NCBI RefSeq assembly: GCF_001192795.1
Contig: NZ_DF968181.1
Span: 1,602,974 to 1,666,973, forward strand
Source of the DNA: Flexilinea flocculi
GTDB taxonomy: Bacteria > Chloroflexota > Anaerolineae > Anaerolineales > Anaerolineaceae
Direction of reading: 5' to 3'
DNA length: 64,000 bases
Position 1 is the first letter of the stretch. Every line of letters begins with the position of its first letter. A program made the translations under genes and the position numbers. Under the pieces are notes generated by a model. The model was not told where the DNA came from. It searched no databases and saw only the letters and a program-made list of their open reading frames with translations. Below, in pieces: positions 1-64,000 of this stretch.

Positions 1-446
1 AAGAGGAGCGGATTTTGAAAAAAATAACGATATCTATCAACGTGACAGATAATCGGAATGATACCATTTGATATTAGGCGGAAAACTACATCATTGATCA
101 GATCGGGAAAATACGATAATGGGAGTTCAAGCAAGAGGTAATGGGTATTCCCAACCAGTAATTTTTGATAATTGAATAACACTTTCGGAGAGAATGCGAC
201 TTCTGCGCTTAGAACGAAACTGAATTCTAATTCAGTGTTTGGAAATGAAGAAATCAATCGTGCATAGGAATCTTTTCTTTTCTCTAAAAACTCCTCAAGA
301 TGATTTTTTTCAAAATTGAAATGAGGTGTAAAGACGATTTTTGAGACACCATTTTCTTTTTCTAACGAAAGCAAGCGTATGGAATCTGATAACGATTGTG
401 TGCTTTCATCAATTTCCGGTAAAATGTGGCAATGCAAATCGACCAA
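1..446 (-). CDS. CpsB/CapC-type protein-tyrosine phosphatase, PHP fold (3' end cut by window edge)
   Basis: Minus-strand reading frame open to the left edge, so only about 148 N-terminal residues are present. Translation begins VDLHCHILPEIDEST and continues to ICHVDRYRYFFQNP. The HCH pair and the HxxRYRYxxxNP-like segment match the manganese-binding PHP phosphatases CpsB/YwqE, which dephosphorylate the tyrosine-rich tail of the partner kinase CpsD. The kinase gene lies 248 bp upstream in the same orientation. The frame is closed by a TAA further upstream and has no ATG. The best start is a TTG at 446, preceded by AGAGG five bases away. The usual second histidine of the 'AHPERY' motif reads CHVDRY here. 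Family assignment is fairly sure; the missing C-terminus cannot be judged. Confidence 0.75.
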   Translation of the reverse strand, partial: MVDLHCHILPEIDESTQSLSDSIRLLSLEKENGVSKIVFTPHFNFEKNHLEEFLEKRKDSYARLISSFPNTELEFSFVLSAEVAFSPKVLFNYQKLLVGNTHYLLLELPLSYFPDLINDVVFRLISNGIIPIICHVDRYRYFFQNPLL

Positions 447-694
447 GGTTACCTCTGGGAATTCTATGGTGACTGATTCGCTGCAAAACGAATTATATAC
501 AAAGGAATTTTATGAGATGACTCAGATAGTATTCTCTACACAAGATGATTCAGAACTTTGAAATAATGACTTTTTATTTGAATCAATCTCAAAAAAACGT
601 TACTGTGATGTTTTTACGCAAAGCATAAAAAACATTACAACAACATATTCTCCTTCTATTTCGATTAAATGATATTTATAAGAAAAAGAACATT

Positions 695-1459
695 TTATTT
701 ATGCTGATAGTAATCGCTGTAATTATTGTAGTAATTCTTTGACTGACTACTGTCTTTTGGAACAACATAATCGTTCAGAATAGCACCTATCACGTTGGCT
801 TTAACGGATTCCAGTTTCTTCATTGCGAATTTTATTTGATCAATCGAAGCAGTTTTTTGACGAATCACAAAGATAATTCCGTCAACAAATTGACATAATG
901 TAACAGCATCCGTCAGAAGTGATACTGGAGGCGTGTCTATGACGATGAAATCATATTCGTTTCGCAGTTCACAGAGGATTTCTCCCATTTGCCTGGAACC
1001 TAACAACTCAACCGGGTTAGGTGGGATTAATCCTGCTGGTAAAAAATCAAAATGAAATTTTGTATGAAGAATCGAAGCATATAGATCGCAGCCAGTCAAT
1101 ACGGTTGACAATCCTTTCGCGTCCGCTGGATTCTCTCCCAGATACGATGACAGCATCGGTTTTCTGAGATCAGCATCAATCAATATGACTTTTTTCCCAA
1201 TTTCTACAAATGAAATGGAAAGATTAATTGCGATTCCTGATTTACCTTCTTTTGGTATAGCACTGGTTATTTCAATCGTTTGATATCTTTTATTTACGGA
1301 TACGAAGTCAATGTTGGTACGAAGTGATTTATAAGCTTCTACAAATTGAAAGGGAGAATTTTCATCCGTAATTTTTTTCAGCGAACGAATGTTTTGGTCA
1401 TTGATTTTTTGATTTTTTCTAAAAAAATTTGTCAAAAGTTTTCTATCCATCGTAAGCAT
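695..1459 (-). CDS. CpsD/CapB-type bacterial tyrosine kinase (exopolysaccharide synthesis)
   Basis: Cytoplasmic BY-kinase of the split Gram-positive type. It autophosphorylates C-terminal tyrosines to control capsule or exopolysaccharide assembly and needs a separate membrane adaptor, which is encoded just upstream. Visible motifs are Walker A (PKEGKS), Walker A' (VILIDADLRKP), Walker B (FIVIDTPPV) and a tyrosine cluster at the C-terminus (YYNNYSDYYQHK). The open frame extends to 1495, but ATG 1459 (MLTMDRK) or ATG 1450 is likelier: AAGGAG lies about 12 bases before 1459, and either start overlaps the adaptor's 3' end at 1443 by a few codons, implying translational coupling. The phosphatase partner follows at 446. 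Confidence 0.85.
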   Translation of the reverse strand: MLTMDRKLLTNFFRKNQKINDQNIRSLKKITDENSPFQFVEAYKSLRTNIDFVSVNKRYQTIEITSAIPKEGKSGIAINLSISFVEIGKKVILIDADLRKPMLSSYLGENPADAKGLSTVLTGCDLYASILHTKFHFDFLPAGLIPPNPVELLGSRQMGEILCELRNEYDFIVIDTPPVSLLTDAVTLCQFVDGIIFVIRQKTASIDQIKFAMKKLESVKANVIGAILNDYVVPKDSSQSKNYYNNYSDYYQHK

Positions 1460-2192
1460 TTTTCTTTTTTTCTCCTTGCAGATAAATCGTTGCATTTTCT
1501 ACTAAAGGGATCACACCTAAAACCGGCAAACCTATTAGATTTCGTATATCATTATCTGATTTAACAGTATTATCTAAAAATTCTCGGAAAACAATAATAC
1601 AAAATGAAATTATTCCGCAGAACAATGATCCAATCAGCGTATTTTTAAGGACATCCGGAGTAACAGGTTTATCTGTAACAGATGGAGGTGAAACGATTTC
1701 GACAGATCCCGCTTTTACCGTCATGACGAGAAAATTTGGCGCTATTGCAAGAATTTCATTGACAATATCAGCCGCCAAAATACGATCGGGATCTCTTGCT
1801 GTAATGCTCATGATCTGTGTTGTTCCGACCTGACTGATCTCAATTTTTTTCATCATTTCGATTGGTTCGATATTTTTTATTGAATAATAGCCTTTGTTCT
1901 GCAGATTTCGGATAACTTGGTTGATTACTGTGTCGCTCATCAGGATCACAGCATAGGTGTTAACCAGATTCCTTGCGGAATTAATCTGGTCATATGTAAT
2001 GGTGACATTTTGCTCTGCTCTGGAATTAACGATCATAGTTGCCTTTGATTCAAATTGTGGCGTGATAAAAAAAAATGTATAGGACCAAGCGGCTAATCCA
2101 CCAATAACACTCGCAATAAATAAAAATAGGGAATATCCCCATATCAGATCAACCAAATCTTTTAAACTGATGGTTTTATTGTTTTCTATCAA
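1443..2192 (-). CDS. Wzz/YveK-type chain-length regulator, membrane adaptor of the tyrosine kinase
   Basis: About 249 residues with two membrane segments, one near residues 18-40 (LFLFIASVIGGLAAWSYTFFF) and one near 187-203 (LIGSLFCGIISFCIIVF), flanking an extracytoplasmic region. This is the classic Wzz topology. PVTPDVLKN just before the second helix is the proline-rich signature of these proteins. The cytoplasmic tail would contact CpsD and activate it. Start is TTG 2192 with TAGGAG upstream; no ATG fits better. It is first in a three-gene minus-strand set (adaptor, kinase, phosphatase), divergent from a sugar epimerase across an AT-rich spacer of about 190 bp that should hold both promoters. 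Confidence 0.85.
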   Translation of the reverse strand: MIENNKTISLKDLVDLIWGYSLFLFIASVIGGLAAWSYTFFFITPQFESKATMIVNSRAEQNVTITYDQINSARNLVNTYAVILMSDTVINQVIRNLQNKGYYSIKNIEPIEMMKKIEISQVGTTQIMSITARDPDRILAADIVNEILAIAPNFLVMTVKAGSVEIVSPPSVTDKPVTPDVLKNTLIGSLFCGIISFCIIVFREFLDNTVKSDNDIRNLIGLPVLGVIPLVENATIYLQGEKKKNAYDG

Positions 2193-2383
2193 TGTAGTTG
2201 CTCCTATGTTATTCTATTTTGCAATAAATATGTTATAAATATATTACATATTATATTATAATAGCAATAAAAATACAATGAAATATAAATTCAAATAAGC
2301 CTAAATACTATAAAAAAATTCTATGACGAATGGGACTGAGAAATACAAGAAATTCCAACAAGAGGTTTCATGGTAGGTGGAAA

Positions 2384-3367
2384 ATGATAAGAAATGTATT
2401 AGTCACAGGAGCAGAAGGATTTATTGGCAGCCATCTAACTGAAGAATTGGTGTTTAAAGGGTATAACGTAAAAGCTTTTGTTTTTTATAATTCCAATAAT
2501 TCATGGGGATGGCTGGATACTTTATCCTCGGATGTTAAAAAAGAAATTGAAATCATTAGTGGTGATATACGAGATGCCGATTTTCTACGAAGAAAAATTC
2601 TAAATATTGATATGATTTTTCACCTGGCAGCATTGATCGCGATTCCTTTCAGTTATGAATCACCGGATCTATATATCGATACTAACGTCCGAGGCACTTT
2701 AAACGTCCTGCAAGCTGCTCGGTACGGAAATGTACAGAAGATACTGGTTACTTCTACATCAGAGGTATATGGTACCGCGCGCTACGTTCCGATGGATGAG
2801 AATCATCCTTTGACAGCACAATCACCATATGCTGCATCAAAAATTGCTTCTGACAAAATTGCAGAGAGCTTTTTTAGAAGTTATTCCCTCCCCGTGGTAA
2901 TTGTGCGCCCTTTTAATACTTATGGTCCCAGACAATCGCTCCGTGCGGTAATTCCGTCAATAATCCTCCAATTGTTAGGCGGGAGTCAAAAAATTCAATT
3001 GGGTTCGGTCTATCCGACACGTGATTTTACTTATGTAAAAGATACAGTTAAAGGTTTTATCAGCATTGCTGAATCGGATAAAGTCATAGGTGAAGTCATC
3101 CAAATTGCATCTGGGCACGAAATATCAATAGGTCAACTGGCAGAAAAAATTATCAATTTGATCAATCCTTCAGCACAAATTTGTTTTGATCAAGAACGCT
3201 TAAGACCACAAAACAGTGAAGTTTTTCGATTATTTGGCAGTAATGAAAAAATCTATCGAATAACTGGATGGCAACCTGACTATTCTTTTGATGAGGGTCT
3301 TAAGAAAACGATTGAATGGATGCGGCAGTCTTCACAACTTGAGAAGGCAAATTTGTATCAAAAATGA
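2384..3367 (+). CDS. NAD-dependent nucleotide-sugar epimerase/dehydratase (extended SDR)
   Basis: Rossmann-fold SDR of about 327 residues. The N-terminus carries the NAD motif TGAEGFIGSH, followed by LAALIAIPFSY and the catalytic YAASK segment with upstream Ser/Thr (TSTSEVYG). RPFNTYGPRQS is the usual substrate-side loop. The sequence resembles GDP-mannose 4,6-dehydratase and UDP-glucose 4-epimerase relatives, but substrate cannot be fixed by eye. ATG 2384 is chosen over the in-frame ATG at 2330 because AGGTGG precedes it and the Rossmann strand then starts at residue 2. A sugar nucleotidyltransferase follows after 13 bp, so the pair probably makes an activated sugar for the envelope polysaccharide controlled by the divergent genes. 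Confidence 0.85.
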   Translation: MIRNVLVTGAEGFIGSHLTEELVFKGYNVKAFVFYNSNNSWGWLDTLSSDVKKEIEIISGDIRDADFLRRKILNIDMIFHLAALIAIPFSYESPDLYIDTNVRGTLNVLQAARYGNVQKILVTSTSEVYGTARYVPMDENHPLTAQSPYAASKIASDKIAESFFRSYSLPVVIVRPFNTYGPRQSLRAVIPSIILQLLGGSQKIQLGSVYPTRDFTYVKDTVKGFISIAESDKVIGEVIQIASGHEISIGQLAEKIINLINPSAQICFDQERLRPQNSEVFRLFGSNEKIYRITGWQPDYSFDEGLKKTIEWMRQSSQLEKANLYQK

Positions 3368-3380
3368 ACAGGAAATAAAA

Positions 3381-4088
3381 ATGAATAAAAAAGCAGTAAT
3401 TCTTTCCGGTGGGCTTGGCAAAAGGTTGCAACCGTTTACAAACGTTATTCCCAAACCTTTATTGCCATTAGGCGAAAAAGCAATTTTGGAAGTGCAGATT
3501 GAAAGACTGGTGAAATTTGGATTCCAGGAAATAATATTAGCGACAAATTATAAATCGGATTACTTCTACAAGTTTTTTGGTAATGGATCTCAATATGGAA
3601 TAAAATTAACCATCAGCCAGGAAGAAAAGCCTTTAGGAACAGCTGGACCGATTAAATTGCTTCAAAAAAATTTCGAAGATCCATTCTTGGTGATGAATGG
3701 AGATATCCTGACGCAAGTGAATTTGGAAGAATTATATAAATTTGCATATGAAAAGAATTCTCTTATGACAGTCGGGATAAAAAAGATCACTTTACCTTAC
3801 GATTTCGGAAATATTTTTTTTACTGGTGATTATGTAACTGGGATAGAAGAAAAGAAAGAAATAACAACTTATGCTTTGGCAGGTATCTATGTGATGAAGC
3901 CGGAAGTGTTGTCATTAATTCCTGACAACAAATATTTTGGAATGGATATGTTAATTCAGACAATGCTGGAAAAAAATCAACCAATTGTCAAATTTGAAAT
4001 CACAGATTATTGGATTGATATCGGGAATATTGAAAATTATCAAAAGGCTCAATTTGATTATCGCAATAATTTTCAAATTCAGAAATGA
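3381..4088 (+). CDS. Sugar-phosphate nucleotidyltransferase (NTP_transferase family)
   Basis: About 235 residues. It begins AVILSGGLGKRLQPFTNVIPKPLLPLGEK, the nucleotide-binding GGxGxRLxPxT...PKPLLP signature of glucose-1-phosphate thymidylyltransferases and mannose-1-phosphate guanylyltransferases. MNGDILT is the metal-binding Asp motif and DYWIDIGNIENYQKA the sugar-proximal C-terminal motif. There is no C-terminal beta-helix extension, so this is the minimal catalytic form. ATG 3381 follows AGGAAA and lies 13 bp after the epimerase stop, indicating an operon. The exact NTP and sugar are not determined. Confidence 0.87.
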   Translation: MNKKAVILSGGLGKRLQPFTNVIPKPLLPLGEKAILEVQIERLVKFGFQEIILATNYKSDYFYKFFGNGSQYGIKLTISQEEKPLGTAGPIKLLQKNFEDPFLVMNGDILTQVNLEELYKFAYEKNSLMTVGIKKITLPYDFGNIFFTGDYVTGIEEKKEITTYALAGIYVMKPEVLSLIPDNKYFGMDMLIQTMLEKNQPIVKFEITDYWIDIGNIENYQKAQFDYRNNFQIQK

Positions 4089-4328
4089 TTTGAATTTGCG
4101 TAATTAATATTGGAACTGTCTATCACATGGGCTTGTTATTAAGAAGTAATAGGATTTATTAAGTAAACTATTTCTGTTTCGCGTTAAAATATGCGATAAA
4201 AATGCATGTCAGAACAAGAAAAAATCTATTCTGAATAGAATAGATTATGGTATTTTTATTTTTTGATGATCAACGGTAATTCGAAATGATAAACAATACT
4301 TCCCATATTTTGAATTGCTGACTTTTTA

Positions 4329-4356
4329 TTGACAGCGTAATAAGTTTTGATATAAT
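4329..4356 (+). promoter_or_regulatory. Consensus sigma70-type promoter of a short transcription unit
   Basis: TTGACA at 4329-4334 and TATAAT at 4351-4356, both perfect consensus, with a 16-bp spacer. The predicted transcript would start near 4363, only a couple of bases before the ATG of a 19-codon ORF, so the message would be essentially leaderless. It is among the best promoter matches I noticed in the window. Confidence 0.7.
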
Positions 4357-4364
4357 CAAAAAAT

Positions 4365-4424
4365 ATGAAAAAAATGACTTCTATCATTTTGATTGTCTTG
4401 TTATTGCTTACCATCTTCCTATAA
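4365..4424 (+). CDS. Tiny hydrophobic ORF (19 aa), possible membrane peptide or untranslated small RNA
   Basis: The frame encodes MKKMTSIILIVLLLLTIFL followed by TAA. The composition, a short positive start then an uninterrupted hydrophobic helix, is that of small membrane peptides, including many type I toxins. It begins at the predicted transcription start of a perfect-consensus promoter and is followed about 50 bp later by an intrinsic terminator, giving a transcript of roughly 140 nt. There is no Shine-Dalgarno sequence, so translation would have to be leaderless. The unit could instead be a non-coding RNA. No antisense partner was recognised. Function unknown. Confidence 0.35.
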   Translation: MKKMTSIILIVLLLLTIFL

Positions 4425-4476
4425 AAAATGGGCGAAGGTGATTTCAAAATTATTCGTGTAATCCTTAATATCGTTG

Positions 4477-4506
4477 AAAAACCGCCTTTAGGCGGTTTTT
4501 ATTTTC
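4477..4506 (+). terminator. Intrinsic terminator of the short transcription unit
   Basis: AAAAACCGCC-TTTA-GGCGGTTTTT hairpin followed by further T-rich sequence. The symmetric A/T flanks allow termination in either direction. It lies about 120 bp downstream of the consensus promoter and nearly 400 bp past the nucleotidyltransferase stop, so it fits the small transcript better than the upstream operon. Confidence 0.85.
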
Positions 4507-4719
4507 AAAAAGAAAAATCGGGTAAAATCCCTTGCATATGGGGGTTGAATTCAAATGATATTAAAAAAATCAAATTCAACCCCCGATATTTTCCAAATTA
4601 CAACGAAAATCCATCGATGCTCCGATAACAGAATTTCTTTCGCAATAAAATATGATTTACTGAACTTTTTCAATATCAAGCAATTTGAAGAAGACAATTT
4701 TGTTATCTGTTTTGTTTAA

Positions 4720-4758
4720 AAAAAAATGGTCCTTTACGTATAGAGGACCATTTTTTTT
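4720..4758 (-). terminator. Bidirectional intrinsic terminator after the PpiC-like gene
   Basis: AAAATGGTCCT...AGAGGACCATTTTTTTT hairpin lying 11 bp past the stop of the minus-strand foldase gene. A-rich and T-rich flanks on either side let it act in both directions. Confidence 0.8.
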
Positions 4759-4768
4759 CGAAAAAATC

Positions 4769-5950
4769 TTACGGTTGTTTTGTTTCAGCAACCGGAGTAG
4801 ATTCAGGTGAGGTTTCTGGCGCTGATTCTTCAGCCGGTACTTCGCTTGCTTCGGCTTTTGGTTGTTCGATCGGTTTGAATACGGGTTCCATCGGAATGTT
4901 ATCCTTCCAAATATCGAAGGTTTCCGGTTTATATTCCGAATTCACTTTTTCGTACCAGGTTTTATAAAGCTCATTTTTCGCGTTGTTTAAAGCGTCATCT
5001 TCCAATGGCCGAATTTCTTTTCCATCCGATGCAATAATATGATATCCGAAATCAGTTTTAATGGGTTCGCTGATTTCTCCTTTTTCAAGTGAGAATGCAG
5101 CATCTTCAAAAGGTTTTACCATCATTCCTCTGGCAAACCAACCCAAATTTCCACCTTTATCTTTATTACTTGAATCTTTTGAATATGCAGCAGCTAAATC
5201 ATCCCATTTTTCCCCTGAATTCAGCTTCTCGAGAACTTCTTTTGCAATTTCTTCTGTTTCAACAAGGATGTGACGAGCTGAAACCATCTCAGCTTCAAAG
5301 ACATGATTAGCAAAAACAGTCTCGTCAAGGAGTTTCGATTCAAGCAAACTGTAATAGATTTGATTTGTGAAGAAATCTTGTGAAAACAAATCGCCAACTG
5401 TTGCCGTAAAATACTCATCCATTGCTGTTTGAAGCTTTGCTTCCTGACTGATTTCAGGTTCCGGAGGTGTCATATCCGAGGAATTGGAATCCAGGAGCGT
5501 GTCTCCAGTAGATTCTGTCTGATCTGCGGCACTTTCTTCTGTAATGCCAAACATCTGTTTCAATGATTCATTGACTTCGTCATCTGTCACCGATATACCT
5601 GCTTTTTTGGATTCGGTGTCAAGGATAATGTTGTAGACAAGTTGATCGATTGTTTTTTGACCCAAATCAACCTTTCCATCTTCACTCAAAATTGTTTCGT
5701 ATTTTGTCGTGAGCGATTCATCTAAGGGCATATTATACATAGAGTAGAGATATGCAATATATTGGTATTCTTGCAAGGTGCTGAATCGTTTGTAACGGAC
5801 TGCTTCCTTAAATTCATCTAAGGTGATGTTTGTTCCGTTTAACGTAGCAACGATATCTTTATCCGCTGCTTCGCATGCAAATGTAAAGCCTAGGAATAAG
5901 GCAAAAGCCATGATATATACAAAGCTAATAAATAATTTTTTGTTTTTCAT
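4769..5950 (-). CDS. Exported PpiC/PrsA/SurA-like peptidyl-prolyl isomerase foldase
   Basis: 393 residues with an N-terminal export signal (hydrophobic FVYIMAFALFLGFTFA followed by Cys27), which could be a lipoprotein signal although the lipobox is atypical. Residues about 30-215 form a SurA-N-like helical chaperone region. Residues about 223-315 are a parvulin rotamase domain (ARHILVETEE, GGNLGWFARGMMVKPFEDAAFSL, FGYHIIASDGKE). The last 35 residues are a Pro/Glu/Ala/Ser-rich tail. It would assist folding of exported proteins at the outer face of the membrane. ATG 5950 is preceded by AAAGGAAG. The gene stands alone with its own terminator. Confidence 0.87.
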   Translation of the reverse strand: MKNKKLFISFVYIMAFALFLGFTFACEAADKDIVATLNGTNITLDEFKEAVRYKRFSTLQEYQYIAYLYSMYNMPLDESLTTKYETILSEDGKVDLGQKTIDQLVYNIILDTESKKAGISVTDDEVNESLKQMFGITEESAADQTESTGDTLLDSNSSDMTPPEPEISQEAKLQTAMDEYFTATVGDLFSQDFFTNQIYYSLLESKLLDETVFANHVFEAEMVSARHILVETEEIAKEVLEKLNSGEKWDDLAAAYSKDSSNKDKGGNLGWFARGMMVKPFEDAAFSLEKGEISEPIKTDFGYHIIASDGKEIRPLEDDALNNAKNELYKTWYEKVNSEYKPETFDIWKDNIPMEPVFKPIEQPKAEASEVPAEESAPETSPESTPVAETKQP

Positions 5951-6312
5951 GAAAATCTTCCTTTATTAAATAATTCTTAAAATATATTGTAGTTGGAAAA
6001 TCGAATTTAGGGATATAAAAACCGATAACACAACCTAAACGTTACTTTAAATCATCATATTTAGTTATTTTCAATATTTTATATACTGAACCGATTTTTT
6101 TCCCTTATCATCAATTAAAAGCCTTTAACGAAAAGGGAAAATACCCATTATTATGGAGTTTTGAGCTCAACGTAAAAATAGAAAATATTACGGAATCTAT
6201 TTCATTTATAGAACTAATGAAAAATGTACTAATATAGAAAATTTTCACAAACCGAGGTTATAATTCCCACTGCATGAGTATAACACGTATGATAAGGAGA
6301 ATCTATCTGACC
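5951..6312. other. Intergenic spacer between foldase and ABC importer
   Basis: AT-rich divergent spacer. A TATAAT-like element about 10 bp before an ATG at 6274 could drive the plus-strand importer, but no convincing -35 is visible. I see no RNA structure, riboswitch motif or repeat that I can name here. Confidence 0.4.
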
Positions 6313-7314
6313 ATGAAACTGCACAATTCCAGAACAATAATTCTATTGAGTATTATCCTTTTTTTCGCAATAAACTGGAGCGTCAATAAAAATATTTATG
6401 CTCAGGAAGCTGAAACGAGAGCTACAATAGAAATTGGATCATTAAAAGGACCTACAACCATGGGAATGGTGAAGTTAATGAATGATTCTGAACAGGGATT
6501 GACCAGGAACAATTATCAAGTATCCATGTATGGAACAGCTGACGAAATAGTTACCGGGATAGTCAGTGGGAAAATAGATGCTGCTGCAGTCCCGTGCAAT
6601 TTATCAAGTGTTTTGTATAATAAAACCAAAGGACAAGTTCTGGTTACTGCTATCAATACATTAGGTGTTTTATATTTAGTTGAATCAGGTAACTCTGTTC
6701 AAAGTGTTGGAGACCTGAAAGGAAAGACGATCTATTCAACAGGGAAAGGTACAACGCCGGAATTTGCTTTAAATTATATTCTTACACAAAACGGTTTAGA
6801 GCCTGGCAAAGATGTAACGATTGAGTATAAAAGTGAATCGACTGAATTGGCAGTATTATTAGGACAAAGTGATAATATGATTGCATTACTGCCACAACCA
6901 TATGTAACTGCTGTGCAAATGAAAAATGAAAAGGTTAGAATCGCTCTCAACCTTTCCGACGAATGGAATAAAGTAAGTACTGATAGCGCTTTAGTAACTG
7001 GATGTGTTGTTGCTCAAAAAGATTTTATAGAAAAATCGCCCGAAGTGTTTGAACAATTCATGACGGATTATAATAACTCAACACAATATGTCAATTCCAA
7101 TATCGAATCTGCAGCAGAATTAATCGCAAAATACGAAATTGTTGCTGCTGCTCCGATTGCTGTAAAAGCTCTGCCATACTGTAATATTACTTTCATCACC
7201 GGTGATGAGATGGAAAAGAAGTTAAACGGATATTTACAGGTTCTGTTTGATGCCAATCCACAGTCCATTGGTGGAAAGCTGCCTGATGAAGCTTTTTATT
7301 TCAAAGCAAAATAG
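6313..7314 (+). CDS. ABC transporter substrate-binding protein, SsuA/ThiY (NMT1-like) family
   Basis: About 333 residues: signal sequence (TIILLSIILFFAINWSV then a QEAE cleavage region) and a periplasmic-binding fold. Features include GSLKGPTTMGMVKLM, the pseudo-repeat IVSGKIDAAAVPCNLSSVLYNKT, and SVGDLKGKTIYSTGKGTTPEFALNYIL, typical of proteins binding sulfonates, nitrate, thiamine precursors or related small anions. Ligand cannot be told. ATG 6313 is chosen for the compact signal peptide, with AAGGAG 13 bases upstream; in-frame ATGs at 6274 and 6289 are alternatives. Permease and ATPase genes follow directly. Confidence 0.85.
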   Translation: MKLHNSRTIILLSIILFFAINWSVNKNIYAQEAETRATIEIGSLKGPTTMGMVKLMNDSEQGLTRNNYQVSMYGTADEIVTGIVSGKIDAAAVPCNLSSVLYNKTKGQVLVTAINTLGVLYLVESGNSVQSVGDLKGKTIYSTGKGTTPEFALNYILTQNGLEPGKDVTIEYKSESTELAVLLGQSDNMIALLPQPYVTAVQMKNEKVRIALNLSDEWNKVSTDSALVTGCVVAQKDFIEKSPEVFEQFMTDYNNSTQYVNSNIESAAELIAKYEIVAAAPIAVKALPYCNITFITGDEMEKKLNGYLQVLFDANPQSIGGKLPDEAFYFKAK

Positions 7315-8056
7315 TAAATTAAAAAAAATCCTGTCGATTCTATTTTGGCTGGTTGTCTGGCAGATGACCAGCCAAATTGTCCATCAGGAGCTATTAATTT
7401 CATCACCAATTCTTGTTCTTAAAACACTTGCTTCACTGATATTTGAAATTTCTTTTTGGAAAACTGTTTTTTACAGTGTTTTTCGTATCACTTCCGGCTT
7501 CCTATTAGCCAATTTGTTTGGAATAATTCTGGCAATCCTTTCATATCGTTTTGCAACGATCAGGTTCCTTCTAAATCCGCTGATCAGCTTTGTAAAGTCA
7601 ACGCCAGTTGCAAGTTTTGTAATACTCGTAATTCTTTGGTTCGGAAGTAAAAATTTATCGATCGTTATATCCTTTTTAATGGTTTTCCCGATCATATATA
7701 CAAATACATTGCAGGGTATCGTTAATGTCAATCAACAATTAGTCGAAATGGCTAAAGTATTTCGGATTCCATTCTTATCGAAATTTATATATATTTATAT
7801 GCATGAAGTACTGCCGTTTTATTATTCAAGCTGTCTGATCGCGTTAGGCCTTTGCTGGAAAAGTGGTGTAGCTGCGGAGCTCATTGGAATTCCGTCAGGC
7901 AGTATCGGTGAAAGATTGTACGAAGCTAAGATTTATCTTAATTCTGCTGAGTTATTTGCCTGGACGTTTGTGATAATTTTATTAAGTATATCTTTTGAGA
8001 AACTTTATCTGCGTTTATTAGCTTATATAAAAACTGGAATTGAAAACAGCGTATAG
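7286..8056 (+). CDS. ABC transporter permease, SsuC/TauC (BPD_transp_1) family
   Basis: About 256 residues with roughly six membrane helices. The cytoplasmic EAA loop is recognisable (EMAKVFRIPFLSKFIYIYMHEVLP), followed by GLCWKSGVAAELIGIPSGSIGERLYEAK, diagnostic of SsuC/TauC/ThiX-type permeases. ATG 7286 lies inside the last codons of the binding-protein gene (about 29-bp overlap) with GGTGGAAAG upstream, implying translational coupling. The ATPase begins 3 bp after the stop. Confidence 0.87.
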   Translation: MKLFISKQNSKLKKILSILFWLVVWQMTSQIVHQELLISSPILVLKTLASLIFEISFWKTVFYSVFRITSGFLLANLFGIILAILSYRFATIRFLLNPLISFVKSTPVASFVILVILWFGSKNLSIVISFLMVFPIIYTNTLQGIVNVNQQLVEMAKVFRIPFLSKFIYIYMHEVLPFYYSSCLIALGLCWKSGVAAELIGIPSGSIGERLYEAKIYLNSAELFAWTFVIILLSISFEKLYLRLLAYIKTGIENSV

Positions 8057-8058
8057 TC

Positions 8059-8643
8059 ATGAATATTCAAGCAATTGACATAAAAAAAAGCTTTGGAACA
8101 CAAATTGTATTGTCAAATTGGAATTGTTCGATTCCAGAAAATAAAACTACTTGTCTGATGGGTCCAAGTGGCTGTGGGAAAACTACGTTTTTCCGAATTC
8201 TATTAGGGCTGACACAACCTGACAGCGGTGCTATTTATGGAATGGAAAATCAGACCATTACTGCCGTTTTTCAGGAAAATCGGTTGTGTAACTATCTCAA
8301 CGCAATAAAAAATATCCAACTTGTTTGCAGGGATTTGGATATCTCCCGCCAGAAGCTGGAAGACATTTTTGAACAAGTTGGACTGGATCGAAGTGATCTC
8401 ATGAAACCGATTGCAGAACTAAGCGGAGGAATGCAGCGGAGGGTCGCAATAGTCAGAGCTATTGTTCCAAAATCAACCTTCATTTTAATGGATGAACCAT
8501 TTCGCGGATTGGACACCGAAAATAAAAAACGCGTTATTAACTGCATTCATCATATGACTGGTGGAAAGACACTTCTAATATCAACTCATGATTTTCGAGA
8601 TGTTGAAAGCTTAAATGCTGAATTAATTGAGATGGGATCATAA
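8059..8643 (+). CDS. ABC transporter ATP-binding protein, SsuB/TauB-like
   Basis: 194 residues, shorter than the usual 240-260; the C-terminal end after the H-loop is minimal. Motifs in order: Walker A GPSGCGKTT, Q-loop VFQENRL, signature LSGGMQRR, Walker B FILMDEPF, D-loop GLDTENKK, H-loop LISTHD. It powers the importer formed with the two preceding genes and completes a three-gene operon closed by a strong terminator. Confidence 0.88.
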   Translation: MNIQAIDIKKSFGTQIVLSNWNCSIPENKTTCLMGPSGCGKTTFFRILLGLTQPDSGAIYGMENQTITAVFQENRLCNYLNAIKNIQLVCRDLDISRQKLEDIFEQVGLDRSDLMKPIAELSGGMQRRVAIVRAIVPKSTFILMDEPFRGLDTENKKRVINCIHHMTGGKTLLISTHDFRDVESLNAELIEMGS

Positions 8644-8686
8644 AAAATACCTGTCAACAATTGTCAATTGACAGGTATTTTTATAT
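8643..8686 (+). terminator. Strong intrinsic terminator of the ABC importer operon
   Basis: Perfect 15-bp stem, AAAAATACCTGTCAA paired with TTGACAGGTATTTTT, around a 10-base loop, starting at the last base of the ATPase stop codon. Symmetric flanks also make it usable for the converging minus-strand YtxH-like gene that ends at 8705. Confidence 0.9.
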
Positions 8687-8704
8687 TTATACTAATGAAA
8701 AATG

Positions 8705-9079
8705 TTAAGATTCAGGAATGGTCGGGATTTCTTCAGCACTGTCGTCCTTTTCCAGCTCATTCTTAAGTCCCTTTAATTGATTTTTTCTTTCTTCCAAAAA
8801 AACCTGTCCACGGCGTGTTACTTCTTCAGCGCGTGATTTTGTAGTATTGGCCAGCGCTTCAAATCGATCTCTTGCGTCCTTAGCTGCCATTTCTGCCTGC
8901 TTATATGCTTCATCCACTGAAAGATTCGCTTTATCTAGAATCTCTTCTTTTTTCTCCTTCAGCGCATTTCTGGTTTCTGCTCCAGATTTCGGAGCATAAA
9001 GAACAGTTGCAATTGCACCCGCAATACCTCCAGCGATAAAACCGATTATAAAAGAACTAAAACTGTCTCGTTCTGCCAT
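8705..9079 (-). CDS. YtxH-like small membrane protein
   Basis: 124 residues. The N-terminus has a glycine-rich membrane helix (FIIGFIAGGIAGAIATVLYAPKSGAETR) with the APKSGxETR signature of the YtxH family, then a charged helical, probably coiled-coil region and an acidic tail. YtxH proteins are linked to general stress in Firmicutes and their molecular role is unclear. It follows a second small membrane protein with 2 bp between the genes, so the two are likely co-translated. Confidence 0.75.
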   Translation of the reverse strand: MAERDSFSSFIIGFIAGGIAGAIATVLYAPKSGAETRNALKEKKEEILDKANLSVDEAYKQAEMAAKDARDRFEALANTTKSRAEEVTRRGQVFLEERKNQLKGLKNELEKDDSAEEIPTIPES

Positions 9080-9081
9080 AT

Positions 9082-9510
9082 TTATCTCCCTTTTTTGTTT
9101 ATTATTCCTGATTTCAGGCTTGATATAATTTTTGTGAATCCGGCAATTTTCGAATTCGTTTGAATTACCGGTTCAACCATATTATCTCCAAGAAATTCAA
9201 CAGTACCTTTGATATGATTGACTGTTTCTTTTGTCGTTTTCAGTATTGGTTTAATTTCATTTTGTATTAAATTTATTAAGATTGAAAATTGAATAATGAG
9301 AATAATCAGAAAAAAACAAATGATTATCGATTCAAAGACAAATAAAATAATCGATAAATCGCGTATTTTTGTGATTGTTTGAACTGATGAGATAGTCAAG
9401 AAATAAACAATTCCAGCTGCAATTAAAAGGAGAAAAATAAATATAGTAAATTTTTTTCCGCTTTTTCCTGTGCTTTTTATTGGCTTAGATGGCAGTTTCT
9501 GGTTTTCCAT
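9082..9510 (-). CDS. Small membrane protein, DUF948-like
   Basis: 142 residues: a basic cytoplasmic start, two hydrophobic helices (FTIFIFLLLIAAGIVYFL and LSIILFVFESIIICFFLIILII) and a helical tail (IKPILKTTKETVNHIKGTVEFLGDNMVEP). A tail of this kind next to YtxH is typical of DUF948-type partners. Family membership is inferred from pattern and context. ATG 9510; the YtxH-like gene starts 2 bp downstream. Confidence 0.55.
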   Translation of the reverse strand: MENQKLPSKPIKSTGKSGKKFTIFIFLLLIAAGIVYFLTISSVQTITKIRDLSIILFVFESIIICFFLIILIIQFSILINLIQNEIKPILKTTKETVNHIKGTVEFLGDNMVEPVIQTNSKIAGFTKIISSLKSGIINKKGR

Positions 9511-9888
9511 GCCTTTTTCTTTTCTATTCTTGTATATTGATATAAGAGATTCGAAATTTCGGGAGAATAATTTATTATTTGCTCCCAGCTGACAAACGCT
9601 AAGAAAACTTTTTTATTTCATAAAAACTTTTCAATAAATCGAATTATTCAATTGACACAAATATTATACCCGAATACATGATGGTTATATTCTTTATGAT
9701 TAAAAGAAAGAGAAATTTTGAGGACAAGAAGACTATATGCAAACTGTTTTTTTGACACACCAACATAGATTTTCCTTAATAATCAAAGCGTGAAGCTTCA
9801 TTTTGAATTACTGACGCATTGCGCAAAAATAAAAGAACGACATATAATCGTTTATATAATTCGAATTTTTGATCAACGAGGGATCATG
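9511..9888. other. Divergent intergenic spacer
   Basis: AT-rich spacer between the minus-strand small membrane proteins and the plus-strand oxidoreductase. Two TTGACA hexamers occur on the plus strand (near 9652 and 9752), but neither has a good -10 at the right distance. A possible decayed palindrome (TTCGAAATTTCGGGAG) is present near 9550. Nothing else is recognisable. Confidence 0.35.
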
Positions 9889-11043
9889 ATGACAAAATTG
9901 AAAGCTGGAATTTCAGGTACTGGTTTTATTGGTCCAGTTCATGTCGAGTGTTTGCGGAGATTGAATATTCCTGTGAAAGGGATCTGTGGATCATCTTCTC
10001 AACGAGCAATAGATTCAGCTCTACGTCTTGAACTTGAAAAAGGATATTCGTCATTTCAGGAAATGTTGGAAGACCCTGAAATCAATGTAGTTCATATCTG
10101 CAGTCCGAATAATGTTCATTATGAACAGGCTAAAGCTGCCATGCTTGCAGGCAAGCATATTGTTTGTGAAAAACCACTTGCCGTTAATTCAAAAGAATCT
10201 GCTGAATTAATTCAAATATCCAGAGAAACAAATAGGATAGCCGCTGTAAATTTCAATTTACGCTTCTATCCGATGAATCATGAAGTCCGATCAATCGTCC
10301 AAGATGAAGCAGAATTTGGAAAGATCTTCACGATTACCGGTTGTTATTTTCAAGACTGGTTATTAAAAGACACGGATTGGTCATGGAGATTGGATCCTAA
10401 AATCAATGGCAGTCTCAGGACCGTAGCGGATATTGCATCCCACTGGATTGATCTTGTCCGGTTTATTACTAAAAAGGATGTTGAATCAGTTTTTGCAGAT
10501 TTCAAGACATTCATCAATAATCGCAAAAAACCAAAAAACTCCGTAGCTGCATTTTCCAACAAGTTACTTATTTCCGATGAATATACTGAAGTCCCCATCG
10601 AAAATGAAGATTTTGCGAGTATCATGCTGCGCATGAAAGATGGTGTTTTCGGACAGGTTAATGTATCTCAGATGTGTTCAGGCAGAAAAAATCGGTTGTT
10701 TTATGAAATTAACGGATCAAAGAAATCAGTTGCGTTTGACCAGGAAAAATGCAATGAGATTTGGATCGGAAATCGTGACAAACCGAATGAAATCTTAATG
10801 AGAGATCCATCGTTAGTTCACCAGGAAGCACGTGAAATAATTTCTTATCCTGGAGGGCACCTGGAAGGATATTCCGATACGATGAAGCAGCATTTTCAAA
10901 AAATATATCGATATATTGAAAATGGGAATTTTAACCTGCCGAAAGATTTTGCATCAATTGAAGATGGGCACTATATTATCAAAGTCAATGAAGCAATTGA
11001 GAAAAGCGCAAAAGAGGGCAGATGGATTGACATCGAATCTTGA
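9889..11043 (+). CDS. Gfo/Idh/MocA-family NAD(P)-dependent oxidoreductase
   Basis: About 384 residues. The N-terminal Rossmann domain has GISGTGFIGPVH, HICSPNNVHYEQAKAAMLAGKHIVCEKPLA (the EKP motif) and a C-terminal alpha/beta domain with DIASHWIDLVRF, carrying the family's catalytic-region His/Asp. Such enzymes oxidise or reduce sugar or inositol hydroxyls; the substrate is unknown. Tandem ATGs lie at 9886 and 9889; GAGGG is 6 bases from the second, so 9889 is preferred. The gene stands alone. Confidence 0.85.
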   Translation: MTKLKAGISGTGFIGPVHVECLRRLNIPVKGICGSSSQRAIDSALRLELEKGYSSFQEMLEDPEINVVHICSPNNVHYEQAKAAMLAGKHIVCEKPLAVNSKESAELIQISRETNRIAAVNFNLRFYPMNHEVRSIVQDEAEFGKIFTITGCYFQDWLLKDTDWSWRLDPKINGSLRTVADIASHWIDLVRFITKKDVESVFADFKTFINNRKKPKNSVAAFSNKLLISDEYTEVPIENEDFASIMLRMKDGVFGQVNVSQMCSGRKNRLFYEINGSKKSVAFDQEKCNEIWIGNRDKPNEILMRDPSLVHQEAREIISYPGGHLEGYSDTMKQHFQKIYRYIENGNFNLPKDFASIEDGHYIIKVNEAIEKSAKEGRWIDIES

Positions 11044-11511
11044 AAAAATCATTAATTCTACTTGCGCAGCAAAAAAAATATTATCTGACGTAATCGAAGC
11101 ATAAGTAAAAAAATATGAGTTGTTAATATGCTTTTACACTTAGTGTAGAAGCATATTAACAAAAGAATCTCTCCAGTGAATCAAAAAATTGAATTGACTT
11201 TCGACTCAATTAAAACCTATTTGAAGTTTTCCTCATCAGATAATCAATTGGAATCCTCCTTTTGTGTCGTAATAAATAAAAACAGGATTCATTTAAACGT
11301 GGAGAGAAAAAATTCAGTTCGAAAACCGATTATTTCACTATAAAACACCTTTGTTATGCCTGTAATCAAATACACTGCGAAAATCTAACCACTTTCAATG
11401 AACAAATTATTCGAATAGCAAGTCAATATTTCGAATTATTGTTACTCGAGAACAATTCTTTTCATCTTTTAATCAGAATCAACTCTATTTTCATTTGTCA
11501 ATAAATTATTG
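11044..11511. other. Intergenic region with an 18-bp hairpin
   Basis: No gene seen. At 11122-11160 a stem of about 18 bp (GTTAATATGCTTTTACACT facing AGTGTAGAAGCATATTAAC) is not followed by a T-run, so it is not a classic terminator. Near 11424-11441, CAATATTTCGAATTATTG matches the right end of the dispersed palindromic element family found elsewhere in the window, but I could not place a clear left end. Confidence 0.45.
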
Positions 11512-11540
11512 TTGTCATCTTTTTTTAACTATAGTAAAAT
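11512..11540 (+). promoter_or_regulatory. Probable promoter of the hydrogenase operon
   Basis: TTGTCA (11512-11517) and TAAAAT (11535-11540) separated by exactly 17 bp. Predicted start near 11547 leaves a leader of about 55 nt before the first gene, whose ATG at 11603 is preceded by GGAGAAGAG. Confidence 0.55.
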
Positions 11541-11602
11541 TCTCCTTAATCACTTGTAAAAATTTTCACATAAAAAATACATTTGAATAAAACGGAGAAG
11601 AG

Positions 11603-12097
11603 ATGAGTACTATAAGTGTAGAAGAAGTAAAGGCGTTTACTTTGGACGTCCTCGAGGATCATGCTTATAAAAAAGCAGAAGTCATAACGATGCTCCAGGA
11701 AGTTCAGGAAAAATACCATTATCTTCCAGAAGTTGCATTGCTTCAACTGGCAGAAGGTCTGAAAGTTACTGCACAGACCATTTATGGTGTTGCGACGTTT
11801 TATGCACAATTTTCATTGGATCCCAAAGGGAAATATCTTGTGCAGATATGCAACGGAACAGCCTGTCATGTCAGGAATTCCATGCTGATTTATGATGCAT
11901 TGGTGAAAAAGTTAAACCTGCAGACTGACAAAAAGACCACGAAAGATGGCCTTTTTACATTGGAAACCGTTGCATGTCTTGGTGCTTGCAGCATCGGACC
12001 AGTGATGGTTATCAACGAGACTGTTTACCCGCATATGGATCCGGAAACTGCCGCGGGTGTCATTGATATGCTTTATAACCGAAAAAATGGTGATTAG
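11603..12097 (+). CDS. hndA: [FeFe] hydrogenase subunit of NuoE type (HydC/HndA-like, 2Fe-2S thioredoxin fold)
   Basis: 164 residues. The C-terminal thioredoxin-like ferredoxin carries four cysteines in the NuoE arrangement (CNGTACHVRNS and CLGACSIGP). The helical N-terminus VQEKYHYLPEVALLQLAEGL...GVATFYAQF is standard for this family. It delivers electrons within a cytoplasmic NAD(H)/ferredoxin-linked hydrogenase with the next two genes. First gene of a tight three-gene operon; the next start follows after 8 bp. Confidence 0.9.
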   Translation: MSTISVEEVKAFTLDVLEDHAYKKAEVITMLQEVQEKYHYLPEVALLQLAEGLKVTAQTIYGVATFYAQFSLDPKGKYLVQICNGTACHVRNSMLIYDALVKKLNLQTDKKTTKDGLFTLETVACLGACSIGPVMVINETVYPHMDPETAAGVIDMLYNRKNGD

Positions 12098-12105
12098 GAG
12101 TCATA

Positions 12106-13992
12106 ATGGAAAGAATCAACTCAATTACAGATTTGGTTCAAGCAAGCGAAAAATATCGGAATGCGCTTAGCCGGCAAACCTTGCGGATTTCAGTTTGTGC
12201 AGATACAGGCTGTATTGCTAACGGATCTTTGAACGTTTATAAAAAATTGGTGGAAGTCGCAGAAAAAGACGGTGGTTTGGTAAATATTCAGTTGCTTTCG
12301 AACGATGAAAATGTTAAAGGGAAAGCGATTGTTAAAACCGGATGCCTTGGATTCTGTACACGAGGCCCAATGGTTCGCGTAGATACGCTGAACCTTGTTT
12401 ATGTGCATGTGAAGGAAGAAGATGCAGAAGAAATTTATTACTCTTCTTTAAAGGGCCAAGTTGTCGAGAGACTCCTTGAAAAAGATCCCGAAACCAATAA
12501 ACCGTATCTCCACATCGAAGAGTCACCATTTTACCGAAAACAAAAAATAAATATATTGGAGCATAGCGGTCACATTGATCCTGCCTCTATTGAAGAATAT
12601 ATCGCTGATAATGGGTTTCGAGCCTTAGCAAAAGTTCTTTCTGGCTTGAGTCCAGAAGATGTCAATCAAATTGTTTCCGAATCAGGATTGCGCGGCAGAG
12701 GTGGTGGTGGCTTCCCAACCGGAACGAAATGGAAATTTGCCAGAACGCAGAACTCTGAAAAGAAATATATGATTTGTAATGGCGACGAGGGAGATCCCGG
12801 AGCGTTCATGAATCGTTCAGTACTGGAAGGCGATTGTTTTCGGGTGATTGAAGGAATGATGATTGCAGGGTACACAATCGGAGCCGATGAAGGAATCTTT
12901 TATGTTCGTGCGGAATATCCTTTAGCTGTAAAACGACTGAAAGCATCTATTAAACAATGCGAAGAAGCCGGATTATTAGGTAAAAACATTATGGGAAGTG
13001 AATTCTCATATTCTCTTTCCGTACGTGAAGGAGCGGGAGCATTCGTATGCGGTGAAGAGACCGCATTAATGGCTTCTATAGAGGGGAAAAGAGGTATTTC
13101 AAGTCCCCGACCTCCATTCCCTGCAGTTTCTGGCTTGTACAAGAAGCCAACAATCATAAACAATGTGGAAACACTGGCAAATATTCCAAAGATCATTCTT
13201 AATGGTCCAGAATGGTTTAAATCTATTGGAACAGAAAAAAGCCCCGGAACAAAAACATTTGCGTTGACCGGGAAAGTTCGAAATACAGGGCTGGTCGAGA
13301 TTCCGATGGGTACAACGCTTCGCGAGATGGTTTTCGATATTGGTGGTGGCATACAAAATCAAAAGAAATTTAAAGCTGTGCAAATCGGCGGTCCATCAGG
13401 TGGCTGCCTGCCCGAATCACAATTGGACAACGCTTTAGATTATGATTCGCTTCAAAAAGTCGGTGCCATGGTCGGCTCAGGTGGTATCGTTGTGATGGAC
13501 GAAGACAATTGTATTGTTGAAGTTGCCCGATATTTTATGACATTTATCCAGGCGGAATCCTGCGGAAAATGTGTTGCATGTCGGGAAGGAACAAAACAGA
13601 TGCTAAACATCATGACAAAAATTGTCGAAGATCGTGCAACGCTGGAAGATCTTGAACTCTTAGAGGAAGTTGCATCCATTGTAAAAGATGCTTCTTTATG
13701 TGCACTGGGAAAAACCGCAGCAAACCCCATCTTGACAACATTGCGATATTTTCGTGATGAGTACATCGCTCACATCGTCGAACATCGATGCCCGGCAGGC
13801 GTGTGTAAAGCTTTCAAACACTATACCATTGTTCCGGAAAAATGTGTCGGATGCGGTGCATGTGCGAAAAAATGCAGATCACAAGCGATTTCCGGAATTA
13901 TTAAAAATCCTTTCCAAATAAACCAGGATCTCTGTATAAAATGCGGCGTTTGTAAAGAAACGTGTCGTTTTGATGCAATTGAAGTGAGGTAA
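12106..13992 (+). CDS. hndC: [FeFe] hydrogenase flavoprotein subunit of NuoF type (HydB/HndC-like)
   Basis: 628 residues. Domain order: N-terminal thioredoxin-like 2Fe-2S domain (CADTGCIANGS...CLGFCTRGP, residues about 30-85), NuoF core with GRGGGGFPTG (NADH site), GDEGDPGAFMNR (FMN site) and ESCGKCVACREGT (4Fe-4S), then a C-terminal pair of 4Fe-4S ferredoxin motifs (CVGCGACAKKC and CIKCGVCKETC). This is the flavin subunit of HydABC/Hnd enzymes. It oxidises or reduces NAD(H) and, in bifurcating enzymes, splits electrons between NAD and ferredoxin. Whether this one bifurcates cannot be decided from sequence by eye. The hydrogenase gene starts 3 bp downstream. Confidence 0.92.
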   Translation: MERINSITDLVQASEKYRNALSRQTLRISVCADTGCIANGSLNVYKKLVEVAEKDGGLVNIQLLSNDENVKGKAIVKTGCLGFCTRGPMVRVDTLNLVYVHVKEEDAEEIYYSSLKGQVVERLLEKDPETNKPYLHIEESPFYRKQKINILEHSGHIDPASIEEYIADNGFRALAKVLSGLSPEDVNQIVSESGLRGRGGGGFPTGTKWKFARTQNSEKKYMICNGDEGDPGAFMNRSVLEGDCFRVIEGMMIAGYTIGADEGIFYVRAEYPLAVKRLKASIKQCEEAGLLGKNIMGSEFSYSLSVREGAGAFVCGEETALMASIEGKRGISSPRPPFPAVSGLYKKPTIINNVETLANIPKIILNGPEWFKSIGTEKSPGTKTFALTGKVRNTGLVEIPMGTTLREMVFDIGGGIQNQKKFKAVQIGGPSGGCLPESQLDNALDYDSLQKVGAMVGSGGIVVMDEDNCIVEVARYFMTFIQAESCGKCVACREGTKQMLNIMTKIVEDRATLEDLELLEEVASIVKDASLCALGKTAANPILTTLRYFRDEYIAHIVEHRCPAGVCKAFKHYTIVPEKCVGCGACAKKCRSQAISGIIKNPFQINQDLCIKCGVCKETCRFDAIEVR

Positions 13993-13995
13993 AAA

Positions 13996-15735
13996 ATGGC
14001 TGGCTATGTAAAAATCAATGATCGAGATGTCAAAATTGAAGGTGAGAAAAACCTTTTGGAGATGATTCAAAAAACAGGAATAGACATGCCTACTTTTTGT
14101 TATCATTCTGAATTGTCGATATATGGAGCATGCCGGCTTTGCGTCGTTGAAACAGATAAGGGACAGATCATCAGTTCCTGTTCGACGCCGCCTGCAAACG
14201 GGATGATAATCAAAACGCATACTCCAAGGTTAATTCAAATCCGTAAAATGATGCTTGAATTACTCCTGGCTAATCATGATCGCGAATGCACAACATGTTC
14301 CAAGAGCGGAAAATGCAAGCTTCAAGAGTTATGCAATAAATTTGGAATCGATACCATCCGATTCGCTGCTGATAAACAAATGCTGCCAATTGATCGGACC
14401 AGCGTCAGTATCACACGGGATGAGAATAAATGTATTTTGTGCGGAGATTGCGTTAGAACTTGTGCAGAAATTCAAGGAATCGGAGCGATTGATTTTGCGA
14501 ATCGGAGCTCCAAAACACGAGTCATGAGTGCCTTCAATCGGGGACTTGCTGAAACGAATTGTATTAATTGCGGACAATGTATAGCAGTGTGCCCGACTGG
14601 AGCCTTAACGAGTCCTTCGAAAGTAAACCTGATTTGGAAGAAGCTGTATGATCCGGAAGTGAAAGTGGTAATGTCCATTGCGCCTGCAGTACGTGTTGCG
14701 ATTGGAGAAGAGTTTGGCGAGAATCCTGGCGTGGTTGAAACAGGCCGATTGGTTGCTGCAATCAAAAAACTGGGTTTTGATCAAGTTTTTGATACTTGCT
14801 ATTCAGCGGACTTAACAACCTGGGAGGAAACAACAGAATTTCTAAAACGGTTTACCAAAAAAGAAAATTTGCCGCATTTTACATCCTGTTGTCCAGCATG
14901 GGTAAAAGCATGTGAAACACTATACCCTGAAAAAATTAAGAATCTCTCAACCTGCAAAAGCCCTCAAGCAATGGATGCATCACTTCTGGTACACCATTAT
15001 GTTGAAGAACAGGGAATTCCCCGTGATAAATTATTTATAGTCTCTGTAATGCCATGCGTTGCCAAAAAATTTGAAGCTGCGCGTTCGGAACTTAGCACAA
15101 ACGGATATCAGGATGTGGATGCAGTCATAACAACCTCTGAGTTGGCAAAAATGATCAAATCTGCGGGAATTGTTTTCAATGAATTACAAGAAGAATCATT
15201 TGATATTCCTTATGGACTTTCAACTGGATCAGCGGTTATCTACGGTATGACAGGTGGTGTTGCGACTGCAGTTGTGCGCGAAGCAACCTATTTATTAACC
15301 GGATTGCGAATCACAGATATCGAAATGTCTCCAGTTGATGGTTTCCCCGGTTTACGCTCTGCGCTGGTTGATTTGCCGGATGGTTCTCAAGTAAAATTAG
15401 CTGTTGTAAGCGGAATGGGTAATGTACGTAGAGTTTTAGAAGCATTGGATTCCAAACAACTTGAATATGATATCGTCGAAATCATGGCATGCCCCGGAGG
15501 TTGTGTGGGGGGAGGCGGACAGCCTTTGCCCAATGAGATGAAGCAGCGCAATAAAAGGATGAATGGCTTGCATGTCGCTGATACACGGCAGCAAATTCGT
15601 ATAGCCCGAGATAATGTACTTGTATGCGAGTTATATGATAAATGGTTAAAAGAACCCAACAGTGAAGTATCTCATCAATACTTGCATACGCATTATCATA
15701 TCAGACCGACAGAAACAGAAATCCCGAATTCTTAA
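13996..15735 (+). CDS. hndD: [FeFe] hydrogenase catalytic subunit (HydA/HndD-like)
   Basis: 579 residues. N-terminal NuoG-like 2Fe-2S domain (CYHSELSIYGACRLCVVE), the His-ligated cluster segment (HDRECTTCSKSGKCKLQELC), two 4Fe-4S motifs (CILCGDCVRTC, CINCGQCIAVCP), then the H-cluster domain with all three signatures: TSCCPAW, MPCVAKKFE and ACPGGCVGGGGQP. All cluster cysteines are present, so it should be active in H2 production or oxidation. Maturases HydEFG are not in this window. It is the last gene of the operon, followed by a hairpin terminator. Confidence 0.94.
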   Translation: MAGYVKINDRDVKIEGEKNLLEMIQKTGIDMPTFCYHSELSIYGACRLCVVETDKGQIISSCSTPPANGMIIKTHTPRLIQIRKMMLELLLANHDRECTTCSKSGKCKLQELCNKFGIDTIRFAADKQMLPIDRTSVSITRDENKCILCGDCVRTCAEIQGIGAIDFANRSSKTRVMSAFNRGLAETNCINCGQCIAVCPTGALTSPSKVNLIWKKLYDPEVKVVMSIAPAVRVAIGEEFGENPGVVETGRLVAAIKKLGFDQVFDTCYSADLTTWEETTEFLKRFTKKENLPHFTSCCPAWVKACETLYPEKIKNLSTCKSPQAMDASLLVHHYVEEQGIPRDKLFIVSVMPCVAKKFEAARSELSTNGYQDVDAVITTSELAKMIKSAGIVFNELQEESFDIPYGLSTGSAVIYGMTGGVATAVVREATYLLTGLRITDIEMSPVDGFPGLRSALVDLPDGSQVKLAVVSGMGNVRRVLEALDSKQLEYDIVEIMACPGGCVGGGGQPLPNEMKQRNKRMNGLHVADTRQQIRIARDNVLVCELYDKWLKEPNSEVSHQYLHTHYHIRPTETEIPNS

Positions 15736-15746
15736 TGTTTTTTTGC

Positions 15747-15784
15747 AACAGGCAGTGAATCGTGTATACCATTCACTGCCTGTT
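15747..15784 (+). terminator. Hairpin terminator of the hydrogenase operon
   Basis: 14-bp perfect stem AACAGGCAGTGAAT/ATTCACTGCCTGTT with a 10-base loop, 11 bp after the stop. The following T-run is weak (AATTATT), so efficiency is uncertain; a T-run precedes the stem on the plus strand. Confidence 0.7.
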
Positions 15785-16021
15785 AATTATTCACGAAATA
15801 TGGTAAATCATAATTGTTGAATTGAAGAAAAAACAACATTTCAAAATGTACGTTAAAAAATAATTATTTTCCTAATACTTATACAATTAACGCAAAACAT
15901 CCAAAAAAATAAAATTTGGAGAGGCTTATTTGAAAATAACGAATACTTCGATTTGCTGAATTCCATAATATCAACAAAACCAGCCACTTAATACGGAAAA
16001 GATAAAAACAATTTTTATTGC
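15785..16021. other. Intergenic spacer with possible decayed palindromic element
   Basis: No gene. TTATTCACGAAATATGG near 15787 and ACTTCGATTTGCTG near 15945 resemble the left and right ends of the dispersed element family, so a decayed copy may span about 15785-15960. The intact copy at 16022 follows directly. Confidence 0.3.
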
Positions 16022-16142
16022 CAGCAATTCGAAATTTGGTTTAACCTTATAAAAAAAGAGGAAGTATGTTGTTTTTATGGTTTTGTGTGGAACTAAGAAG
16101 CCATAAGAATAATAAGAATTCTTTACATACTTCGAATTATTG
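16022..16142. repeat. MITE-like palindromic element, copy A
   Basis: 121-bp element. Left end CAGCAATTCGAAATTTGG; right end ACTTCGAATTATTG is its imperfect inverse. The interior also folds: TATGTTGTTTTTATGG near 16065 pairs imperfectly with CCATAAGAATAATAAG near 16101. Located between the hydrogenase terminator and the FHA gene. Confidence 0.65.
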
Positions 16143-16242
16143 TTTAATTGATGCGAAAAATTAGAATTGTCTGTTATGATATAATAAAATTTTGATGAAT
16201 AAAAAAAAGAAGACCTTGATTGGTATAGAGTCGGGAGTAAAT

Positions 16243-17550
16243 ATGAATAATAAATATCAAATCCGTGTTCATTCCGGTTCATTAAGGGGACAGGCATTTA
16301 TTATTAATAAACCGGAATTTAAAATCGGAAGAGATCCATCCTGTGATATTATCTTAACCGAGAATTCGGTTTCACGAATTCATTTGATTATTTATCATCA
16401 GGATATGAACAATGTCGTTCTTGTGGATAATAATTCAACCAATGGAACGACAGTAAACAACATGCCTGTTACAACTCCTGTGCAGATCACTGAAAATTCT
16501 GTTATCATGCTTGGGGGTGAAGTAGCTTTGGTTCTGGAAAAAGTTCCGGAAATGCAGACACCGTATGCACCATTTCCGCCGCAAAATTATCAATCAAATC
16601 TAAATAATCCATACGCTCAGTCAAATATGATTCCTTCATATCAACCTCCGGTTCCGGAAAATGGAAGCTCAAACATACCCAATGCGAATGACCTTCTGAA
16701 AAATCAGATCGGATCCATAAAATCCAACCCGAATACAAATTTGACAGAAGATATAAATTTAGAAAAAATCCAAAATAATGATATGGAAGACAAAATGAAC
16801 CCAAAATCAGGTGAAAATTCGCAGCCAAATTTTGGCCAGCCGCAGGGTAATAATTCAACCCCAATATATGGACAACAGAACAATATTCCTGATTTCAATA
16901 GGCCATATCCTCAGGCATATCCTGATCAGCCCTATCCATATCAGCAAAATTTCAATCAACAACCTTATCCAGGACAACAGATTCCGCAATATCAACCGAT
17001 GAATCCTGCTTTTGGACAGTCTCAGTTCCCGAATCCGCAAAATTCCAATTATCCAGTTCCCGGTCAGATGAATGCCGACAATTCTCAATTTAATATGCCG
17101 CAAAGCCAATCTTCACAGTATCCGGGCCAACCGTGGAATCAACCTCAAAATCCATATGCAGCGCCTGTGCCATACGGTCAAAATCCGAACGAATTTCCGC
17201 AACAGCCATGGATGGCAAACCAGCCTTATCCGCAATCTGGCTATATGAACAATCCAGTTCAACAAGGTTATGGACAACAAGGAAATGTACCGCAGAATAA
17301 TCCGTATTATGGCGGAGGATATCCAGGTTACCCGCAGAATTATGGTTATCAGACCGGATATCCACAGAATGAAGAAAATCAAGCTGATGAAGAAGCTCAA
17401 AAAAGGAAAAAACTATACATCATTTTAGGAGCTGTTTTGCTTTTCATTATTGCAATAATTGTCTTCATCATCATTATCGATACAAACTACTTGTGGTGTG
17501 ATGTATTCCCATTCTTATGGAGTGCTGAAGCCTGCGCTATTTATCCGTAA
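16243..17550 (+). CDS. FHA-domain protein with Pro/Gln/Asn/Tyr-rich linker and C-terminal membrane anchor
   Basis: About 435 residues. Residues 1-95 are a forkhead-associated phosphothreonine-binding domain (FKIGRDPSCDI, SVSRIHLII, DNNSTNGTTVN). A long, low-complexity linker of about 270 residues rich in P, Q, N, G and Y follows, then a charged KRKK patch, one membrane helix (LYIILGAVLLFIIAIIVFIIII) and a short external tail with two Cys. Topology places the FHA domain in the cytoplasm, where it would bind a protein phosphorylated by a Ser/Thr kinase; none is encoded here. ATG 16243 follows GGGAG; in-frame ATGs at 16192 and 16195 are poorer. Confidence 0.8.
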   Translation: MNNKYQIRVHSGSLRGQAFIINKPEFKIGRDPSCDIILTENSVSRIHLIIYHQDMNNVVLVDNNSTNGTTVNNMPVTTPVQITENSVIMLGGEVALVLEKVPEMQTPYAPFPPQNYQSNLNNPYAQSNMIPSYQPPVPENGSSNIPNANDLLKNQIGSIKSNPNTNLTEDINLEKIQNNDMEDKMNPKSGENSQPNFGQPQGNNSTPIYGQQNNIPDFNRPYPQAYPDQPYPYQQNFNQQPYPGQQIPQYQPMNPAFGQSQFPNPQNSNYPVPGQMNADNSQFNMPQSQSSQYPGQPWNQPQNPYAAPVPYGQNPNEFPQQPWMANQPYPQSGYMNNPVQQGYGQQGNVPQNNPYYGGGYPGYPQNYGYQTGYPQNEENQADEEAQKRKKLYIILGAVLLFIIAIIVFIIIIDTNYLWCDVFPFLWSAEACAIYP

Positions 17551-17567
17551 ACAATAATTGAACAAGC

Positions 17568-17625
17568 TGAAGCTCTCCGATAGGTAAAGAATTGTGTCGG
17601 TCGGGGAGCTTTTTCTATTTTTTTG
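17568..17625 (+). terminator. Intrinsic terminator between FHA and permease genes
   Basis: AAGCTCTCCGA pairs with TCGGGGAGCTT across a loop of about 20 bases, followed by TTTTCTATTTTTTT. It lies in the 80-bp gap between the FHA gene and the next gene. Confidence 0.75.
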
Positions 17626-17633
17626 AAAGTACT

Positions 17634-19058
17634 ATGTTCAAAAATTTTCTTTCAAATACAATTAATAAAATCAGACCGCCCGAGCCGAAAGCTGTTGTTT
17701 TCGAAGAAAAAGGAAAAGAACTGCCTGTTCAGGTTGTTCCAAATCGTTCTCCTCGATGGCAAAATAGTACAAAACAATTTGTTGTAATCGGATTGTTTGT
17801 CATATTGGCGATTAGTATTTATTTCCTTCGAAATATGATTGCTCCGATTATATTTTCTTTAATACTAACTTATCTAATTTTACCAATTGCTTCATATATA
17901 CATCGTAAATTTAGATTTTCATGGACAGTCAGTGTTGTTGTTATTTATCTGATAATGATCTTAATAATTTTAGGAATAACAACCTGGGGAGGCTTTGCGA
18001 TTTTCTCTCAAGCGGAAAATCTTATTAATTTTTTGATTGAATCGATCAATGATTTTCCGAAATTAATGGAAAAATTCTTAAAACCCGTAAACGGAAATTC
18101 CGATCCTCTAAAAACAAATTTGTGGATTCTGCTGGATTCAAAAATTGGTGTACAACTGTCTGATAATATCCAAGGAATTTTAAAAAATGCTGCCGGCGGG
18201 ATTGCATCATTTGCTCAAGGTGCACTTTCAAAAATCGGATGGCTTTTCTTTATTATTGGCTTTTCATTTTTTATTGTGCTGGAATCCAGGCACTTCGGAA
18301 AATCTGAGATTACATTTTCTACAAAGGGATACGAATTTGATATTCTGATGGCAAAACAACAAATATCCAGAATATGGAACAGTTTTTTGCGTGGACAAGT
18401 CATCCTGATGATTTTTGCCATCTTACTATATACTTTGCTCTTTTCAATATTAGGGTTGAATTATAGCTTCATTTTAGCCTTAGGAGTCGGCGCTGCACGA
18501 TTGATCCCTTATGTGGGATCGACCGTTGCATTTACAGCCTATGGGATTGTCGCATATTTTCAGGAGCCGGCAATATTTGGACTATCACCGTTGGCTTATG
18601 CAATCATGATAGTTGGAATAGCATTTATTATTGACAAGATAATTGATGGATTACTGACGCCGAAAATTATGGCGGATACTCTAAAAATCCATCCGGCAAT
18701 GATCCTTATCTTTGCAATTATATTTTCAAGGATTTTTGGAATTATTGGATTTTTTCTTGCCGCGCCGATGTTTGCCAGTCTGAAGCTTGTTGTAAACTAT
18801 ATCTTGCATAAGCTGAGCGATTCAGATCCATGGGAAAATATTGAAACCATCACGCCACCAGTTCCGTTAAAGGAACTGATAGACAAGTCAATCGAAAAAT
18901 TGAAAAGTTCCCTAAAAAAGATATGGACATTTTGTTCAGAAAATTGGAAACTGATTAAGAATATGAAAATGGATCAATGTATCGATCGGAAAATTTTCAA
19001 AAATAAAATTTTGATGAAAAAGAGTCAAGAAACCAAGAATGAGGAGAAAATCAAATGA
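17634..19058 (+). CDS. AI-2E family (UPF0118) transporter/permease
   Basis: About 474 residues. Two helices near residues 45-95 (FVVIGLFVILAISIYFLRNMIAPIIFSL), a soluble insert, then the conserved C-terminal block of this family: GLNYSFILALGVGAARLIPYVGSTVAF, IDKIIDGLLTPKIMADTLKIHPAMILIFAIIF and LAAPMFASLKLVVNYI. Members include TqsA and Na+/H+ antiporter-like proteins; substrate is unknown. The tail is unusually long and Lys-rich. ATG 17634 is used because an upstream in-frame GTG falls inside the terminator. The next gene overlaps the stop by 4 bp. Confidence 0.85.
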   Translation: MFKNFLSNTINKIRPPEPKAVVFEEKGKELPVQVVPNRSPRWQNSTKQFVVIGLFVILAISIYFLRNMIAPIIFSLILTYLILPIASYIHRKFRFSWTVSVVVIYLIMILIILGITTWGGFAIFSQAENLINFLIESINDFPKLMEKFLKPVNGNSDPLKTNLWILLDSKIGVQLSDNIQGILKNAAGGIASFAQGALSKIGWLFFIIGFSFFIVLESRHFGKSEITFSTKGYEFDILMAKQQISRIWNSFLRGQVILMIFAILLYTLLFSILGLNYSFILALGVGAARLIPYVGSTVAFTAYGIVAYFQEPAIFGLSPLAYAIMIVGIAFIIDKIIDGLLTPKIMADTLKIHPAMILIFAIIFSRIFGIIGFFLAAPMFASLKLVVNYILHKLSDSDPWENIETITPPVPLKELIDKSIEKLKSSLKKIWTFCSENWKLIKNMKMDQCIDRKIFKNKILMKKSQETKNEEKIK

Positions 19059-19405
19059 ATAGCATGGATTCAGACATTAAAACCAGTATTGTTGCTCAGA
19101 CAGATAATTTTATCGCCTGGAAAGCTGAAGAACCAGATGATGAGGCGACATTTCATATCGAAATTAATAATCTGACAATTCATTTCTTCAGCGAAGAATG
19201 GGAAGAATTTAAAGAGTTCAAAAATGGTTTTATCAGCATTCCCAAAAGAACAACCGGAACATTGGCTGATTCTGATACCTATTTTGTAAGTTGTGAAAAA
19301 ATTGATTCCGGGGATTATCTCTATACGATGGAAATCCCGGGCGCAACTTTGTTCCTTTTTGAAGAAGATTGGATTGAATTTTGCGAGTTGATTCGAGATT
19401 TGTAA
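19055..19405 (+). CDS. Small acidic protein of unknown function
   Basis: 116 residues, acidic, no signal peptide or membrane helix. It contains an internal similarity: HFFSEEWEEFKEFKNGF near residue 47 and LFLFEEDWIEFCELIRDL at the C-terminus share the F-EEdWxEF pattern, suggesting two related half-domains. ATG overlaps the permease stop (ATGA, 4 bp), so it is co-translated with the AI-2E family gene. I do not recognise a family. Confidence 0.7.
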   Translation: MNSMDSDIKTSIVAQTDNFIAWKAEEPDDEATFHIEINNLTIHFFSEEWEEFKEFKNGFISIPKRTTGTLADSDTYFVSCEKIDSGDYLYTMEIPGATLFLFEEDWIEFCELIRDL

Positions 19406-19408
19406 TCA

Positions 19409-20242
19409 TTAAAAAAGGATGGACGCCAATTCAGATCGGTACATCCTTTTTTGTGGATCCTCATCAGGAAGCATTTCGATGATTGCCAGGATAACTTTAT
19501 GAGCAAATCCATTGAGATAATTTCTGTCCTGTTTTAGAATTTCCATCAATCCGTCAATTGATAAATAATATTTATTTTCTGAGGCGAAACGGAGTGCGGT
19601 TCGAAAAGAAAAATCAAGCTCCGTTTTGTCTGGTAATGTATTATCCCGTAATTGAACCAGCGCTTTTGCGAGCGGAATAATTGCTTCTGCTGACGAATAC
19701 CATTTGCTTGCTGGAAAATCTTTCAAAGCATACAGCGCATCGACCGCTTTTCCCTGAAACAGTAATGCTTTTGCATAACCCAACAAAGCCTCCGGATCCT
19801 GACTTTTTTTCTCAAGGACTGCATTAAATAATTCTTCCGCTTCTGAATAATCTCCGGAAGTGAGTAATGCTTGTGCTTTCTCAACTTCCAGCGCAGTAGG
19901 ATCAGCCGGTTGAACAGCATTAAGTAATTGGATAATGCGCGATTCAGGTTGCGGACCGATCAATTCGCCGACAATTTGTTCTTGAAAGATTAATTTTAAT
20001 GTAGGTAATTTATGAATGGCAAATTTTACAGAGAGTAATGGACTTAGATCAATATTAATCGAAGCTAAACGAATCATTCCATCTAAACGAATTGTAAGAC
20101 TTTCAAGAAAATCTTTATATTCTTTGCTTTGTTTAGACCAATGTGCCCAAAAATTCAATAGAACAGCCGTATTCATTGAATACAACATGACTTCTTCTTC
20201 AAAATTCATTTCGTTTACATCGATAATATATGAATCGCTCAT
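19409..20242 (-). CDS. Thioredoxin-fold/TPR protein, CnoX(YbbN)-like, lacking the CxxC pair
   Basis: 277 residues. N-terminal thioredoxin fold (VLLNFWAHWSKQSKEYKDFLESL...IRLASINIDLSPLLSVKFAIHKLPTLKLIF) followed by TPR-like helices from about residue 118 (ALEVEKAQALLTSGDYSEAEELFNAVLEKKSQDPEALLGYAKALLFQGK), the same layout as the holdase YbbN/CnoX. The redox motif reads WSKQSK instead of WCxxC, so it cannot act as a disulfide oxidoreductase; a scaffold or holdase role is likely. A stem (AAAAAAGGATG/CATCCTTTTTT) covers the 3' end of the gene at 19412-19453 and may act as terminator for both converging genes. Confidence 0.75.
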   Translation of the reverse strand: MSDSYIIDVNEMNFEEEVMLYSMNTAVLLNFWAHWSKQSKEYKDFLESLTIRLDGMIRLASINIDLSPLLSVKFAIHKLPTLKLIFQEQIVGELIGPQPESRIIQLLNAVQPADPTALEVEKAQALLTSGDYSEAEELFNAVLEKKSQDPEALLGYAKALLFQGKAVDALYALKDFPASKWYSSAEAIIPLAKALVQLRDNTLPDKTELDFSFRTALRFASENKYYLSIDGLMEILKQDRNYLNGFAHKVILAIIEMLPDEDPQKRMYRSELASILF

Positions 20243-20262
20243 AATATCAGAATACCTTTTTA

Positions 20263-22299
20263 CTAATTTCCGCAGATTTCATTCGTATTATACATTATTG
20301 CAGAATCTTCCAACAGCTGGTTCCACCGGGTGCAATAAAAATCTTTATAGGCTGGATCTGTTTGAATTGCCTCAATTGATAGATCTTCGGCAATTTGAAG
20401 TGATCCATTTCGGATTAAACCCTCGACAAAAGGCCACCATTCGAATGGCGAATTCGAACTGACAGCTGAGGGTGAAAAACCATTTTCAAGTGCAATTTGT
20501 GTGAGCTTATTCAGTTGATCCCATTTTCCAAATTGCCTGTACAACGATGCTTTTTGATATAAAGAACACCAGTTTTGTTTTGGAGAACCAAATATATTTT
20601 TACTCGGAACAGCCTGACTGTCAAATCCGATTCTGGATATGGCAGAATGGGCTATCCAGGTTTTTTGTGTTTCAGACACATGTGGATGATCGATATCTTC
20701 TGGAGAAAAAATCCAGATACAATTTGCAAATTGATTATCATAATCTATAAAAATCATTTGCTGTGTGGGAGCGATAAATTGAAAGTTTCTTTTAGTCGTA
20801 TGAAAACCGGCATGTTGTTCATATCGGATTTTTCCTGCATCAAATACCCAAATCGGAACGGTACCATTTTCATTAATTGGATTTGAATAGAGAATGTTTA
20901 ATGCGGATGATGTTGAAAAATTTCCTTGAAACGGGAAAATTACCGTATCATCTACAATTGCCGTGTTGTTTGATAATGAAGGCATACGATAGAACATTTG
21001 CCAATATACATCGCTTTGTTTTTCAGTCTGCCATTTTGCCATATCATTTTCTTCAAAAAACTGACTGGCAAAGAGCGAAGACAGGATACAAACTGCCACC
21101 ACATATTTTTTCCCTGACTGGATAAAAAAACGGATAATCCAACTGAAAAGAATTACTGCACCGAATACGGATGCGAAAAAATGCCGGTCAGCATGTGGAG
21201 GATCTTCAGCATTCACGTAATTTTCGCCGATGGTCCAAAATGGTAAGATTGAGAGAATTATCCAGAGAATTGCAAAAATCAACATCTCAATTTCAGATTT
21301 TGTATCTGGATTTTCAGACTCATTTTTCAGTACATTTGACAAGAAAGAATACATAATGAAAAACAAAACCATCAACAGAATGGCAATAAGGACATGAAAC
21401 GATCGAAAGAAATGATTCAAATCGATAGAAATGACTTTCCCGATAAAATTAAAGAAAATATAACTAAAATCCAGAATGAGGTTCTTTATCAAGGAAATCA
21501 ACGCCTGAAATGGCTCCGATGCGAATTTTTGAAGTAAAACCGGTTGATCTGCTTCAAGAATTGGAAAGATTTTTGCGAAATTCAATCTGAATATGCTGTA
21601 TAAAACAAAAATCAGGAATACCGGTGTGAACAAAGTCAACGTCTTTTTGATCACTGTCTTTATTGGTAAGTTTTTGGATTTATAGATGATGAAAATGACT
21701 GGAAATTTGATCCATTCTAAAAATGAAAAATATTCCGTGATACTTAGCTGAAGGATCATGAATAAGATCGACAAAAAACCAAATAAAACCTTTTTGGATG
21801 GTTGATTATGCTTTAGAAACGCGACCAAACAAATTACGGATAACAAAAATAAAATATAGTTCAGATAATGTTGTGTATAGGCGACTGAAATATATGATTG
21901 CGAGAATAATGGGCAGACAAAAAACAAACTTATTATAATGAAGTTTTGCCAGCGATTTTCAGGCCACAAGCATTCAAGCAATTTGAAAGATAAAAGTCCA
22001 GACAAATACTTCAAGAAAAGGATAAAAATATGCCAAAGGATCGGGCTATTCAGAAATAAACGATTGAAAAAATAAGCAGTCCAACCAGATGTCGGGCGAT
22101 CTGCCAAAAAATATTCCCAATATGCGGAATCTCCAAATTTTATTCTTAGAAATAATTGGCTCCAATCATCCCAAAAAAAACCATGGTAAAAAATAAAAAT
22201 ACCATGAATGATGAGACAAATGGTCGCAAAATATATATATAAATAGCCTTTTCTTTCAAGAAATCGAGCTTTGTATGTAGGAGAAACTGGAAATTTCAA
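20263..22299 (-). CDS. Large polytopic membrane protein (glycosyltransferase-like, unassigned)
   Basis: 678 residues with about ten predicted membrane helices in the first 400 residues, then a soluble C-terminal part of about 270 residues. The N-terminal FYHGFFWDDWSQLFLRI resembles the acidic loop after helix 1 in GT-C glycosyltransferases and DUF2029/PMT-like proteins, so a polyprenyl-linked sugar transferase is a reasonable guess. No defined family is recognised. The start overlaps the stop of the upstream gene by 4 bp (22296-22299). Confidence 0.6.
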   Translation of the reverse strand: MKFPVSPTYKARFLERKGYLYIYFATICLIIHGIFIFYHGFFWDDWSQLFLRIKFGDSAYWEYFLADRPTSGWTAYFFNRLFLNSPILWHIFILFLKYLSGLLSFKLLECLWPENRWQNFIIISLFFVCPLFSQSYISVAYTQHYLNYILFLLSVICLVAFLKHNQPSKKVLFGFLSILFMILQLSITEYFSFLEWIKFPVIFIIYKSKNLPIKTVIKKTLTLFTPVFLIFVLYSIFRLNFAKIFPILEADQPVLLQKFASEPFQALISLIKNLILDFSYIFFNFIGKVISIDLNHFFRSFHVLIAILLMVLFFIMYSFLSNVLKNESENPDTKSEIEMLIFAILWIILSILPFWTIGENYVNAEDPPHADRHFFASVFGAVILFSWIIRFFIQSGKKYVVAVCILSSLFASQFFEENDMAKWQTEKQSDVYWQMFYRMPSLSNNTAIVDDTVIFPFQGNFSTSSALNILYSNPINENGTVPIWVFDAGKIRYEQHAGFHTTKRNFQFIAPTQQMIFIDYDNQFANCIWIFSPEDIDHPHVSETQKTWIAHSAISRIGFDSQAVPSKNIFGSPKQNWCSLYQKASLYRQFGKWDQLNKLTQIALENGFSPSAVSSNSPFEWWPFVEGLIRNGSLQIAEDLSIEAIQTDPAYKDFYCTRWNQLLEDSAIMYNTNEICGN

Positions 22300-22721
22300 T
22301 CCGAATCTCCATCATCTACTTTGGAAGGCAGAGTCAGATTGATTATTTCGCCATGGTAATTGATCGTAATTTTCATACCCATCATACCAAGATAAGCTCT
22401 GACTTCTTCCGGTATACCTGTCTCTAATATAGAATCGATTTGTTGATCAATATTCTTCATTTGGTTCTTTAGAATTGCGATCGTAAATATATCATCCTGC
22501 CCTAACATCGAAGCAGCTTGCTTGCTTAAATAATCTTCATTACCTGAAATTTGATCGGTAAATGTTTTTAATATTTGCCTGTCAATTTCTTCCGAAGGTA
22601 TATGTCTCAGGAAACCGGCATCGTTGACGATGTAGTAGGTTTCCTGGCCAATTTGCCCCACATCAACAGGATTGTCATTTTCGTCCATAATTAATCCGGA
22701 AAAAAGAGCTTTTTTTGCCAT
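22296..22721 (-). CDS. Conserved small protein of unknown function
   Basis: About 141 residues starting MAKKALFSGLIMDENDNPVDVGQIGQETYYIVNDAGFLRHIPSE. It is soluble with no signal peptide; the first half looks like a beta-rich domain that refers to a 'sense of self' pattern common to uncharacterised Chloroflexota proteins, the second half is helical. ATG 22721 follows TTAGGAG with good spacing; the frame is open further upstream into the amidase gene but has no comparable start. It sits between an amidase (7 bp upstream) and a membrane protein (4-bp overlap). Function unknown. Confidence 0.65.
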   Translation of the reverse strand: MAKKALFSGLIMDENDNPVDVGQIGQETYYIVNDAGFLRHIPSEEIDRQILKTFTDQISGNEDYLSKQAASMLGQDDIFTIAILKNQMKNIDQQIDSILETGIPEEVRAYLGMMGMKITINYHGEIINLTLPSKVDDGDSD

Positions 22722-22728
22722 AAAACTC

Positions 22729-23562
22729 CTAACGAGAATATTGAAGAAAATCGATTCCAGGAAGAATAAATCTTTTATTGTCTTCTGTAAATGCAGTTGA
22801 ATAATCGACTTGTTTAAAATTATCGGTTTCTGAGACAGTCTCGTTATTGATGTAACAGAGAATCCCTTCTGCAATCCCCTGTGCAGCCTTTTCTGTTTTT
22901 TCTGTTAAAAATCGATAATCCAGATTCAGATAGCCAGTCTCAATTACCGATGCAGTCGTATAATCATTGATCATATTGTATGAATAAAACATTTCCGAAT
23001 CCGAGGAAATCGTATTACCACGGAAAGGAAGTTCTGTATTTCGTTGATAGCGATCAACCAGGCAATCATTGAATTTTTTTGCTTCTGCTGGATAACTTAC
23101 ATGGGCAGTGCTGGATACTTTATAACCGGATGCAGCTTCATTGATAAAATCACAAGTATCATTATGAATTGCCAATAATGCAAGACCAGTGTAATCCGAA
23201 AGCTGTGGATCGAATTCATGCAGCAGATCGACGTTATATCCTGCTTTTACTAAGATGTTTCGTACCATTGTGGCAATTCGAAGATTGACGTCCACTTCTT
23301 GAACGTTATTTAGTTCCTTCCCGCAAACATGTCCGGTGTCAAAACCCCAATGGCCGGCAACAATTCCAATTCTGCTCTGATCATTCGGAAGCACTACTGG
23401 CAATTCGGCATTCTCTTTTTGATCGGGAGTGGATTTTGACAATTGATTATATAAATATAAGTCAATATCCTGCCCAGGAGAAAAAAATATGAAAACAGTC
23501 GCTGATATTATCGCGGTAATCAGAATAATAAAAATTGCCCGAAAAGGTGAAAGTGTTTTCAT
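22729..23562 (-). CDS. N-acetylmuramoyl-L-alanine amidase (Amidase_3), membrane-anchored
   Basis: 277 residues with an N-terminal membrane anchor (AIFIILITAIISATVFIFF). The catalytic domain has the zinc-ligand pattern of Amidase_3: GIVAGHWG (His), NNVQEVDVNLRIA (Glu), LLAIHNDT (His) and a late catalytic Glu in ASVIETGYLN. It would cleave the bond between MurNAc and the stem peptide outside the cell. The linker is short, without LysM or SH3 repeats. First gene of a four-gene minus-strand set. Confidence 0.8.
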   Translation of the reverse strand: MKTLSPFRAIFIILITAIISATVFIFFSPGQDIDLYLYNQLSKSTPDQKENAELPVVLPNDQSRIGIVAGHWGFDTGHVCGKELNNVQEVDVNLRIATMVRNILVKAGYNVDLLHEFDPQLSDYTGLALLAIHNDTCDFINEAASGYKVSSTAHVSYPAEAKKFNDCLVDRYQRNTELPFRGNTISSDSEMFYSYNMINDYTTASVIETGYLNLDYRFLTEKTEKAAQGIAEGILCYINNETVSETDNFKQVDYSTAFTEDNKRFILPGIDFLQYSR

Positions 23563-23626
23563 AAGATTTTCGTTATGATTAATTATAAGCGAAGCATCGA
23601 AAAACTAGTCTCTGAAGCAGCAATTA

Positions 23627-23774
23627 CAGCAATTCGAATATGGCAAAATTCTCACGCTATTTGTTAACACTCATTCATTTCTCTATTATCACAAATAATG
23701 AGCGGTGATGAAAATCCGCTCATTATTATAATCGAACCGTCCAGATACGATTGATTTCACCAATTGAATTGCTG
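23627..23774. repeat. MITE-like palindromic element, copy H
   Basis: Left end CAGCAATTCGAATATGGC (23627), right end CCAATTGAATTGCTG ending at 23774. An inner hairpin, AATAATGAGCGG...CCGCTCATTATT, spans about 23694-23728. It fills most of the 300-bp spacer between the amidase and the DUF4013-like gene, which otherwise holds nothing recognisable. Confidence 0.6.
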
Positions 23775-23870
23775 GCAGAAATATCCGTTCATCATTTGTT
23801 TATACATCCAGCGAAGCTAAAAATTATTTACAAATATTCTCTTTTTATAAAACAGTTTGTTAAAAATCGG

Positions 23871-24506
23871 TTAAATGATTTGATTTGTCTGACCCAGTAA
23901 ATTTGAAAAGAAAGCGGCTGCATAAGGTATGGTAAAAAGAATACCAATATAAAAAATTGATAAACCAAAACTGGCGATGATGAATGAGACAATTAATGAC
24001 ACGAACAGTGTTACATATGTCTGTTTGTTTCTCTTAATCCGCAGATAAACACTTTTAAAGTTAAAAGTTTCTCGAATTTTCTCGTTCTCCAAGAATAACT
24101 GTATTATGACAGGGAGAATAAACAAGAAAAGAAAGAAATAAAGAAAATTCCAAATATCGTTCAGAAATACGAATAAATGAATTCCGAATTTTTCAAAACC
24201 GCCCGAAAAAACGAATGCCCATGTCCATGAAAAAATTTTTAAAATGAGGGTAATCAGCAGCCATGGTATATAGTATACTAATCCTGATATGAGCAGTTTG
24301 ATACCATTTGAAAAATATTTCCATGTCGCTGGATTCGGAATCAATTCAGAATCAAAACGGGAGACTCGTTTCGCAATTTCTGATGCCCAACCAATCAGGT
24401 GAACAAACCCTGCAAAAGGAATAATTGAAATAATCCCTTCTATAAATAATTTTTTTATCCAATCTCTTTCATGAAAAACAAAGGTAATTGCCCTGGTAAA
24501 ATCCAT
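23871..24506 (-). CDS. DUF4013-like polytopic membrane protein (paralogue 1)
   Basis: About 211 residues with five to six membrane helices. The N-terminus MDFTRAITFVFHERDWIKKLFIEGIISIIPFAGFVHLIGWASEIAKRV aligns with the protein encoded at 26414-27076 (MNYSLAFSFVKEEKDWILKLLVSGLISLIPVIGQLYLIGWLFEIARRT), which fixes the start at ATG 24506 with GGAG upstream. The frame continues to 24557, but that part overlaps a palindromic element. The W-x-K-L, GxLSLIP and GW-xE-xRR pattern suggests DUF4013. Function unknown. Confidence 0.7.
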   Translation of the reverse strand: MDFTRAITFVFHERDWIKKLFIEGIISIIPFAGFVHLIGWASEIAKRVSRFDSELIPNPATWKYFSNGIKLLISGLVYYIPWLLITLILKIFSWTWAFVFSGGFEKFGIHLFVFLNDIWNFLYFFLFLFILPVIIQLFLENEKIRETFNFKSVYLRIKRNKQTYVTLFVSLIVSFIIASFGLSIFYIGILFTIPYAAAFFSNLLGQTNQII

Positions 24507-24541
24507 TTCTACTCCATTTCTGATCATTATGTCGGTAAAAT

Positions 24542-24665
24542 CAATAGTCCGAAACATGAAAAGGATTCTCTTGGTGCTCTTATGATTTTACATGTCGCAA
24601 AAAACCAAAAGAACAATTTATTTCCTCTTTTTATTCGAAAAGTAAATTCATATTTCGAATTGTTG
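24542..24665. repeat. MITE-like palindromic element, copy G
   Basis: 124 bp. Right end CATATTTCGAATTGTTG (to 24665) is a near-perfect family end; left end CAATAGTCCGAAACATG is diverged. Inner arms near TTACATGTCGC and GCAAAAAACC also pair partly. It lies in the divergent spacer directly 5' of two membrane-protein genes. Confidence 0.55.
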
Positions 24666-24727
24666 CGGTATTACGATTGTTAATGATCTCTATTTGATTC
24701 TATTTTATATACGGAAAAAGAAACTTT

Positions 24728-26356
24728 ATGTTGCGGTATAAAAAAATTCAACAATTGATGGAACGAAAATTGTCAACAAAATGGTTGATACTCATATTGT
24801 GTGCTTTTACCGGTATGATTTATATTTCGCTCATTTTTGGTACCCACAACATAAATCCTAACAATACAGATTGGGTGATAAAAGGCGGTGGAGATTATTT
24901 CCAGCATTATATCGGCTGGCGATTTTTCCGAATCAGTCCATGGACAAAACATTTTCTATTTATGCAGAATCTGAATTATCCTGAAGGAAGTTCAGTCATT
25001 GTTACGGATTCAAATCCTCTCTTCTGTCTGATTTTTAAATTATTTCGGCCGTTTTTACCGCAGAATTTTCAATTCAACGGCATTTGGATTCTGCTGAATT
25101 ATGGATTAATCGGTTTTTTTTCAGGTTGTATCGGCTGGAAATTGTCTCGAGATCGCCTTTTTACTTGTACATTAAGCATTTTCACGATTCTAAATCCGGT
25201 CATTTTACAGCGAACGGCAATTCATGATACACTGACAGCACATTGGCTCATTCTCTATGCCATTCTTGCTGCATTAAATTGGAAATCCAGACATAATTGG
25301 CTGCATTGGTCAATCATCACTGTCTTCGTGATGCTGATTCACAGCTATTTCTTACCGATGGTGAGTTTTATTCTGCTTTTACAGCTTCTTTGGATGGTGC
25401 AGAATCGGGATAACTGGATTCGGATTCTCTTGATTATTACTTCATTTTTCATCCCTTTAACCCTAATTTATTTCATCGCCGGATTTAACTATATTTTGCC
25501 GCAATCTTCTTCATATGGCGAATTATCCATGAATCTCAACGCATTTTTTAATCCGGATGGTTCGTCCGTTTTCTTACCCAACAGAGAAACCTTTCCGTTG
25601 CAATATGAAGGATTTAACTATTTGGGATTCGGCTTGATCGTTTTGATCGTTTTTTCATTGTTTCATCTGAAACCTGAACAAATAAAAAAGGTTTTGATTT
25701 TCATTTTTCCGGTTGTTTTATATCTTTTGTTTGCTTTGTCCAATACGATCACTTTCGATCAGAAGGTTCTGGCAACGTTTCCTCTTTCGACCAAAATGGA
25801 ACAATTGCTATCTACATTCCGATCATCAGGACGATTTGCCTGGCCATTTTATTATTTATTTTTATTTGGATCCGGTTTCTTAATTTACCGGAAAGTTACG
25901 GTAAGTAAACGACGATTAAATTTTGCAAAAATCATCATAATTCTATGTCTTGGATTACAAATTGCAGATCTTTCCGAGTTCAACATTTCTTTTTATAATC
26001 GATTTCATCAAGAAAAATCCTCTGAAGTCCAGGAATTTTCTGTTGATATACCGATGGAAGCCTTTCCGTCCGTGAAACATTTGGCTGTAACCGATGGCGA
26101 TTCAAGAATGATTGATCGTTTAGCATTGTTTGCTGTAGAAAACGATTTATCATTCAACAGAAGTGCGAATGCACGGAAAATTTATCCGATTTATGAAAGG
26201 GTTAATGATTCTGTACACGATCAACTGGTCAACCGCGCATTACAGAGAGATACGATTTACATCATAATCAACGATGAAGACAAAAGGCTGGCTGTTGAAA
26301 ATTATCCAAATGATTTTTATCGTACAGAGTATTTTATATACATCATCAAACAATAA
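24728..26356 (+). CDS. Polytopic membrane protein, DUF6311-like (YfhO-type)
   Basis: 542 residues with about eleven membrane helices and a soluble C-terminal tail. The segment NINPNNTDWVIKGGGDYFQHYIGWRFFRISPW followed by LNYPEGSSVIVTDSNPL is characteristic of the large integral-membrane GT-C-like proteins I associate with DUF6311. The family is thought to transfer sugars from polyprenyl-phosphate carriers, but activity is unproven. ATG 24728 has no clear ribosome site; ATG 24758 is an alternative. It lies between the two DUF4013-like paralogues. Confidence 0.65.
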   Translation: MLRYKKIQQLMERKLSTKWLILILCAFTGMIYISLIFGTHNINPNNTDWVIKGGGDYFQHYIGWRFFRISPWTKHFLFMQNLNYPEGSSVIVTDSNPLFCLIFKLFRPFLPQNFQFNGIWILLNYGLIGFFSGCIGWKLSRDRLFTCTLSIFTILNPVILQRTAIHDTLTAHWLILYAILAALNWKSRHNWLHWSIITVFVMLIHSYFLPMVSFILLLQLLWMVQNRDNWIRILLIITSFFIPLTLIYFIAGFNYILPQSSSYGELSMNLNAFFNPDGSSVFLPNRETFPLQYEGFNYLGFGLIVLIVFSLFHLKPEQIKKVLIFIFPVVLYLLFALSNTITFDQKVLATFPLSTKMEQLLSTFRSSGRFAWPFYYLFLFGSGFLIYRKVTVSKRRLNFAKIIIILCLGLQIADLSEFNISFYNRFHQEKSSEVQEFSVDIPMEAFPSVKHLAVTDGDSRMIDRLALFAVENDLSFNRSANARKIYPIYERVNDSVHDQLVNRALQRDTIYIIINDEDKRLAVENYPNDFYRTEYFIYIIKQ

Positions 26357-26400
26357 AAAAAGCTGCCCTTTATTGATAACAGGCAGCTTTCTGAATTTTT
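26355..26400 (+). terminator. Bidirectional intrinsic terminator
   Basis: AAAAAAAGCTGCC pairs with GGCAGCTTTCTGAATTTTT, starting at the stop codon of the plus-strand membrane protein and ending 14 bp from the stop of the converging minus-strand gene. Confidence 0.75.
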
Positions 26401-26413
26401 AATATTTCAATTA

Positions 26414-27076
26414 TTATGGATTAATTGTACTTTGATCAGCAATTCCAATTTTTTGCATCATCTGCCCGAAAAGATGTCCCCAGACTGCATAGCTATACGG
26501 AAAAGTGAAAAGTATCCCAATTAAGCAGAAAAGAAAGCCGAATAAAGCAATCAAACTAACCAAGATATCAAATATCCATAAAATCAGATAATCTTGGGCA
26601 TGTTTTCGGAACGAATTCCATACTGCAAAAACATTAAAAGCGTCTGAAATTTTGTTTGTTTCAAAGAATCGTGCATACGCAGCAATCAGCAGCAAACTGA
26701 GCGCAATGCCAATAATTGCGCCTACTAAACCTGCTGAACATGAAATTGCAGTGCCAAATGCTCTAACCAAACCTGATTTCGATTCCGCAATAATATTGCC
26801 GCTAATGGAAGAAATAATGCTGAGGATTGTACAGGGAAGCATATAAACGAATGCTATGACGGTCAGTTTGAAACCTGATTTAATAAAGGCAGAAAAATTG
26901 ACATCGGGCAAAATCATTGATTCATGCGAGGCGGTTCTTCGGGCTATTTCAAACAACCAGCCGATCAGATACAATTGTCCGATGACAGGAATTAATGAAA
27001 TCAATCCGGAAACCAGAAGCTTCAATATCCAGTCTTTTTCTTCTTTTACAAAAGAAAATGCTAATGAATAGTTCAT
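26414..27076 (-). CDS. DUF4013-like polytopic membrane protein (paralogue 2)
   Basis: 220 residues, about five membrane helices. N-terminal SFVKEEKDWILKLLVSGLISLIPVIGQLYLIGWLFEIARR and C-terminal FCLIGILFTFPYSYAVWGHLFGQ carry the typical pattern. It shares order and length with the protein encoded at 23871-24506, so the two are paralogues flanking a DUF6311-like gene on opposite strands. The role is unknown; members occur widely in Chloroflexota and archaea as far as I recall. Confidence 0.75.
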   Translation of the reverse strand: MNYSLAFSFVKEEKDWILKLLVSGLISLIPVIGQLYLIGWLFEIARRTASHESMILPDVNFSAFIKSGFKLTVIAFVYMLPCTILSIISSISGNIIAESKSGLVRAFGTAISCSAGLVGAIIGIALSLLLIAAYARFFETNKISDAFNVFAVWNSFRKHAQDYLILWIFDILVSLIALFGFLFCLIGILFTFPYSYAVWGHLFGQMMQKIGIADQSTINP

Positions 27077-27268
27077 ATTGCTCCTTAATTTTCATTACTG
27101 CATAAATTAACGATTTATGCACAAACATTTTTGATAAACAAAGGATGGTGATAATCGATTATTTATTTATATATTTGCTAAATCATAATCAATAAGCCAT
27201 TTGTCCTTTTATTATCCTGATTTGTATACGCAAGATTATTAAGAAAGTTTTATATTTTCTTTGTGTGA

Positions 27269-27529
27269 TTAGAAATGGAAAAATTTATCAACTTTAATAA
27301 CAAAAACGACGCCTTTTTGAGCCTCATTTGTTTTTTTCACATTATCCTGAAGAATGCTCAATGCTTCATCCAGATGCTCATCTTCAACACCAATTAATAA
27401 AGTTGAATTCCCTTTTCTGAGAAATCCCCCTGTAGATGCAATCTGTGTTACGCGAAATTTTTGACTGGTCAGAGCAAGTGAGACTGAATCTGTAACAGAA
27501 TCAGGAATAATCGTAATTATCAGTTTCAT
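27269..27529 (-). CDS. PII-like cyclic-di-AMP receptor family protein (DUF970)
   Basis: About 86 residues: MKLIITIIPDSVTDSVSLALTSQKFRVTQIASTGGFLRKGNSTLLIGVEDEHLDEALSILQDN. The STGGFLRKGNSTLLIG segment is the hallmark of DarA/PstA-type PII-like proteins that bind c-di-AMP as trimers. The usual long B- and T-loop regions are compressed. ATG 27529 is used; the open frame extends upstream into the neighbouring gene. A second copy lies directly upstream with its stop 1 bp away. Confidence 0.75.
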   Translation of the reverse strand: MKLIITIIPDSVTDSVSLALTSQKFRVTQIASTGGFLRKGNSTLLIGVEDEHLDEALSILQDNVKKTNEAQKGVVFVIKVDKFFHF

Positions 27530-27530
27530 T

Positions 27531-27869
27531 TTATAACTCCTTATATTGTTCAATATCGATACCAAAAATTATTGCACCTCCAACATTAATAGGCGTTGGT
27601 GTGGGCAATGTCAATGAAGCGCTCTCTAACGGTACAGCAATATATTCAATGCGCTGGCGGCAAGTTTTTTGTAGAATATCGATGATTTGTTCTTCACGAT
27701 CAGGAGGAGTCACTATGAGCAGTGTCGCATTTCTCCTGCCAAGGAAGCCACCTACACTGGGCAATCGGTAGGAGTCAATTTTAATCTCACGCAAAGCATC
27801 TTCAGCCGAATCAATATCTTGCGATTGAACAATTGCGAGAAAAACAGTATTATCTGGTTTCGTTTCCAT
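27531..27869 (-). CDS. Second PII-like cyclic-di-AMP receptor family protein (DUF970)
   Basis: 112 residues. LPSVGGFLGRRNATLLIVTPPDREEQIIDILQKTCRQR matches the same signature as the gene that follows it. The C-terminus adds a stretch of about 25 residues (PLESASLTLPTPTPINVGGAIIFGIDIEQ) closer to the canonical DarA tail. The two tandem genes could form homo- or hetero-trimers. Start ATG 27869 follows AAAGGAGAA. Confidence 0.72.
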   Translation of the reverse strand: METKPDNTVFLAIVQSQDIDSAEDALREIKIDSYRLPSVGGFLGRRNATLLIVTPPDREEQIIDILQKTCRQRIEYIAVPLESASLTLPTPTPINVGGAIIFGIDIEQYKEL

Positions 27870-27947
27870 TCTGATTCTCCTTTCTTATGTATTTTTGATA
27901 TCGATGATAATGACATTATAACGTAAAAAAACCTCTCCGTTGTGTGT

Positions 27948-28172
27948 CAACAATTTGAAATTTTTAAAAGCAAGATGATGAGGAATAGAATGTTCGTTAC
28001 TGTGTTTTTATCCATTGATTTGATGATCTTCTTCAAAAAAAATCCTGATTTAACAACAATTTGTAATTTGATAGGGACAAATAAGAAAGACGAGAAAGCC
28101 TGTTCTCGTATTGTTTTTGCTCTCCATGCGAAACAACATAACAAATAACTCTTCTCATATTTCAAATCGCTG
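27948..28172. repeat. MITE-like palindromic element, copy F (possibly two nested units)
   Basis: Left end CAACAATTTGAAATTT (27948); right end CATATTTCAAATCGCTG (to 28172). An internal left-type end, CAACAATTTGTAATTTG near 28054, suggests a shorter unit nested at the right. The rest of the spacer 27870-28365 before the PBP gene holds no other recognisable feature. Confidence 0.5.
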
Positions 28173-28365
28173 CGGAATTAATTGTCGTTATAAAAAGAGG
28201 ATATAGTATGATTTGATGAGAAAGAAATAAATTGGAAAATGGAAAATAGAAATTCGTCTCTGGCTGAAATTTCAGCTCTGAATCGAATTTGTGTATTTTT
28301 CTCAACTCAATGAACTTTGGTTTAAAATAGCCATTTATAAAAAATACGAATCAGGTGTAAAAAGT

Positions 28366-31257
28366 ATGGCAAAAAGCGGAAATGAAAAAAAGTCAGAAAA
28401 TCCAGAGTTAAAAAGTATATTAAAAAAACCGGATGATGAAATCATCTCGTTTCGAGCACGAAAATTCATCGCAGTCGAAGAGCCAGCGAATAAAAAACTA
28501 TTTCAATCTGGAAAAATCAGACTCTCAGGTAATTTGTTAACGATTCAAAAAATCATTGTGAGTATCCTCATCGTAATCATGGGAATCTTTGCCGTTTTCT
28601 GCACGATATTTTTAGTCTGGTATATTCAAGTTGCATCAACATTGCCGGATATCGAAGACTTAAATAAAAAAGCCTCACAATTTGAAACAACGCGAATTTT
28701 GGACAGGGAAGGAAATTTGCTTTATGAGATTGTGGATCCGAATGCCGGGCGTCGGGATTATATCACTCTCAATAACATATCGCCCTACCTGATTGCTGCG
28801 ACAATTGCGACGGAGGATAAATATTTTTATTTTCATCCCGGTTTTGATGTAACAGCGATCATCCGAGCGGTTTTTCAGAATTTTCAATCCGGAACAACCG
28901 TATCAGGCGCATCAACGATAACGCAGCAACTGGCAAGAAATATTTTGTTATCTCCAGAAGAAAGATCGACCCGATCCGTCATTCGAAAAACAAAAGAGAT
29001 TTTTTTGGCTGCGGAAATAACGCGTCGCTATACAAAAGATGAAATTCTTGAGCTTTATCTGAATGAGAATTATTACGGCAGTTTTGCCTATGGAATTGAA
29101 GCGGCGGCTCAAACTTATTTTGGAATACCTGCAAAGTATCTCGATTTGTCGCAATCTGCTTTTTTAGCCGGCTTGCCGCAAGCTCCCGGCGTCTATGATA
29201 TTTTTACAAATTTTTCGGCAACCATTAATCGACAAAAAAATGTTTTACTGCTGATATACACATTAAGCAAAGAAAAAGACTGCATCAAGGTCAGTAATAC
29301 GCCTGATAAAGTGTGTATTGATGAAATCATGGTGGATAAAGCCATTCGAGAAATTGAGGACTATGATTTTCAGCAAACCAAATTTGTCATGAAATACCCC
29401 CATTGGGTGAACTATATTCGATCGTTGCTTGAACAAGAATATGGCGCTCAAACGCTTTACCGATCCGGTTTTACTGTGTATACAACAATCGATCCCACTT
29501 TGCAGGAGCTGGCTAAACAAACAGTTACAAATCAAATCATGAATCTACGCGGCAGTAATGTTCAAAATGGCGCTTTGGTTGCCATAAAACCAGACACCGG
29601 TGAAATACTGGCTATGGTGGGGTCTCCTGATTTTTGGAGTGAAGATTTTAGCAGCCAGATCAATATGGCAGTTTCTCCTCGTCAACCCGGCTCTGCGATA
29701 AAACCACTTATTTATGCAGCCGCCTTTGAAAAAGGATGGACGCCATCAACGCTTATCTGGGATGTCCCGACAGATTTCTCTCCCAACGGAAATCCTGATG
29801 AATTAATTTACTCTCAAGCTTATTCGCCGGTTAATTATGACGGTACCTTTCATGGACCGGTCTTGTTGAGAAGCGCATTAGCAAACTCTTACAATATCCC
29901 GGCGGTAAAAGCTTTAGAATTTGTAAAAATTTATGATGATCCAACAACAGAAGAAATGGACGGATTTATTAATTTTGCAAAAAGATTTCATATTACGACA
30001 TTCAATCAGGCTGATTATGGTTTGTCCCTTGCTTTAGGTGGCGGAGAAGTGACACTCCTGGAGTTAACAAACGCATTCAGCGTTTTCGCAAATAATGGAG
30101 CGTATATTCCAGCAACAGCCATAAAAAAAATTATCAATAAACAGGATGAAGTTATTTATGAATCCGCAATCCCTGAAAAGGAACAGATTATTCGGGAAGA
30201 ATATGCATTTCAAATAAATTCAATATTATCTGACAACGCTGCCAGGACACCAGCATTTGGTCCCGATTCAGTATTAAATTTGCCTTTTCCAGTTGCCGTA
30301 AAAACAGGTACCACCAATGATTATCGAGATAATTGGACAATTGGATATACGCCGGATTTATCCGTCGGCGTTTGGATTGGAAACGCCGATTATTCTCCCA
30401 TGACGGATAGTACAGGAATCAGCGGTGCAGCGCCGATATGGTCTGATTTTATAAGCCAGGCTGCGTATCAGGTATCCAATTACACCCCGACTGATTTCTC
30501 AATTCCCTCCGGAATTGTCAGTCAAACTGTTTGTGCGATTTCCGGTACAGAACCGTCGCAATTTTGTCCGGTTCACATGGATGAGTATTTTGCTTATTTC
30601 CAGCCGCCTTTGCCCAGCTCAGAGGATCTTTGGAAAGAAACACGCATCAATACCTGGACAGGTCTTATCCCCAATGAATACTGCGCATCCAATACTATTG
30701 AAACGATGACGTTGAATGTGAAGGATATATGGGCTCAAAGGTGGATCTTAACAACCCAAGAAGGAAATAATTGGATATCATCCCTCAATATGCCTGATTT
30801 ATCTCGAAATAAGACATACTTCTTTACACCGCAAAAATCCTGTAGTCCACAGGATTCAGAACCGACCATTTCGTTTACAAACATGGTAGATGGAATGCAA
30901 ATTCAAAGTCCTATACAGGAAGTTTTCGGTATCGTGAATGCATCAGGTGGAATTCAGTCCTTCAGTCTGGAATTCGGAAAAGGTCGCAATCCGAGTGAAT
31001 GGTTTGTCATCACCAATGGAATCCGCCAACCATATGTTTATCCTGAAAAAATTGGAACCTGGAATCTGAATGGCATTGAAAACGGTGATTACACCTTGCG
31101 GATCTACGTAACCAGCCCTGAAAATACTTATGCTGAAAAAAGGGTATATGTGAATGTAAATATTGATAAACAGAACAATGAATCATCCAGGAATTCCGGT
31201 ATGGAAATGATCGACATACCGGAAGAAGGAATTCCGGAATTCTTCCTGATCGAATAA
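28366..31257 (+). CDS. Class A penicillin-binding protein (PBP1A-like), bifunctional
   Basis: About 963 residues. Cytoplasmic basic N-terminus, one membrane helix near residues 65-90 (IIVSILIVIMGIFAVFCTIFLVWYI), a GT51 glycosyltransferase domain (ATEDKYFYFHPGFD, GASTITQQLARN, EILELYLNENYYG) and a transpeptidase domain with SxxK (PGSAIKPLIY), SxN (ANSYNIPAV) and KTG (VKTGTTNDYRDNW). The last 200 residues form a beta-rich extension ending in an Ig-like module (SPIQEVFGIVNASGGIQSFSLEFGKGRNPSEWFVI). It polymerises and crosslinks peptidoglycan, supporting a cell wall with murein. ATG 28366 is preferred to the in-frame ATG at 28291 because the region upstream looks like leader. Confidence 0.92.
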   Translation: MAKSGNEKKSENPELKSILKKPDDEIISFRARKFIAVEEPANKKLFQSGKIRLSGNLLTIQKIIVSILIVIMGIFAVFCTIFLVWYIQVASTLPDIEDLNKKASQFETTRILDREGNLLYEIVDPNAGRRDYITLNNISPYLIAATIATEDKYFYFHPGFDVTAIIRAVFQNFQSGTTVSGASTITQQLARNILLSPEERSTRSVIRKTKEIFLAAEITRRYTKDEILELYLNENYYGSFAYGIEAAAQTYFGIPAKYLDLSQSAFLAGLPQAPGVYDIFTNFSATINRQKNVLLLIYTLSKEKDCIKVSNTPDKVCIDEIMVDKAIREIEDYDFQQTKFVMKYPHWVNYIRSLLEQEYGAQTLYRSGFTVYTTIDPTLQELAKQTVTNQIMNLRGSNVQNGALVAIKPDTGEILAMVGSPDFWSEDFSSQINMAVSPRQPGSAIKPLIYAAAFEKGWTPSTLIWDVPTDFSPNGNPDELIYSQAYSPVNYDGTFHGPVLLRSALANSYNIPAVKALEFVKIYDDPTTEEMDGFINFAKRFHITTFNQADYGLSLALGGGEVTLLELTNAFSVFANNGAYIPATAIKKIINKQDEVIYESAIPEKEQIIREEYAFQINSILSDNAARTPAFGPDSVLNLPFPVAVKTGTTNDYRDNWTIGYTPDLSVGVWIGNADYSPMTDSTGISGAAPIWSDFISQAAYQVSNYTPTDFSIPSGIVSQTVCAISGTEPSQFCPVHMDEYFAYFQPPLPSSEDLWKETRINTWTGLIPNEYCASNTIETMTLNVKDIWAQRWILTTQEGNNWISSLNMPDLSRNKTYFFTPQKSCSPQDSEPTISFTNMVDGMQIQSPIQEVFGIVNASGGIQSFSLEFGKGRNPSEWFVITNGIRQPYVYPEKIGTWNLNGIENGDYTLRIYVTSPENTYAEKRVYVNVNIDKQNNESSRNSGMEMIDIPEEGIPEFFLIE

Positions 31258-31267
31258 AATCTCTGAG

Positions 31268-32047
31268 TTAATTGGTATATGTTTCTAAATAGGTGATTGT
31301 CCCACAATTAAGAATTTCAATTTGAAAGGCATTCTCGTCGATAAAAATAGTTCCTCCGCCAGCCCCCAGGTAGTTGGATATAATATTCCCTTTGATGTCT
31401 GTGATTTTCCAATAGCATTTAGTTTTTCCTTCTTCAGTTCTCCATACACCGGGGATAATTTCAGGACCTACAAGGTAAAAACCATCCGTTTTCCCAGCTT
31501 TTAAGATATTACTGTCAGTAGTTGGAGTTACAAGACGTTCAACAATGTAAGGAGTATAGGTAGGGTTTGGCGTTAACGATGGAAACATTGTATAGGTCGG
31601 TTTCGGTGTTTGTGTAGGAAACGGCGTGTAGGTGAAAACGCTGGTATAGGTTGGTCTGGCTGTATGCGTAGGGAGCGGTGTATAAGTAAAGGCGCTGGTA
31701 TAAGTAGGTCTGACTGTATACGTAGGAAATGGCGTATAGGTAAAAACGCTGGTATAAGTTGGTCTGGCTGTATGCGTAGGAAGTGGCGTATAGGTGAAAA
31801 CGCTGGTATATGTTGGCAAAGCAGTGTACGTCGAAAGCGGTGTAAAGGTTGGCAGATTTGTATAGGTCGGATAGTAAGTTGCAGTTGGAATACTATCCAT
31901 TGTTAATTGCAATGCGTAATCAACGGTTGATCTCAGATCGAATTCTTTTGGCTGAAAATTCGGAAGAATAAATAAAAAGGAAAAAACAATCAAAATTAAA
32001 GCTGAAATACCAATTTTCCTAATTATTTCTAAACTCTTTTTATTCAT
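31268..32047 (-). CDS. Membrane-anchored protein with Pro/Thr/Tyr repeat stalk
   Basis: 259 residues: an N-terminal membrane helix (IGISALILIVFSFLFILP), a repeat stalk (residues about 55-165) built on TYTxxPT steps, and a compact C-terminal domain (DGFYLVGPEIIPGVWRTEEGKTKCYWKITDIKGNIISNYLGAGGGTIFI). The last domain resembles the small beta domain in Actinobacteria and Chloroflexota surface proteins with a 'DGxYxVGxDIxPGxWR' start. It is probably displayed outside the cell. It converges with the PBP gene with 10 bp between stops. Confidence 0.7.
   Translation of the reverse strand: MNKKSLEIIRKIGISALILIVFSFLFILPNFQPKEFDLRSTVDYALQLTMDSIPTATYYPTYTNLPTFTPLSTYTALPTYTSVFTYTPLPTHTARPTYTSVFTYTPFPTYTVRPTYTSAFTYTPLPTHTARPTYTSVFTYTPFPTQTPKPTYTMFPSLTPNPTYTPYIVERLVTPTTDSNILKAGKTDGFYLVGPEIIPGVWRTEEGKTKCYWKITDIKGNIISNYLGAGGGTIFIDENAFQIEILNCGTITYLETYTN
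31598..31813 (-). repeat. Four tandem 54-bp (18-residue) coding repeats
   Basis: Residues 79-150 of the preceding protein are four units of TYTSVFTYTPLPTHTARP type, differing at a few positions (PLPTHTARP and PFPTYTVRP alternate). The DNA is also conserved, so the tract could change length by slippage or recombination. Confidence 0.8.
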
Positions 32048-32289
32048 TGATACTCCAATTTATTTACGAATAACAGCTATAAGATATCACTTTTGAATCG
32101 CAGCAACAAAAAAACCAGGGAAAAAACATACAATCGCAAAAATAAATTCCGAATTTTGAATGAGAATAAATCGGTTCAAGATCAACAAGTGCAGCTCCTG
32201 CAAATCCAACAACATTTAAGAAATATGCTGATAATTATTCGATTGATTATTTGAAATAATTATAAATGAGTTTCAAGGATATTTGCTCA

Positions 32290-32551
32290 CAACAATTCGA
32301 AATATAGGAAGGATTATTTATCGTTGTGCAGTTTTTACAGTTAATACAATAGAAAACCATTACCAAATCAGTGGTATGAGATATGGAAAAAATGAAAGCC
32401 TGTAATTGCGAAGCAATCTACTGACACAAAAAAATACTTTGTCAGGTTAAAACCCTCCTATCAATCGAGAAGATCGGTAGTTGTGTTGATTTTGCGCTCT
32501 GCGTAAAAACAGCACAACTATACTGAATCTTCCTCATATTCCGAATTAATG
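32290..32551. repeat. MITE-like palindromic element, copy B (long form)
   Basis: 262 bp. Left arm CAACAATTCGAAATATAGG then GAAGGATTATTTATCGTTGTGC; right arm inverse (GCACAACTATACTGAATCTTC then CATATTCCGAATTAATG). The homology runs inward for about 45 bp, past AGTTTTTAC. The right half can also fold alone around GCGCTCTGCG. It occupies most of the 578-bp spacer 32048-32625; the remainder is AT-rich leader with no other named feature. Confidence 0.65.
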
Positions 32552-32625
32552 CTCTTTTTTCAAATAGCTTTCGCATGATATGATTATATAAATTTCAAGA
32601 TCTTTAATCGAAAAGCAGGAGAAAT

Positions 32626-34329
32626 ATGGAACGCAGCATTCCAAAAGAATCATCAGAATCCATTGATTTTTATTTGAGAACAATTTACTCAGTATTGCGC
32701 TCGAAATCTGATACGAGAATCAGCGTATTCGAAGAAGCTCACCGCGGAATGGATTCGGTGCTTCATCATGATGCACGTTCGAACGTTCCTGATTTTAATG
32801 CGTTTATTTACGGTTTATTGCGAATGCCCTCTTGCATGCTTCATGTTGAAAAAATTATTCTCGGACAAAATATCCGTATGTTTATTCAGCAGGGGTATTC
32901 AGATATTGAATCCTGGACAGAAGTCTCTGCGAAAGCCAGACGAAGGTTTTGCTTATATAATGGCTCAGATACATTGGCTTGTTTTATTACAAGCAGATCG
33001 GATATTGATGATATCGTTCCGGTACTTACTGCGTTTCAAATTGAATGGAACAAGATTCATCTACTACTTACCGATATATCAATTGAATATTTGCAGAAAA
33101 TTTCTCCGGAAAATTCCGATAAATTTAAGAAAATTTCTGAAATCATACTGTCACCCGTTGAAGACTTAAAAAGATTACAGAATGTTTGGGGACAAGAGAT
33201 GGATGATTGGATGCAAGAGATAAAGAAACACAGTTCTGATTTGCGAATTCGTCTCTTGGATAGTTCACTCGTTCAATATGCACGATCAACGAATTCATGG
33301 TTAAAAAATATTTTAGTGGAATGTCCTGATATTCAACAAAAATCGATTTACTTTATCTCAAGTAACACACACTGTATCGCAAATATGTTATCTGGTTATG
33401 CGCTTCATAAAGAGCAAGAGCTGGTTGAGTTTATGAATGAATCAGATAATGGAACATTCTTCAACGAATGGGAATTGATTGAAAAGAAAAAATTATCCGC
33501 CAGTAGAGAAAACCTCCTTTATTATATGTTGAAAAAATATCAGCAAACAAATCAGGGAGAATATACCATTCAGGAACAAAAAGATTACGAAAAAAAATCA
33601 GGAATCTATCGGGTTCCCAGTATTCAAACATTTGACGTGGAAGCGCAAATCATCGATTTATCAAAAATCGATTTACAAAATATTGATCCAAGAATTCAGA
33701 CGGAACACATTGAAGCGCTCAAAAAATCGAACGCATTCTTATTTAATATCGATTATCCATTAGGGATGACTGCATTTAATATTTTGTCTAAGTTATCTGA
33801 GGAATTTGAAAATATATGCGGGATCTATATTATGGGAAAAGCAGCTTCATTAAATGGTGTGCATGGAGATGTAATTATTCCCTCTGTTGTGCATGATATG
33901 CACTCAGAGAATACATACTTTTTCCAGAATGCTTTTTCTGGTGCTGATATTGAACCTTGGCTGGTTTATGGTTCAATTCTGGATAATCAAAGAGCTGTGT
34001 CTGTCTTTGGAACATATCTGCAAAACAGACAATTCATGGACGCACTTTATCGGGGCGGATTCACCGATATCGAGATGGAAGGGGGACCCTACCTGTCTGC
34101 TGTTTATGAGATGATCCGTGCGACTCGTCATCCTACTGATGAAATTGTCGCATTTTATAATATGAAATTTGACCTGGGAATATTGCATTATGTTTCTGAC
34201 ACTCCGATGAGCAAAGGTAAAAATCTTGGCGCCGGCGCTCTTTCCTATTTCGGAATGGATTCCACCTATGCGGCTGCCATTGCCATACTACGACGAATTA
34301 TGTCGCTTGAAATCCAGAAATATTTATAA
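32626..34329 (+). CDS. Uncharacterised protein with nucleoside-phosphorylase-like C-terminal domain (possible DUF6909)
   Basis: 567 residues, soluble. The C-terminal third looks like a degenerate purine-nucleoside phosphorylase/nucleosidase fold: GIYIMGKAASLNGVHGDVIIPSVVHD (cf. the GxAGxL...GDVVxP strand) and FTDIEMEGGPYLSAVYEMI (cf. the ribose-binding MEG motif). The N-terminal 330 residues are helical and unassigned. It might be a sugar or nucleotide-processing enzyme or a non-catalytic relative. ATG 32626 follows AGGAGAAAT. Followed 53 bp later by a formylglycine-enzyme-like gene. Confidence 0.6.
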   Translation: MERSIPKESSESIDFYLRTIYSVLRSKSDTRISVFEEAHRGMDSVLHHDARSNVPDFNAFIYGLLRMPSCMLHVEKIILGQNIRMFIQQGYSDIESWTEVSAKARRRFCLYNGSDTLACFITSRSDIDDIVPVLTAFQIEWNKIHLLLTDISIEYLQKISPENSDKFKKISEIILSPVEDLKRLQNVWGQEMDDWMQEIKKHSSDLRIRLLDSSLVQYARSTNSWLKNILVECPDIQQKSIYFISSNTHCIANMLSGYALHKEQELVEFMNESDNGTFFNEWELIEKKKLSASRENLLYYMLKKYQQTNQGEYTIQEQKDYEKKSGIYRVPSIQTFDVEAQIIDLSKIDLQNIDPRIQTEHIEALKKSNAFLFNIDYPLGMTAFNILSKLSEEFENICGIYIMGKAASLNGVHGDVIIPSVVHDMHSENTYFFQNAFSGADIEPWLVYGSILDNQRAVSVFGTYLQNRQFMDALYRGGFTDIEMEGGPYLSAVYEMIRATRHPTDEIVAFYNMKFDLGILHYVSDTPMSKGKNLGAGALSYFGMDSTYAAAIAILRRIMSLEIQKYL

Positions 34330-34382
34330 GACCAGTACCAGTATGGGCTATGGCCAATTTCAAAAAGTACGGTAATTGAACA

Positions 34383-35396
34383 ATGGATAAAAGAAAACAA
34401 TTATTACCATTAACAGGAATCCTGATTCTTTTGATTCTACTGATTATTCTGATTACCGGAATGGTCCAGGCAATAAAGCATGGAAACGGCTTCCTTTTTA
34501 TCCCTTCATTTACTGCTTCTCCGACTGCTTCATTTACTCATACAATCACTCCAACAACGACATTAACGCCGATTAATACCATCGATTTGATGCGGCTGCA
34601 TACATCGATTGCCCAAACAATTGATTCGAACCATTCAAAAACCGAAGCTGCAAAAACAAAAACTTTGACTCCAACATCCACTTTGACACCTGTAAATACA
34701 GTCGATATGAGTATGATGGAAACAAAAATTCTATTTGCATTTTTTGAAGCTCAGACAGAAACAGCAGAAGCAATTGTTTATACTGCAACGCCATCAATGA
34801 TCCTCAATGAAAAAGGTTATTTCGAAAAAAGGAAGGGAAATGATCAGTCGATTATGGTGAGAATCCAGGAAGCTGGAAAGACATTTTGGATTGATAAATA
34901 TGAAGTAACCTGTCAACAATATTCCTTATGTGTAAATATGGGCAAATGCGATCGAGTTACACAAGCTTCAGAAGATGATGATCAGAATCTGCCGGTAGTC
35001 AATGTGAATTGGAATCAGGCGGCAACCTATTGTTTATGGGCAGGTAAACATCTGATTACTGATTCTGAATGGCTGACTGGCGCAGGAATTCTTTTCAATA
35101 CCGAATACCCGTGGGGAAATGATTCTCCTGACCAAAATAGGGTCAACGCGAATTTGTTCCTGGAAAAAAGAGTAAAACCGGGGCAATATCCGTCAGGAAT
35201 GAGTCCTTATGGACTTATGGATATGTTAGGCAATGTCTGGGAATGGACAGAATCCTCGGACAATCTTGAAGAACAAAAAATTCGTGGAGGATCCTGGAGA
35301 ACGCCAAATAACCTTCTTGGATTAGAATTATCGGGAAAAATGAAAAAAACGGAATCCTCTATTGATGTAGGATTCCGTTGTGCTTCCAGTCAATAA
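34383..35396 (+). CDS. Membrane-anchored formylglycine-generating-enzyme-like (FGE-sulfatase/SUMF1 fold) protein
   Basis: 337 residues: N-terminal membrane helix (GILILLILLIILITGMVQAI), a Thr/Pro-rich linker with two copies of a TPTTTLTPINTIDLM-like segment, then a FGE-sulfatase domain from about residue 160 (FWIDKYEVTCQQYSLCV, LPVVNVNWNQAATYCLWAGKHLITDSEWL, YPWGN, YGLMDMLGNVWEWTES, IRGGSWRTP, VGFRCAS). The N-terminal anchor implies extracellular display. It does not obviously keep the paired active-site cysteines of true FGE, so it may be a binding or scaffold version. A hairpin (GGAATCCTCT...AGGATTCC) lies inside the last codons. Confidence 0.82.
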   Translation: MDKRKQLLPLTGILILLILLIILITGMVQAIKHGNGFLFIPSFTASPTASFTHTITPTTTLTPINTIDLMRLHTSIAQTIDSNHSKTEAAKTKTLTPTSTLTPVNTVDMSMMETKILFAFFEAQTETAEAIVYTATPSMILNEKGYFEKRKGNDQSIMVRIQEAGKTFWIDKYEVTCQQYSLCVNMGKCDRVTQASEDDDQNLPVVNVNWNQAATYCLWAGKHLITDSEWLTGAGILFNTEYPWGNDSPDQNRVNANLFLEKRVKPGQYPSGMSPYGLMDMLGNVWEWTESSDNLEEQKIRGGSWRTPNNLLGLELSGKMKKTESSIDVGFRCASSQ

Positions 35397-35398
35397 AC

Positions 35399-35477
35399 CA
35401 ACAATTCGAAATATGGAAAAAATTAATGATTTAGTGAACCTTTTTCAATAAAGTCTTTTCATAATTTCAAATTGCTG
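35399..35477. repeat. MITE-like palindromic element, copy C (short form)
   Basis: 79-bp element starting 2 bp after a stop codon. Left end CAACAATTCGAAATATGG, right end ATAATTTCAAATTGCTG. Inner arms (AGTGAACC...) pair imperfectly around TTTTTCAATAAAGT. It may serve as the transcript end for both converging genes (FGE-like and malQ). Confidence 0.65.
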
Positions 35478-35494
35478 GAAAGTAACAGCAATAA

Positions 35495-37036
35495 TTAAGG
35501 TTCTTCATACAATATAACCGGCCTTGCCAGCGGCTGCGAATTGATTGCAGGGATTCGATTATAAAGTTTGTTCAGGTCCAGAATTCGATGCGCTAAATCA
35601 GGAGTCAAATCGGTTGATTTAAATCGGTAGCACCAGTTTCCCTGAGCACGTCCCGGAAAATTCATCCTTGCATCGCTTCCCAAAGCCAGAAAATCCTGCA
35701 ATGGTGCGATAGCATACACAGCGACTGAGCTCCAAACACAATCGATCATTTTCCATGCGATATCTGATCCGTCAGTTGATAAATAGCGTCGAATGAAATC
35801 CCTTTCTTTTTCCGGTGCTGTCTGATACCAGCCTAAAGAGGTGTCATTGTCGTGAGTTCCCGTGTACGAAATGCAATTATTAATATAGTTATGCGGAAGG
35901 AATAAATTCCTTGCGTCATCGGAGAAGGCAAACTGAAAAATTTTCATACCGGGCAAGTTAAATGAATCCCGCAAATCCAATACATCTTGCGTTATTTCAC
36001 CTAAATCTTCTGCAATGATGGGAAGATCCCCAATTTTGGTTTTCAAATGATCTAAGAATGCTCTTCCTGATCCTCGAACCCATCGCCCTTTGATTGCTGT
36101 CGGTTCACCAGCTGGTACTTCCCAGTATCCACAGAAGCCTCGGAAATGATCTAACCGTATAAGATCAGCCATGATCAAAGTGGATTTAATTCTCTTTGTC
36201 CACCAGTCGAAGTTGGTTCTTTCATGTTCTGCCCATTTATATAGAGGATTCCCCCAAAGCTGACCCGTAGGAGAAAAATAATCTGGCGGAACTCCGGCAA
36301 CAACCGTTGGACGACCTGTATCGTCAAGATAAAACAATTCAGGATTGCTCCATACATCAGCGCTATCCATTGAGACAAAAATGGGAATATCTCCAATAAT
36401 CGTAATGCCTTTTTTGTTGGCATATTTTTTTAAATTCAACCACTGTCGGAAAAAAATAAACTGACGAAATTCATGCTGTTCAATCAAATCATGAAATTTT
36501 TCCGAAAATTCTCTCAAGGTATTTGGATCTCTTTTCCGAAACAATTCAGGCCAATTGAGCCAGCTTTGTCCATTTTGGGTTTCTTTAATTGCCATAAACA
36601 AGGCATAATCTGACAACCAGCCTGCGTGGTGCTTTCGAAAATTCGAAAATTCTTCCTGTAATTCAAATGGGTCGTGTTTGAAATTTTGATAAGCACGGTC
36701 AATTATTTTTAATTTCCACTCGATCGCAGCTCCGTAGTCAATTTTATTATCAGGAAATGTTGGCCGATCTGAAAGATCCTCCGGCGTTAATAAACCTTCA
36801 TCCAGCATAATTGTTGAGCTGATCAAATAGGGATTACCCGCAAAAGCTGAAAATGATTGATAAGGGGAGTCCCCAAATCCGGTTGGCCCTAGCGGTAAAA
36901 CTTGCCAGATTGAACATCCGGAAGATTTTAGAAAATCGATCCAATAATATGCCTGCGGACCCAAATCACCAATGCCATCCAAACTTGGAAAACTGGATGG
37001 ATGAAGTAAAATTCCAGAAGAACGCTGCAAATTCAT
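35495..37036 (-). CDS. malQ: 4-alpha-glucanotransferase (amylomaltase)
   Basis: 513 residues, normal length for GH77 MalQ. Start RSSGILLHPSSFPSLDGIGDLGPQAYYWIDFL is the family N-terminal motif. Catalytic regions include MADLIRLDHFRGF (nucleophile Asp), IIAEDLGEI (acid/base Glu) and YTGTHDNDTSLGW (transition-state Asp). It transfers alpha-1,4-glucan segments between maltooligosaccharides and glycogen in the cytoplasm. With the glycogen synthase upstream on the same strand it forms a glycogen metabolism pair, separated by two palindromic elements. Confidence 0.95.
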   Translation of the reverse strand: MNLQRSSGILLHPSSFPSLDGIGDLGPQAYYWIDFLKSSGCSIWQVLPLGPTGFGDSPYQSFSAFAGNPYLISSTIMLDEGLLTPEDLSDRPTFPDNKIDYGAAIEWKLKIIDRAYQNFKHDPFELQEEFSNFRKHHAGWLSDYALFMAIKETQNGQSWLNWPELFRKRDPNTLREFSEKFHDLIEQHEFRQFIFFRQWLNLKKYANKKGITIIGDIPIFVSMDSADVWSNPELFYLDDTGRPTVVAGVPPDYFSPTGQLWGNPLYKWAEHERTNFDWWTKRIKSTLIMADLIRLDHFRGFCGYWEVPAGEPTAIKGRWVRGSGRAFLDHLKTKIGDLPIIAEDLGEITQDVLDLRDSFNLPGMKIFQFAFSDDARNLFLPHNYINNCISYTGTHDNDTSLGWYQTAPEKERDFIRRYLSTDGSDIAWKMIDCVWSSVAVYAIAPLQDFLALGSDARMNFPGRAQGNWCYRFKSTDLTPDLAHRILDLNKLYNRIPAINSQPLARPVILYEEP

Positions 37037-37086
37037 AGAATTGATCCTTAGAAAATAAGATTTTTCGGGGCAAATGATCTATCCAT

Positions 37087-37209
37087 CAGCAATTTAAAAT
37101 ATGGATTGACTTTTCGTATCAATCAAGAAAATTTGTTGTTCTTATGGTTTTACGCTTCGCGTAAAACCATAAGAACAACAAGAAATTCTATTCATATTTC
37201 GAATTATTG
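37087..37209. repeat. MITE-like palindromic element, copy D with perfect inner hairpin
   Basis: 123 bp between malQ and glgA. Ends: CAGCAATTTAAAATATGG and CATATTTCGAATTATTG. Inside, positions 37133-37155 and 37159-37181 form a perfect 23-bp hairpin with a three-base TTC loop. The hairpin should be stable in RNA and could end or stall transcription between the two glycogen genes. Confidence 0.8.
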
Positions 37210-37230
37210 TATACTCATTATATCATTTGC

Positions 37231-37373
37231 CAGTAATTCAAAATACGGGCAGTAATTCGAATTATTGACTTGCTCTCTGACTCAATCTGGAACAAATTAT
37301 TGTTGAGAGGTCTTTTGATTTAGCGTAAAAGTATCACAACAATAACGAATCCTCTCCAAATTTCGAATTACTG
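37231..37373. repeat. MITE-like palindromic element, copy E
   Basis: About 143 bp. Left end CAGTAATTCAAAATACGG at 37231 (a second left-type end CAGTAATTCGAATTATTG at 37250), right end AAATTTCGAATTACTG to 37373. The element ends 1 bp before the glgA stop codon, so it defines the gene's 3' untranslated region. Inner arms TTATTGTTG and CAACAATAAC pair. Confidence 0.6.
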
Positions 37374-37374
37374 A

Positions 37375-38838
37375 TTATTTGGATGACTGAATTGATTTGT
37401 ATAGATCGAAATATTTTTTGGCGGATTTTTCCCAGGAAAAATCCTGCTTCATCGCTCTGACCTGTATCTGTCTCCAATTATCCTGATCTTGAAAATACTC
37501 AATCGATCGTCGCATTGCCCATTCGGCTGCAGAGACATCTGGATGAGAGAATAAGAAGCCAGTATATTCATCCGGATAATCAAACGGATCTTTTATCGTA
37601 TCTTTCAATCCTCCGGTTGCACAAGCAACAGGAATGCATCCATACAGCATACTGATCATTTGTGCAATGCCGCAGGGTTCATAGCGTGAAGGCATCAGCA
37701 AAATATCTCCTCCCGCATATAACCTTCTGGATAATGGCTCATCATATCGTAATTCCGTACGGACACGATCAGGAAATTCGTTGGATAAAGATAAACAAGT
37801 TTTTTGAATAGAGTCTTCTCCGGTTCCAAGAATGATGATTTGCCAATCCAGGTCTCGCATCTGGCGCAGCGCCTGAACACAAAGATCAAATCCTTTTTGA
37901 TACGTCATCCTTCCGACCATTACAAAAAGCACCGTCTGATCTTTTATTGGAAGCCACAATTCCTGTTGCAACATTCTTTTGTTTTCAATCCGATCCGATA
38001 AGGTGTCAACCGAATAATTCTTGTAAAGCACTTTTTCCGCAGATGGATTCCATTGCTCCATCATGATCCCGTTGATAATTCCTGAGACTTTTCCTGAATG
38101 AGACCGCAAGTAATTCTGATATCCATTTCCAAAACCGTCGGTCATAATTTCTTCTGCATACGTTTTGGAAACGGTATTAATATGATCTGCAGCATCCAAA
38201 CCTAATGCCATTGGTAAATTGCGCATATACTGTGGAATTTCAGGATCAAATGCTTGATGAATATCAAAAGCATATAAAATCTCCGGATGATTTCCCCCAG
38301 AATACGGCAAGTTATGAATTGTATATAATGATTTGGTCTGAGAGAAAAAAGTATCATACGATCGAATTTGAGACAATTTTTGAATAGCAACTGCAGTATG
38401 CCAATCATGCGCATGCAGTAGATCCGGTTTCCACTTAATTGCACGGCAAAATTCTAAAGCAGCTATGGAGAAAAAGGCATATTTTTTTGTGTCAATGGAA
38501 GTATCACTGCTATAGGTTCCAGTATTTTGGATTGGTTCTCCATCAATCAGATAAATTGGCAGATCGGTTTTTAATGCCCGAAAAACATTTGCTGTTATAA
38601 AACCATTCCTGCTCAATACCTTAAAAGATACAACAGGTTCAACAGGCCATTGATTCCTTTTTATTTGATCGTGATAGGGTATGACAACTTTTATGTCAAT
38701 TACATAAGGATCCGTCATACTTTCAGGCAAATTCTTCAACGCCAAAGGAAGTGTACCGCCAACATCTCCCAATCCACCGACTTTAATCAATGGCTCTGCT
38801 TCAGAAATTACAAAAAGGACATTCATTTTTTGTGACAT
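37375..38838 (-). CDS. glgA: Glycogen/starch synthase (ADP-glucose type)
   Basis: 487 residues, normal GT5 length. N-terminal VISEAEPLIKVGGLGDVGGTLP carries the KxGGLGDV nucleotide-sugar motif; the C-terminal domain has LMPSRYEPCGIAQMISMLYGCIPVACATGGL with the catalytic Glu of the EPCG motif and FLFSHPD. It extends alpha-1,4-glucan chains from ADP-glucose (or UDP-glucose). Start ATG 38838 or 38826 (MNVLFVISE). Its partner is malQ downstream; glgB and glgC are not in the window. Confidence 0.95.
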   Translation of the reverse strand: MSQKMNVLFVISEAEPLIKVGGLGDVGGTLPLALKNLPESMTDPYVIDIKVVIPYHDQIKRNQWPVEPVVSFKVLSRNGFITANVFRALKTDLPIYLIDGEPIQNTGTYSSDTSIDTKKYAFFSIAALEFCRAIKWKPDLLHAHDWHTAVAIQKLSQIRSYDTFFSQTKSLYTIHNLPYSGGNHPEILYAFDIHQAFDPEIPQYMRNLPMALGLDAADHINTVSKTYAEEIMTDGFGNGYQNYLRSHSGKVSGIINGIMMEQWNPSAEKVLYKNYSVDTLSDRIENKRMLQQELWLPIKDQTVLFVMVGRMTYQKGFDLCVQALRQMRDLDWQIIILGTGEDSIQKTCLSLSNEFPDRVRTELRYDEPLSRRLYAGGDILLMPSRYEPCGIAQMISMLYGCIPVACATGGLKDTIKDPFDYPDEYTGFLFSHPDVSAAEWAMRRSIEYFQDQDNWRQIQVRAMKQDFSWEKSAKKYFDLYKSIQSSK

Positions 38839-38885
38839 AAATCACCCTTGACAAGGAGTATCAAAAAAATTGCTTCAGCTGCTTT

Positions 38886-40061
38886 TTAATTCATTTCGGT
38901 TTCGGTATTCGCTTCGTTGAGAATCGTTTCACGAATGAGTTCCATAGCAAGTAACACAGGTTGTTCATCGGAAAAGGTCAGACTGTTATAAAATCTCTCT
39001 TTGTGGTAAATATTCGTATTCATCTTAAAATAAATTTTAGAATGAATCTGATTCTGCATTTTGTCTTTTCGATTGATTAAAGCAATACTATAAGGGTAAC
39101 CTGTTTCTGCAATGTGTTTCATAAAAATATCATCTGAAGTCAGGCTATCCGGATCTTCTGATTTTATCGTTTGACTGAAAAGATTTTTCGGCTCAATTGC
39201 CGCAGATAGACATCCATTCGTATTGATTTCTAAAGTTTCCAGTTGAATCCCTTTTTCATAAAGCATTCGATTGGTCACCAATGCAAGCGTTTCATCATCA
39301 CTGCCAAAAATATTGATCCCCAACCTTCTACGGATTTGACTCTCAAAGTCAGAAATTAATTTTTTTGTTTCCAGAAATGTATTTCCTTTTGCCGTGATGC
39401 GAAGATCAATTTGTCCGAATTTCGCCGACAAACCTAATGTCGGATTGGATGCCTTTTCCAAATCGCTGACTAATTCATCAATAACCGACTCTCCTAAGCC
39501 ATAGGAGTGCAGCGTGCGAACAAGAATTACTTCATTTTCTGAATAGATTTTTTTTAACAACGGAATGACTGTTTCTTCAGTCAAATATTTCATTTCAAGC
39601 GGAACGCCAGGTAATGATATCAGTAATTTATTATTCTGATGTATATAAAATGCAGGCGCAGTTCCGACAGGATTAAGGATTGGCTCAGCGATTTCAGGCA
39701 GATAAGCTTGACGTTTGTTATTCTCTGTAGGATTTCGCTGCATTTTCTTGAAATACTCATGGATATTTTCCCACAGTTGTTTGTCGAAAATCAGATTGCA
39801 ACCAAACGAAAGAGCAACCGCTTCACGAGTCGGATCATCAACTGTTGGACCAAGGCCCCCAGTGGTAATGACGATATCGGATCGCGTTAAAGCTTCCTGG
39901 ATGGCATTTGAAATTCTGTTGACATTATCTCCAATCATTGTCGTACGAAAAACATTGATACCGCAATCTCGTAATTTGCATAATAAGAAAAGCGTGTTTG
40001 TGTCTTGTGTTTCTCCCAGCAATAATTCTGATCCAATTGCGATAATCTCTGCTGAAGCCAT
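38886..40061 (-). CDS. CinA-like protein with degenerate C-terminal domain
   Basis: 391 residues. The N-terminal MoCF/COG1058 domain is clear: ASAEIIAIGSELLLGETQDTNTLFL and DIVITTGGLGPTVDDPTREAVAL, expected for an ADP-ribose/NMN-related pyrophosphatase activity in CinA. A KH-like middle follows. The C-terminal nicotinamide-nucleotide amidase part is eroded: where active CinA has the AESCTGG serine motif this protein reads EINTNGCLSAA. The N-terminal activity may remain while the amidase is likely lost. ATG 40061. Confidence 0.78.
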   Translation of the reverse strand: MASAEIIAIGSELLLGETQDTNTLFLLCKLRDCGINVFRTTMIGDNVNRISNAIQEALTRSDIVITTGGLGPTVDDPTREAVALSFGCNLIFDKQLWENIHEYFKKMQRNPTENNKRQAYLPEIAEPILNPVGTAPAFYIHQNNKLLISLPGVPLEMKYLTEETVIPLLKKIYSENEVILVRTLHSYGLGESVIDELVSDLEKASNPTLGLSAKFGQIDLRITAKGNTFLETKKLISDFESQIRRRLGINIFGSDDETLALVTNRMLYEKGIQLETLEINTNGCLSAAIEPKNLFSQTIKSEDPDSLTSDDIFMKHIAETGYPYSIALINRKDKMQNQIHSKIYFKMNTNIYHKERFYNSLTFSDEQPVLLAMELIRETILNEANTETEMN

Positions 40062-40373
40062 ATACTCTCCAAGTACTGACGTATTTTGATTATTATTATA
40101 CTGAAAAGAGATCTATGAGTTTGTTATATCAATTTCTTCCATTACAGAACGGAATTGCTATCAGGAACCTGTCATTGTTATTACCCTGGATGGGCGTGGC
40201 AATTTCCCCGCCACAGGTAAGGCAGAGCGCCATCCGGAAATAGATTGCTTCTCAATGATCGCAGTGACAGATCAATCATTATTTCAAACAGCAGATGAAA
40301 GAAATACCACATCCGATGATGAAAATCGAATTCTATTTTCATAGGAATTAATGATTGCTGACACTGACCAACG
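40062..40373. repeat. Intergenic region with REP-like palindrome
   Basis: At about 40169-40273 a diverged inverted repeat starts with CCTGTCATTG and ends with CGCAGTGACAG; it contains GGGCGTGGCAATTTCCCCGCC and AGATTGCTTCTCAATGATCGC, like the 'GAGATTGCTTCG...GCAATGACA' palindromes seen in many bacterial genomes. GC content is visibly higher than the surroundings. Probably a genomic repeat rather than a gene; no tRNA or ORF found. Confidence 0.45.
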
Positions 40374-40407
40374 AAAAGGCCGATACATTTAAACCTATCG
40401 GCCTTTT
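40374..40407 (-). terminator. Bidirectional intrinsic terminator
   Basis: Perfect 12-bp stem AAAAGGCCGATA/TATCGGCCTTTT with a 10-base loop, about 70 bp past the stop of the minus-strand gene at 40477. Confidence 0.85.
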
Positions 40408-40476
40408 CTCATATGGGCTAAACAGTTTTATCAGCTATTTTAAATTCAAATTTACTTTTTTCGTATAGCTGCTTTT

Positions 40477-41601
40477 TTATCCTGCTGCCGATGTATTGCA
40501 GTAGAAAACAAATACCCCTTTTTCCTGCTCAGGACTTTCAGAAACAACAATCCAAATCCTGTCCGTGTCTCTTTGCAGGAGCATCTGATAACCTTCACCC
40601 AAATCTTCATCCATAAGAACCAATGGGAACAAACGAGGTTCCGCGAATTTCGTGTAGCCATCATCAGCATATTCCTCTGCGTAAAAATCATAAAGCTGGT
40701 TAGCTAATTCTTCTAATGTGAAATCGCCTGTATAGGTAAACAGTTCCCAATTATTTACATATTTTCCGCCAAGCAAACCAAAGGAAGAAGCAGCTAATTG
40801 CATTTGGTTGTCATAGTCAGGGAAAGACGCTCTATCTCCATATAAAGTCAGAAAATCAGGGCTCTTATTTTCGGCGATTGTCTCTACAGGTGCTTCGGTC
40901 GGAGCTTTTGTCGGGAAAAGTGAAACGGATGTGGGCGCTGCGACTGGCGTTTGTTCCGTTTTTGAACCTCCTGATCCACTGATATCAAATGACCATGCAT
41001 CCGATGAAAAAATCTGGAAGATTGTAAATTTCGGGTTGATGATTGTCTTGCCGGAATATGGTCCTTGTTCGTAGAAGAGCTGTTTATATCCATCCCATCC
41101 TTTTACGCCTTCGCCGGAGTATTGGTAGACCTGTACATAATCATCACCGGAATAATCGAACTGTAATACTTTTCCCGGATTATTAACAATGAAGAAGGCG
41201 GTACCGGATCCTTCGATTTTTGCAGGCGCTGTATATGTTTCGATATTTGCATCATTGATCGGAAGAAATGTTAGGGTCCAGTCTACTGCTCCTGAAATTT
41301 GGAGATATTCAACTTGATCAATTTCATTATTCGCATAATAAATCTGTCCGGTTTTTTCGCAGGAGTCGTAAAAAGCTGAAATTTCTTCATCGTTGCTTCC
41401 GAACAAGGTTACAGTAATATAGTCATAATCATATTCGCATATGGCTTCTATTTCCATAACAGGGTAATCAGCTACGCTAAATTCAGCAGTGATGACATCA
41501 TCTCCTACTCCTGTAAATTCAAGGGAGTTTGACTGAGGCGCGGAAACGAATGCTGCTGAAAGAAAGACCAAAATCAGTATTAATAATCGTTTTGTATTCA
41601 T
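40477..41601 (-). CDS. Secreted protein of unknown function
   Basis: 374 residues with a clear signal peptide (MNTKRLLILILVFLSAAFVSA). The mature part has an N-terminal beta-rich domain of about 180 residues (ITAEFSVADYPVMEIEAICEYDYDYITVTLFGSNDEEI), a Thr/Pro/Ala linker (TPVAAPTSVSLFPTKAPTEAPVETI, residues about 215-240) and a C-terminal domain of about 130 residues (NKSPDFLTLYGDRASFPDYDNQMQLAASSFGLLGGKYVNNWELFTYTGDFTLEELANQLYDFYAEEYADDGY). No family recognised. Start ATG 41601 is preceded by TGGAGGAGAT. It precedes its own terminator. Confidence 0.72.
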   Translation of the reverse strand: MNTKRLLILILVFLSAAFVSAPQSNSLEFTGVGDDVITAEFSVADYPVMEIEAICEYDYDYITVTLFGSNDEEISAFYDSCEKTGQIYYANNEIDQVEYLQISGAVDWTLTFLPINDANIETYTAPAKIEGSGTAFFIVNNPGKVLQFDYSGDDYVQVYQYSGEGVKGWDGYKQLFYEQGPYSGKTIINPKFTIFQIFSSDAWSFDISGSGGSKTEQTPVAAPTSVSLFPTKAPTEAPVETIAENKSPDFLTLYGDRASFPDYDNQMQLAASSFGLLGGKYVNNWELFTYTGDFTLEELANQLYDFYAEEYADDGYTKFAEPRLFPLVLMDEDLGEGYQMLLQRDTDRIWIVVSESPEQEKGVFVFYCNTSAAG

Positions 41602-41939
41602 ATCTCCTCCAAGAAAACTTTTTTTTATATTGAGAATATTCTGCGATTTATAACAAACTATATTGCTTATATTATTTATCAGTATACAAAATTCTTGGAG
41701 GTTTGAATAGTATTTCAGTAATTCGTAATATGAAAAAGTCTTTCAAAAATACAAGATAGGATCGATCGAACCCATTTGCCTTATCGATTTCATCCCTTGA
41801 TATTCTTAATCAACCTGTTTCGTGGGAAAGTCCATTTTTTTCTTTTCTTTTTTCGATGATGCATAGGGTGATGTTTAAATAGGAACCTATGAATTATTTA
41901 TACAATTCCAAAAAATACTATAGGAGGTTGTTATCTGAA
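41602..41939. other. Spacer between the secreted-protein gene and the BREX operon's last gene
   Basis: No gene seen. CAGTAATTCGTAATATG at about 41717-41733 matches the left end of the palindromic element family, but no clear right end follows. No obvious terminator with a T-run is visible after the desulfurase gene on the minus strand. Confidence 0.4.
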
Positions 41940-43085
41940 TTATTGTTTCATGGCATATTTAATTTTGCTGCAAGCATTGCAGATATTTTTAACAATGCTG
42001 TCAACTTCTTCCAATGTATTGTACCGGCCATAAGAAATCCGAATTGCTGATTTTGCTTCTTCTTCAGATTGTCCCAATGCAAGAAGTACATGCGAAGGTG
42101 TATCATATCCCGCATTACAAGCGGAACTGGTAGAGACACAAATTCCTTTTAAATCAAGCAGATGCATCAGGGATTCTCCAGAAATCCCCTCAAATCTGAG
42201 ATTCACTGTTCCTGGCAAACGCTTTTCATAATCGCCATTAATGGATACAAAAGGCAGCTTTTTCAGAATACCTTTGACAGTTCTATCAACCAGTATTTTT
42301 AACAAGGATGTTGTAGCCTGCATCTCAGCAACATTTTCTTCCAGCGCATAACCCAGCGCGACAATACCAGCAACGTTTTCTGTCCCAGCACGAAAACTGA
42401 GTTCCTGTCCTCCGCCATGGATCAGTGGAATAATTTTTTTGCCAGAACGCTTATACAGAAAACCAGTCCCCTTGGCTCCATTAAACTTATGAGCTGAAGC
42501 GGAAAGAAAATCAACGTGCAGTTCTTTGACATCGACTGGAATATGACCGACAGCCTGGACAGCGTCCGTGTGAAAAAGAATTTCTTTCCCTTGGAGAAAT
42601 CTTCCAATTTCCGCGATTGGCTGAATGGTTCCAATTTCGTTATTTGCGAGCATCAATGAGACGAGTTTCGTGTTTGGTTTGATCGCTGCTTTTACATCAT
42701 CCATAGCAATTATCCCATTTTGATTAACTGGTAAATAGGTGATTTCTATACCGCTCGTTTCCAGGGCATAGCAAGCATTTAAGACAGAATGATGTTCGAT
42801 CGATGATGTGATCAGATGGATTGCCTGATTTGGAAACGTCTCAGAGACGCTTCGCAACACCCAATTGTTGGCTTCGGAGCCTCCAGACGTAAAAATAATT
42901 TCAGATGGTTGTGCGCCAATCGCATTGGCCGCTTGCTGTCTGGAATGTTCGATAGCGGCTTTCGCGTGTATCCCGATTGCATATTGGCTGGAGGCATTGC
43001 CGTATTGATCTCTCAAATACGGGAGCATCTTTTCATAAGCCAACTCAGAAATTTTTGTTGTTGCAGCGTTATCTATGTAAATCAC
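41940..43085 (-). CDS. Cysteine desulfurase, NifS/IscS/DndA family
   Basis: About 381 residues, PLP-dependent; takes sulfur from cysteine to give alanine and an enzyme persulfide. Motifs: IYIDNAATT at the start, TSGGSEANN, SIEHHSVLN, HTDAVQAVGH, the PLP-lysine ASAHKFNGAKGTG (Lys200) and the catalytic loop STSSACNAGYD (Cys323). A GTG at 43085 preceded by TAAAGG places the start exactly at the family's usual N-terminus, 13 bp after the previous stop; an ATG at 43136 would add 17 atypical residues inside the upstream gene. Last gene of the BREX-like operon. It may feed sulfur to BrxP, or be a general Fe-S enzyme. Confidence 0.9.
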   Translation of the reverse strand: MIYIDNAATTKISELAYEKMLPYLRDQYGNASSQYAIGIHAKAAIEHSRQQAANAIGAQPSEIIFTSGGSEANNWVLRSVSETFPNQAIHLITSSIEHHSVLNACYALETSGIEITYLPVNQNGIIAMDDVKAAIKPNTKLVSLMLANNEIGTIQPIAEIGRFLQGKEILFHTDAVQAVGHIPVDVKELHVDFLSASAHKFNGAKGTGFLYKRSGKKIIPLIHGGGQELSFRAGTENVAGIVALGYALEENVAEMQATTSLLKILVDRTVKGILKKLPFVSINGDYEKRLPGTVNLRFEGISGESLMHLLDLKGICVSTSSACNAGYDTPSHVLLALGQSEEEAKSAIRISYGRYNTLEEVDSIVKNICNACSKIKYAMKQ

Positions 43086-43098
43086 ACTATTGAAACCT

Positions 43099-43308
43099 TT
43101 AAAACAAATCGCAACCTTGTGCCTTAAATTCCTCAATTTTTTCCATCAGAAAGTCTTTATCCACATCAAGATAATCAGAAAGGCAATCTATGCAATAAAA
43201 AATCTTGGATCTTTTACTAAGAAATTTTTTCGTAAGCCCAATTTCATTCTTGCTGAGATTTTCTTTGCCGCAGACATAACATTTCTGCGCGTTAATAATT
43301 TCACTCAT
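43099..43308 (-). CDS. Small Cys4 (zinc-ribbon-like) protein
   Basis: About 69 residues. Two CxxC pairs (KCYVCGKENLSKNEIGLTKK and FYCIDCLSDYL) should bind zinc or an Fe-S cluster, followed by an amphipathic helix and a last cysteine (FKAQGCDLF). From memory, similar proteins sit beside cysteine desulfurases in Clostridia. ATG 43308 overlaps the BrxL stop (8 bp); an ATG 12 bp earlier at 43320 is also possible. The desulfurase start lies 13 bp downstream, so the three are translationally linked. Confidence 0.7.
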   Translation of the reverse strand: MSEIINAQKCYVCGKENLSKNEIGLTKKFLSKRSKIFYCIDCLSDYLDVDKDFLMEKIEEFKAQGCDLF

Positions 43309-44791
43309 CTTTTTTGTCATATTCAGGATTTATACTAAAGACAGGAATATCTTTCCCTCTGTATTCCACATCCAGAATACCTAATTGATACTTTATGGTA
43401 TCTCTCATTTTACGAGCTCTATCAAGGCAATATCGTTTAAACTCACGACAAGAAATATCGTTTGGCTCACGAACGTTTGGAAAAAGTAGCTTCAAATAAG
43501 CTGTTGCAATACGTTTCACCGCTTCTGTATCACGAGTATCTGCAGCTTCAGGAACTTCAACGAGTTCATCTACAACAGCCCGATAGCTCATGTCATTTCT
43601 AAGTTCATGAAGGATGGAACAAAAATATTCAGAATTTAGTGCCCAACCTGAAATTTTCAAGTCATCATTCATGCGAGGAATATTCCACCCTTTAATAAAG
43701 CCATGAAAACGTTCGATCAATGCGGATTCGTGGAACACCACAGGGAGCTCCTCAAACATGTTGGTATACCCATCGTAATCCATCGTCTCTTTCTTAATGT
43801 TTCCGCATAAGATAACGCCTGCTTCTGATGTCCCCTTGAAATTTCCGACGGTATAAAAACCGGACTCAAGATACCCTTTGAGCGCCGCTCGCATTTCATC
43901 TACGTCGGGAAATGATATCGTTTGGACCTCATCAAGTGTTACATAATCATTACCTGATATAAGTCCTTCAGTTTGTTTTGAGATATCGTAGAACATCTTT
44001 GCTCGACTCATCACACCACCACTTGAAAGCCAACCAAAACGACTGACACGACCAAAAAGATATGATTTTCCAGTTCCTTTGGGAGCAAGTTCGATTAAGT
44101 TTAGACGTTTCTCAACAAAAGGTAGCAATCGCGTCAACATTGTCAGCTTCTTTTCCTCATCGCCAAGATAGCCACTTGCATTATAATCGACCGCCCCCAA
44201 GAGCACATCTATCCACTCCGAAGTACTGAATTCCCTGCGAGCATCTTTATAGAAGTCAATGTCGATTGTATATGGGCAAAAACTCTTGAATGCTGTCAGC
44301 TTTATTTTTCCCTTATTTGTACTTTTTGTCTTATTTCTTGAATACTCTATATCGAGGTCATCAGGAGGGCGGTATCCTAATTCGACCATTCCCCAAGTCT
44401 CTCGGCTGCTTACTAGATCCGCCTTGCAAACATCCCACACTTTATCTTCAATGATGGTATCTTTGCTTGTCAATCCAAAATCTGGAAGTGAAAAGGAAAC
44501 TTCTCCAGTCTTGATATCGATATCTACTGATACCTTTGCAAGGAATTTGACTCGCTCATTTTCGATTATCAGCTTGTTCTTTATGGCTGTCCAATCATCT
44601 TTACGCGGCAAGTATGTTCGCACAAATTGAACCAGCTCGTCTGAATCGAAAACCCCATTCTCATCCTCAAATTTCTTTAAAAGCCAATCGCGCATAAAAG
44701 ACGGAAGACTTAATGCTGAAAAAAAATTACTTTTCTTGAGATCCTTGTAAACAACCATCTCATCAAAGCAGTTCCTGAGTTTTTCAATCAT
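43301..44791 (-). CDS. brxL: BREX protein BrxL (short form, AAA+ ATPase)
   Basis: 496 residues. Walker A ELAPKGTGKSYLFGRVSRFGWLSSGG at about 235-260 and Walker B YVTLDEVQ at about 283-290. The strings SSGGVMSRAKMFYD, MRAALKGYLESGFYTVG and VILCGNIKKE are characteristic of BrxL, the Lon-related ring ATPase of BREX. The length matches the shorter BrxL class; the Lon-like C-terminal domain of type 1 BrxL (about 680 residues) is not seen. It follows pglZ after 12 bp with GAGG upstream of ATG 44791. In BREX it acts in phage-DNA exclusion. Confidence 0.85.
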   Translation of the reverse strand: MIEKLRNCFDEMVVYKDLKKSNFFSALSLPSFMRDWLLKKFEDENGVFDSDELVQFVRTYLPRKDDWTAIKNKLIIENERVKFLAKVSVDIDIKTGEVSFSLPDFGLTSKDTIIEDKVWDVCKADLVSSRETWGMVELGYRPPDDLDIEYSRNKTKSTNKGKIKLTAFKSFCPYTIDIDFYKDARREFSTSEWIDVLLGAVDYNASGYLGDEEKKLTMLTRLLPFVEKRLNLIELAPKGTGKSYLFGRVSRFGWLSSGGVMSRAKMFYDISKQTEGLISGNDYVTLDEVQTISFPDVDEMRAALKGYLESGFYTVGNFKGTSEAGVILCGNIKKETMDYDGYTNMFEELPVVFHESALIERFHGFIKGWNIPRMNDDLKISGWALNSEYFCSILHELRNDMSYRAVVDELVEVPEAADTRDTEAVKRIATAYLKLLFPNVREPNDISCREFKRYCLDRARKMRDTIKYQLGILDVEYRGKDIPVFSINPEYDKKDE

Positions 44792-44803
44792 TTAGAGCCT
44801 CTT

Positions 44804-47047
44804 CTAAAATAATTCGTTAAATTCATTATTGACCCTGCCGCTCTTACCCAGTGCTATAATCTTGATTTTACTGACTAAATCATCTCCAACGTAAATGTCT
44901 GCGGGATATTCTCCCGTACGTTTTATATCGAACAGGGTTACAGAATAATGATTGGCATCAATTTTAACAGCGGGATAACGTTTACCTTTTAAAACAATTG
45001 AAACATCTTCGAATTCACTTTTTGAGAATAACGTGATTGCTGTTCCATCGCGGAAATCAACTGTCGCAGTTGGCTCAACGAGAGAAATATCTATATTTTC
45101 ATTTTTTAATTTTAATTCGATAACAGGAACGACAACTTCTTCCAGAGAAGCTCCGCCATGAACCTCAACATTCGCAGCACGACTTCCCTTAAATCTTCCA
45201 TAATCAGCAAGCACCAGATAACCGTTCTCTTCGGCAGCAAAAGGTAAATCATACGGCTCAAAATATTTACAACAACGCCCTGAATGTTCACCTTTGGTAT
45301 CTGTCTCATATTTTTCTTCCTTGCGGCGTAAAACGGCAAGACGGCTTGCTCCATGATCGCTGGCAATCAAAATTCGTTTATAGTGCCTCAGTGCGAGTTC
45401 TGTTGCTGCTTTATCAAGAACATTGGTTATGATTTCCAGTTCTCTTGCGAGATGAATTGGTAATTCATTATTCTCGAAGTTATATCCACCTGCTTCTTTG
45501 TGCTTAATCGTATCAAGTTCTTCGTTTTTTTCTTTTCCACTTTCTTGCCAATCATCAAAGAATCCACGGTTTTTTATCGTTATCGTGGGAAGCTCAGAAC
45601 GTGCGATATAAATTGAGAGTGACAGACCAAGAGAACGAGCTAATTCGGAAATGAATGCCAAATATTCAACACCAAGGGCATCAACCCAAAGTAAATAGGT
45701 ATCAGTTTTAACCAATCTCTCAATTATTTCATTACGAGTTGGCAAACGGTTATATTTTCTGCTTTGGGCAAATTCTTCGACCTTTGTTAAAAATTCATTG
45801 TCAAGCTTATTCGAAACCTTCTGTTTCTTGTATGCTTCAAAATAATCGGTTAACAGCGTAGATAAACCATCACATTTGAACTCGTATCTTTCTAAATAAG
45901 ACGATAATGCAGGATAAACCAGCGTGAGACAGGATGGAATGCCATTTTTTACAACCCATGAAATTATTTCTTCACGCTCTGTTCTCGTATTGTCAGTTAG
46001 TTTATAAATACTTTCATTAATGTTTTTACGGTTGTTGATGACGAAATTCGCTATTTCAGATTCCGGAAAATTATCAACCAGCGCCTTCCGTTCTAAATAA
46101 AACGAATGAAAACGGTTGTCAGTGTGGTTTATTTCAATAATTGCATTTAGTACATTATCCTTAAATTTATCAAATTGAGATGTAATTTCCAAAACATAAT
46201 TCAAATAACCAGAACCAGATACATTAATTCTTATTTTTAGAAAAATAAAATATAACCAGTTCCTGAAATCAAGACCTGCAACAAGATTATAAAAATCTAT
46301 GTTTAGATCATTTGTGAATCCGTATTTTTTAAATATTTTTTCAAACGAACCATTATTTTGATTTATTTCTGAAAGAAGTCTGGTCCATTGTTGTTCGTTT
46401 CCACATGAATATGGCAAATCAAATTTTGGGCAGGTTAACCGAATTCCTTCATATGAATTGGAAATCTTATGGAGCGTTGCTATTGCGTCATTTAAATTGA
46501 CAACTGTTTTTACAGCAATATTACCAGTCTTGTCGTTTTCAAGTTTCATTAATAAGGCTTTGAATCCCATCGTCGCTGTTATATCTACTGCAGGGGAGAC
46601 TAACGTGATAGAAAGATTACAATCAGTTTCATCCGAAAGACAACAGCGGCGTCTATCAAAGCGAGGATCGGATTGCAGATCTTTTACTTGTGTTTCGATC
46701 CCACATAAGAGTAATACCACTTTTATAGTTCCAAGATTCAGGTCTTTTAATTGCGATAAGACACTTGCTGCCTCACGTCTTCCACGAAGCGTAAGATATT
46801 CACCAAGTCCGATCAAAGCTACTTTTTTGCCGACAAAAGTACTATCAAGTGTCCTAAGGTCGTTAATTAATCCATCAATATCTGGCAACTTATCATCATT
46901 TTGACAATAGTCACTAACTTTAACAATGGAAAATCCTGATTCTGTCAATTTTTCTCTGACGCTCAAATAATTTCGGTCACTAACTGAATAAAAAAAAGGT
47001 GTAGAAACACTTGAGGCAAGGTACGCATTTACTTTTTCAATAGACAT
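44804..47047 (-). CDS. pglZ: BREX protein PglZ, alkaline-phosphatase superfamily
   Basis: 747 residues. The C-terminal PglZ domain is clear: LLWVDALGVEYL (metal-binding Asp456), RILIASDHGASRLAV (about 559-572) and NVEVHGGASLEEVVVPVIEL (about 626-644), the phosphatase-like HGG...E motif. The N-terminal 440 residues are helical and type-specific. PglZ is the one protein found in every BREX system; its biochemical target is not settled. It starts 7 bp downstream of brxC and is followed by brxL, the core order of type 4 BREX. Confidence 0.9.
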   Translation of the reverse strand: MSIEKVNAYLASSVSTPFFYSVSDRNYLSVREKLTESGFSIVKVSDYCQNDDKLPDIDGLINDLRTLDSTFVGKKVALIGLGEYLTLRGRREAASVLSQLKDLNLGTIKVVLLLCGIETQVKDLQSDPRFDRRRCCLSDETDCNLSITLVSPAVDITATMGFKALLMKLENDKTGNIAVKTVVNLNDAIATLHKISNSYEGIRLTCPKFDLPYSCGNEQQWTRLLSEINQNNGSFEKIFKKYGFTNDLNIDFYNLVAGLDFRNWLYFIFLKIRINVSGSGYLNYVLEITSQFDKFKDNVLNAIIEINHTDNRFHSFYLERKALVDNFPESEIANFVINNRKNINESIYKLTDNTRTEREEIISWVVKNGIPSCLTLVYPALSSYLERYEFKCDGLSTLLTDYFEAYKKQKVSNKLDNEFLTKVEEFAQSRKYNRLPTRNEIIERLVKTDTYLLWVDALGVEYLAFISELARSLGLSLSIYIARSELPTITIKNRGFFDDWQESGKEKNEELDTIKHKEAGGYNFENNELPIHLARELEIITNVLDKAATELALRHYKRILIASDHGASRLAVLRRKEEKYETDTKGEHSGRCCKYFEPYDLPFAAEENGYLVLADYGRFKGSRAANVEVHGGASLEEVVVPVIELKLKNENIDISLVEPTATVDFRDGTAITLFSKSEFEDVSIVLKGKRYPAVKIDANHYSVTLFDIKRTGEYPADIYVGDDLVSKIKIIALGKSGRVNNEFNELF

Positions 47048-47054
47048 TCCTTTA

Positions 47055-50000
47055 TTATCCCCCGCTCGAAATTATTTCTATTCCGACAGTCATATTTTCC
47101 TTAACAAGTCGCTTCAAATATTGCTTAAGTTGTGAATCGTCCATATGGTCGATTTTTAACAAGGCTTTGTCACTGCCACCGGCGTTGTATTCCGCTTCAG
47201 CGAGTTGCTTTATTTTATTTTCAACAGATGGATTTCCTCGCCAATTATACGGATCAACCGTCAAACGTTCAAGAACATCACGCACTTTATCTGCGTTGGA
47301 AAGTAAAATGCGATATTCACCGATGATCCCGCGGAGAAAAGCTTCATTACGTTTCTCTTCGTTTGCTAAGGTTTCGAAAAGACTTGTTGATTCAAGGAAC
47401 TCAATTGCTGTTTGGATTTCTGCGTCTGTCACCCAGTTTCTGTTTAGAATATCGAATACAGTTTTAGCTCTCTCGAACTCATTTTCACACACACAGCAGA
47501 GGATCGGTGTCCTGTAACGATTTGACCATTCATATGGATTCTTTGTACCAGTTTTATCTTTCCATATTTTATACATTTGCGTCTTTAATTGATTTCTGCG
47601 AAATTCCTCTGCTGTTGCTTTCACCTTTGCGTTGCTGTCGGTTCTGGAAAGTTCAAACATTCCAGGAGGTAATTTGCATTTAATCTCACTAATATCTGAT
47701 TCGCTCAGATTTTCAAGATAAGGGGCGTAGATTTCGGAAAAGATTGCCTTATCGTTATTCAGCAGGAACTTAATCTCAGCTGTCTTTGCCATGAGTTCAT
47801 CATAAAAGGTTTTTATCTGATCGGGAAGCATATCCAATTGTTGATAAATTCTCATCAACAGATCAAGAAATCCTGCAATTTGCGGCATCTTCATTTTCAG
47901 TGCCTCACTGGAAATCCCGATGAATTTCAAACGCTCACGCCACTCCTTGAATGCATCCACTCGCGAATGTGCTGCTGTTGCAAGAAGGATATTGCTCTCT
48001 TTTACAATGCCATAATCTGTCAGGAGTTTACGAATTTCATTTTCGCCGGTTTGTTTATCCCATAAACAGGAATGTTTCACTGAAAATAAAACCTTAATAT
48101 CGGAAAGTACTTTATCAGTTGCTCCAATTTCTCCTGCAAGTGAAAGAATCTTTCCTCCCTCAAAGGTTTTCAGGAACTCAAGCATACCTTGTTGACAGTT
48201 ATCAATCTTTAACAAGGCTGACAAGCTGCCAGCAAGTGAGGTTTTTACCATAGCGATTTTACCAATTTCAACCGCCTTCTTATGGGCTTCGTTCCCTTCT
48301 TTCTGAACAAGTTCGATATATTTTTGAACCACATCAAAAACATCATTTTCGTCGACTTCGGCAAGGCACCATACCGGTAATCCAAAACTTCGCATCTTTG
48401 CTGATACGGCTATTGACGCCTGGCTTGCTGAAGAACATGAATTTGGCTGAATACTCCAAGCTTTTTCAGTAAGATCATAGAATGCCATTTCTTCAGCAGT
48501 CATCTTTACGATATATGTTGGATTTGGACTTTTCCCGATATAATTACCAATCATTTCCTTGAGTTTATCTGGAACCATTACATCATGACCGCCGGCGACA
48601 TCACTGTAGCGATACGGCTCATTGCTATATTCCTTCAGCAGAAAACCTGTAAGAAAAGCAGAAAGATTACATGGTGCAAAACCATACTTCTCTACAAGAA
48701 AATCATATATATCACCAATCGATATCTGCCCGTCACGATTAAAAGCATCTTCAATTAATTTGTCAATTTCTATCTTGATTCTCGAAATGGGCAGAGAAGC
48801 AAAGGCAGGATTTTTCCAATACGAATCGACGTTCCACACAGCAGACAGTAAATGCTTTTCAATCCCAGTTACGACCCCGCTTGTGCTCTGTATAATTCCG
48901 CTTTTAGCGGCGGCAGCAGGATTTGTAAGTTTTAACTGATTTTCAGTTAAATTTCTTGTAAAGTCAAAAACACAAAGAAATCCGGCTTTTAGCTCGAAAT
49001 GCGTTGTTACAATAGTCTGGAGAACACTTGCCACTCCCTGCCCGTTGCCAAGTATTTCACCTTCCTGATTTGCGTATGAGTAAACGATGAACCGACCATT
49101 ATAGATACGATTCTTCCATTCCTGGTCCAAAATGTGACGCGCTTTATCTGCACTTTCCCGCGATGAGGTGTTATTGCTGCCATTATAGTACAGTGCCATT
49201 GCAGAGTAATCCACATATTGCTCATAAGCTTCTATGCCAAGCGGTGTAGAAAGTGCATCGATGAATATGATATGTTCATACTGCTTTTCGGCGGCGGCGT
49301 TTTTGATCATTTTGCGGAAAGTATTGGCTTCGGCATCGTCTTTTGCAAATGCGATGACAGCATGGAAATGCCATCCATTGGGACGATCACGAAGGCTGTT
49401 AATGGTACGCGTGAAATCTGTTGTCGTTACCGGTGTGATTTTTCCTGTGTTTGGTTCGGACTCAAAACGTAAGCGAAGTGCAGGTGATAACGACAATACA
49501 TTCGCAAGAGAACCTTCTGTTACTAATCTCGCAGTTGTGCAATTTTGACGTACATCCTTTTTATAATTATCAATTTTCGTCTGGTCACCCGCCAGTACTG
49601 CTGCGACATATACTTCTCGTCCATTACTGATCGGGTTATTAACGAGTATGCCCTTATCCTTTAAACCTTTGGCTAATCGTTTACAAGACACATCTAAACC
49701 CGAAGTGATACCTTCAAAAACATAACTCAAATTTTGCTCAGTGGCTTTGAACAGATCAATCGTTCCGCCTAACCGTTGATCAATTGCTTGCATGATGAGA
49801 ATCGTTTTTAAGACTGCTTTTTCGTCATCCCGTAAATTCTGCTGTTGCGGAAATATATCCAAAATAAGCCTGATATCGGGGGTCAGATTGTCTTTACCTC
49901 TTTCATAGAAGAAATTCCATAGCATATCCACTGTAAGGAGTGGATGGTTATCATAGGGACCTGTTGTCTCAATAAACCATTGAAATGCCTTCACATGATC

Positions 50001-51203
50001 GATATCTGAGGATTTTATGAAATCAAACATACTGCGCTGATTCGATTTGAATGCAGAAGCGATGTTCTTTAAGATCAACGCTGTCATCGGATGAAGCGGC
50101 ATTATGTCCTTCATTACCTGTGGATTTGTGATTTTTGCGGTTCTCATCACCATTTCTCGTGATGTACTGACTCTGCTGTTCAAATCATCCGCCACTGTAT
50201 TCCAGGAATCTTTTGCTGCCGGTTTCACATTAAAGGCATGACCGATAAGATTAAACGCAATATTATCTGGCAATGTGATTTGTACCGGGATGAAGCGATC
50301 GCGAACTTTCGTCCATGTCGCATCAGCAGCGTTGAACAATTGTCCTGATTCGTGTGTTACAACAATCAAGTAAAACGGTTTATGGTTAACAAGCTCAGCA
50401 ATCTTCTGGAACTCGGAAAGGCTCTCTCGGTTGTTCTTGAAATAGTCAGAAAATTCATCCCATATAAAAACGATTTTTATGTTGTTCTGATCGATAATGT
50501 CTGTCAGCCAGGCAATGAGCCTGTCAGAATCAATGTTCAATGCTGTGATACCTTCTTTATCAGCCAGACGGAAAAGATTATCCATTAACGTTTTTATTTC
50601 GCCGCCCCTATGCAGCGTATCTAATACTTGATTCGCATTTGTTTGAGAAAAAAGTGCAGACCACTCCGGTTTCTTCAAGAGGGCATCCAAGAACAACTTG
50701 TGTGTGGGTTCATCAATCCAGGCAATGACGCTTTCTTTTAACGTATTTTCACCTGCATAGAGTTTTTGTTCATCGAGCGAAGATTTCAGGCTGTTTTGAA
50801 TAGCAAGGAAAAAATCACGCGGAGAACCGATGCTGCCAGAGGCATAGCGATAGGCGGTCACGATGCCTTTTTGTTTATGTCCGAGAATTTTTTCAAGCAG
50901 ATCGGCTTTATTTTTCAGCGGTTCATAACGATTCCAATATTCACGGAGTTCTTCTTCCGGTACTTCAAGAATCTTTTTCAGAGCATAAGCGCATTGAGAT
51001 TTTCCTGTCCCATATGCACCTTCTATCCAAAGGGATCGCTTTTCCTGACGTGAAAGCGCACGCTCTAAATTGGTCAGCATATCAATGAATGTCTCGTGCG
51101 GATATGTACGCATCCAGAAATCCGGACTTGCTTCAGCAATTGAGGAATCGTTGATTTGTGGAAAATACTGGTCGTCAATATCAAAATATTCTCGGTAAAG
51201 CAT
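47055..51203 (-). CDS. brxC: BREX protein BrxC/PglY, large P-loop ATPase
   Basis: About 1382 residues. Starts MLYREYFDIDDQYFPQINDSS, with Walker A (EGAYGTGKSQCAYAL) near residue 62 and Walker B (VFIWDEFSDYF) near 245, then VVTHESGQLF as sensor-like strand. The long C-terminal remainder is helical. BrxC/PglY is the common ATPase of BREX systems. ATG 51203 is chosen because AAGGGGGGAAAA precedes it, only 16 bp after the brxP stop; an upstream frame to 51278 overlaps brxP without a ribosome site. Confidence 0.88.
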   Translation of the reverse strand: MLYREYFDIDDQYFPQINDSSIAEASPDFWMRTYPHETFIDMLTNLERALSRQEKRSLWIEGAYGTGKSQCAYALKKILEVPEEELREYWNRYEPLKNKADLLEKILGHKQKGIVTAYRYASGSIGSPRDFFLAIQNSLKSSLDEQKLYAGENTLKESVIAWIDEPTHKLFLDALLKKPEWSALFSQTNANQVLDTLHRGGEIKTLMDNLFRLADKEGITALNIDSDRLIAWLTDIIDQNNIKIVFIWDEFSDYFKNNRESLSEFQKIAELVNHKPFYLIVVTHESGQLFNAADATWTKVRDRFIPVQITLPDNIAFNLIGHAFNVKPAAKDSWNTVADDLNSRVSTSREMVMRTAKITNPQVMKDIMPLHPMTALILKNIASAFKSNQRSMFDFIKSSDIDHVKAFQWFIETTGPYDNHPLLTVDMLWNFFYERGKDNLTPDIRLILDIFPQQQNLRDDEKAVLKTILIMQAIDQRLGGTIDLFKATEQNLSYVFEGITSGLDVSCKRLAKGLKDKGILVNNPISNGREVYVAAVLAGDQTKIDNYKKDVRQNCTTARLVTEGSLANVLSLSPALRLRFESEPNTGKITPVTTTDFTRTINSLRDRPNGWHFHAVIAFAKDDAEANTFRKMIKNAAAEKQYEHIIFIDALSTPLGIEAYEQYVDYSAMALYYNGSNNTSSRESADKARHILDQEWKNRIYNGRFIVYSYANQEGEILGNGQGVASVLQTIVTTHFELKAGFLCVFDFTRNLTENQLKLTNPAAAAKSGIIQSTSGVVTGIEKHLLSAVWNVDSYWKNPAFASLPISRIKIEIDKLIEDAFNRDGQISIGDIYDFLVEKYGFAPCNLSAFLTGFLLKEYSNEPYRYSDVAGGHDVMVPDKLKEMIGNYIGKSPNPTYIVKMTAEEMAFYDLTEKAWSIQPNSCSSASQASIAVSAKMRSFGLPVWCLAEVDENDVFDVVQKYIELVQKEGNEAHKKAVEIGKIAMVKTSLAGSLSALLKIDNCQQGMLEFLKTFEGGKILSLAGEIGATDKVLSDIKVLFSVKHSCLWDKQTGENEIRKLLTDYGIVKESNILLATAAHSRVDAFKEWRERLKFIGISSEALKMKMPQIAGFLDLLMRIYQQLDMLPDQIKTFYDELMAKTAEIKFLLNNDKAIFSEIYAPYLENLSESDISEIKCKLPPGMFELSRTDSNAKVKATAEEFRRNQLKTQMYKIWKDKTGTKNPYEWSNRYRTPILCCVCENEFERAKTVFDILNRNWVTDAEIQTAIEFLESTSLFETLANEEKRNEAFLRGIIGEYRILLSNADKVRDVLERLTVDPYNWRGNPSVENKIKQLAEAEYNAGGSDKALLKIDHMDDSQLKQYLKRLVKENMTVGIEIISSGG

Positions 51204-51219
51204 TATCTTTTTCCCCCCC

Positions 51220-53547
51220 TTAGAAAAGTTCGAGTACATCTGATGAAGTTTTATCTTTTGCAAGCGTAATTTTCTCAAGGTCGTGCGTAAACGACGCTGA
51301 AATGAATTCCGGGTACTTCGCAGAAAGTCCCAACAACAGCGGTGTCATGTCTTCCCGATCAAGCCCAAATATCCTTGTCGGGCTGATCCCGTCTCGGTCG
51401 ATGCTGTCATTTAATAGCGTGGCAAGAGTAAATTCCTTATAATCATTACACTTCTCGGCGAATTTGAATAAACCATACAACAGCACGCGCGGGTCAGACA
51501 CGGAACACTTCGTGCGAACAAGGTCACCTTCCTCGGTGACATAACCGAAATGAAGATTCATGCCTAGTGGTATTTCGGTCAAGCGTTTGAATGCTTTGAC
51601 GATGGACTTTGCATCTTTAGGCTTTACATTGGCAGCAATTAACATATCTTCAACTGCCTGCCTTTTATAGATATGTCCGATGTCCAGACTCTCTATATAC
51701 CATTCAATTTGAGGATTCTCGTTTACAAGGTTGACAAGAATAAGACCCCAAGCTGTATTGGTTTCCCACCCAATTTTCGAAATCAATGAAGCAAACTTGG
51801 TGAAATGATTTTTTTCATTCAGAGAAGCATCTTTTAGGAAACGTCTAAAAATATCATACATCATCGGTCCTAGCGTATGCTCAGAGTAAAACGCTTCTTT
51901 GAGTTCAAAGAATGATCGCAACCATTCTGGTTTAGGCGCATGATCTGCAAATGAGTTTAGGCTTTTCATAGAAGATCCTCCTCCTTGTGGATGTCTTAGG
52001 GAATGGAATAGTAAACATCCGCTATCTATGTTATGACAATCGTGACATCTACTGCAATTATTTATTTTTATTTTTCCTTCTAAAAAAGTAATTGCTCTTT
52101 TCCTACAATTTGTTTCACAAACACGGCAGGCACTGCAATAAGATGCTTTTCTAAATACTTGGCGGAATAATTTTCCAAAGGCTGGATTATCTTTCAAGAT
52201 TATTTCTGGAATAGTAACAATATAGCCTGTCTTATTTATCTTTAGATCAAAGTCAAAAACAGAATCATTAAAAAATATGGAGTAATTATTTTCCCTTTTG
52301 AGAAGTACACCAATCGTTTTTATCCATTCTGTCCAATCGTTCCTTGGGTTTGTAACTTCAATAATCAAGTTGCCATTATATATTTTTTCAATGCAACGAT
52401 TCGCATTGTTAGTGATTTCTCTTCCATTCTTACGTGCATTCCAACCGCCATTAATGATATAAGATTCGGCATTTTTTTTCTGTTTTTCTCCATCATATGT
52501 TTGATTAATTAGATTGATATATCTATCGATCTCGGTTTTGTAGTTATACCTACGAAAATAATCACTTATGCCTCCTGACATAGGGCAAAACAAGCAACCT
52601 GCGCGCCCGTTTCCTTTTTTATATGCTTCATTGATAACTATGTTATTTGCATATATATACGACCATATTTCTGCAGATGTCCACTCAAGAATTGAATTAT
52701 GACTGTACTGTCCTCTTTGCTTCTTTCCGAAATTTTCATATTTGTAATCACTTCGTGTGGCACTTTCATGTGCTCGAACTCCGACAAAGTCAAGTCCGAT
52801 ATAATTATTAATACCAGTGATCTCACGCAGAAGAAGTGTTTGCGGTGTGCTTTTATGGACACTGCAGCACCAGCGGAGCACCCTTGACGGAGGTCCGAAT
52901 AACTTCCAGGACTGTTCCGGATCGAAGTGAGACTTTGCGATATAGAATGGAATTTCCTCCTGCTCGCACAACTTTTGGGTTTTGTTTACGACATCATACG
53001 TATCAGGAAATTCCATGCCGGTATCGCCGAATACAACGACAAAGCTGCCCTTTGGAAGCGCTTTTTTCACAAGGTCAAGCAGAACAGCGCTGTCCTTACC
53101 GCCTGAAAATGCGACATGAAAAAGATCAAGTCTGCCTTTATATTTTTCATAGACTGCTAATATTTTTTTAACTGTCGTCTGCTCAATAATTTGAAGGATA
53201 TCGAGGTTTGCCGAGACCATCGCCTGAATATCTACAGGGCGCAGGAAGTTCCCATCCGGTTCGGGTACTATTGGAATACCATTTTCGTCTGTCGGAATGA
53301 TAATCTCCGGAGCGGTATACAGGTTGCCGCCTTTCAACTTTGCAACACAGACACCTCTATACCAATAGGTGTTTGCCTCAGCCCACATGTACGGCTGTTC
53401 CATTTGTTTGTCATAGTTCCAATATTGATCAAAACCCAGAATGTCAAGCTCCTGGGCGTATACCGGACGTGGTTCTTTTGAAAAGCCAGTAGGGGATGTA
53501 TTTAGCAACAATCCACCTGTCATACGGTCGTATGTATAAGAATACAA
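51220..53547 (-). CDS. brxP: BREX type 4 protein BrxP: PP-loop (PAPS reductase/DndC-like) enzyme with Fe-S motifs and DUF4007-like tail
   Basis: 775 residues in three parts. (1) PP-loop domain: HVAFSGGKDSAVLLDLV (SGGKDS at 148-153), FGDTGMEFPDTY, RWCCSVHK (Cys227/228), and GRAGCLFCPMSGG (317-321): the cysteines of the DndC/PAPS-reductase family. (2) Ferredoxin-like insert at 471-511: CSACRVCETNC and CSRCHDC....C, enough for two clusters. (3) A helical domain from about 529 (FADHAPKPEWLRSFFELKEAF) like DUF4007, which I associate with Dnd-type systems. Such enzymes adenylate a substrate and pass sulfur or electrons. The start is TTG 53547, 2 bp after the previous stop, with AAAGGG upstream; ATG 53523 is possible. 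Confidence 0.85.
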   Translation of the reverse strand: MYSYTYDRMTGGLLLNTSPTGFSKEPRPVYAQELDILGFDQYWNYDKQMEQPYMWAEANTYWYRGVCVAKLKGGNLYTAPEIIIPTDENGIPIVPEPDGNFLRPVDIQAMVSANLDILQIIEQTTVKKILAVYEKYKGRLDLFHVAFSGGKDSAVLLDLVKKALPKGSFVVVFGDTGMEFPDTYDVVNKTQKLCEQEEIPFYIAKSHFDPEQSWKLFGPPSRVLRWCCSVHKSTPQTLLLREITGINNYIGLDFVGVRAHESATRSDYKYENFGKKQRGQYSHNSILEWTSAEIWSYIYANNIVINEAYKKGNGRAGCLFCPMSGGISDYFRRYNYKTEIDRYINLINQTYDGEKQKKNAESYIINGGWNARKNGREITNNANRCIEKIYNGNLIIEVTNPRNDWTEWIKTIGVLLKRENNYSIFFNDSVFDFDLKINKTGYIVTIPEIILKDNPAFGKLFRQVFRKASYCSACRVCETNCRKRAITFLEGKIKINNCSRCHDCHNIDSGCLLFHSLRHPQGGGSSMKSLNSFADHAPKPEWLRSFFELKEAFYSEHTLGPMMYDIFRRFLKDASLNEKNHFTKFASLISKIGWETNTAWGLILVNLVNENPQIEWYIESLDIGHIYKRQAVEDMLIAANVKPKDAKSIVKAFKRLTEIPLGMNLHFGYVTEEGDLVRTKCSVSDPRVLLYGLFKFAEKCNDYKEFTLATLLNDSIDRDGISPTRIFGLDREDMTPLLLGLSAKYPEFISASFTHDLEKITLAKDKTSSDVLELF

Positions 53548-53549
53548 GA

Positions 53550-56500
53550 TTAATGTTCCCTTTCTCGCAGGGTTTTTACCTGTTCAATCAACTCATCGAT
53601 TCTGTTATAAACTCGTCTGCCAAGATAACCACCTTTATACAAATATTCGATCACTGCAGTTTTCGTAAGGTCTACGTTGGAGGCAGCCACTGCATCTGTG
53701 ATAATTTCAGGGTAAGAAAGACCGCAATCCTTACGGATAATCACCCCGGCATTTTGAGAGTTCATCGTCAACGAATCAAATCGATATCGATTACTAAATC
53801 TTCGACAGTAACTTTCAAGGAGAAACAGATTCCATAACTGCCCACAATCGGGAAAAGCAGCAAATGTCGTAACACCTTTCAAAGGTAGATATTGACCTGT
53901 CACAAAAAGATCAAGCGCTGAATCAATCGCTTCGCAATCGAAATGAACAAATTTTTCAGCCACAAAGCTTTCTTCAGATGTCCTTACTAAAATGGAATAC
54001 CCTGCTTCTAAAGCGATCCATGTGTATGTATCACCAGTCAATTCTTGCTCATATTGAATCAACTCTTTCAGAGAACATGTATCTATCGAACGACACTTTT
54101 CTTTCATTAATAAACGTGCATCAAGTGAATCGCCTTTACGAGTAATGATTTTACCGTGCTTGTCATAGTAATCCGAAAGTGCTATTGAATAAACTGCGCT
54201 ATGGATTGCTGTAAGCGATAATTCATTATTGTGTTCTTCAATTGCTTTAAGCGGAATATCGTTGATGGATGCATAGCCAGAAAGAAGACATGTGTTTTCG
54301 ACATATTCCTGGATTGAGAATCGTTCTTCCTCCGAGATATCAACCATCCCGATATGGGTGTATACATCTTTCGAATTCCAAATAAAACCATTATCCATCG
54401 CTAAAGCATACTTGATTTTTTCAAGCGGTATGTAAGGCAATCGCGCTGCAATCTGATCGTAATCTAATAAAACATCATGGTTCCAAATTCGAAGAATTTC
54501 ATTTTTTATGATCGACAATTCTCTGCTTCGATGATCATGGATCGTGAAGTAACTTGGCTTGTGTGTAAATGCTGGATAAAGACTCATTAATATCTGTTTT
54601 AACATATCATCGGAGATTATCCTTCCATCAAATAACCAGCTTTCATGTCGATCATAAAAGGAAGAATAATAAATGATCTCCACTCCGCAAGTGGTCTGTG
54701 AATCAATCTCTTCTTTCAACCTGCTTTCGGTTTCTTCTTCAATAACATATACTTTTCCTTGAAATAATGTTCCACATAAACGAATTACTGTTTGCAAATC
54801 TTCATCGAAAAGAGGAATGTTTTCGGCATGATCATCCGCGGAATAATTGCGAAATCGCTTCAGCTCGATTGGAGAGTCAAGCCTGAATCCATTCGGAAAG
54901 TACTTGACCAAAATATCCTTAATTATCGTGATCACTGCTTCATCAATTACTTTTGGAATATTTCGAACAAGCAGTTGTTTTTTTACGTCAGAAATCATTC
55001 TATTTTCCGGCGCATAGGTAATGACCACATCTTCAAACGGGATTTTACAATGCCGCAGAAGATTCCCAATTACAGTGACGATCGTATTCGCGCTGTAATT
55101 GACACTGATCCACTTGCCGTTCGAAAGCAACCTGCTGGTGATTTTTCCCGGTTTTTGGTGGAGGAAAAAGGGTTGACTACCATAAAGAGATATCCAATTC
55201 AGAACGGGGAGACAGGGATTACATTCTTTTATTAACCATTCAGTAATTTCAACCAGAACGCTGTTCCAATATTGTGAATCTATAAAAATCTCTTTGCCTT
55301 GGATCTTACAGGATACCGGTTTTGTATTTTGATATTGTTCCGGTTTATTAAAGTCAACAACCTTACCAGGATCGGAACGAGCGGTATCGGGTTTCGGCTG
55401 TTCGATCGAAGGTGTTGGTTTCTGTATGAAATTAAACAGTATTTTTTCATTCTGGTTTTCTGTTAGATACGATACATATCGGGAAAGACAGTTCAATCCT
55501 TCAGATAGACGGCCATAATGTTTCTCGTTAATACTCTCGAAGTTCGGAGCTGCCTTATAACGCTCCCAAAGCATATTGAATTCCTCCACCGACTGACAGG
55601 AAAAAACATTCCGGTTCACTCCGGGAGGCAAGTCTAATTTTGCCGGAGCATATTTCAGGCTGTGGACATATCGCTCGACGACAAATTTCAAATATCGTGT
55701 TCCATTTTCATTTCGCTGCGTAATCAACCAGGCAATCATCTCATCCGGATTGATTTCTTTTAAATAACGTTTTTCAGGTTGTTTTGTCTTTGGAAGAATT
55801 GACGATTCTTCAATTTTCGTTTCAGAAGAAATGGTTACAGTTTCTTCTACTTCTTTTTCGAATGGAAAAATTTCTATTTCTTCAAAATCCATTTCAGATG
55901 GAGGGAATTCCCATTCACCCATTGTTGTTTCGAATGGATTGCTTGTCGGATCATCCTCCTCAATTTCAGATGGAGGGATTGCCGATGTTTCCATTGCTAT
56001 TTCGAATGGATTGCTTGTCGGATCATCCTCCTCAATTTCAGATGGAGGGAATTCCGATGCTTCCATTGTTATTTCGAATGGAATAATTGCTTTCTCTTCT
56101 ACTGCTGTTTCGAATAGATCAATTGTTGGTTCATCCTCCTCAATTTCAGATGGTGGGATTGCCGATTCATCCAACACTGTTTCGAATAGATCAATTGTCG
56201 GTTCATCCTCTTCCATCTCAGATGGAGGAATTGCCAATTCATCCAATGTTGTTTCAAGTGGAATAATTGCTGTCTCTTCTACTGCTGTTTCGAATGGATC
56301 AATTGTTGGATTTTTCTCATCCATTTCAAAAGGATTGATCGCTGTTTCTACATTTTGAATAGTAGGTAAAATAATTGTTGCCGTGTCCGAGTCTGCTTTG
56401 GTATCCCTTCCTGCAATTGTCATTACCGAAAAGTTCGGCTCATTGGCTTGCTGAAGATATGGCTTTTCCTTTAGAAATTTTAAATAAAGTTTTCCCACAT

Positions 56501-56756
56501 GAATAAATTTCTTATAGGTGTTTCTTTCCAGGATTTGCATTTGGACTGATTTTAATAATTTTTGATAAATTAGCTCAAAAGTAAAATATTGCGATATATT
56601 CCAGAAACTGGTCTGACATATTTTTTTACGGATGGCATATTCTGATACTTTTTCCAAACAGGAAACAACGACACTCAGGTCATAGCTTTCCGAGTTTCCG
56701 GCATTTATCCATTTTATGAATTCCTGTTTTAAGCCAAAAATTCGAATATCTTGCAT
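53550..56756 (-). CDS. Large unrecognised protein of the BREX-like operon with 12-residue repeat tract
   Basis: 1068 residues, first gene of the operon. Residues 1-100 and about 335-440 look like two copies of one helical module: F/W-x-W start (FIKWINAG, MIAWLITQR), a YA... helix, and the end LYLKFLKE / RYVSYLTEN. This module type occurs at the N-terminus of restriction-related proteins. Between them (about 139-322) is a highly acidic 12-residue repeat tract. The C-terminal 550 residues (from ITEWLIKECNPC) are alpha/beta with helix-turn-helix-like stretches (LLDYDQIAARLPYIPLEKIKYALAMDNGFIW) and end GGYLGRRVYNRIDELIEQVKTLRERE. No catalytic motif recognised. Its place suggests a target-recognition or regulatory role in defence. 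ATG 56756 has no close ribosome site, so the start is uncertain. Confidence 0.8.
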   Translation of the reverse strand: MQDIRIFGLKQEFIKWINAGNSESYDLSVVVSCLEKVSEYAIRKKICQTSFWNISQYFTFELIYQKLLKSVQMQILERNTYKKFIHVGKLYLKFLKEKPYLQQANEPNFSVMTIAGRDTKADSDTATIILPTIQNVETAINPFEMDEKNPTIDPFETAVEETAIIPLETTLDELAIPPSEMEEDEPTIDLFETVLDESAIPPSEIEEDEPTIDLFETAVEEKAIIPFEITMEASEFPPSEIEEDDPTSNPFEIAMETSAIPPSEIEEDDPTSNPFETTMGEWEFPPSEMDFEEIEIFPFEKEVEETVTISSETKIEESSILPKTKQPEKRYLKEINPDEMIAWLITQRNENGTRYLKFVVERYVHSLKYAPAKLDLPPGVNRNVFSCQSVEEFNMLWERYKAAPNFESINEKHYGRLSEGLNCLSRYVSYLTENQNEKILFNFIQKPTPSIEQPKPDTARSDPGKVVDFNKPEQYQNTKPVSCKIQGKEIFIDSQYWNSVLVEITEWLIKECNPCLPVLNWISLYGSQPFFLHQKPGKITSRLLSNGKWISVNYSANTIVTVIGNLLRHCKIPFEDVVITYAPENRMISDVKKQLLVRNIPKVIDEAVITIIKDILVKYFPNGFRLDSPIELKRFRNYSADDHAENIPLFDEDLQTVIRLCGTLFQGKVYVIEEETESRLKEEIDSQTTCGVEIIYYSSFYDRHESWLFDGRIISDDMLKQILMSLYPAFTHKPSYFTIHDHRSRELSIIKNEILRIWNHDVLLDYDQIAARLPYIPLEKIKYALAMDNGFIWNSKDVYTHIGMVDISEEERFSIQEYVENTCLLSGYASINDIPLKAIEEHNNELSLTAIHSAVYSIALSDYYDKHGKIITRKGDSLDARLLMKEKCRSIDTCSLKELIQYEQELTGDTYTWIALEAGYSILVRTSEESFVAEKFVHFDCEAIDSALDLFVTGQYLPLKGVTTFAAFPDCGQLWNLFLLESYCRRFSNRYRFDSLTMNSQNAGVIIRKDCGLSYPEIITDAVAASNVDLTKTAVIEYLYKGGYLGRRVYNRIDELIEQVKTLREREH
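55791..56342 (-). repeat. Acidic 12-residue (36-bp) tandem repeats
   Basis: Residues about 139-322 of the 1068-aa protein repeat AIPPSEIEEDEP / TIDLFETAVEEK steps: each step is 12 residues with an x-I-x-P-F/S-E pattern. Around ten to fifteen steps are readable. DNA-level identity between neighbours (GATCATCCTCCTCAATTTC occurs repeatedly) means the tract can expand or contract in frame. Confidence 0.85.
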
Positions 56757-57109
56757 AATCTTGTAAAATTCATAAATCCTTTTAAATTGTGAAGAAATTT
56801 GAGAAAACCTTTAAAATTTTATTCAAGTGCTTTGGGAATAAGATTGGTTAACGGTTCATTTCGGCAATAATTATAATATTGTTTTGCTTTTTCAAATAAT
56901 CTGTTCAACAGAATGATTTCGTTTTGCAACTGGTTTTCGCTGTAATTCTAATAACAAATCATGATTCAATCAACGAATTCCTTATTTATTCATCTGAAAA
57001 TAATGATTAACGTCATGATAAATGCCAGTCAATGTTATTTATCCAGATAATGAGCGCTCTCTCGATAATCCATTTATTTGTAGTTTCATTTCCAAATTTT
57101 ACATTTTGG
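56757..57109. promoter_or_regulatory. Leader and probable promoter region of the BREX-like operon
   Basis: AT-rich spacer upstream of the operon. On the minus strand a TATAAT is read at 56875-56870, about 115 bp before the first start codon, with only a poorly spaced TTGAAA upstream. AAAAGGA at about 56780 lies too far from ATG 56756 to be an ideal ribosome site. No gene is visible. Confidence 0.35.
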
Positions 57110-58082
57110 CAGGGGTAGGGGCAACCCTTGCTGTTGCCCGATGTCGATATGGTTCGTCATGGTCCATCCTGGGCAGGGACGGTCGGTATCCCGATGTATT
57201 ATCTCTGGCATGACCTGTTTTGGGCAGGGACAAGCCCTGCCCCTACAAATTTTTTTATACAAATGGATAACCGATTTTTTGTAGGGGCAACCCTTGTGGC
57301 TGCCCGATGTCGATATGGTTCGTCATGGTCCATCCTGGGCAGGGACGGTCGGTTTCCCGATGTATTATCTCTGGCATGACCTATTTTGGGCAGGGACAAG
57401 CCCTGCCCCTACAAAATTTTTTATACAAATGGATAACCGATTTATTGTAGGGGCAACCCTTGTGGCTGCCCGATGTCGATATGGTTCGTCATGGTCCATC
57501 CTGGACAGGGACAAGCCCTGCCCCTACAAATTTTTTTATACAAATGGGTAACCGATTTTTTGTAGGGACAACCCTTGTGGTTGCCCGATATCGATATGGT
57601 TCGTCATGGTCCATCCTGGGCAGAGACGGTCGGTTTCCCGATGTATTATCTCTGGCATGACCTATTTTGGGCAGGGACAAACCCTGCCTCTACGATGAAA
57701 TTGGATAACCGATTTTTTGTAGATGCAACCCTTGTGGTTGCCCGATATCGATAGGGTTCGTCATGGTCCATCCTGGACAGGGACAAGCCCTGCCCCTACA
57801 AATTTTTTTATACAAATGGGTAACCGATTTTTTGTAGGGGCCACCCTTGCGGTTGCCCGATGTCGATAAGGTTCTTCATGGTCCATCCTGGGCAGGGACG
57901 GTCGGTTTCCCGATGTATTATCTCTGGCATGACCTATTTTGGGCAGGGACAAGCCCTGCCCCTACAAATTTTTTTATACAAATGGATAACCGATTTTTTG
58001 TAGGGGCAACCCTTGCGGTTGCCCGATATCGATAAGGTTTGGGATGATCGTTTTTGTGTAGGGGCAACCCTTGTGGTTGCCC
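57110..58082. repeat. Array of GC-rich composite hairpin repeats
   Basis: About 1 kb of alternating hairpins. H1 is GGGCAACC-n5-GGTTGCCC (about 57119, 57285, 57451, 57566, 57722, 57837, 58003, 58060). H2 is GGGCAGGG-ACAAG-CCCTGCCC (about 57222, 57390, 57504, 57669, 57776, 57941). H2 and the next H1 are joined by CCTACAAA...TTTGTAGG around an AT-rich spacer. Between H1 and H2 is a longer block (GATATGGTTCGTCATGGTCC...GGCATGACC) present in some units and deleted in others, giving units of about 166 and 115 bp. Many spurious reading frames run through it. Confidence 0.85.
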
Positions 58083-58120
58083 AATTGATTTGTTTCGTGA
58101 AGTTGTGTGTTTTGTTTGTG

Positions 58121-58193
58121 CGCCCCCAGCAGGACTCGAACCTGCAACCATCGGTTTAGAAGACCGGTGCTCTATCCATTGAGCCATGAGGGC
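58121..58193 (-). tRNA. tRNA-Arg (anticodon TCT)
   Basis: 73-nt cloverleaf on the minus strand: acceptor GCCCTCA/TGGGGGC with one G-T wobble, D-arm GCTC-AATGGATA-GAGC, anticodon arm CCGGT-CTTCTAA-ACCGA (anticodon TCT; one C-A mismatch at the top of the stem), T-arm GCAGG-TTCGAGT-CCTGC, discriminator G. The CCA end is not encoded. It stands alone, 59 bp past the stop of the DUF362 gene and 39 bp before the repeat array. Confidence 0.95.
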
Positions 58194-58251
58194 AATTTCT
58201 ATGGGACATTATGATATGCTCTTTGTCCCACAACGGAGGATATTATACCAC

Positions 58252-59361
58252 TTATTTTACGATTACCAGCTCGTAATTTCTGGTTCCCAACCCGATCTTT
58301 TCAGCATGATCCAAACAAACTTTCCAATTTGTGTTGGGATGGGCGTTATGGAAATGGTCGTTGGATTTGCGATCCACATCATCAAGCCAGCTTCCAGGAA
58401 TTATAGGCTGACGGTTGACCGCATCAGCACATGCCTGATCCAATGCTACCGGATCGAATGATGCGAACATGCCAACGTTGGGAACGATTTGTAAATCATT
58501 CTCGTCATGACAATCACAATTTGGAGAAACGTCCATGACCAGACTGATATGGAAATTCGGGCGATCTTTGACAACTGCATAAGCGTATTCGGCAATTTTA
58601 CAGTTCAAAATATCATTCGATGAGTCTCCCTGCGGCGATATGGCATTGACAGGACAAATGGCGATACAGCGTCCGCAGCCGACACATTTTTGAAGGTTTA
58701 TCGTTGACTTTTTATTGGTTACATTCGGAGCGTTGTGAGCACAAATTTTGACGCACTTCCCGCATCCGATGCATAAATCATGATTTACCATGGCTTTGCC
58801 GTTGCTGTGCATGTCCATTTTCCCCGCTCGTGAACCACAACCCATGCCAAGATTTTTCAGCGTTCCGCCAAATCCTGTTCCTTCATGACCCTTAAAATGC
58901 GTTAACGAGATGATGACATCCGCGTCCATGATGGCTGTGCCGATTTTCGCTTCTTTTACGTATTGGCCATCGATTGGAACAATCGTTTCATCGTTTCCTT
59001 TAAGACCATCTCCGATAATGATATGACATCCGGTACTTAATACTGAAAAGCCATTTTCATATGCAGTGTCCAGATGTACCAGTTCATCTTTTCGTCCGCC
59101 GACATACAATGTGTTGCAGTCGGTTAAATATGGTCTGCCTCCCAACTCTTTTACGACATCGGCTACTGTTTTGGCAAAATTCGGCCTCAGAAAAGCCAAA
59201 TTTCCTGGTTCTCCAAAATGCATTTTTATCGCTGCGTATTTATGTGAAAAATCAATATTTCCGATTCCAGCGGTTTTCATCAATTTTATTAATTTCAGTT
59301 GGAGATTATTGACCATTGATTGAGTACGAAAATCCGAAAAATAGACTTTTGATTTTTCCAT
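58252..59361 (-). CDS. DUF362 family protein with two 4Fe-4S ferredoxin motifs
   Basis: 369 residues. N-terminal DUF362 domain (AIKMHFGEPGNLAFLRPNFAKTVADVVKELGGRPYLTDCNTLYVGGR, VISLTHFKGHEGTGFGGTLKNLGMGC) with a ferredoxin pair inserted at about 196-240 (CIGCGKCVKIC, CVGCGRCIAICP). Close relatives are common in anaerobes and their function is unknown; an electron-transfer or Fe-S-related role is expected. ATG 59361 follows AAGGAG. The tRNA-Arg lies 59 bp downstream on the same strand. Confidence 0.88.
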   Translation of the reverse strand: MEKSKVYFSDFRTQSMVNNLQLKLIKLMKTAGIGNIDFSHKYAAIKMHFGEPGNLAFLRPNFAKTVADVVKELGGRPYLTDCNTLYVGGRKDELVHLDTAYENGFSVLSTGCHIIIGDGLKGNDETIVPIDGQYVKEAKIGTAIMDADVIISLTHFKGHEGTGFGGTLKNLGMGCGSRAGKMDMHSNGKAMVNHDLCIGCGKCVKICAHNAPNVTNKKSTINLQKCVGCGRCIAICPVNAISPQGDSSNDILNCKIAEYAYAVVKDRPNFHISLVMDVSPNCDCHDENDLQIVPNVGMFASFDPVALDQACADAVNRQPIIPGSWLDDVDRKSNDHFHNAHPNTNWKVCLDHAEKIGLGTRNYELVIVK

Positions 59362-59400
59362 CGAAGGCTCCTTATTCGCGGGTTACTGAAATAATGTAAA

Positions 59401-59841
59401 CTAAAGGGGTTTTATTCCTTTATAAATTCTCGGACCACTCAATGTTTTGAGGATAGTTTCTGGTGATCGGTTTATGATTTTACCGATTTCTTCTGCATTA
59501 AGCGGTTGATTCCCATTCGATAAGAAAAGACGAAAGACAGAATCGGTAAGGGTTCCATTAGGCGGTATGAAATTATCTTGTTTTGCACAATGGTTCATAA
59601 GAATATCCATCAATTGGTCGGTCTGAATGACTTCACCTGTTTTCGGATTGATCGAATCAATCATTTGATGACCTTTTGTCGTATCAAAAAACATGCGATG
59701 TTTTTCGCATAGATATCCAGAAAGCGAGATGTGCCAATTCTGATCATTTTCCATTAACCATTCAAAATCGATGTGGAACATGGTAGAAATCATAGGTCTT
59801 GAAAAAGACGACATTTTCTCAGAGATCTTTTGTTCAGTCAT
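59401..59841 (-). CDS. Small protein of unknown function (HTH-like end)
   Basis: 146 residues. The C-terminal half (RLFLSNGNQPLNAEEIGKIINRSPETILKTLSGPRIYKGIKPL) looks like a helix-turn-helix, with 'NAEEIGKIINRSPETILKTL' in the position of the recognition helix. The N-terminal half has a short Cys/His pair (YLCEKHRMFF). Translation begins 2 bp after the stop of the larger gene upstream, so the two are coupled. No family recognised. Confidence 0.65.
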   Translation of the reverse strand: MTEQKISEKMSSFSRPMISTMFHIDFEWLMENDQNWHISLSGYLCEKHRMFFDTTKGHQMIDSINPKTGEVIQTDQLMDILMNHCAKQDNFIPPNGTLTDSVFRLFLSNGNQPLNAEEIGKIINRSPETILKTLSGPRIYKGIKPL

Positions 59842-59843
59842 TC

Positions 59844-61442
59844 TTAAGCCTCATCTTCTGCTGCCTTAACATTCAGTTTGAAATTAAGATCATCTAACGC
59901 AACAAATTGATCATCATTCATTAAGATGTCGAGGAGTGGTTGGGGGGGGCACCGATGCATCATATTTAAGCCTGCATAGATTTCCTGAAAATGAACAATT
60001 CCCTGTGGATTCGAACGCGACAAATCTTTGAAGATATTGCCAATTAATCGCTGCAGGTTAATTCCATTCTTATTGTTTTGTTCCCAGACAATATCTAACT
60101 GCGGTGAATTTTCTATGAAAATGCACATCCGCTCATCAAATTTGGTGCTAATGGATTGATGTTTCGTTTCAAAATAAATCCTTCCTTTTTGATCAAACAA
60201 TGCTGTCCGAATCCAATCTCTTGATGCTCGTGGAGGAATTAGTGAAACGATAACTTCATCGATCTTCTCGGTTTTTGAGATTCGAATAATACTTCCTGGT
60301 ATTACGCTGTATTCACGGTACCAGGTTTTTAAACCGCAGACATATTTTTCGGGGATTATTACCCAGCCTGGAAAGGATTCCTTTGTTTTTGCGTCAATAA
60401 AATTGAAAATTACGCGATCTGTTTCTAACGCTGTCGGAAATATTGAATGGATTTTTTTTATAAGAGGAATTGTTCCGGCTTTCCAATGCGGATAATTAAT
60501 GCACACATCAAAATAATCGATATCATCTTCTGGTGCGTCGTTGGACGTTGTGTCTAATTCGTCATGGATGCGCAATTGATCAAAGGAATAAGATGGCGAT
60601 CCATGATTCTCAATATGAAAATCATCATAACATTTTAAGGTTAATGGGACCTTTCGAACGTCTTCCGGTTCTAATAATTTCAATGTCCATAACACGGTTC
60701 CGATTGGACCGACTTCGTCAAAACGATCATCTGAATGCAGCGCATAGTTAAATGAGAATTCGGTTAATTGATCGTTAGAATCAACCGGATATTCAATTAG
60801 CTCCAGAATTTTCTTTGTATGAACGGGCTTTCCTTCTTCCATTTCAAGGACTGCTTCCGCAAGATTTAGATATCCCGGGTTTATGTCAATCAGGAGCGCT
60901 TTGGGAAACCAATAATTTGCAATGGAAATTAGGCTGCCATTTTGAGAAAGAAGTTTTTGGATTTTTGCAGCGATTTTTTTTCCGTATTTTTTATAGACAG
61001 CTATCGGATCTGTAAGTGTTGAGGAATATAATGAGGAATAATCAAACGTGTTTAATGAATGATCTTCATATTCACTGACAAATTGCCGTACAGATCCATC
61101 TTCCATTTGAAAAGATGCGACCGAAAAGATTGGAATATCCGGATTATTTCCTTGACGGATCTCAATTACTTTCCCCTTAAGATTGTTTAGGAGAGGAAAA
61201 GTAACTTCTTCTCCGATCCTGTATTTTTCTTTCGGACGATAAAGTAGTCCTTGTGATTTTTCTTGTTTGGCAATTTCCTTTTTGTAAACTCTGATTTTCT
61301 CCTGAATGATCGCTTTTGCCAAATCGAATGGAGTCATTGGCATTTCTTTTTCGAAGAGAAAATCAAATACAAAATCCAGACATGATTCATCAAAGGACAT
61401 ATCATCCCAATTAATTTGAATTTGATTTGAATTTTCTGTCAC
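59844..61442 (-). CDS. Large soluble protein of unknown function
   Basis: 532 residues, no signal peptide or membrane helix. Readable pieces: an N-terminal helical region (FLFEKEMPMTPFDLAKAIIQEKI), a small beta module (YRIGEEVTFPLLNNLKGKVIEIRQGNNPDIPIFSVASFQMEDG) resembling a KOW/CarD-like fold, and a C-terminal mixed domain. The start is GTG 61442 with GGGGAT upstream; no ATG fits. Linked to the 146-aa gene downstream. I cannot assign a family; from memory similar pairs occur in Anaerolineae. Confidence 0.65.
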   Translation of the reverse strand: MTENSNQIQINWDDMSFDESCLDFVFDFLFEKEMPMTPFDLAKAIIQEKIRVYKKEIAKQEKSQGLLYRPKEKYRIGEEVTFPLLNNLKGKVIEIRQGNNPDIPIFSVASFQMEDGSVRQFVSEYEDHSLNTFDYSSLYSSTLTDPIAVYKKYGKKIAAKIQKLLSQNGSLISIANYWFPKALLIDINPGYLNLAEAVLEMEEGKPVHTKKILELIEYPVDSNDQLTEFSFNYALHSDDRFDEVGPIGTVLWTLKLLEPEDVRKVPLTLKCYDDFHIENHGSPSYSFDQLRIHDELDTTSNDAPEDDIDYFDVCINYPHWKAGTIPLIKKIHSIFPTALETDRVIFNFIDAKTKESFPGWVIIPEKYVCGLKTWYREYSVIPGSIIRISKTEKIDEVIVSLIPPRASRDWIRTALFDQKGRIYFETKHQSISTKFDERMCIFIENSPQLDIVWEQNNKNGINLQRLIGNIFKDLSRSNPQGIVHFQEIYAGLNMMHRCPPQPLLDILMNDDQFVALDDLNFKLNVKAAEDEA

Positions 61443-61491
61443 TGATATAATCCCCTGCTTGTACTCTCACGTTGACACGAGAGAAAATTTT

Positions 61492-62901
61492 TTATGGAAA
61501 TACTTTGCTTAGCCAAGTCATTGGATTTACATAGATTCCGTTGATCTTTATTTCAAAATGCAAATGAGGTCCAACGGATCTTCCTGTAGTTCCGATGATT
61601 CCAATTAAATCACCACGTTTAACATTTTGCCCCGGAGAAACAAGTATTTGAGATTGGTGAGAGTAAGTTGAATATACACCCCAACCGTGATCGATAATCG
61701 TGTGATTTCCATGAATTGGTAATTCCCCAGCGAATACTACCTGGCCGTCTGCAGCAGCATAAATATTTAAATTTTCTGCTGAACAAACAATGAAATCCAC
61801 GCCTGTATGATAGTTGTTATAAGTACCATTATTGTAAGTCCTTCGAGTTCCGAATCCGGACGCCAGACAAGGTTCATCAACCGGATAAGAGAGCACATTG
61901 TCTCCCCATAGTTTTTGCAAGGAAGTCTGTTTGATGGATTCTAATGTCTGGCTTTCTGTCTGATTGGTGTTATCTTCAAGTGTTGCTGCATCAACACCCT
62001 CAACAACTTCATCGGTAAATGTGTTTTCACTGATAATAATTTTCTGATCAATTGCAAACGAATTTTGACTTGAATCAGATCCGGAAATCGAAAAGTTCGT
62101 CAAACCGGTTTTTGCCATTGCATCAATCCCAAAGAATGCATACCATTCAGATTGATTTCCATTGTCCTGGAAAAAATTTAATCCCTGATCTCCAATACTT
62201 CCTGTAAGAGACAAAGAATAAGGAGATTTAATATGGACAACATGTGTCTCGCCCTGTGTAACAGGTAGTTGTTTAATTTCTAATAAATCAATCAAGGGAG
62301 ATATAAACCGGACTATTGTATTGGAATCCTCTTGGATATTGGCAAAAAGTAATTGTTTCTCCGCAATATCCCATGGACCATTCATGCGATTTACTTTTTG
62401 AAAGGTAGAAGGATTTTTAGAATGGATCATGGATTTTTCAATAAGTGTTTGGTTATGATCAAAAAAATCAATACTGGAGTATGTCTGATTGTCTTCATCA
62501 CGGACCACCATCAAAGTGCTTCCGATGTACAACTCAGTAGGACTGGTGATTTGGTTTATGGCAATCAAATCACTTTCTTTCATTCCATTTAAAATACAAA
62601 TATTGCTTACTGTTTCTCCAATTGTAAGTGTTTCTGTCGATAGAATTCCCGAAATGCCTTTTAATGATGGAATTTTAATCTTATCGCCGATTGAAATCGA
62701 ATTCGCATCTACAATATCATTGATTTGGAGGATTGCATCAATCGATGTGGAAAAACGATCTGCAATCGTAGATAGAAAATCGCCTTCCTCAATGATATAT
62801 TCAGGGTAGATATCATTTGATATATCGCGAAATCCGGCTGTACAAAAGCTCGCAAGAAAAACGAATAAAATCGATAAAAAGAAATGTTTTTTATTTTGCA
62901 T
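61492..62901 (-). CDS. Secreted LysM-M23 endopeptidase (cell-wall hydrolase)
   Basis: About 469 residues: signal peptide (FFLSILFVFLASFCTAGF), two LysM domains near residues 30-130 (YIIEEGDFLSTIADRFSTSIDAILQINDI and ETLTIGETVSNICILNGMKESDLIAINQI), a beta-rich middle, and an M23 peptidase C-terminus with YHTGVDF and GPHLHFEIK, the His/Asp and HxH zinc ligands. It would cut peptide bridges of peptidoglycan while bound through LysM. ATG 62901 gives the best signal sequence. Confidence 0.88.
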   Translation of the reverse strand: MQNKKHFFLSILFVFLASFCTAGFRDISNDIYPEYIIEEGDFLSTIADRFSTSIDAILQINDIVDANSISIGDKIKIPSLKGISGILSTETLTIGETVSNICILNGMKESDLIAINQITSPTELYIGSTLMVVRDEDNQTYSSIDFFDHNQTLIEKSMIHSKNPSTFQKVNRMNGPWDIAEKQLLFANIQEDSNTIVRFISPLIDLLEIKQLPVTQGETHVVHIKSPYSLSLTGSIGDQGLNFFQDNGNQSEWYAFFGIDAMAKTGLTNFSISGSDSSQNSFAIDQKIIISENTFTDEVVEGVDAATLEDNTNQTESQTLESIKQTSLQKLWGDNVLSYPVDEPCLASGFGTRRTYNNGTYNNYHTGVDFIVCSAENLNIYAAADGQVVFAGELPIHGNHTIIDHGWGVYSTYSHQSQILVSPGQNVKRGDLIGIIGTTGRSVGPHLHFEIKINGIYVNPMTWLSKVFP

Positions 62902-63112
62902 AAACAACTTTATGAATTGTAACATAAAAATGAAGATCATTATGTCCCTGTGATTTGAATGGAGAAGTGCCTGTTGTCTTTATCACTTCAGCTATTCGAG
63001 TTAAAAACCAATCACAGTAATTCTCTGAAATATTTCGAAATCAGGCAAGCCCGGAACACGTCCGCTATGGATATTTATAACCAAAGAGTCCATTTTAAAA
63101 GCGAATTGATTA

Positions 63113-63997
63113 TTAAGTTTCCTGACTTTCCTGATTATCAACGTCAAATATTTTTTTATAAACCGAATCCAACTCGTCATTTGCCAAGTGAGTATATCGT
63201 TGGGTGACAGCGATGTTGGTATGTCTCGCAAACTCCTGGGCAATTTTCAAATTACCGGTTTTCTTGAGCACACAAGTTACAAAATAATGACGAAAAGAGT
63301 GCGGTGTGATCGTACCGACAGCTTCTTTACCAAGACATTCTTCAACGCGCTGCGAAACGATCATTCTTCCTGTTTTTGTTGTGATGGGAAGAATATTTTT
63401 TCCTGCGCCTTTATCATGTCTGGCAAAAATTGGTAATACAGCTAATTGCCTGGACGAATTTCCGTCTAAATTCCCTCGAGTGTGCAAATAACTGCGCATA
63501 GCCAATATTGATCTTTCTGAAAATCGGATAACTGCTTGTTTGTTTCCTTTTCCTATAATAATAGCTTTTTTTTTAAACCAATCGATATCGCCTCGTCTAA
63601 GATTACATGCCTCATGAATCCTCAATCCAGTATCTGCTAATGTGATCAGAAAAGCACAGTCTCGTAAATTGATTAATGAATCCATTTCATTTTCACAGAG
63701 TTTAGAAGGCAGCTCAAGAGCGTAAGAGATTACTTTTTCAATATCCTCTTGCGGAAATTGGGGTAAACGGATACCAGGTTTCCGAATTCGCTGTCCGATC
63801 AGCTGCTTCACTTGGAATAGATTAATATCGATTAGGTTTTCAGCAGTTAAAAATTCAAGGAAATTTTTATAGACATTAATATACAGATTTTCTGTTGCAG
63901 AAGAATAATATTTCAAGTATTTTGCAAATTTTGCCGTAAATTCCTCAGTAATTTCTAACACTGACGATTCTGGAGAGATTTCGTTTTCTGCCAGCAT
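63113..63997 (-). CDS. Tyrosine recombinase (XerC/D-like integrase), start at or beyond window edge
   Basis: 294 residues readable from ATG 63997, three bases from the end of the window; translation may begin further right. N-terminal SAM-like core-binding domain (TEEFTAKFAKYLKYYSSATENLYINVYKNFLEFL) and catalytic domain with Arg (DTGLRIHEACNLRRGDI), Lys-strand (IIGKGNKQAVIRF), HxxR (TPHSFRHYFVTCVL), His (FARHTNIAVTQRYTHL) and the nucleophile Tyr (RYTHL). All catalytic residues are present. It could be a chromosome-dimer resolvase or the integrase of an island outside the window. Confidence 0.85.
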   Translation of the reverse strand: MLAENEISPESSVLEITEEFTAKFAKYLKYYSSATENLYINVYKNFLEFLTAENLIDINLFQVKQLIGQRIRKPGIRLPQFPQEDIEKVISYALELPSKLCENEMDSLINLRDCAFLITLADTGLRIHEACNLRRGDIDWFKKKAIIIGKGNKQAVIRFSERSILAMRSYLHTRGNLDGNSSRQLAVLPIFARHDKGAGKNILPITTKTGRMIVSQRVEECLGKEAVGTITPHSFRHYFVTCVLKKTGNLKIAQEFARHTNIAVTQRYTHLANDELDSVYKKIFDVDNQESQET

Positions 63998-64000
63998 TTC

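What the first reader, a model, noticed from the sequence alone, without database searches (positions are those of the whole stretch)
53550..56756. Unrecognised 1068-residue operon leader: candidate new BREX-4 component
Seen: two copies of a helical module (residues 1-100 and about 335-440), an acidic 12-residue repeat tract between them, and a large C-terminal region with HTH-like segments but no known catalytic motif. It is the first gene, 2 bp from brxP. Type 4 BREX lacks the PglX target-recognition subunit, so a DNA-recognition or regulatory protein is missing from the set; this protein is a natural candidate (inference).
Basis: inference. Interest (0 to 1): 0.75.

Follow-up and report, generated by a model that had tools for sequence, protein, structure and literature searches.

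The report
Overlooked swappable-head subunit of BREX-4
A large protein at the start of a bacterial anti-phage operon, absent from the defence catalogues checked, turns out to be a near-constant part of that defence system: its rear half stays the same while its front half is swapped like a tool head, which suggests it helps decide what DNA the system acts on.

Summary
The ORF is real: 1068 aa, 2 bp before brxP, heading an intact BREX-4 operon (BrxP-BrxC-PglZ-BrxL). It matches no Pfam, NCBIfam, PADLOC or PDB sequence.

A scan for BrxP in one genome per species returned 80 loci. Of 76 with at least 300 bp upstream, 75 encode a homologue of its C-terminal ~450 aa on the brxP strand, typically 3 bp before brxP. 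Seen without it: L106, whose contig ends near brxP, and a divergent archaeal plasmid BREX-4.

The C-terminal half is constant (AlphaFold pLDDT 94; about seven HTH-like units; acidic). Its distances track BrxC and PglZ (r=0.93). The N-terminus, 1 to 951 aa, is a mosaic of exchangeable modules: SAM-like, SeqA-like, a third unnamed one, sometimes HARE-HTH or RNAP alpha-CTD plus sigma-r4. Two same-genus operons show a natural head swap ending at the border of the constant domain.

Best reading: an overlooked BREX-4 subunit; the constant part docks on the complex, the heads read DNA. Component status is close to shown; docking and DNA reading are inferred. Seventeen of 67 leaders have no head. An autoregulator remains possible: the upstream DNA moved with the head.

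A 2026 BREX survey's type-4 section does not mention it; one key paper was not readable.

The parts
53550..56756 (-). Leader protein, 1068 aa: first gene of the BREX-4 operon; modular head plus constant tandem winged-helix domain
   Evidence: homologue upstream of brxP in 75 of 76 testable loci
56469..56723 (-). Module S copy 1 (residues 12-96), SAM-like helical module; pI 9.5 for residues 1-105
   Evidence: AF2 mean pLDDT 82; 3nrw integrase N-domain Z 5.9
55782..56369 (-). Acidic repeat linker (residues 130-325), 12/24-residue repeats
55473..55739 (-). Module S copy 2 (residues 340-428)
55014..55358 (-). Module M (residues 467-581), SeqA-like fold in the AF2 model
53565..54914 (-). Constant C-terminal domain (residues 615-1064), about seven tandem HTH/winged-helix units; most conserved G623, L719, R925, D945, P969, W975, N976, L980, E981, S988, G1004
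51220..53547 (-). brxP: PAPS reductase with a C-terminal BrxP/DUF4007-type region
   Evidence: PADLOC BrxP E=6e-267, Pfam PAPS_reduct E=1.5e-29
47055..51278 (-). brxC (ORF as called; the likely start is an internal ATG near 51203, by inspection)
   Evidence: PADLOC BrxC E=0
44804..47047 (-). pglZ, BREX-4 type
   Evidence: NF033445 E=3.7e-184
43301..44791 (-). brxL
   Evidence: PADLOC E=2.1e-228, TIGR02688 E=7.7e-116
41940..43136 (-). Class-V aminotransferase, probably the cysteine desulfurase that PMC12839542 associates with BREX-4
   Evidence: Pfam Aminotran_5 E=6.3e-85

Best explanation
The leader is an overlooked, nearly invariant subunit of BREX-4. Its C-terminal ~450 residues, an acidic array of tandem winged-helix units, dock on the BREX-4 complex (BrxP/BrxC/PglZ). 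Its N-terminal heads are exchangeable modules that read DNA and so bias which sites the phosphorothioation and restriction machinery engages, or whether the DNA counts as self. Shown here: conserved co-occurrence and position, constant versus exchanged parts, a confident predicted fold, a natural head swap at the domain border. Inferred: docking on the core, DNA binding by the heads, and the effect on modification or restriction.
For: 75 of 76 testable brxP loci encode the C-terminal domain upstream, all on the brxP strand; gap to brxP median 3 bp, at most 20 bp in 62 of 67 full-length cases. The own genome's second BREX-4 operon has a leader too, with RNAP alpha-CTD and sigma-r4 modules; a profile built without it still finds its C-terminus at E=1.1e-44. 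In 400 genomes of the phylum the domain occurs in two genomes, three copies, the same genomes and number as BrxP at E below 1e-200. C-domain distances track BrxC and PglZ (r=0.93 each, 48 loci) about as well as BrxC tracks PglZ (0.95); with BrxP r=0.84, with BrxL 0.78. Heads: 19 architecture labels in 67 leaders, 40 changes on the C-domain tree against 47.4 (min 43) for shuffled labels; presence of M is no better than shuffled (14 against 16.0, min 12). Between this operon and its same-genus relative G008, the head is 75% identical over residues 1-461 and mostly 60-100% per 20 residues up to ~624, then 10-60%; BrxP 55%, BrxC 41%, PglZ 35%, BrxL 76%. Head modules resemble DNA binders: Phage_int_SAM hits in homologues, HARE-HTH in G008 (E=1e-4, 23.1 bits, under Pfam's cut-off of 25.9), DNA-bound SeqA as the top structural match of M (Z 7.6-7.9). 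A stand-alone T-module gene lies between leader and brxP in G010.
Against: 17 of 67 leaders have under 70 residues before the C-domain, so no head is needed there. S, T and headlessness follow the tree better than shuffles, so heads are partly inherited. Leaders are missing in L106 (557 bp upstream readable) and in a divergent archaeal BREX-4 on a Methanosphaera plasmid. SSP systems install phosphorothioates with SspBCD without such a leader (recalled), and DUF4007 may supply recognition. The SeqA match is below Z 8 and has no sequence support. Correlated distances are expected for any co-inherited operon genes. The sigma/alpha-CTD subfamily also occurs outside BREX-4 (G011; G009 by a weaker match). 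DNA binding, docking and function are untested.
Confidence: 0.5

Rival explanations
1. Operon autoregulator: the leader binds its own upstream region and controls brxPCZL expression, as the WYL protein BrxR does for a type I BREX operon.
For: First gene of the operon; tandem winged helices; relatives carry alpha-CTD and sigma-r4 modules; in the swap with G008 the upstream DNA moved together with the head (upstream and head 79-84% identical at DNA level), as expected if head and operator are matched.
Against: At 460-1400 aa unusually large for an operon regulator (own knowledge); tightly spaced with brxP (median gap 3 bp); the constant half is acidic; distances track BrxC and PglZ at r=0.93, though co-inheritance also gives that; no WYL or other regulator family in P0001. 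The co-moving upstream DNA could be plain linkage.
Confidence: 0.2
2. Phage sensor: heads recognise phage proteins or structures, not DNA sites, and the C-domain switches PglZ or BrxL on.
For: Fast turnover of heads and head swapping fit an arms race; small helical modules can bind proteins; module S also matches retroviral matrix proteins structurally.
Against: The homologue modules with a named family (HARE-HTH, alpha-CTD, sigma-r4, integrase SAM, HTH_26) belong to DNA-binding families (function from family knowledge).
Confidence: 0.15
3. Pure scaffold: the winged-helix array holds the BREX-4 complex together and the heads are accessory.
For: Headless leaders exist (17 of 67); Foldseek's best matches are winged-helix arrays of protein complexes such as UFL1, ESCRT-II and Ctf18/Dcc1, along with RNA-binding SelB; acidic pI.
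Against: Does not explain why heads are so often present, reshuffled and exchanged.
Confidence: 0.15

Closest known systems
BREX type 4 (brxPCZL)
   Same: This operon is one; order BrxC-PglZ-BrxL after brxP as in 60 of 61 loci with room
   Different: The type-4 section of PMC12839542 (read in full) counts five known components incl. BrxC, PAPS reductase and DUF4007, discusses PglZ and BrxL, adds cysteine desulfurase and a small zinc finger; no leader is mentioned
BrxA / DUF4007 / SspB / DndG triple-HTH proteins (PMC12839542, PMC10853773)
   Same: Array of HTH/winged-helix units in a phosphorothioation or BREX context; FokI appears weakly in the fold search (E=0.29)
   Different: About seven units; no profile relation to the BrxP C-terminal region (hhalign probability 1.3); BREX-4 already has DUF4007
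PglW C-terminal half of BREX type 2 (PMC12839542, section 23)
   Same: alpha-CTD-like domain followed by winged helices, as in the second-operon leader
   Different: No kinase or NERD match in 70 leaders at Pfam E<=0.01; sequence relation not tested
HsdS specificity subunit / PglX target-recognition domain
   Same: Works-like only: constant part plus exchangeable recognition part
   Different: No sequence relation found; no methyltransferase
BrxR (WYL operon regulator of type I BREX)
   Same: Operon-leading winged-helix protein (recalled, and listing of PMC9122589)
   Different: No WYL domain found in P0001

Membership tests
BREX type 4 system (the operon) | BrxP, BrxC, BREX-4 PglZ and BrxL in one operon | tested here: met
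BREX-4 leader family (defined here) | C-terminal ~450 aa domain encoded directly upstream of brxP | tested here: met
BrxA / DUF4007 / SspB | sequence-profile homology to the DUF4007-type region of BrxP | tested here: inconclusive
   hhalign probability 1.3; fold-level kinship not excluded
BrxR | Pfam-detectable WYL domain | tested here: not met
   no Pfam family for P0001 up to E=1
HsdS / PglX | Pfam- or NCBIfam-detectable Methylase_S or methyltransferase domain | tested here: not met
   no match for P0001 up to E=1; a distant target-recognition fold is not excluded
SeqA DNA-binding domain (module M) | SeqA C-terminal fold | tested here: inconclusive
   Z 7.9, rmsd 2.8, 98 aligned; no sequence support
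Tyrosine-recombinase SAM-like domain (module S) | Pfam Phage_int_SAM match | tested here: inconclusive
   none in P0001; in homologues 3 of 70 members match SAM_5 and 2 of 70 SAM_1; 3nrw Z 5.9, but retroviral matrix scores 6.7
PglW C-terminal half | sequence homology of alpha-CTD plus winged-helix part | not tested
   architecture taken from PMC12839542 section 23

The most novel reading that the evidence does not exclude
BREX-4 has a dedicated specificity subunit that works by head swapping: a constant docking array carries interchangeable DNA-reading heads, so one phosphorothioation/restriction engine can be re-aimed by recombination at the head border, an HsdS-like logic built from unrelated parts. 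Headless forms would leave recognition to DUF4007.
Probability: 0.4. Interest if true: 0.85.

Novelty: new variant of a known kind. Interest (0 to 1): 0.68.

Why it matters
How BREX-4 chooses the sites it phosphorothioates is not explained in the papers I could read. A near-constant subunit with swappable heads of DNA-binding type gives a direct test: delete it, or swap heads between two operons, and read the modified motif. If true, the four-gene brxPCZL definition and PADLOC's 2023 protein models leave out a component, and heterologous BREX-4 tests without it may mislead.

Tried and rejected
Considered and rejected: a chance ORF (homologues under record titles of many phyla); a housekeeping protein (no match; found almost only beside brxP); a relative of DUF4007 by sequence; an enzyme (no catalytic family, and no catalytic signature that I recognise by eye in the conserved residues). 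The family was not found on plasmids (no match in 72,556 records). I recalled that module T resembles an N-terminal domain of HNH restriction enzymes and perhaps the sulfur-binding domain; profile searches of PDB sequences and Pfam gave only noise, so I make no claim. The BFVD fold search gave no match at E<=0.001. In one search the comparisons with unit w1 are invalid (a coordinate slip left stale output); they are not used. My first upstream-gene caller missed the L074 leader because it chose the longest ORF; corrected. The profile was iterated with P0008 inside; E-values for P0008 quoted here come, where it was left out. The searches used A6, which holds a P0008 row, so the G009-G011 matches lean on it; G010 and G011 are also found without it (E about 1e-37 and 2e-34), G009 is not.

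Rows dropped: three loci with 1-7 bp before brxP had nothing upstream to test (L058, L108, L109); L054 (155 bp) shows a partial hit but is outside the 76; L051 (leader C-domain and BrxP 100% identical to L049), L117 (identical to L114, cut at its start) and L112 were left out, L051 and L117 too.

Not tested: whether Bacteroides salyersiae BREX-4 has a leader; Yuan et al. 2024 (bioRxiv 2024.06.03.597175) is not held, I saw only citations of it; Goldfarb 2015 is not held. Figures and supplements of PMC12839542, Figure 8D among them, were not seen.
Full report
OBSERVATION. The ORF 53550-56756 (minus) is open, 1068 aa, and ends 2 bp before the TTG start of brxP. The downstream genes are BrxP, BrxC, BREX-4 PglZ and BrxL by PADLOC and NCBIfam, followed by a class-V aminotransferase that is probably the cysteine desulfurase. 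The protein itself matches nothing in PADLOC (E up to 0.1), Pfam and NCBIfam (E up to 1) or PDB sequences (E up to 10); PHROGs gives only weak matches (E=0.049 and 0.22). The two helical modules are one family by iterated profile, though BLASTP alone does not link them. The acidic tract has 12- and 24-residue periods.

A CONSERVED NEIGHBOUR. I used BrxP, not the leader, as bait, so that upstream genes would be seen without assuming similarity. Upstream of brxP there is almost always a long co-directional ORF. A profile of the C-terminal domain, built without the second-operon leader, finds it in 75 of the 76 loci with at least 300 bp upstream; all these loci have it on the brxP strand and none on the other. 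The exception is L106, whose contig starts 557 bp before brxP. Counting L054 as well, 76 loci have hits, 67 of them full length in one frame. The other nine: L045, L054, L060 and L113 are cut by contig ends, L057 and L068 are frame-broken, and L090, L104 and L110 match only about the first 260 of 458 positions. L092 has two tandem leaders. Downstream order is BrxC-PglZ-BrxL in 60 of 61 loci with room.

OTHER DIRECTION. In 400 genomes of the phylum, BrxP at E below 1e-200 is in two genomes, three copies, and the leader C-domain is in the same two genomes, three copies (by handles and tallies apparently the same 400). In 400 genomes of the order, five genomes have matches, six in all: both operons of this genome, G008 and G010 are BREX-4; G011 and G009 show no BREX-4 gene in the 19 kb read. 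There, second-operon-type proteins sit beside a ResIII helicase and near a HATPase/Z1/DUF4420/AIPR cluster respectively. Viral contigs: four hits, three next to brxP, one contig too short. Phage records: one hit, next to brxP. Plasmids: none. Counting distinct places, this operon included, 9 of 11 testable leader-anchored places are at brxP; in G010 an extra 233-aa gene lies between. Against: a Methanosphaera plasmid carries a divergent annotated BREX-4 without any leader. L145, another divergent BREX-4, has a leader with strong head modules but only weak C-domain similarity (E=3.8e-6 with filters off).

CONSTANT AND VARIABLE PARTS. AlphaFold2 on residues 455-1068 with an alignment of 82 sequences gives mean pLDDT 94.1 (pTM 0.71); residues ~606-1068 form about seven consecutive HTH/winged-helix-like units (the division is my reading of the secondary structure). 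Foldseek's best PDB matches include tandem winged-helix arrays (UFL1, SelB, Dcc1/Ctf18, ESCRT-II; best E 5e-5, but TM-scores on the query of 0.16 or less, so the overall arrangement is not shared). VIA-align finds single units like LOTUS, Z-alpha and IclR domains at Z 5-6.6. The C-domain is acidic: median pI 5.3, net charge -13 over 33 rows; S, M and T modules have median pI 7.8-8.3. I take this as a hint of protein docking, not proof. In 48 complete loci the C-domain has the lowest mean identity of the five proteins (27%, against 34-65%), and its distances correlate 0.93 with BrxC and PglZ, 0.84 with BrxP and 0.78 with BrxL.

Heads range from 1 to 951 residues, contig-cut leaders aside. Modules: S (SAM-like; 33 leaders), M (21) and T (26) of 79. 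Besides these, HARE-HTH (G008) and two alpha-CTDs plus sigma-r4 (the second operon here) occur, and HTH_26 in one of 70 homologues. In 67 leaders there are 19 architecture labels; on the C-domain tree they need 40 changes against 47.4 (min 43) for 500 shuffles, so there is some inheritance but very fast turnover. S (15 against 22.3), T (10 against 20.5) and 'no head' (7 against 15.3) follow the tree better than shuffles, M (14 against 16.0, min 12) does not. Among 68 pairs with BrxP at 70-85% identity, the C-domains average 57% and 72% of pairs have heads alignable over less than 20%; this count includes headless pairs, which inflate it.

HEAD SWAP. Against its same-genus relative G008, the upstream DNA and the head are 79-84% identical at DNA level. 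The near identity stops at residue ~625 of this protein, at the border of the constant domain. Beyond it, 20-residue windows fall to 10-60% protein identity, and BrxP, BrxC, PglZ and BrxL are 55, 41, 35 and 76% identical. So head plus upstream DNA have a different, more recent shared history than the constant domain and core genes. This is the best single piece of evidence that heads are exchangeable, but because the upstream DNA is included it also fits an autoregulator matched to its operator.

WHAT HEADS MAY DO. Module M's top structural matches are three entries of DNA-bound SeqA, two of them with hemimethylated DNA (Z 7.6-7.9, rmsd 2.8, 98 aligned). SeqA reads hemimethylated sites, so M could read DNA modification state; this is a lead below Z 8 and without sequence support. 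Module S is SAM-like: Pfam integrase-SAM hits occur in homologues and an integrase N-domain at Z 5.9, next to retroviral matrix proteins at 6.7. M also occurs in another defence-like cluster (L127 3460-4755, E=6e-18), and T as a separate gene between leader and brxP in G010 (E=5.6e-9).

MECHANISM. Most likely the constant array docks on the BREX-4 complex and heads bias DNA engagement. Shown: family, position, constant and exchanged parts, predicted fold. Inferred: docking, DNA binding, role in modification or restriction. Headless leaders (17 of 67) mean that the core job lies in the C-domain and that heads tune it.

LITERATURE. PMC12839542 (abstract, outline, sections 20, 23, 34 and 38 in full, first part of the reference list, passages): 457 BREX-4 taxa, components as listed under Closest known systems; the terms 'hypothetical' and 'uncharacterized protein' have zero occurrences in its text and the type-4 section mentions no leader. 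PMC10853773 (passages): triple wHTH proteins and HARE-HTH in phosphorothioation systems. PMC11931770 and PMC12707154 (passages): brxPCZL as a phosphorothioation system. Paper searches on BREX-4. None of the listings points to a leader protein, but the key experimental paper was not readable, so I claim only 'not found in what I could read'.

Noticed in passing
L036 (own genome, C3:1113000-1132500), 2760-16673: The same genome carries a second complete BREX-4 operon with a differently headed leader (two RNAP alpha-CTDs plus sigma-r4) and, past brxL, a cysteine-desulfurase-like gene (by eye).
   Followed up: partly
L139-L143 (viral contigs), e.g. L142 6001-9351: Viral contigs carry two adjacent BrxP-like genes (matching about residues 1-523 only, no DUF4007 part) with no BrxC or leader in the stretch read; on L140 and L142 a gene that looks like a DNA adenine methylase follows (by eye). 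Possible phage-encoded DNA sulfur modification.
   Followed up: no
L106 174-3748, L108 1-3107: Full-length or nearly full BrxP followed by a second stand-alone gene matching its C-terminal (DUF4007-type) region.
   Followed up: no
L125 6120-6821: A 233-aa gene between a sigma/alpha-CTD leader and brxP carries the T head module in trans.
   Followed up: partly
L127 3460-15999: Defence-like cluster (HATPase, Z1, DUF4420, AIPR) in the same genus with a 431-aa M-module protein and, on the other strand, a protein related to the second-operon leader.
   Followed up: partly
L037 6336-10512: In G275 brxC is split into two overlapping ORFs, so that operon may be broken or hold a sequencing error.
   Followed up: no
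window 57115-57560: Near-identical direct repeats (about 166 bp apart, 94-97% identical) upstream of the leader; related repeats upstream in G008 and at another place of its contig.
   Followed up: no
window 63116-63997: Phage-integrase family gene (Pfam E=1.1e-23) about 6 kb upstream of the operon, possibly marking a mobile island.
   Followed up: no
L146 (Methanosphaera plasmid pNP174) 10399-20121: An archaeal plasmid carries a divergent BREX-4 without a leader.
   Followed up: partly
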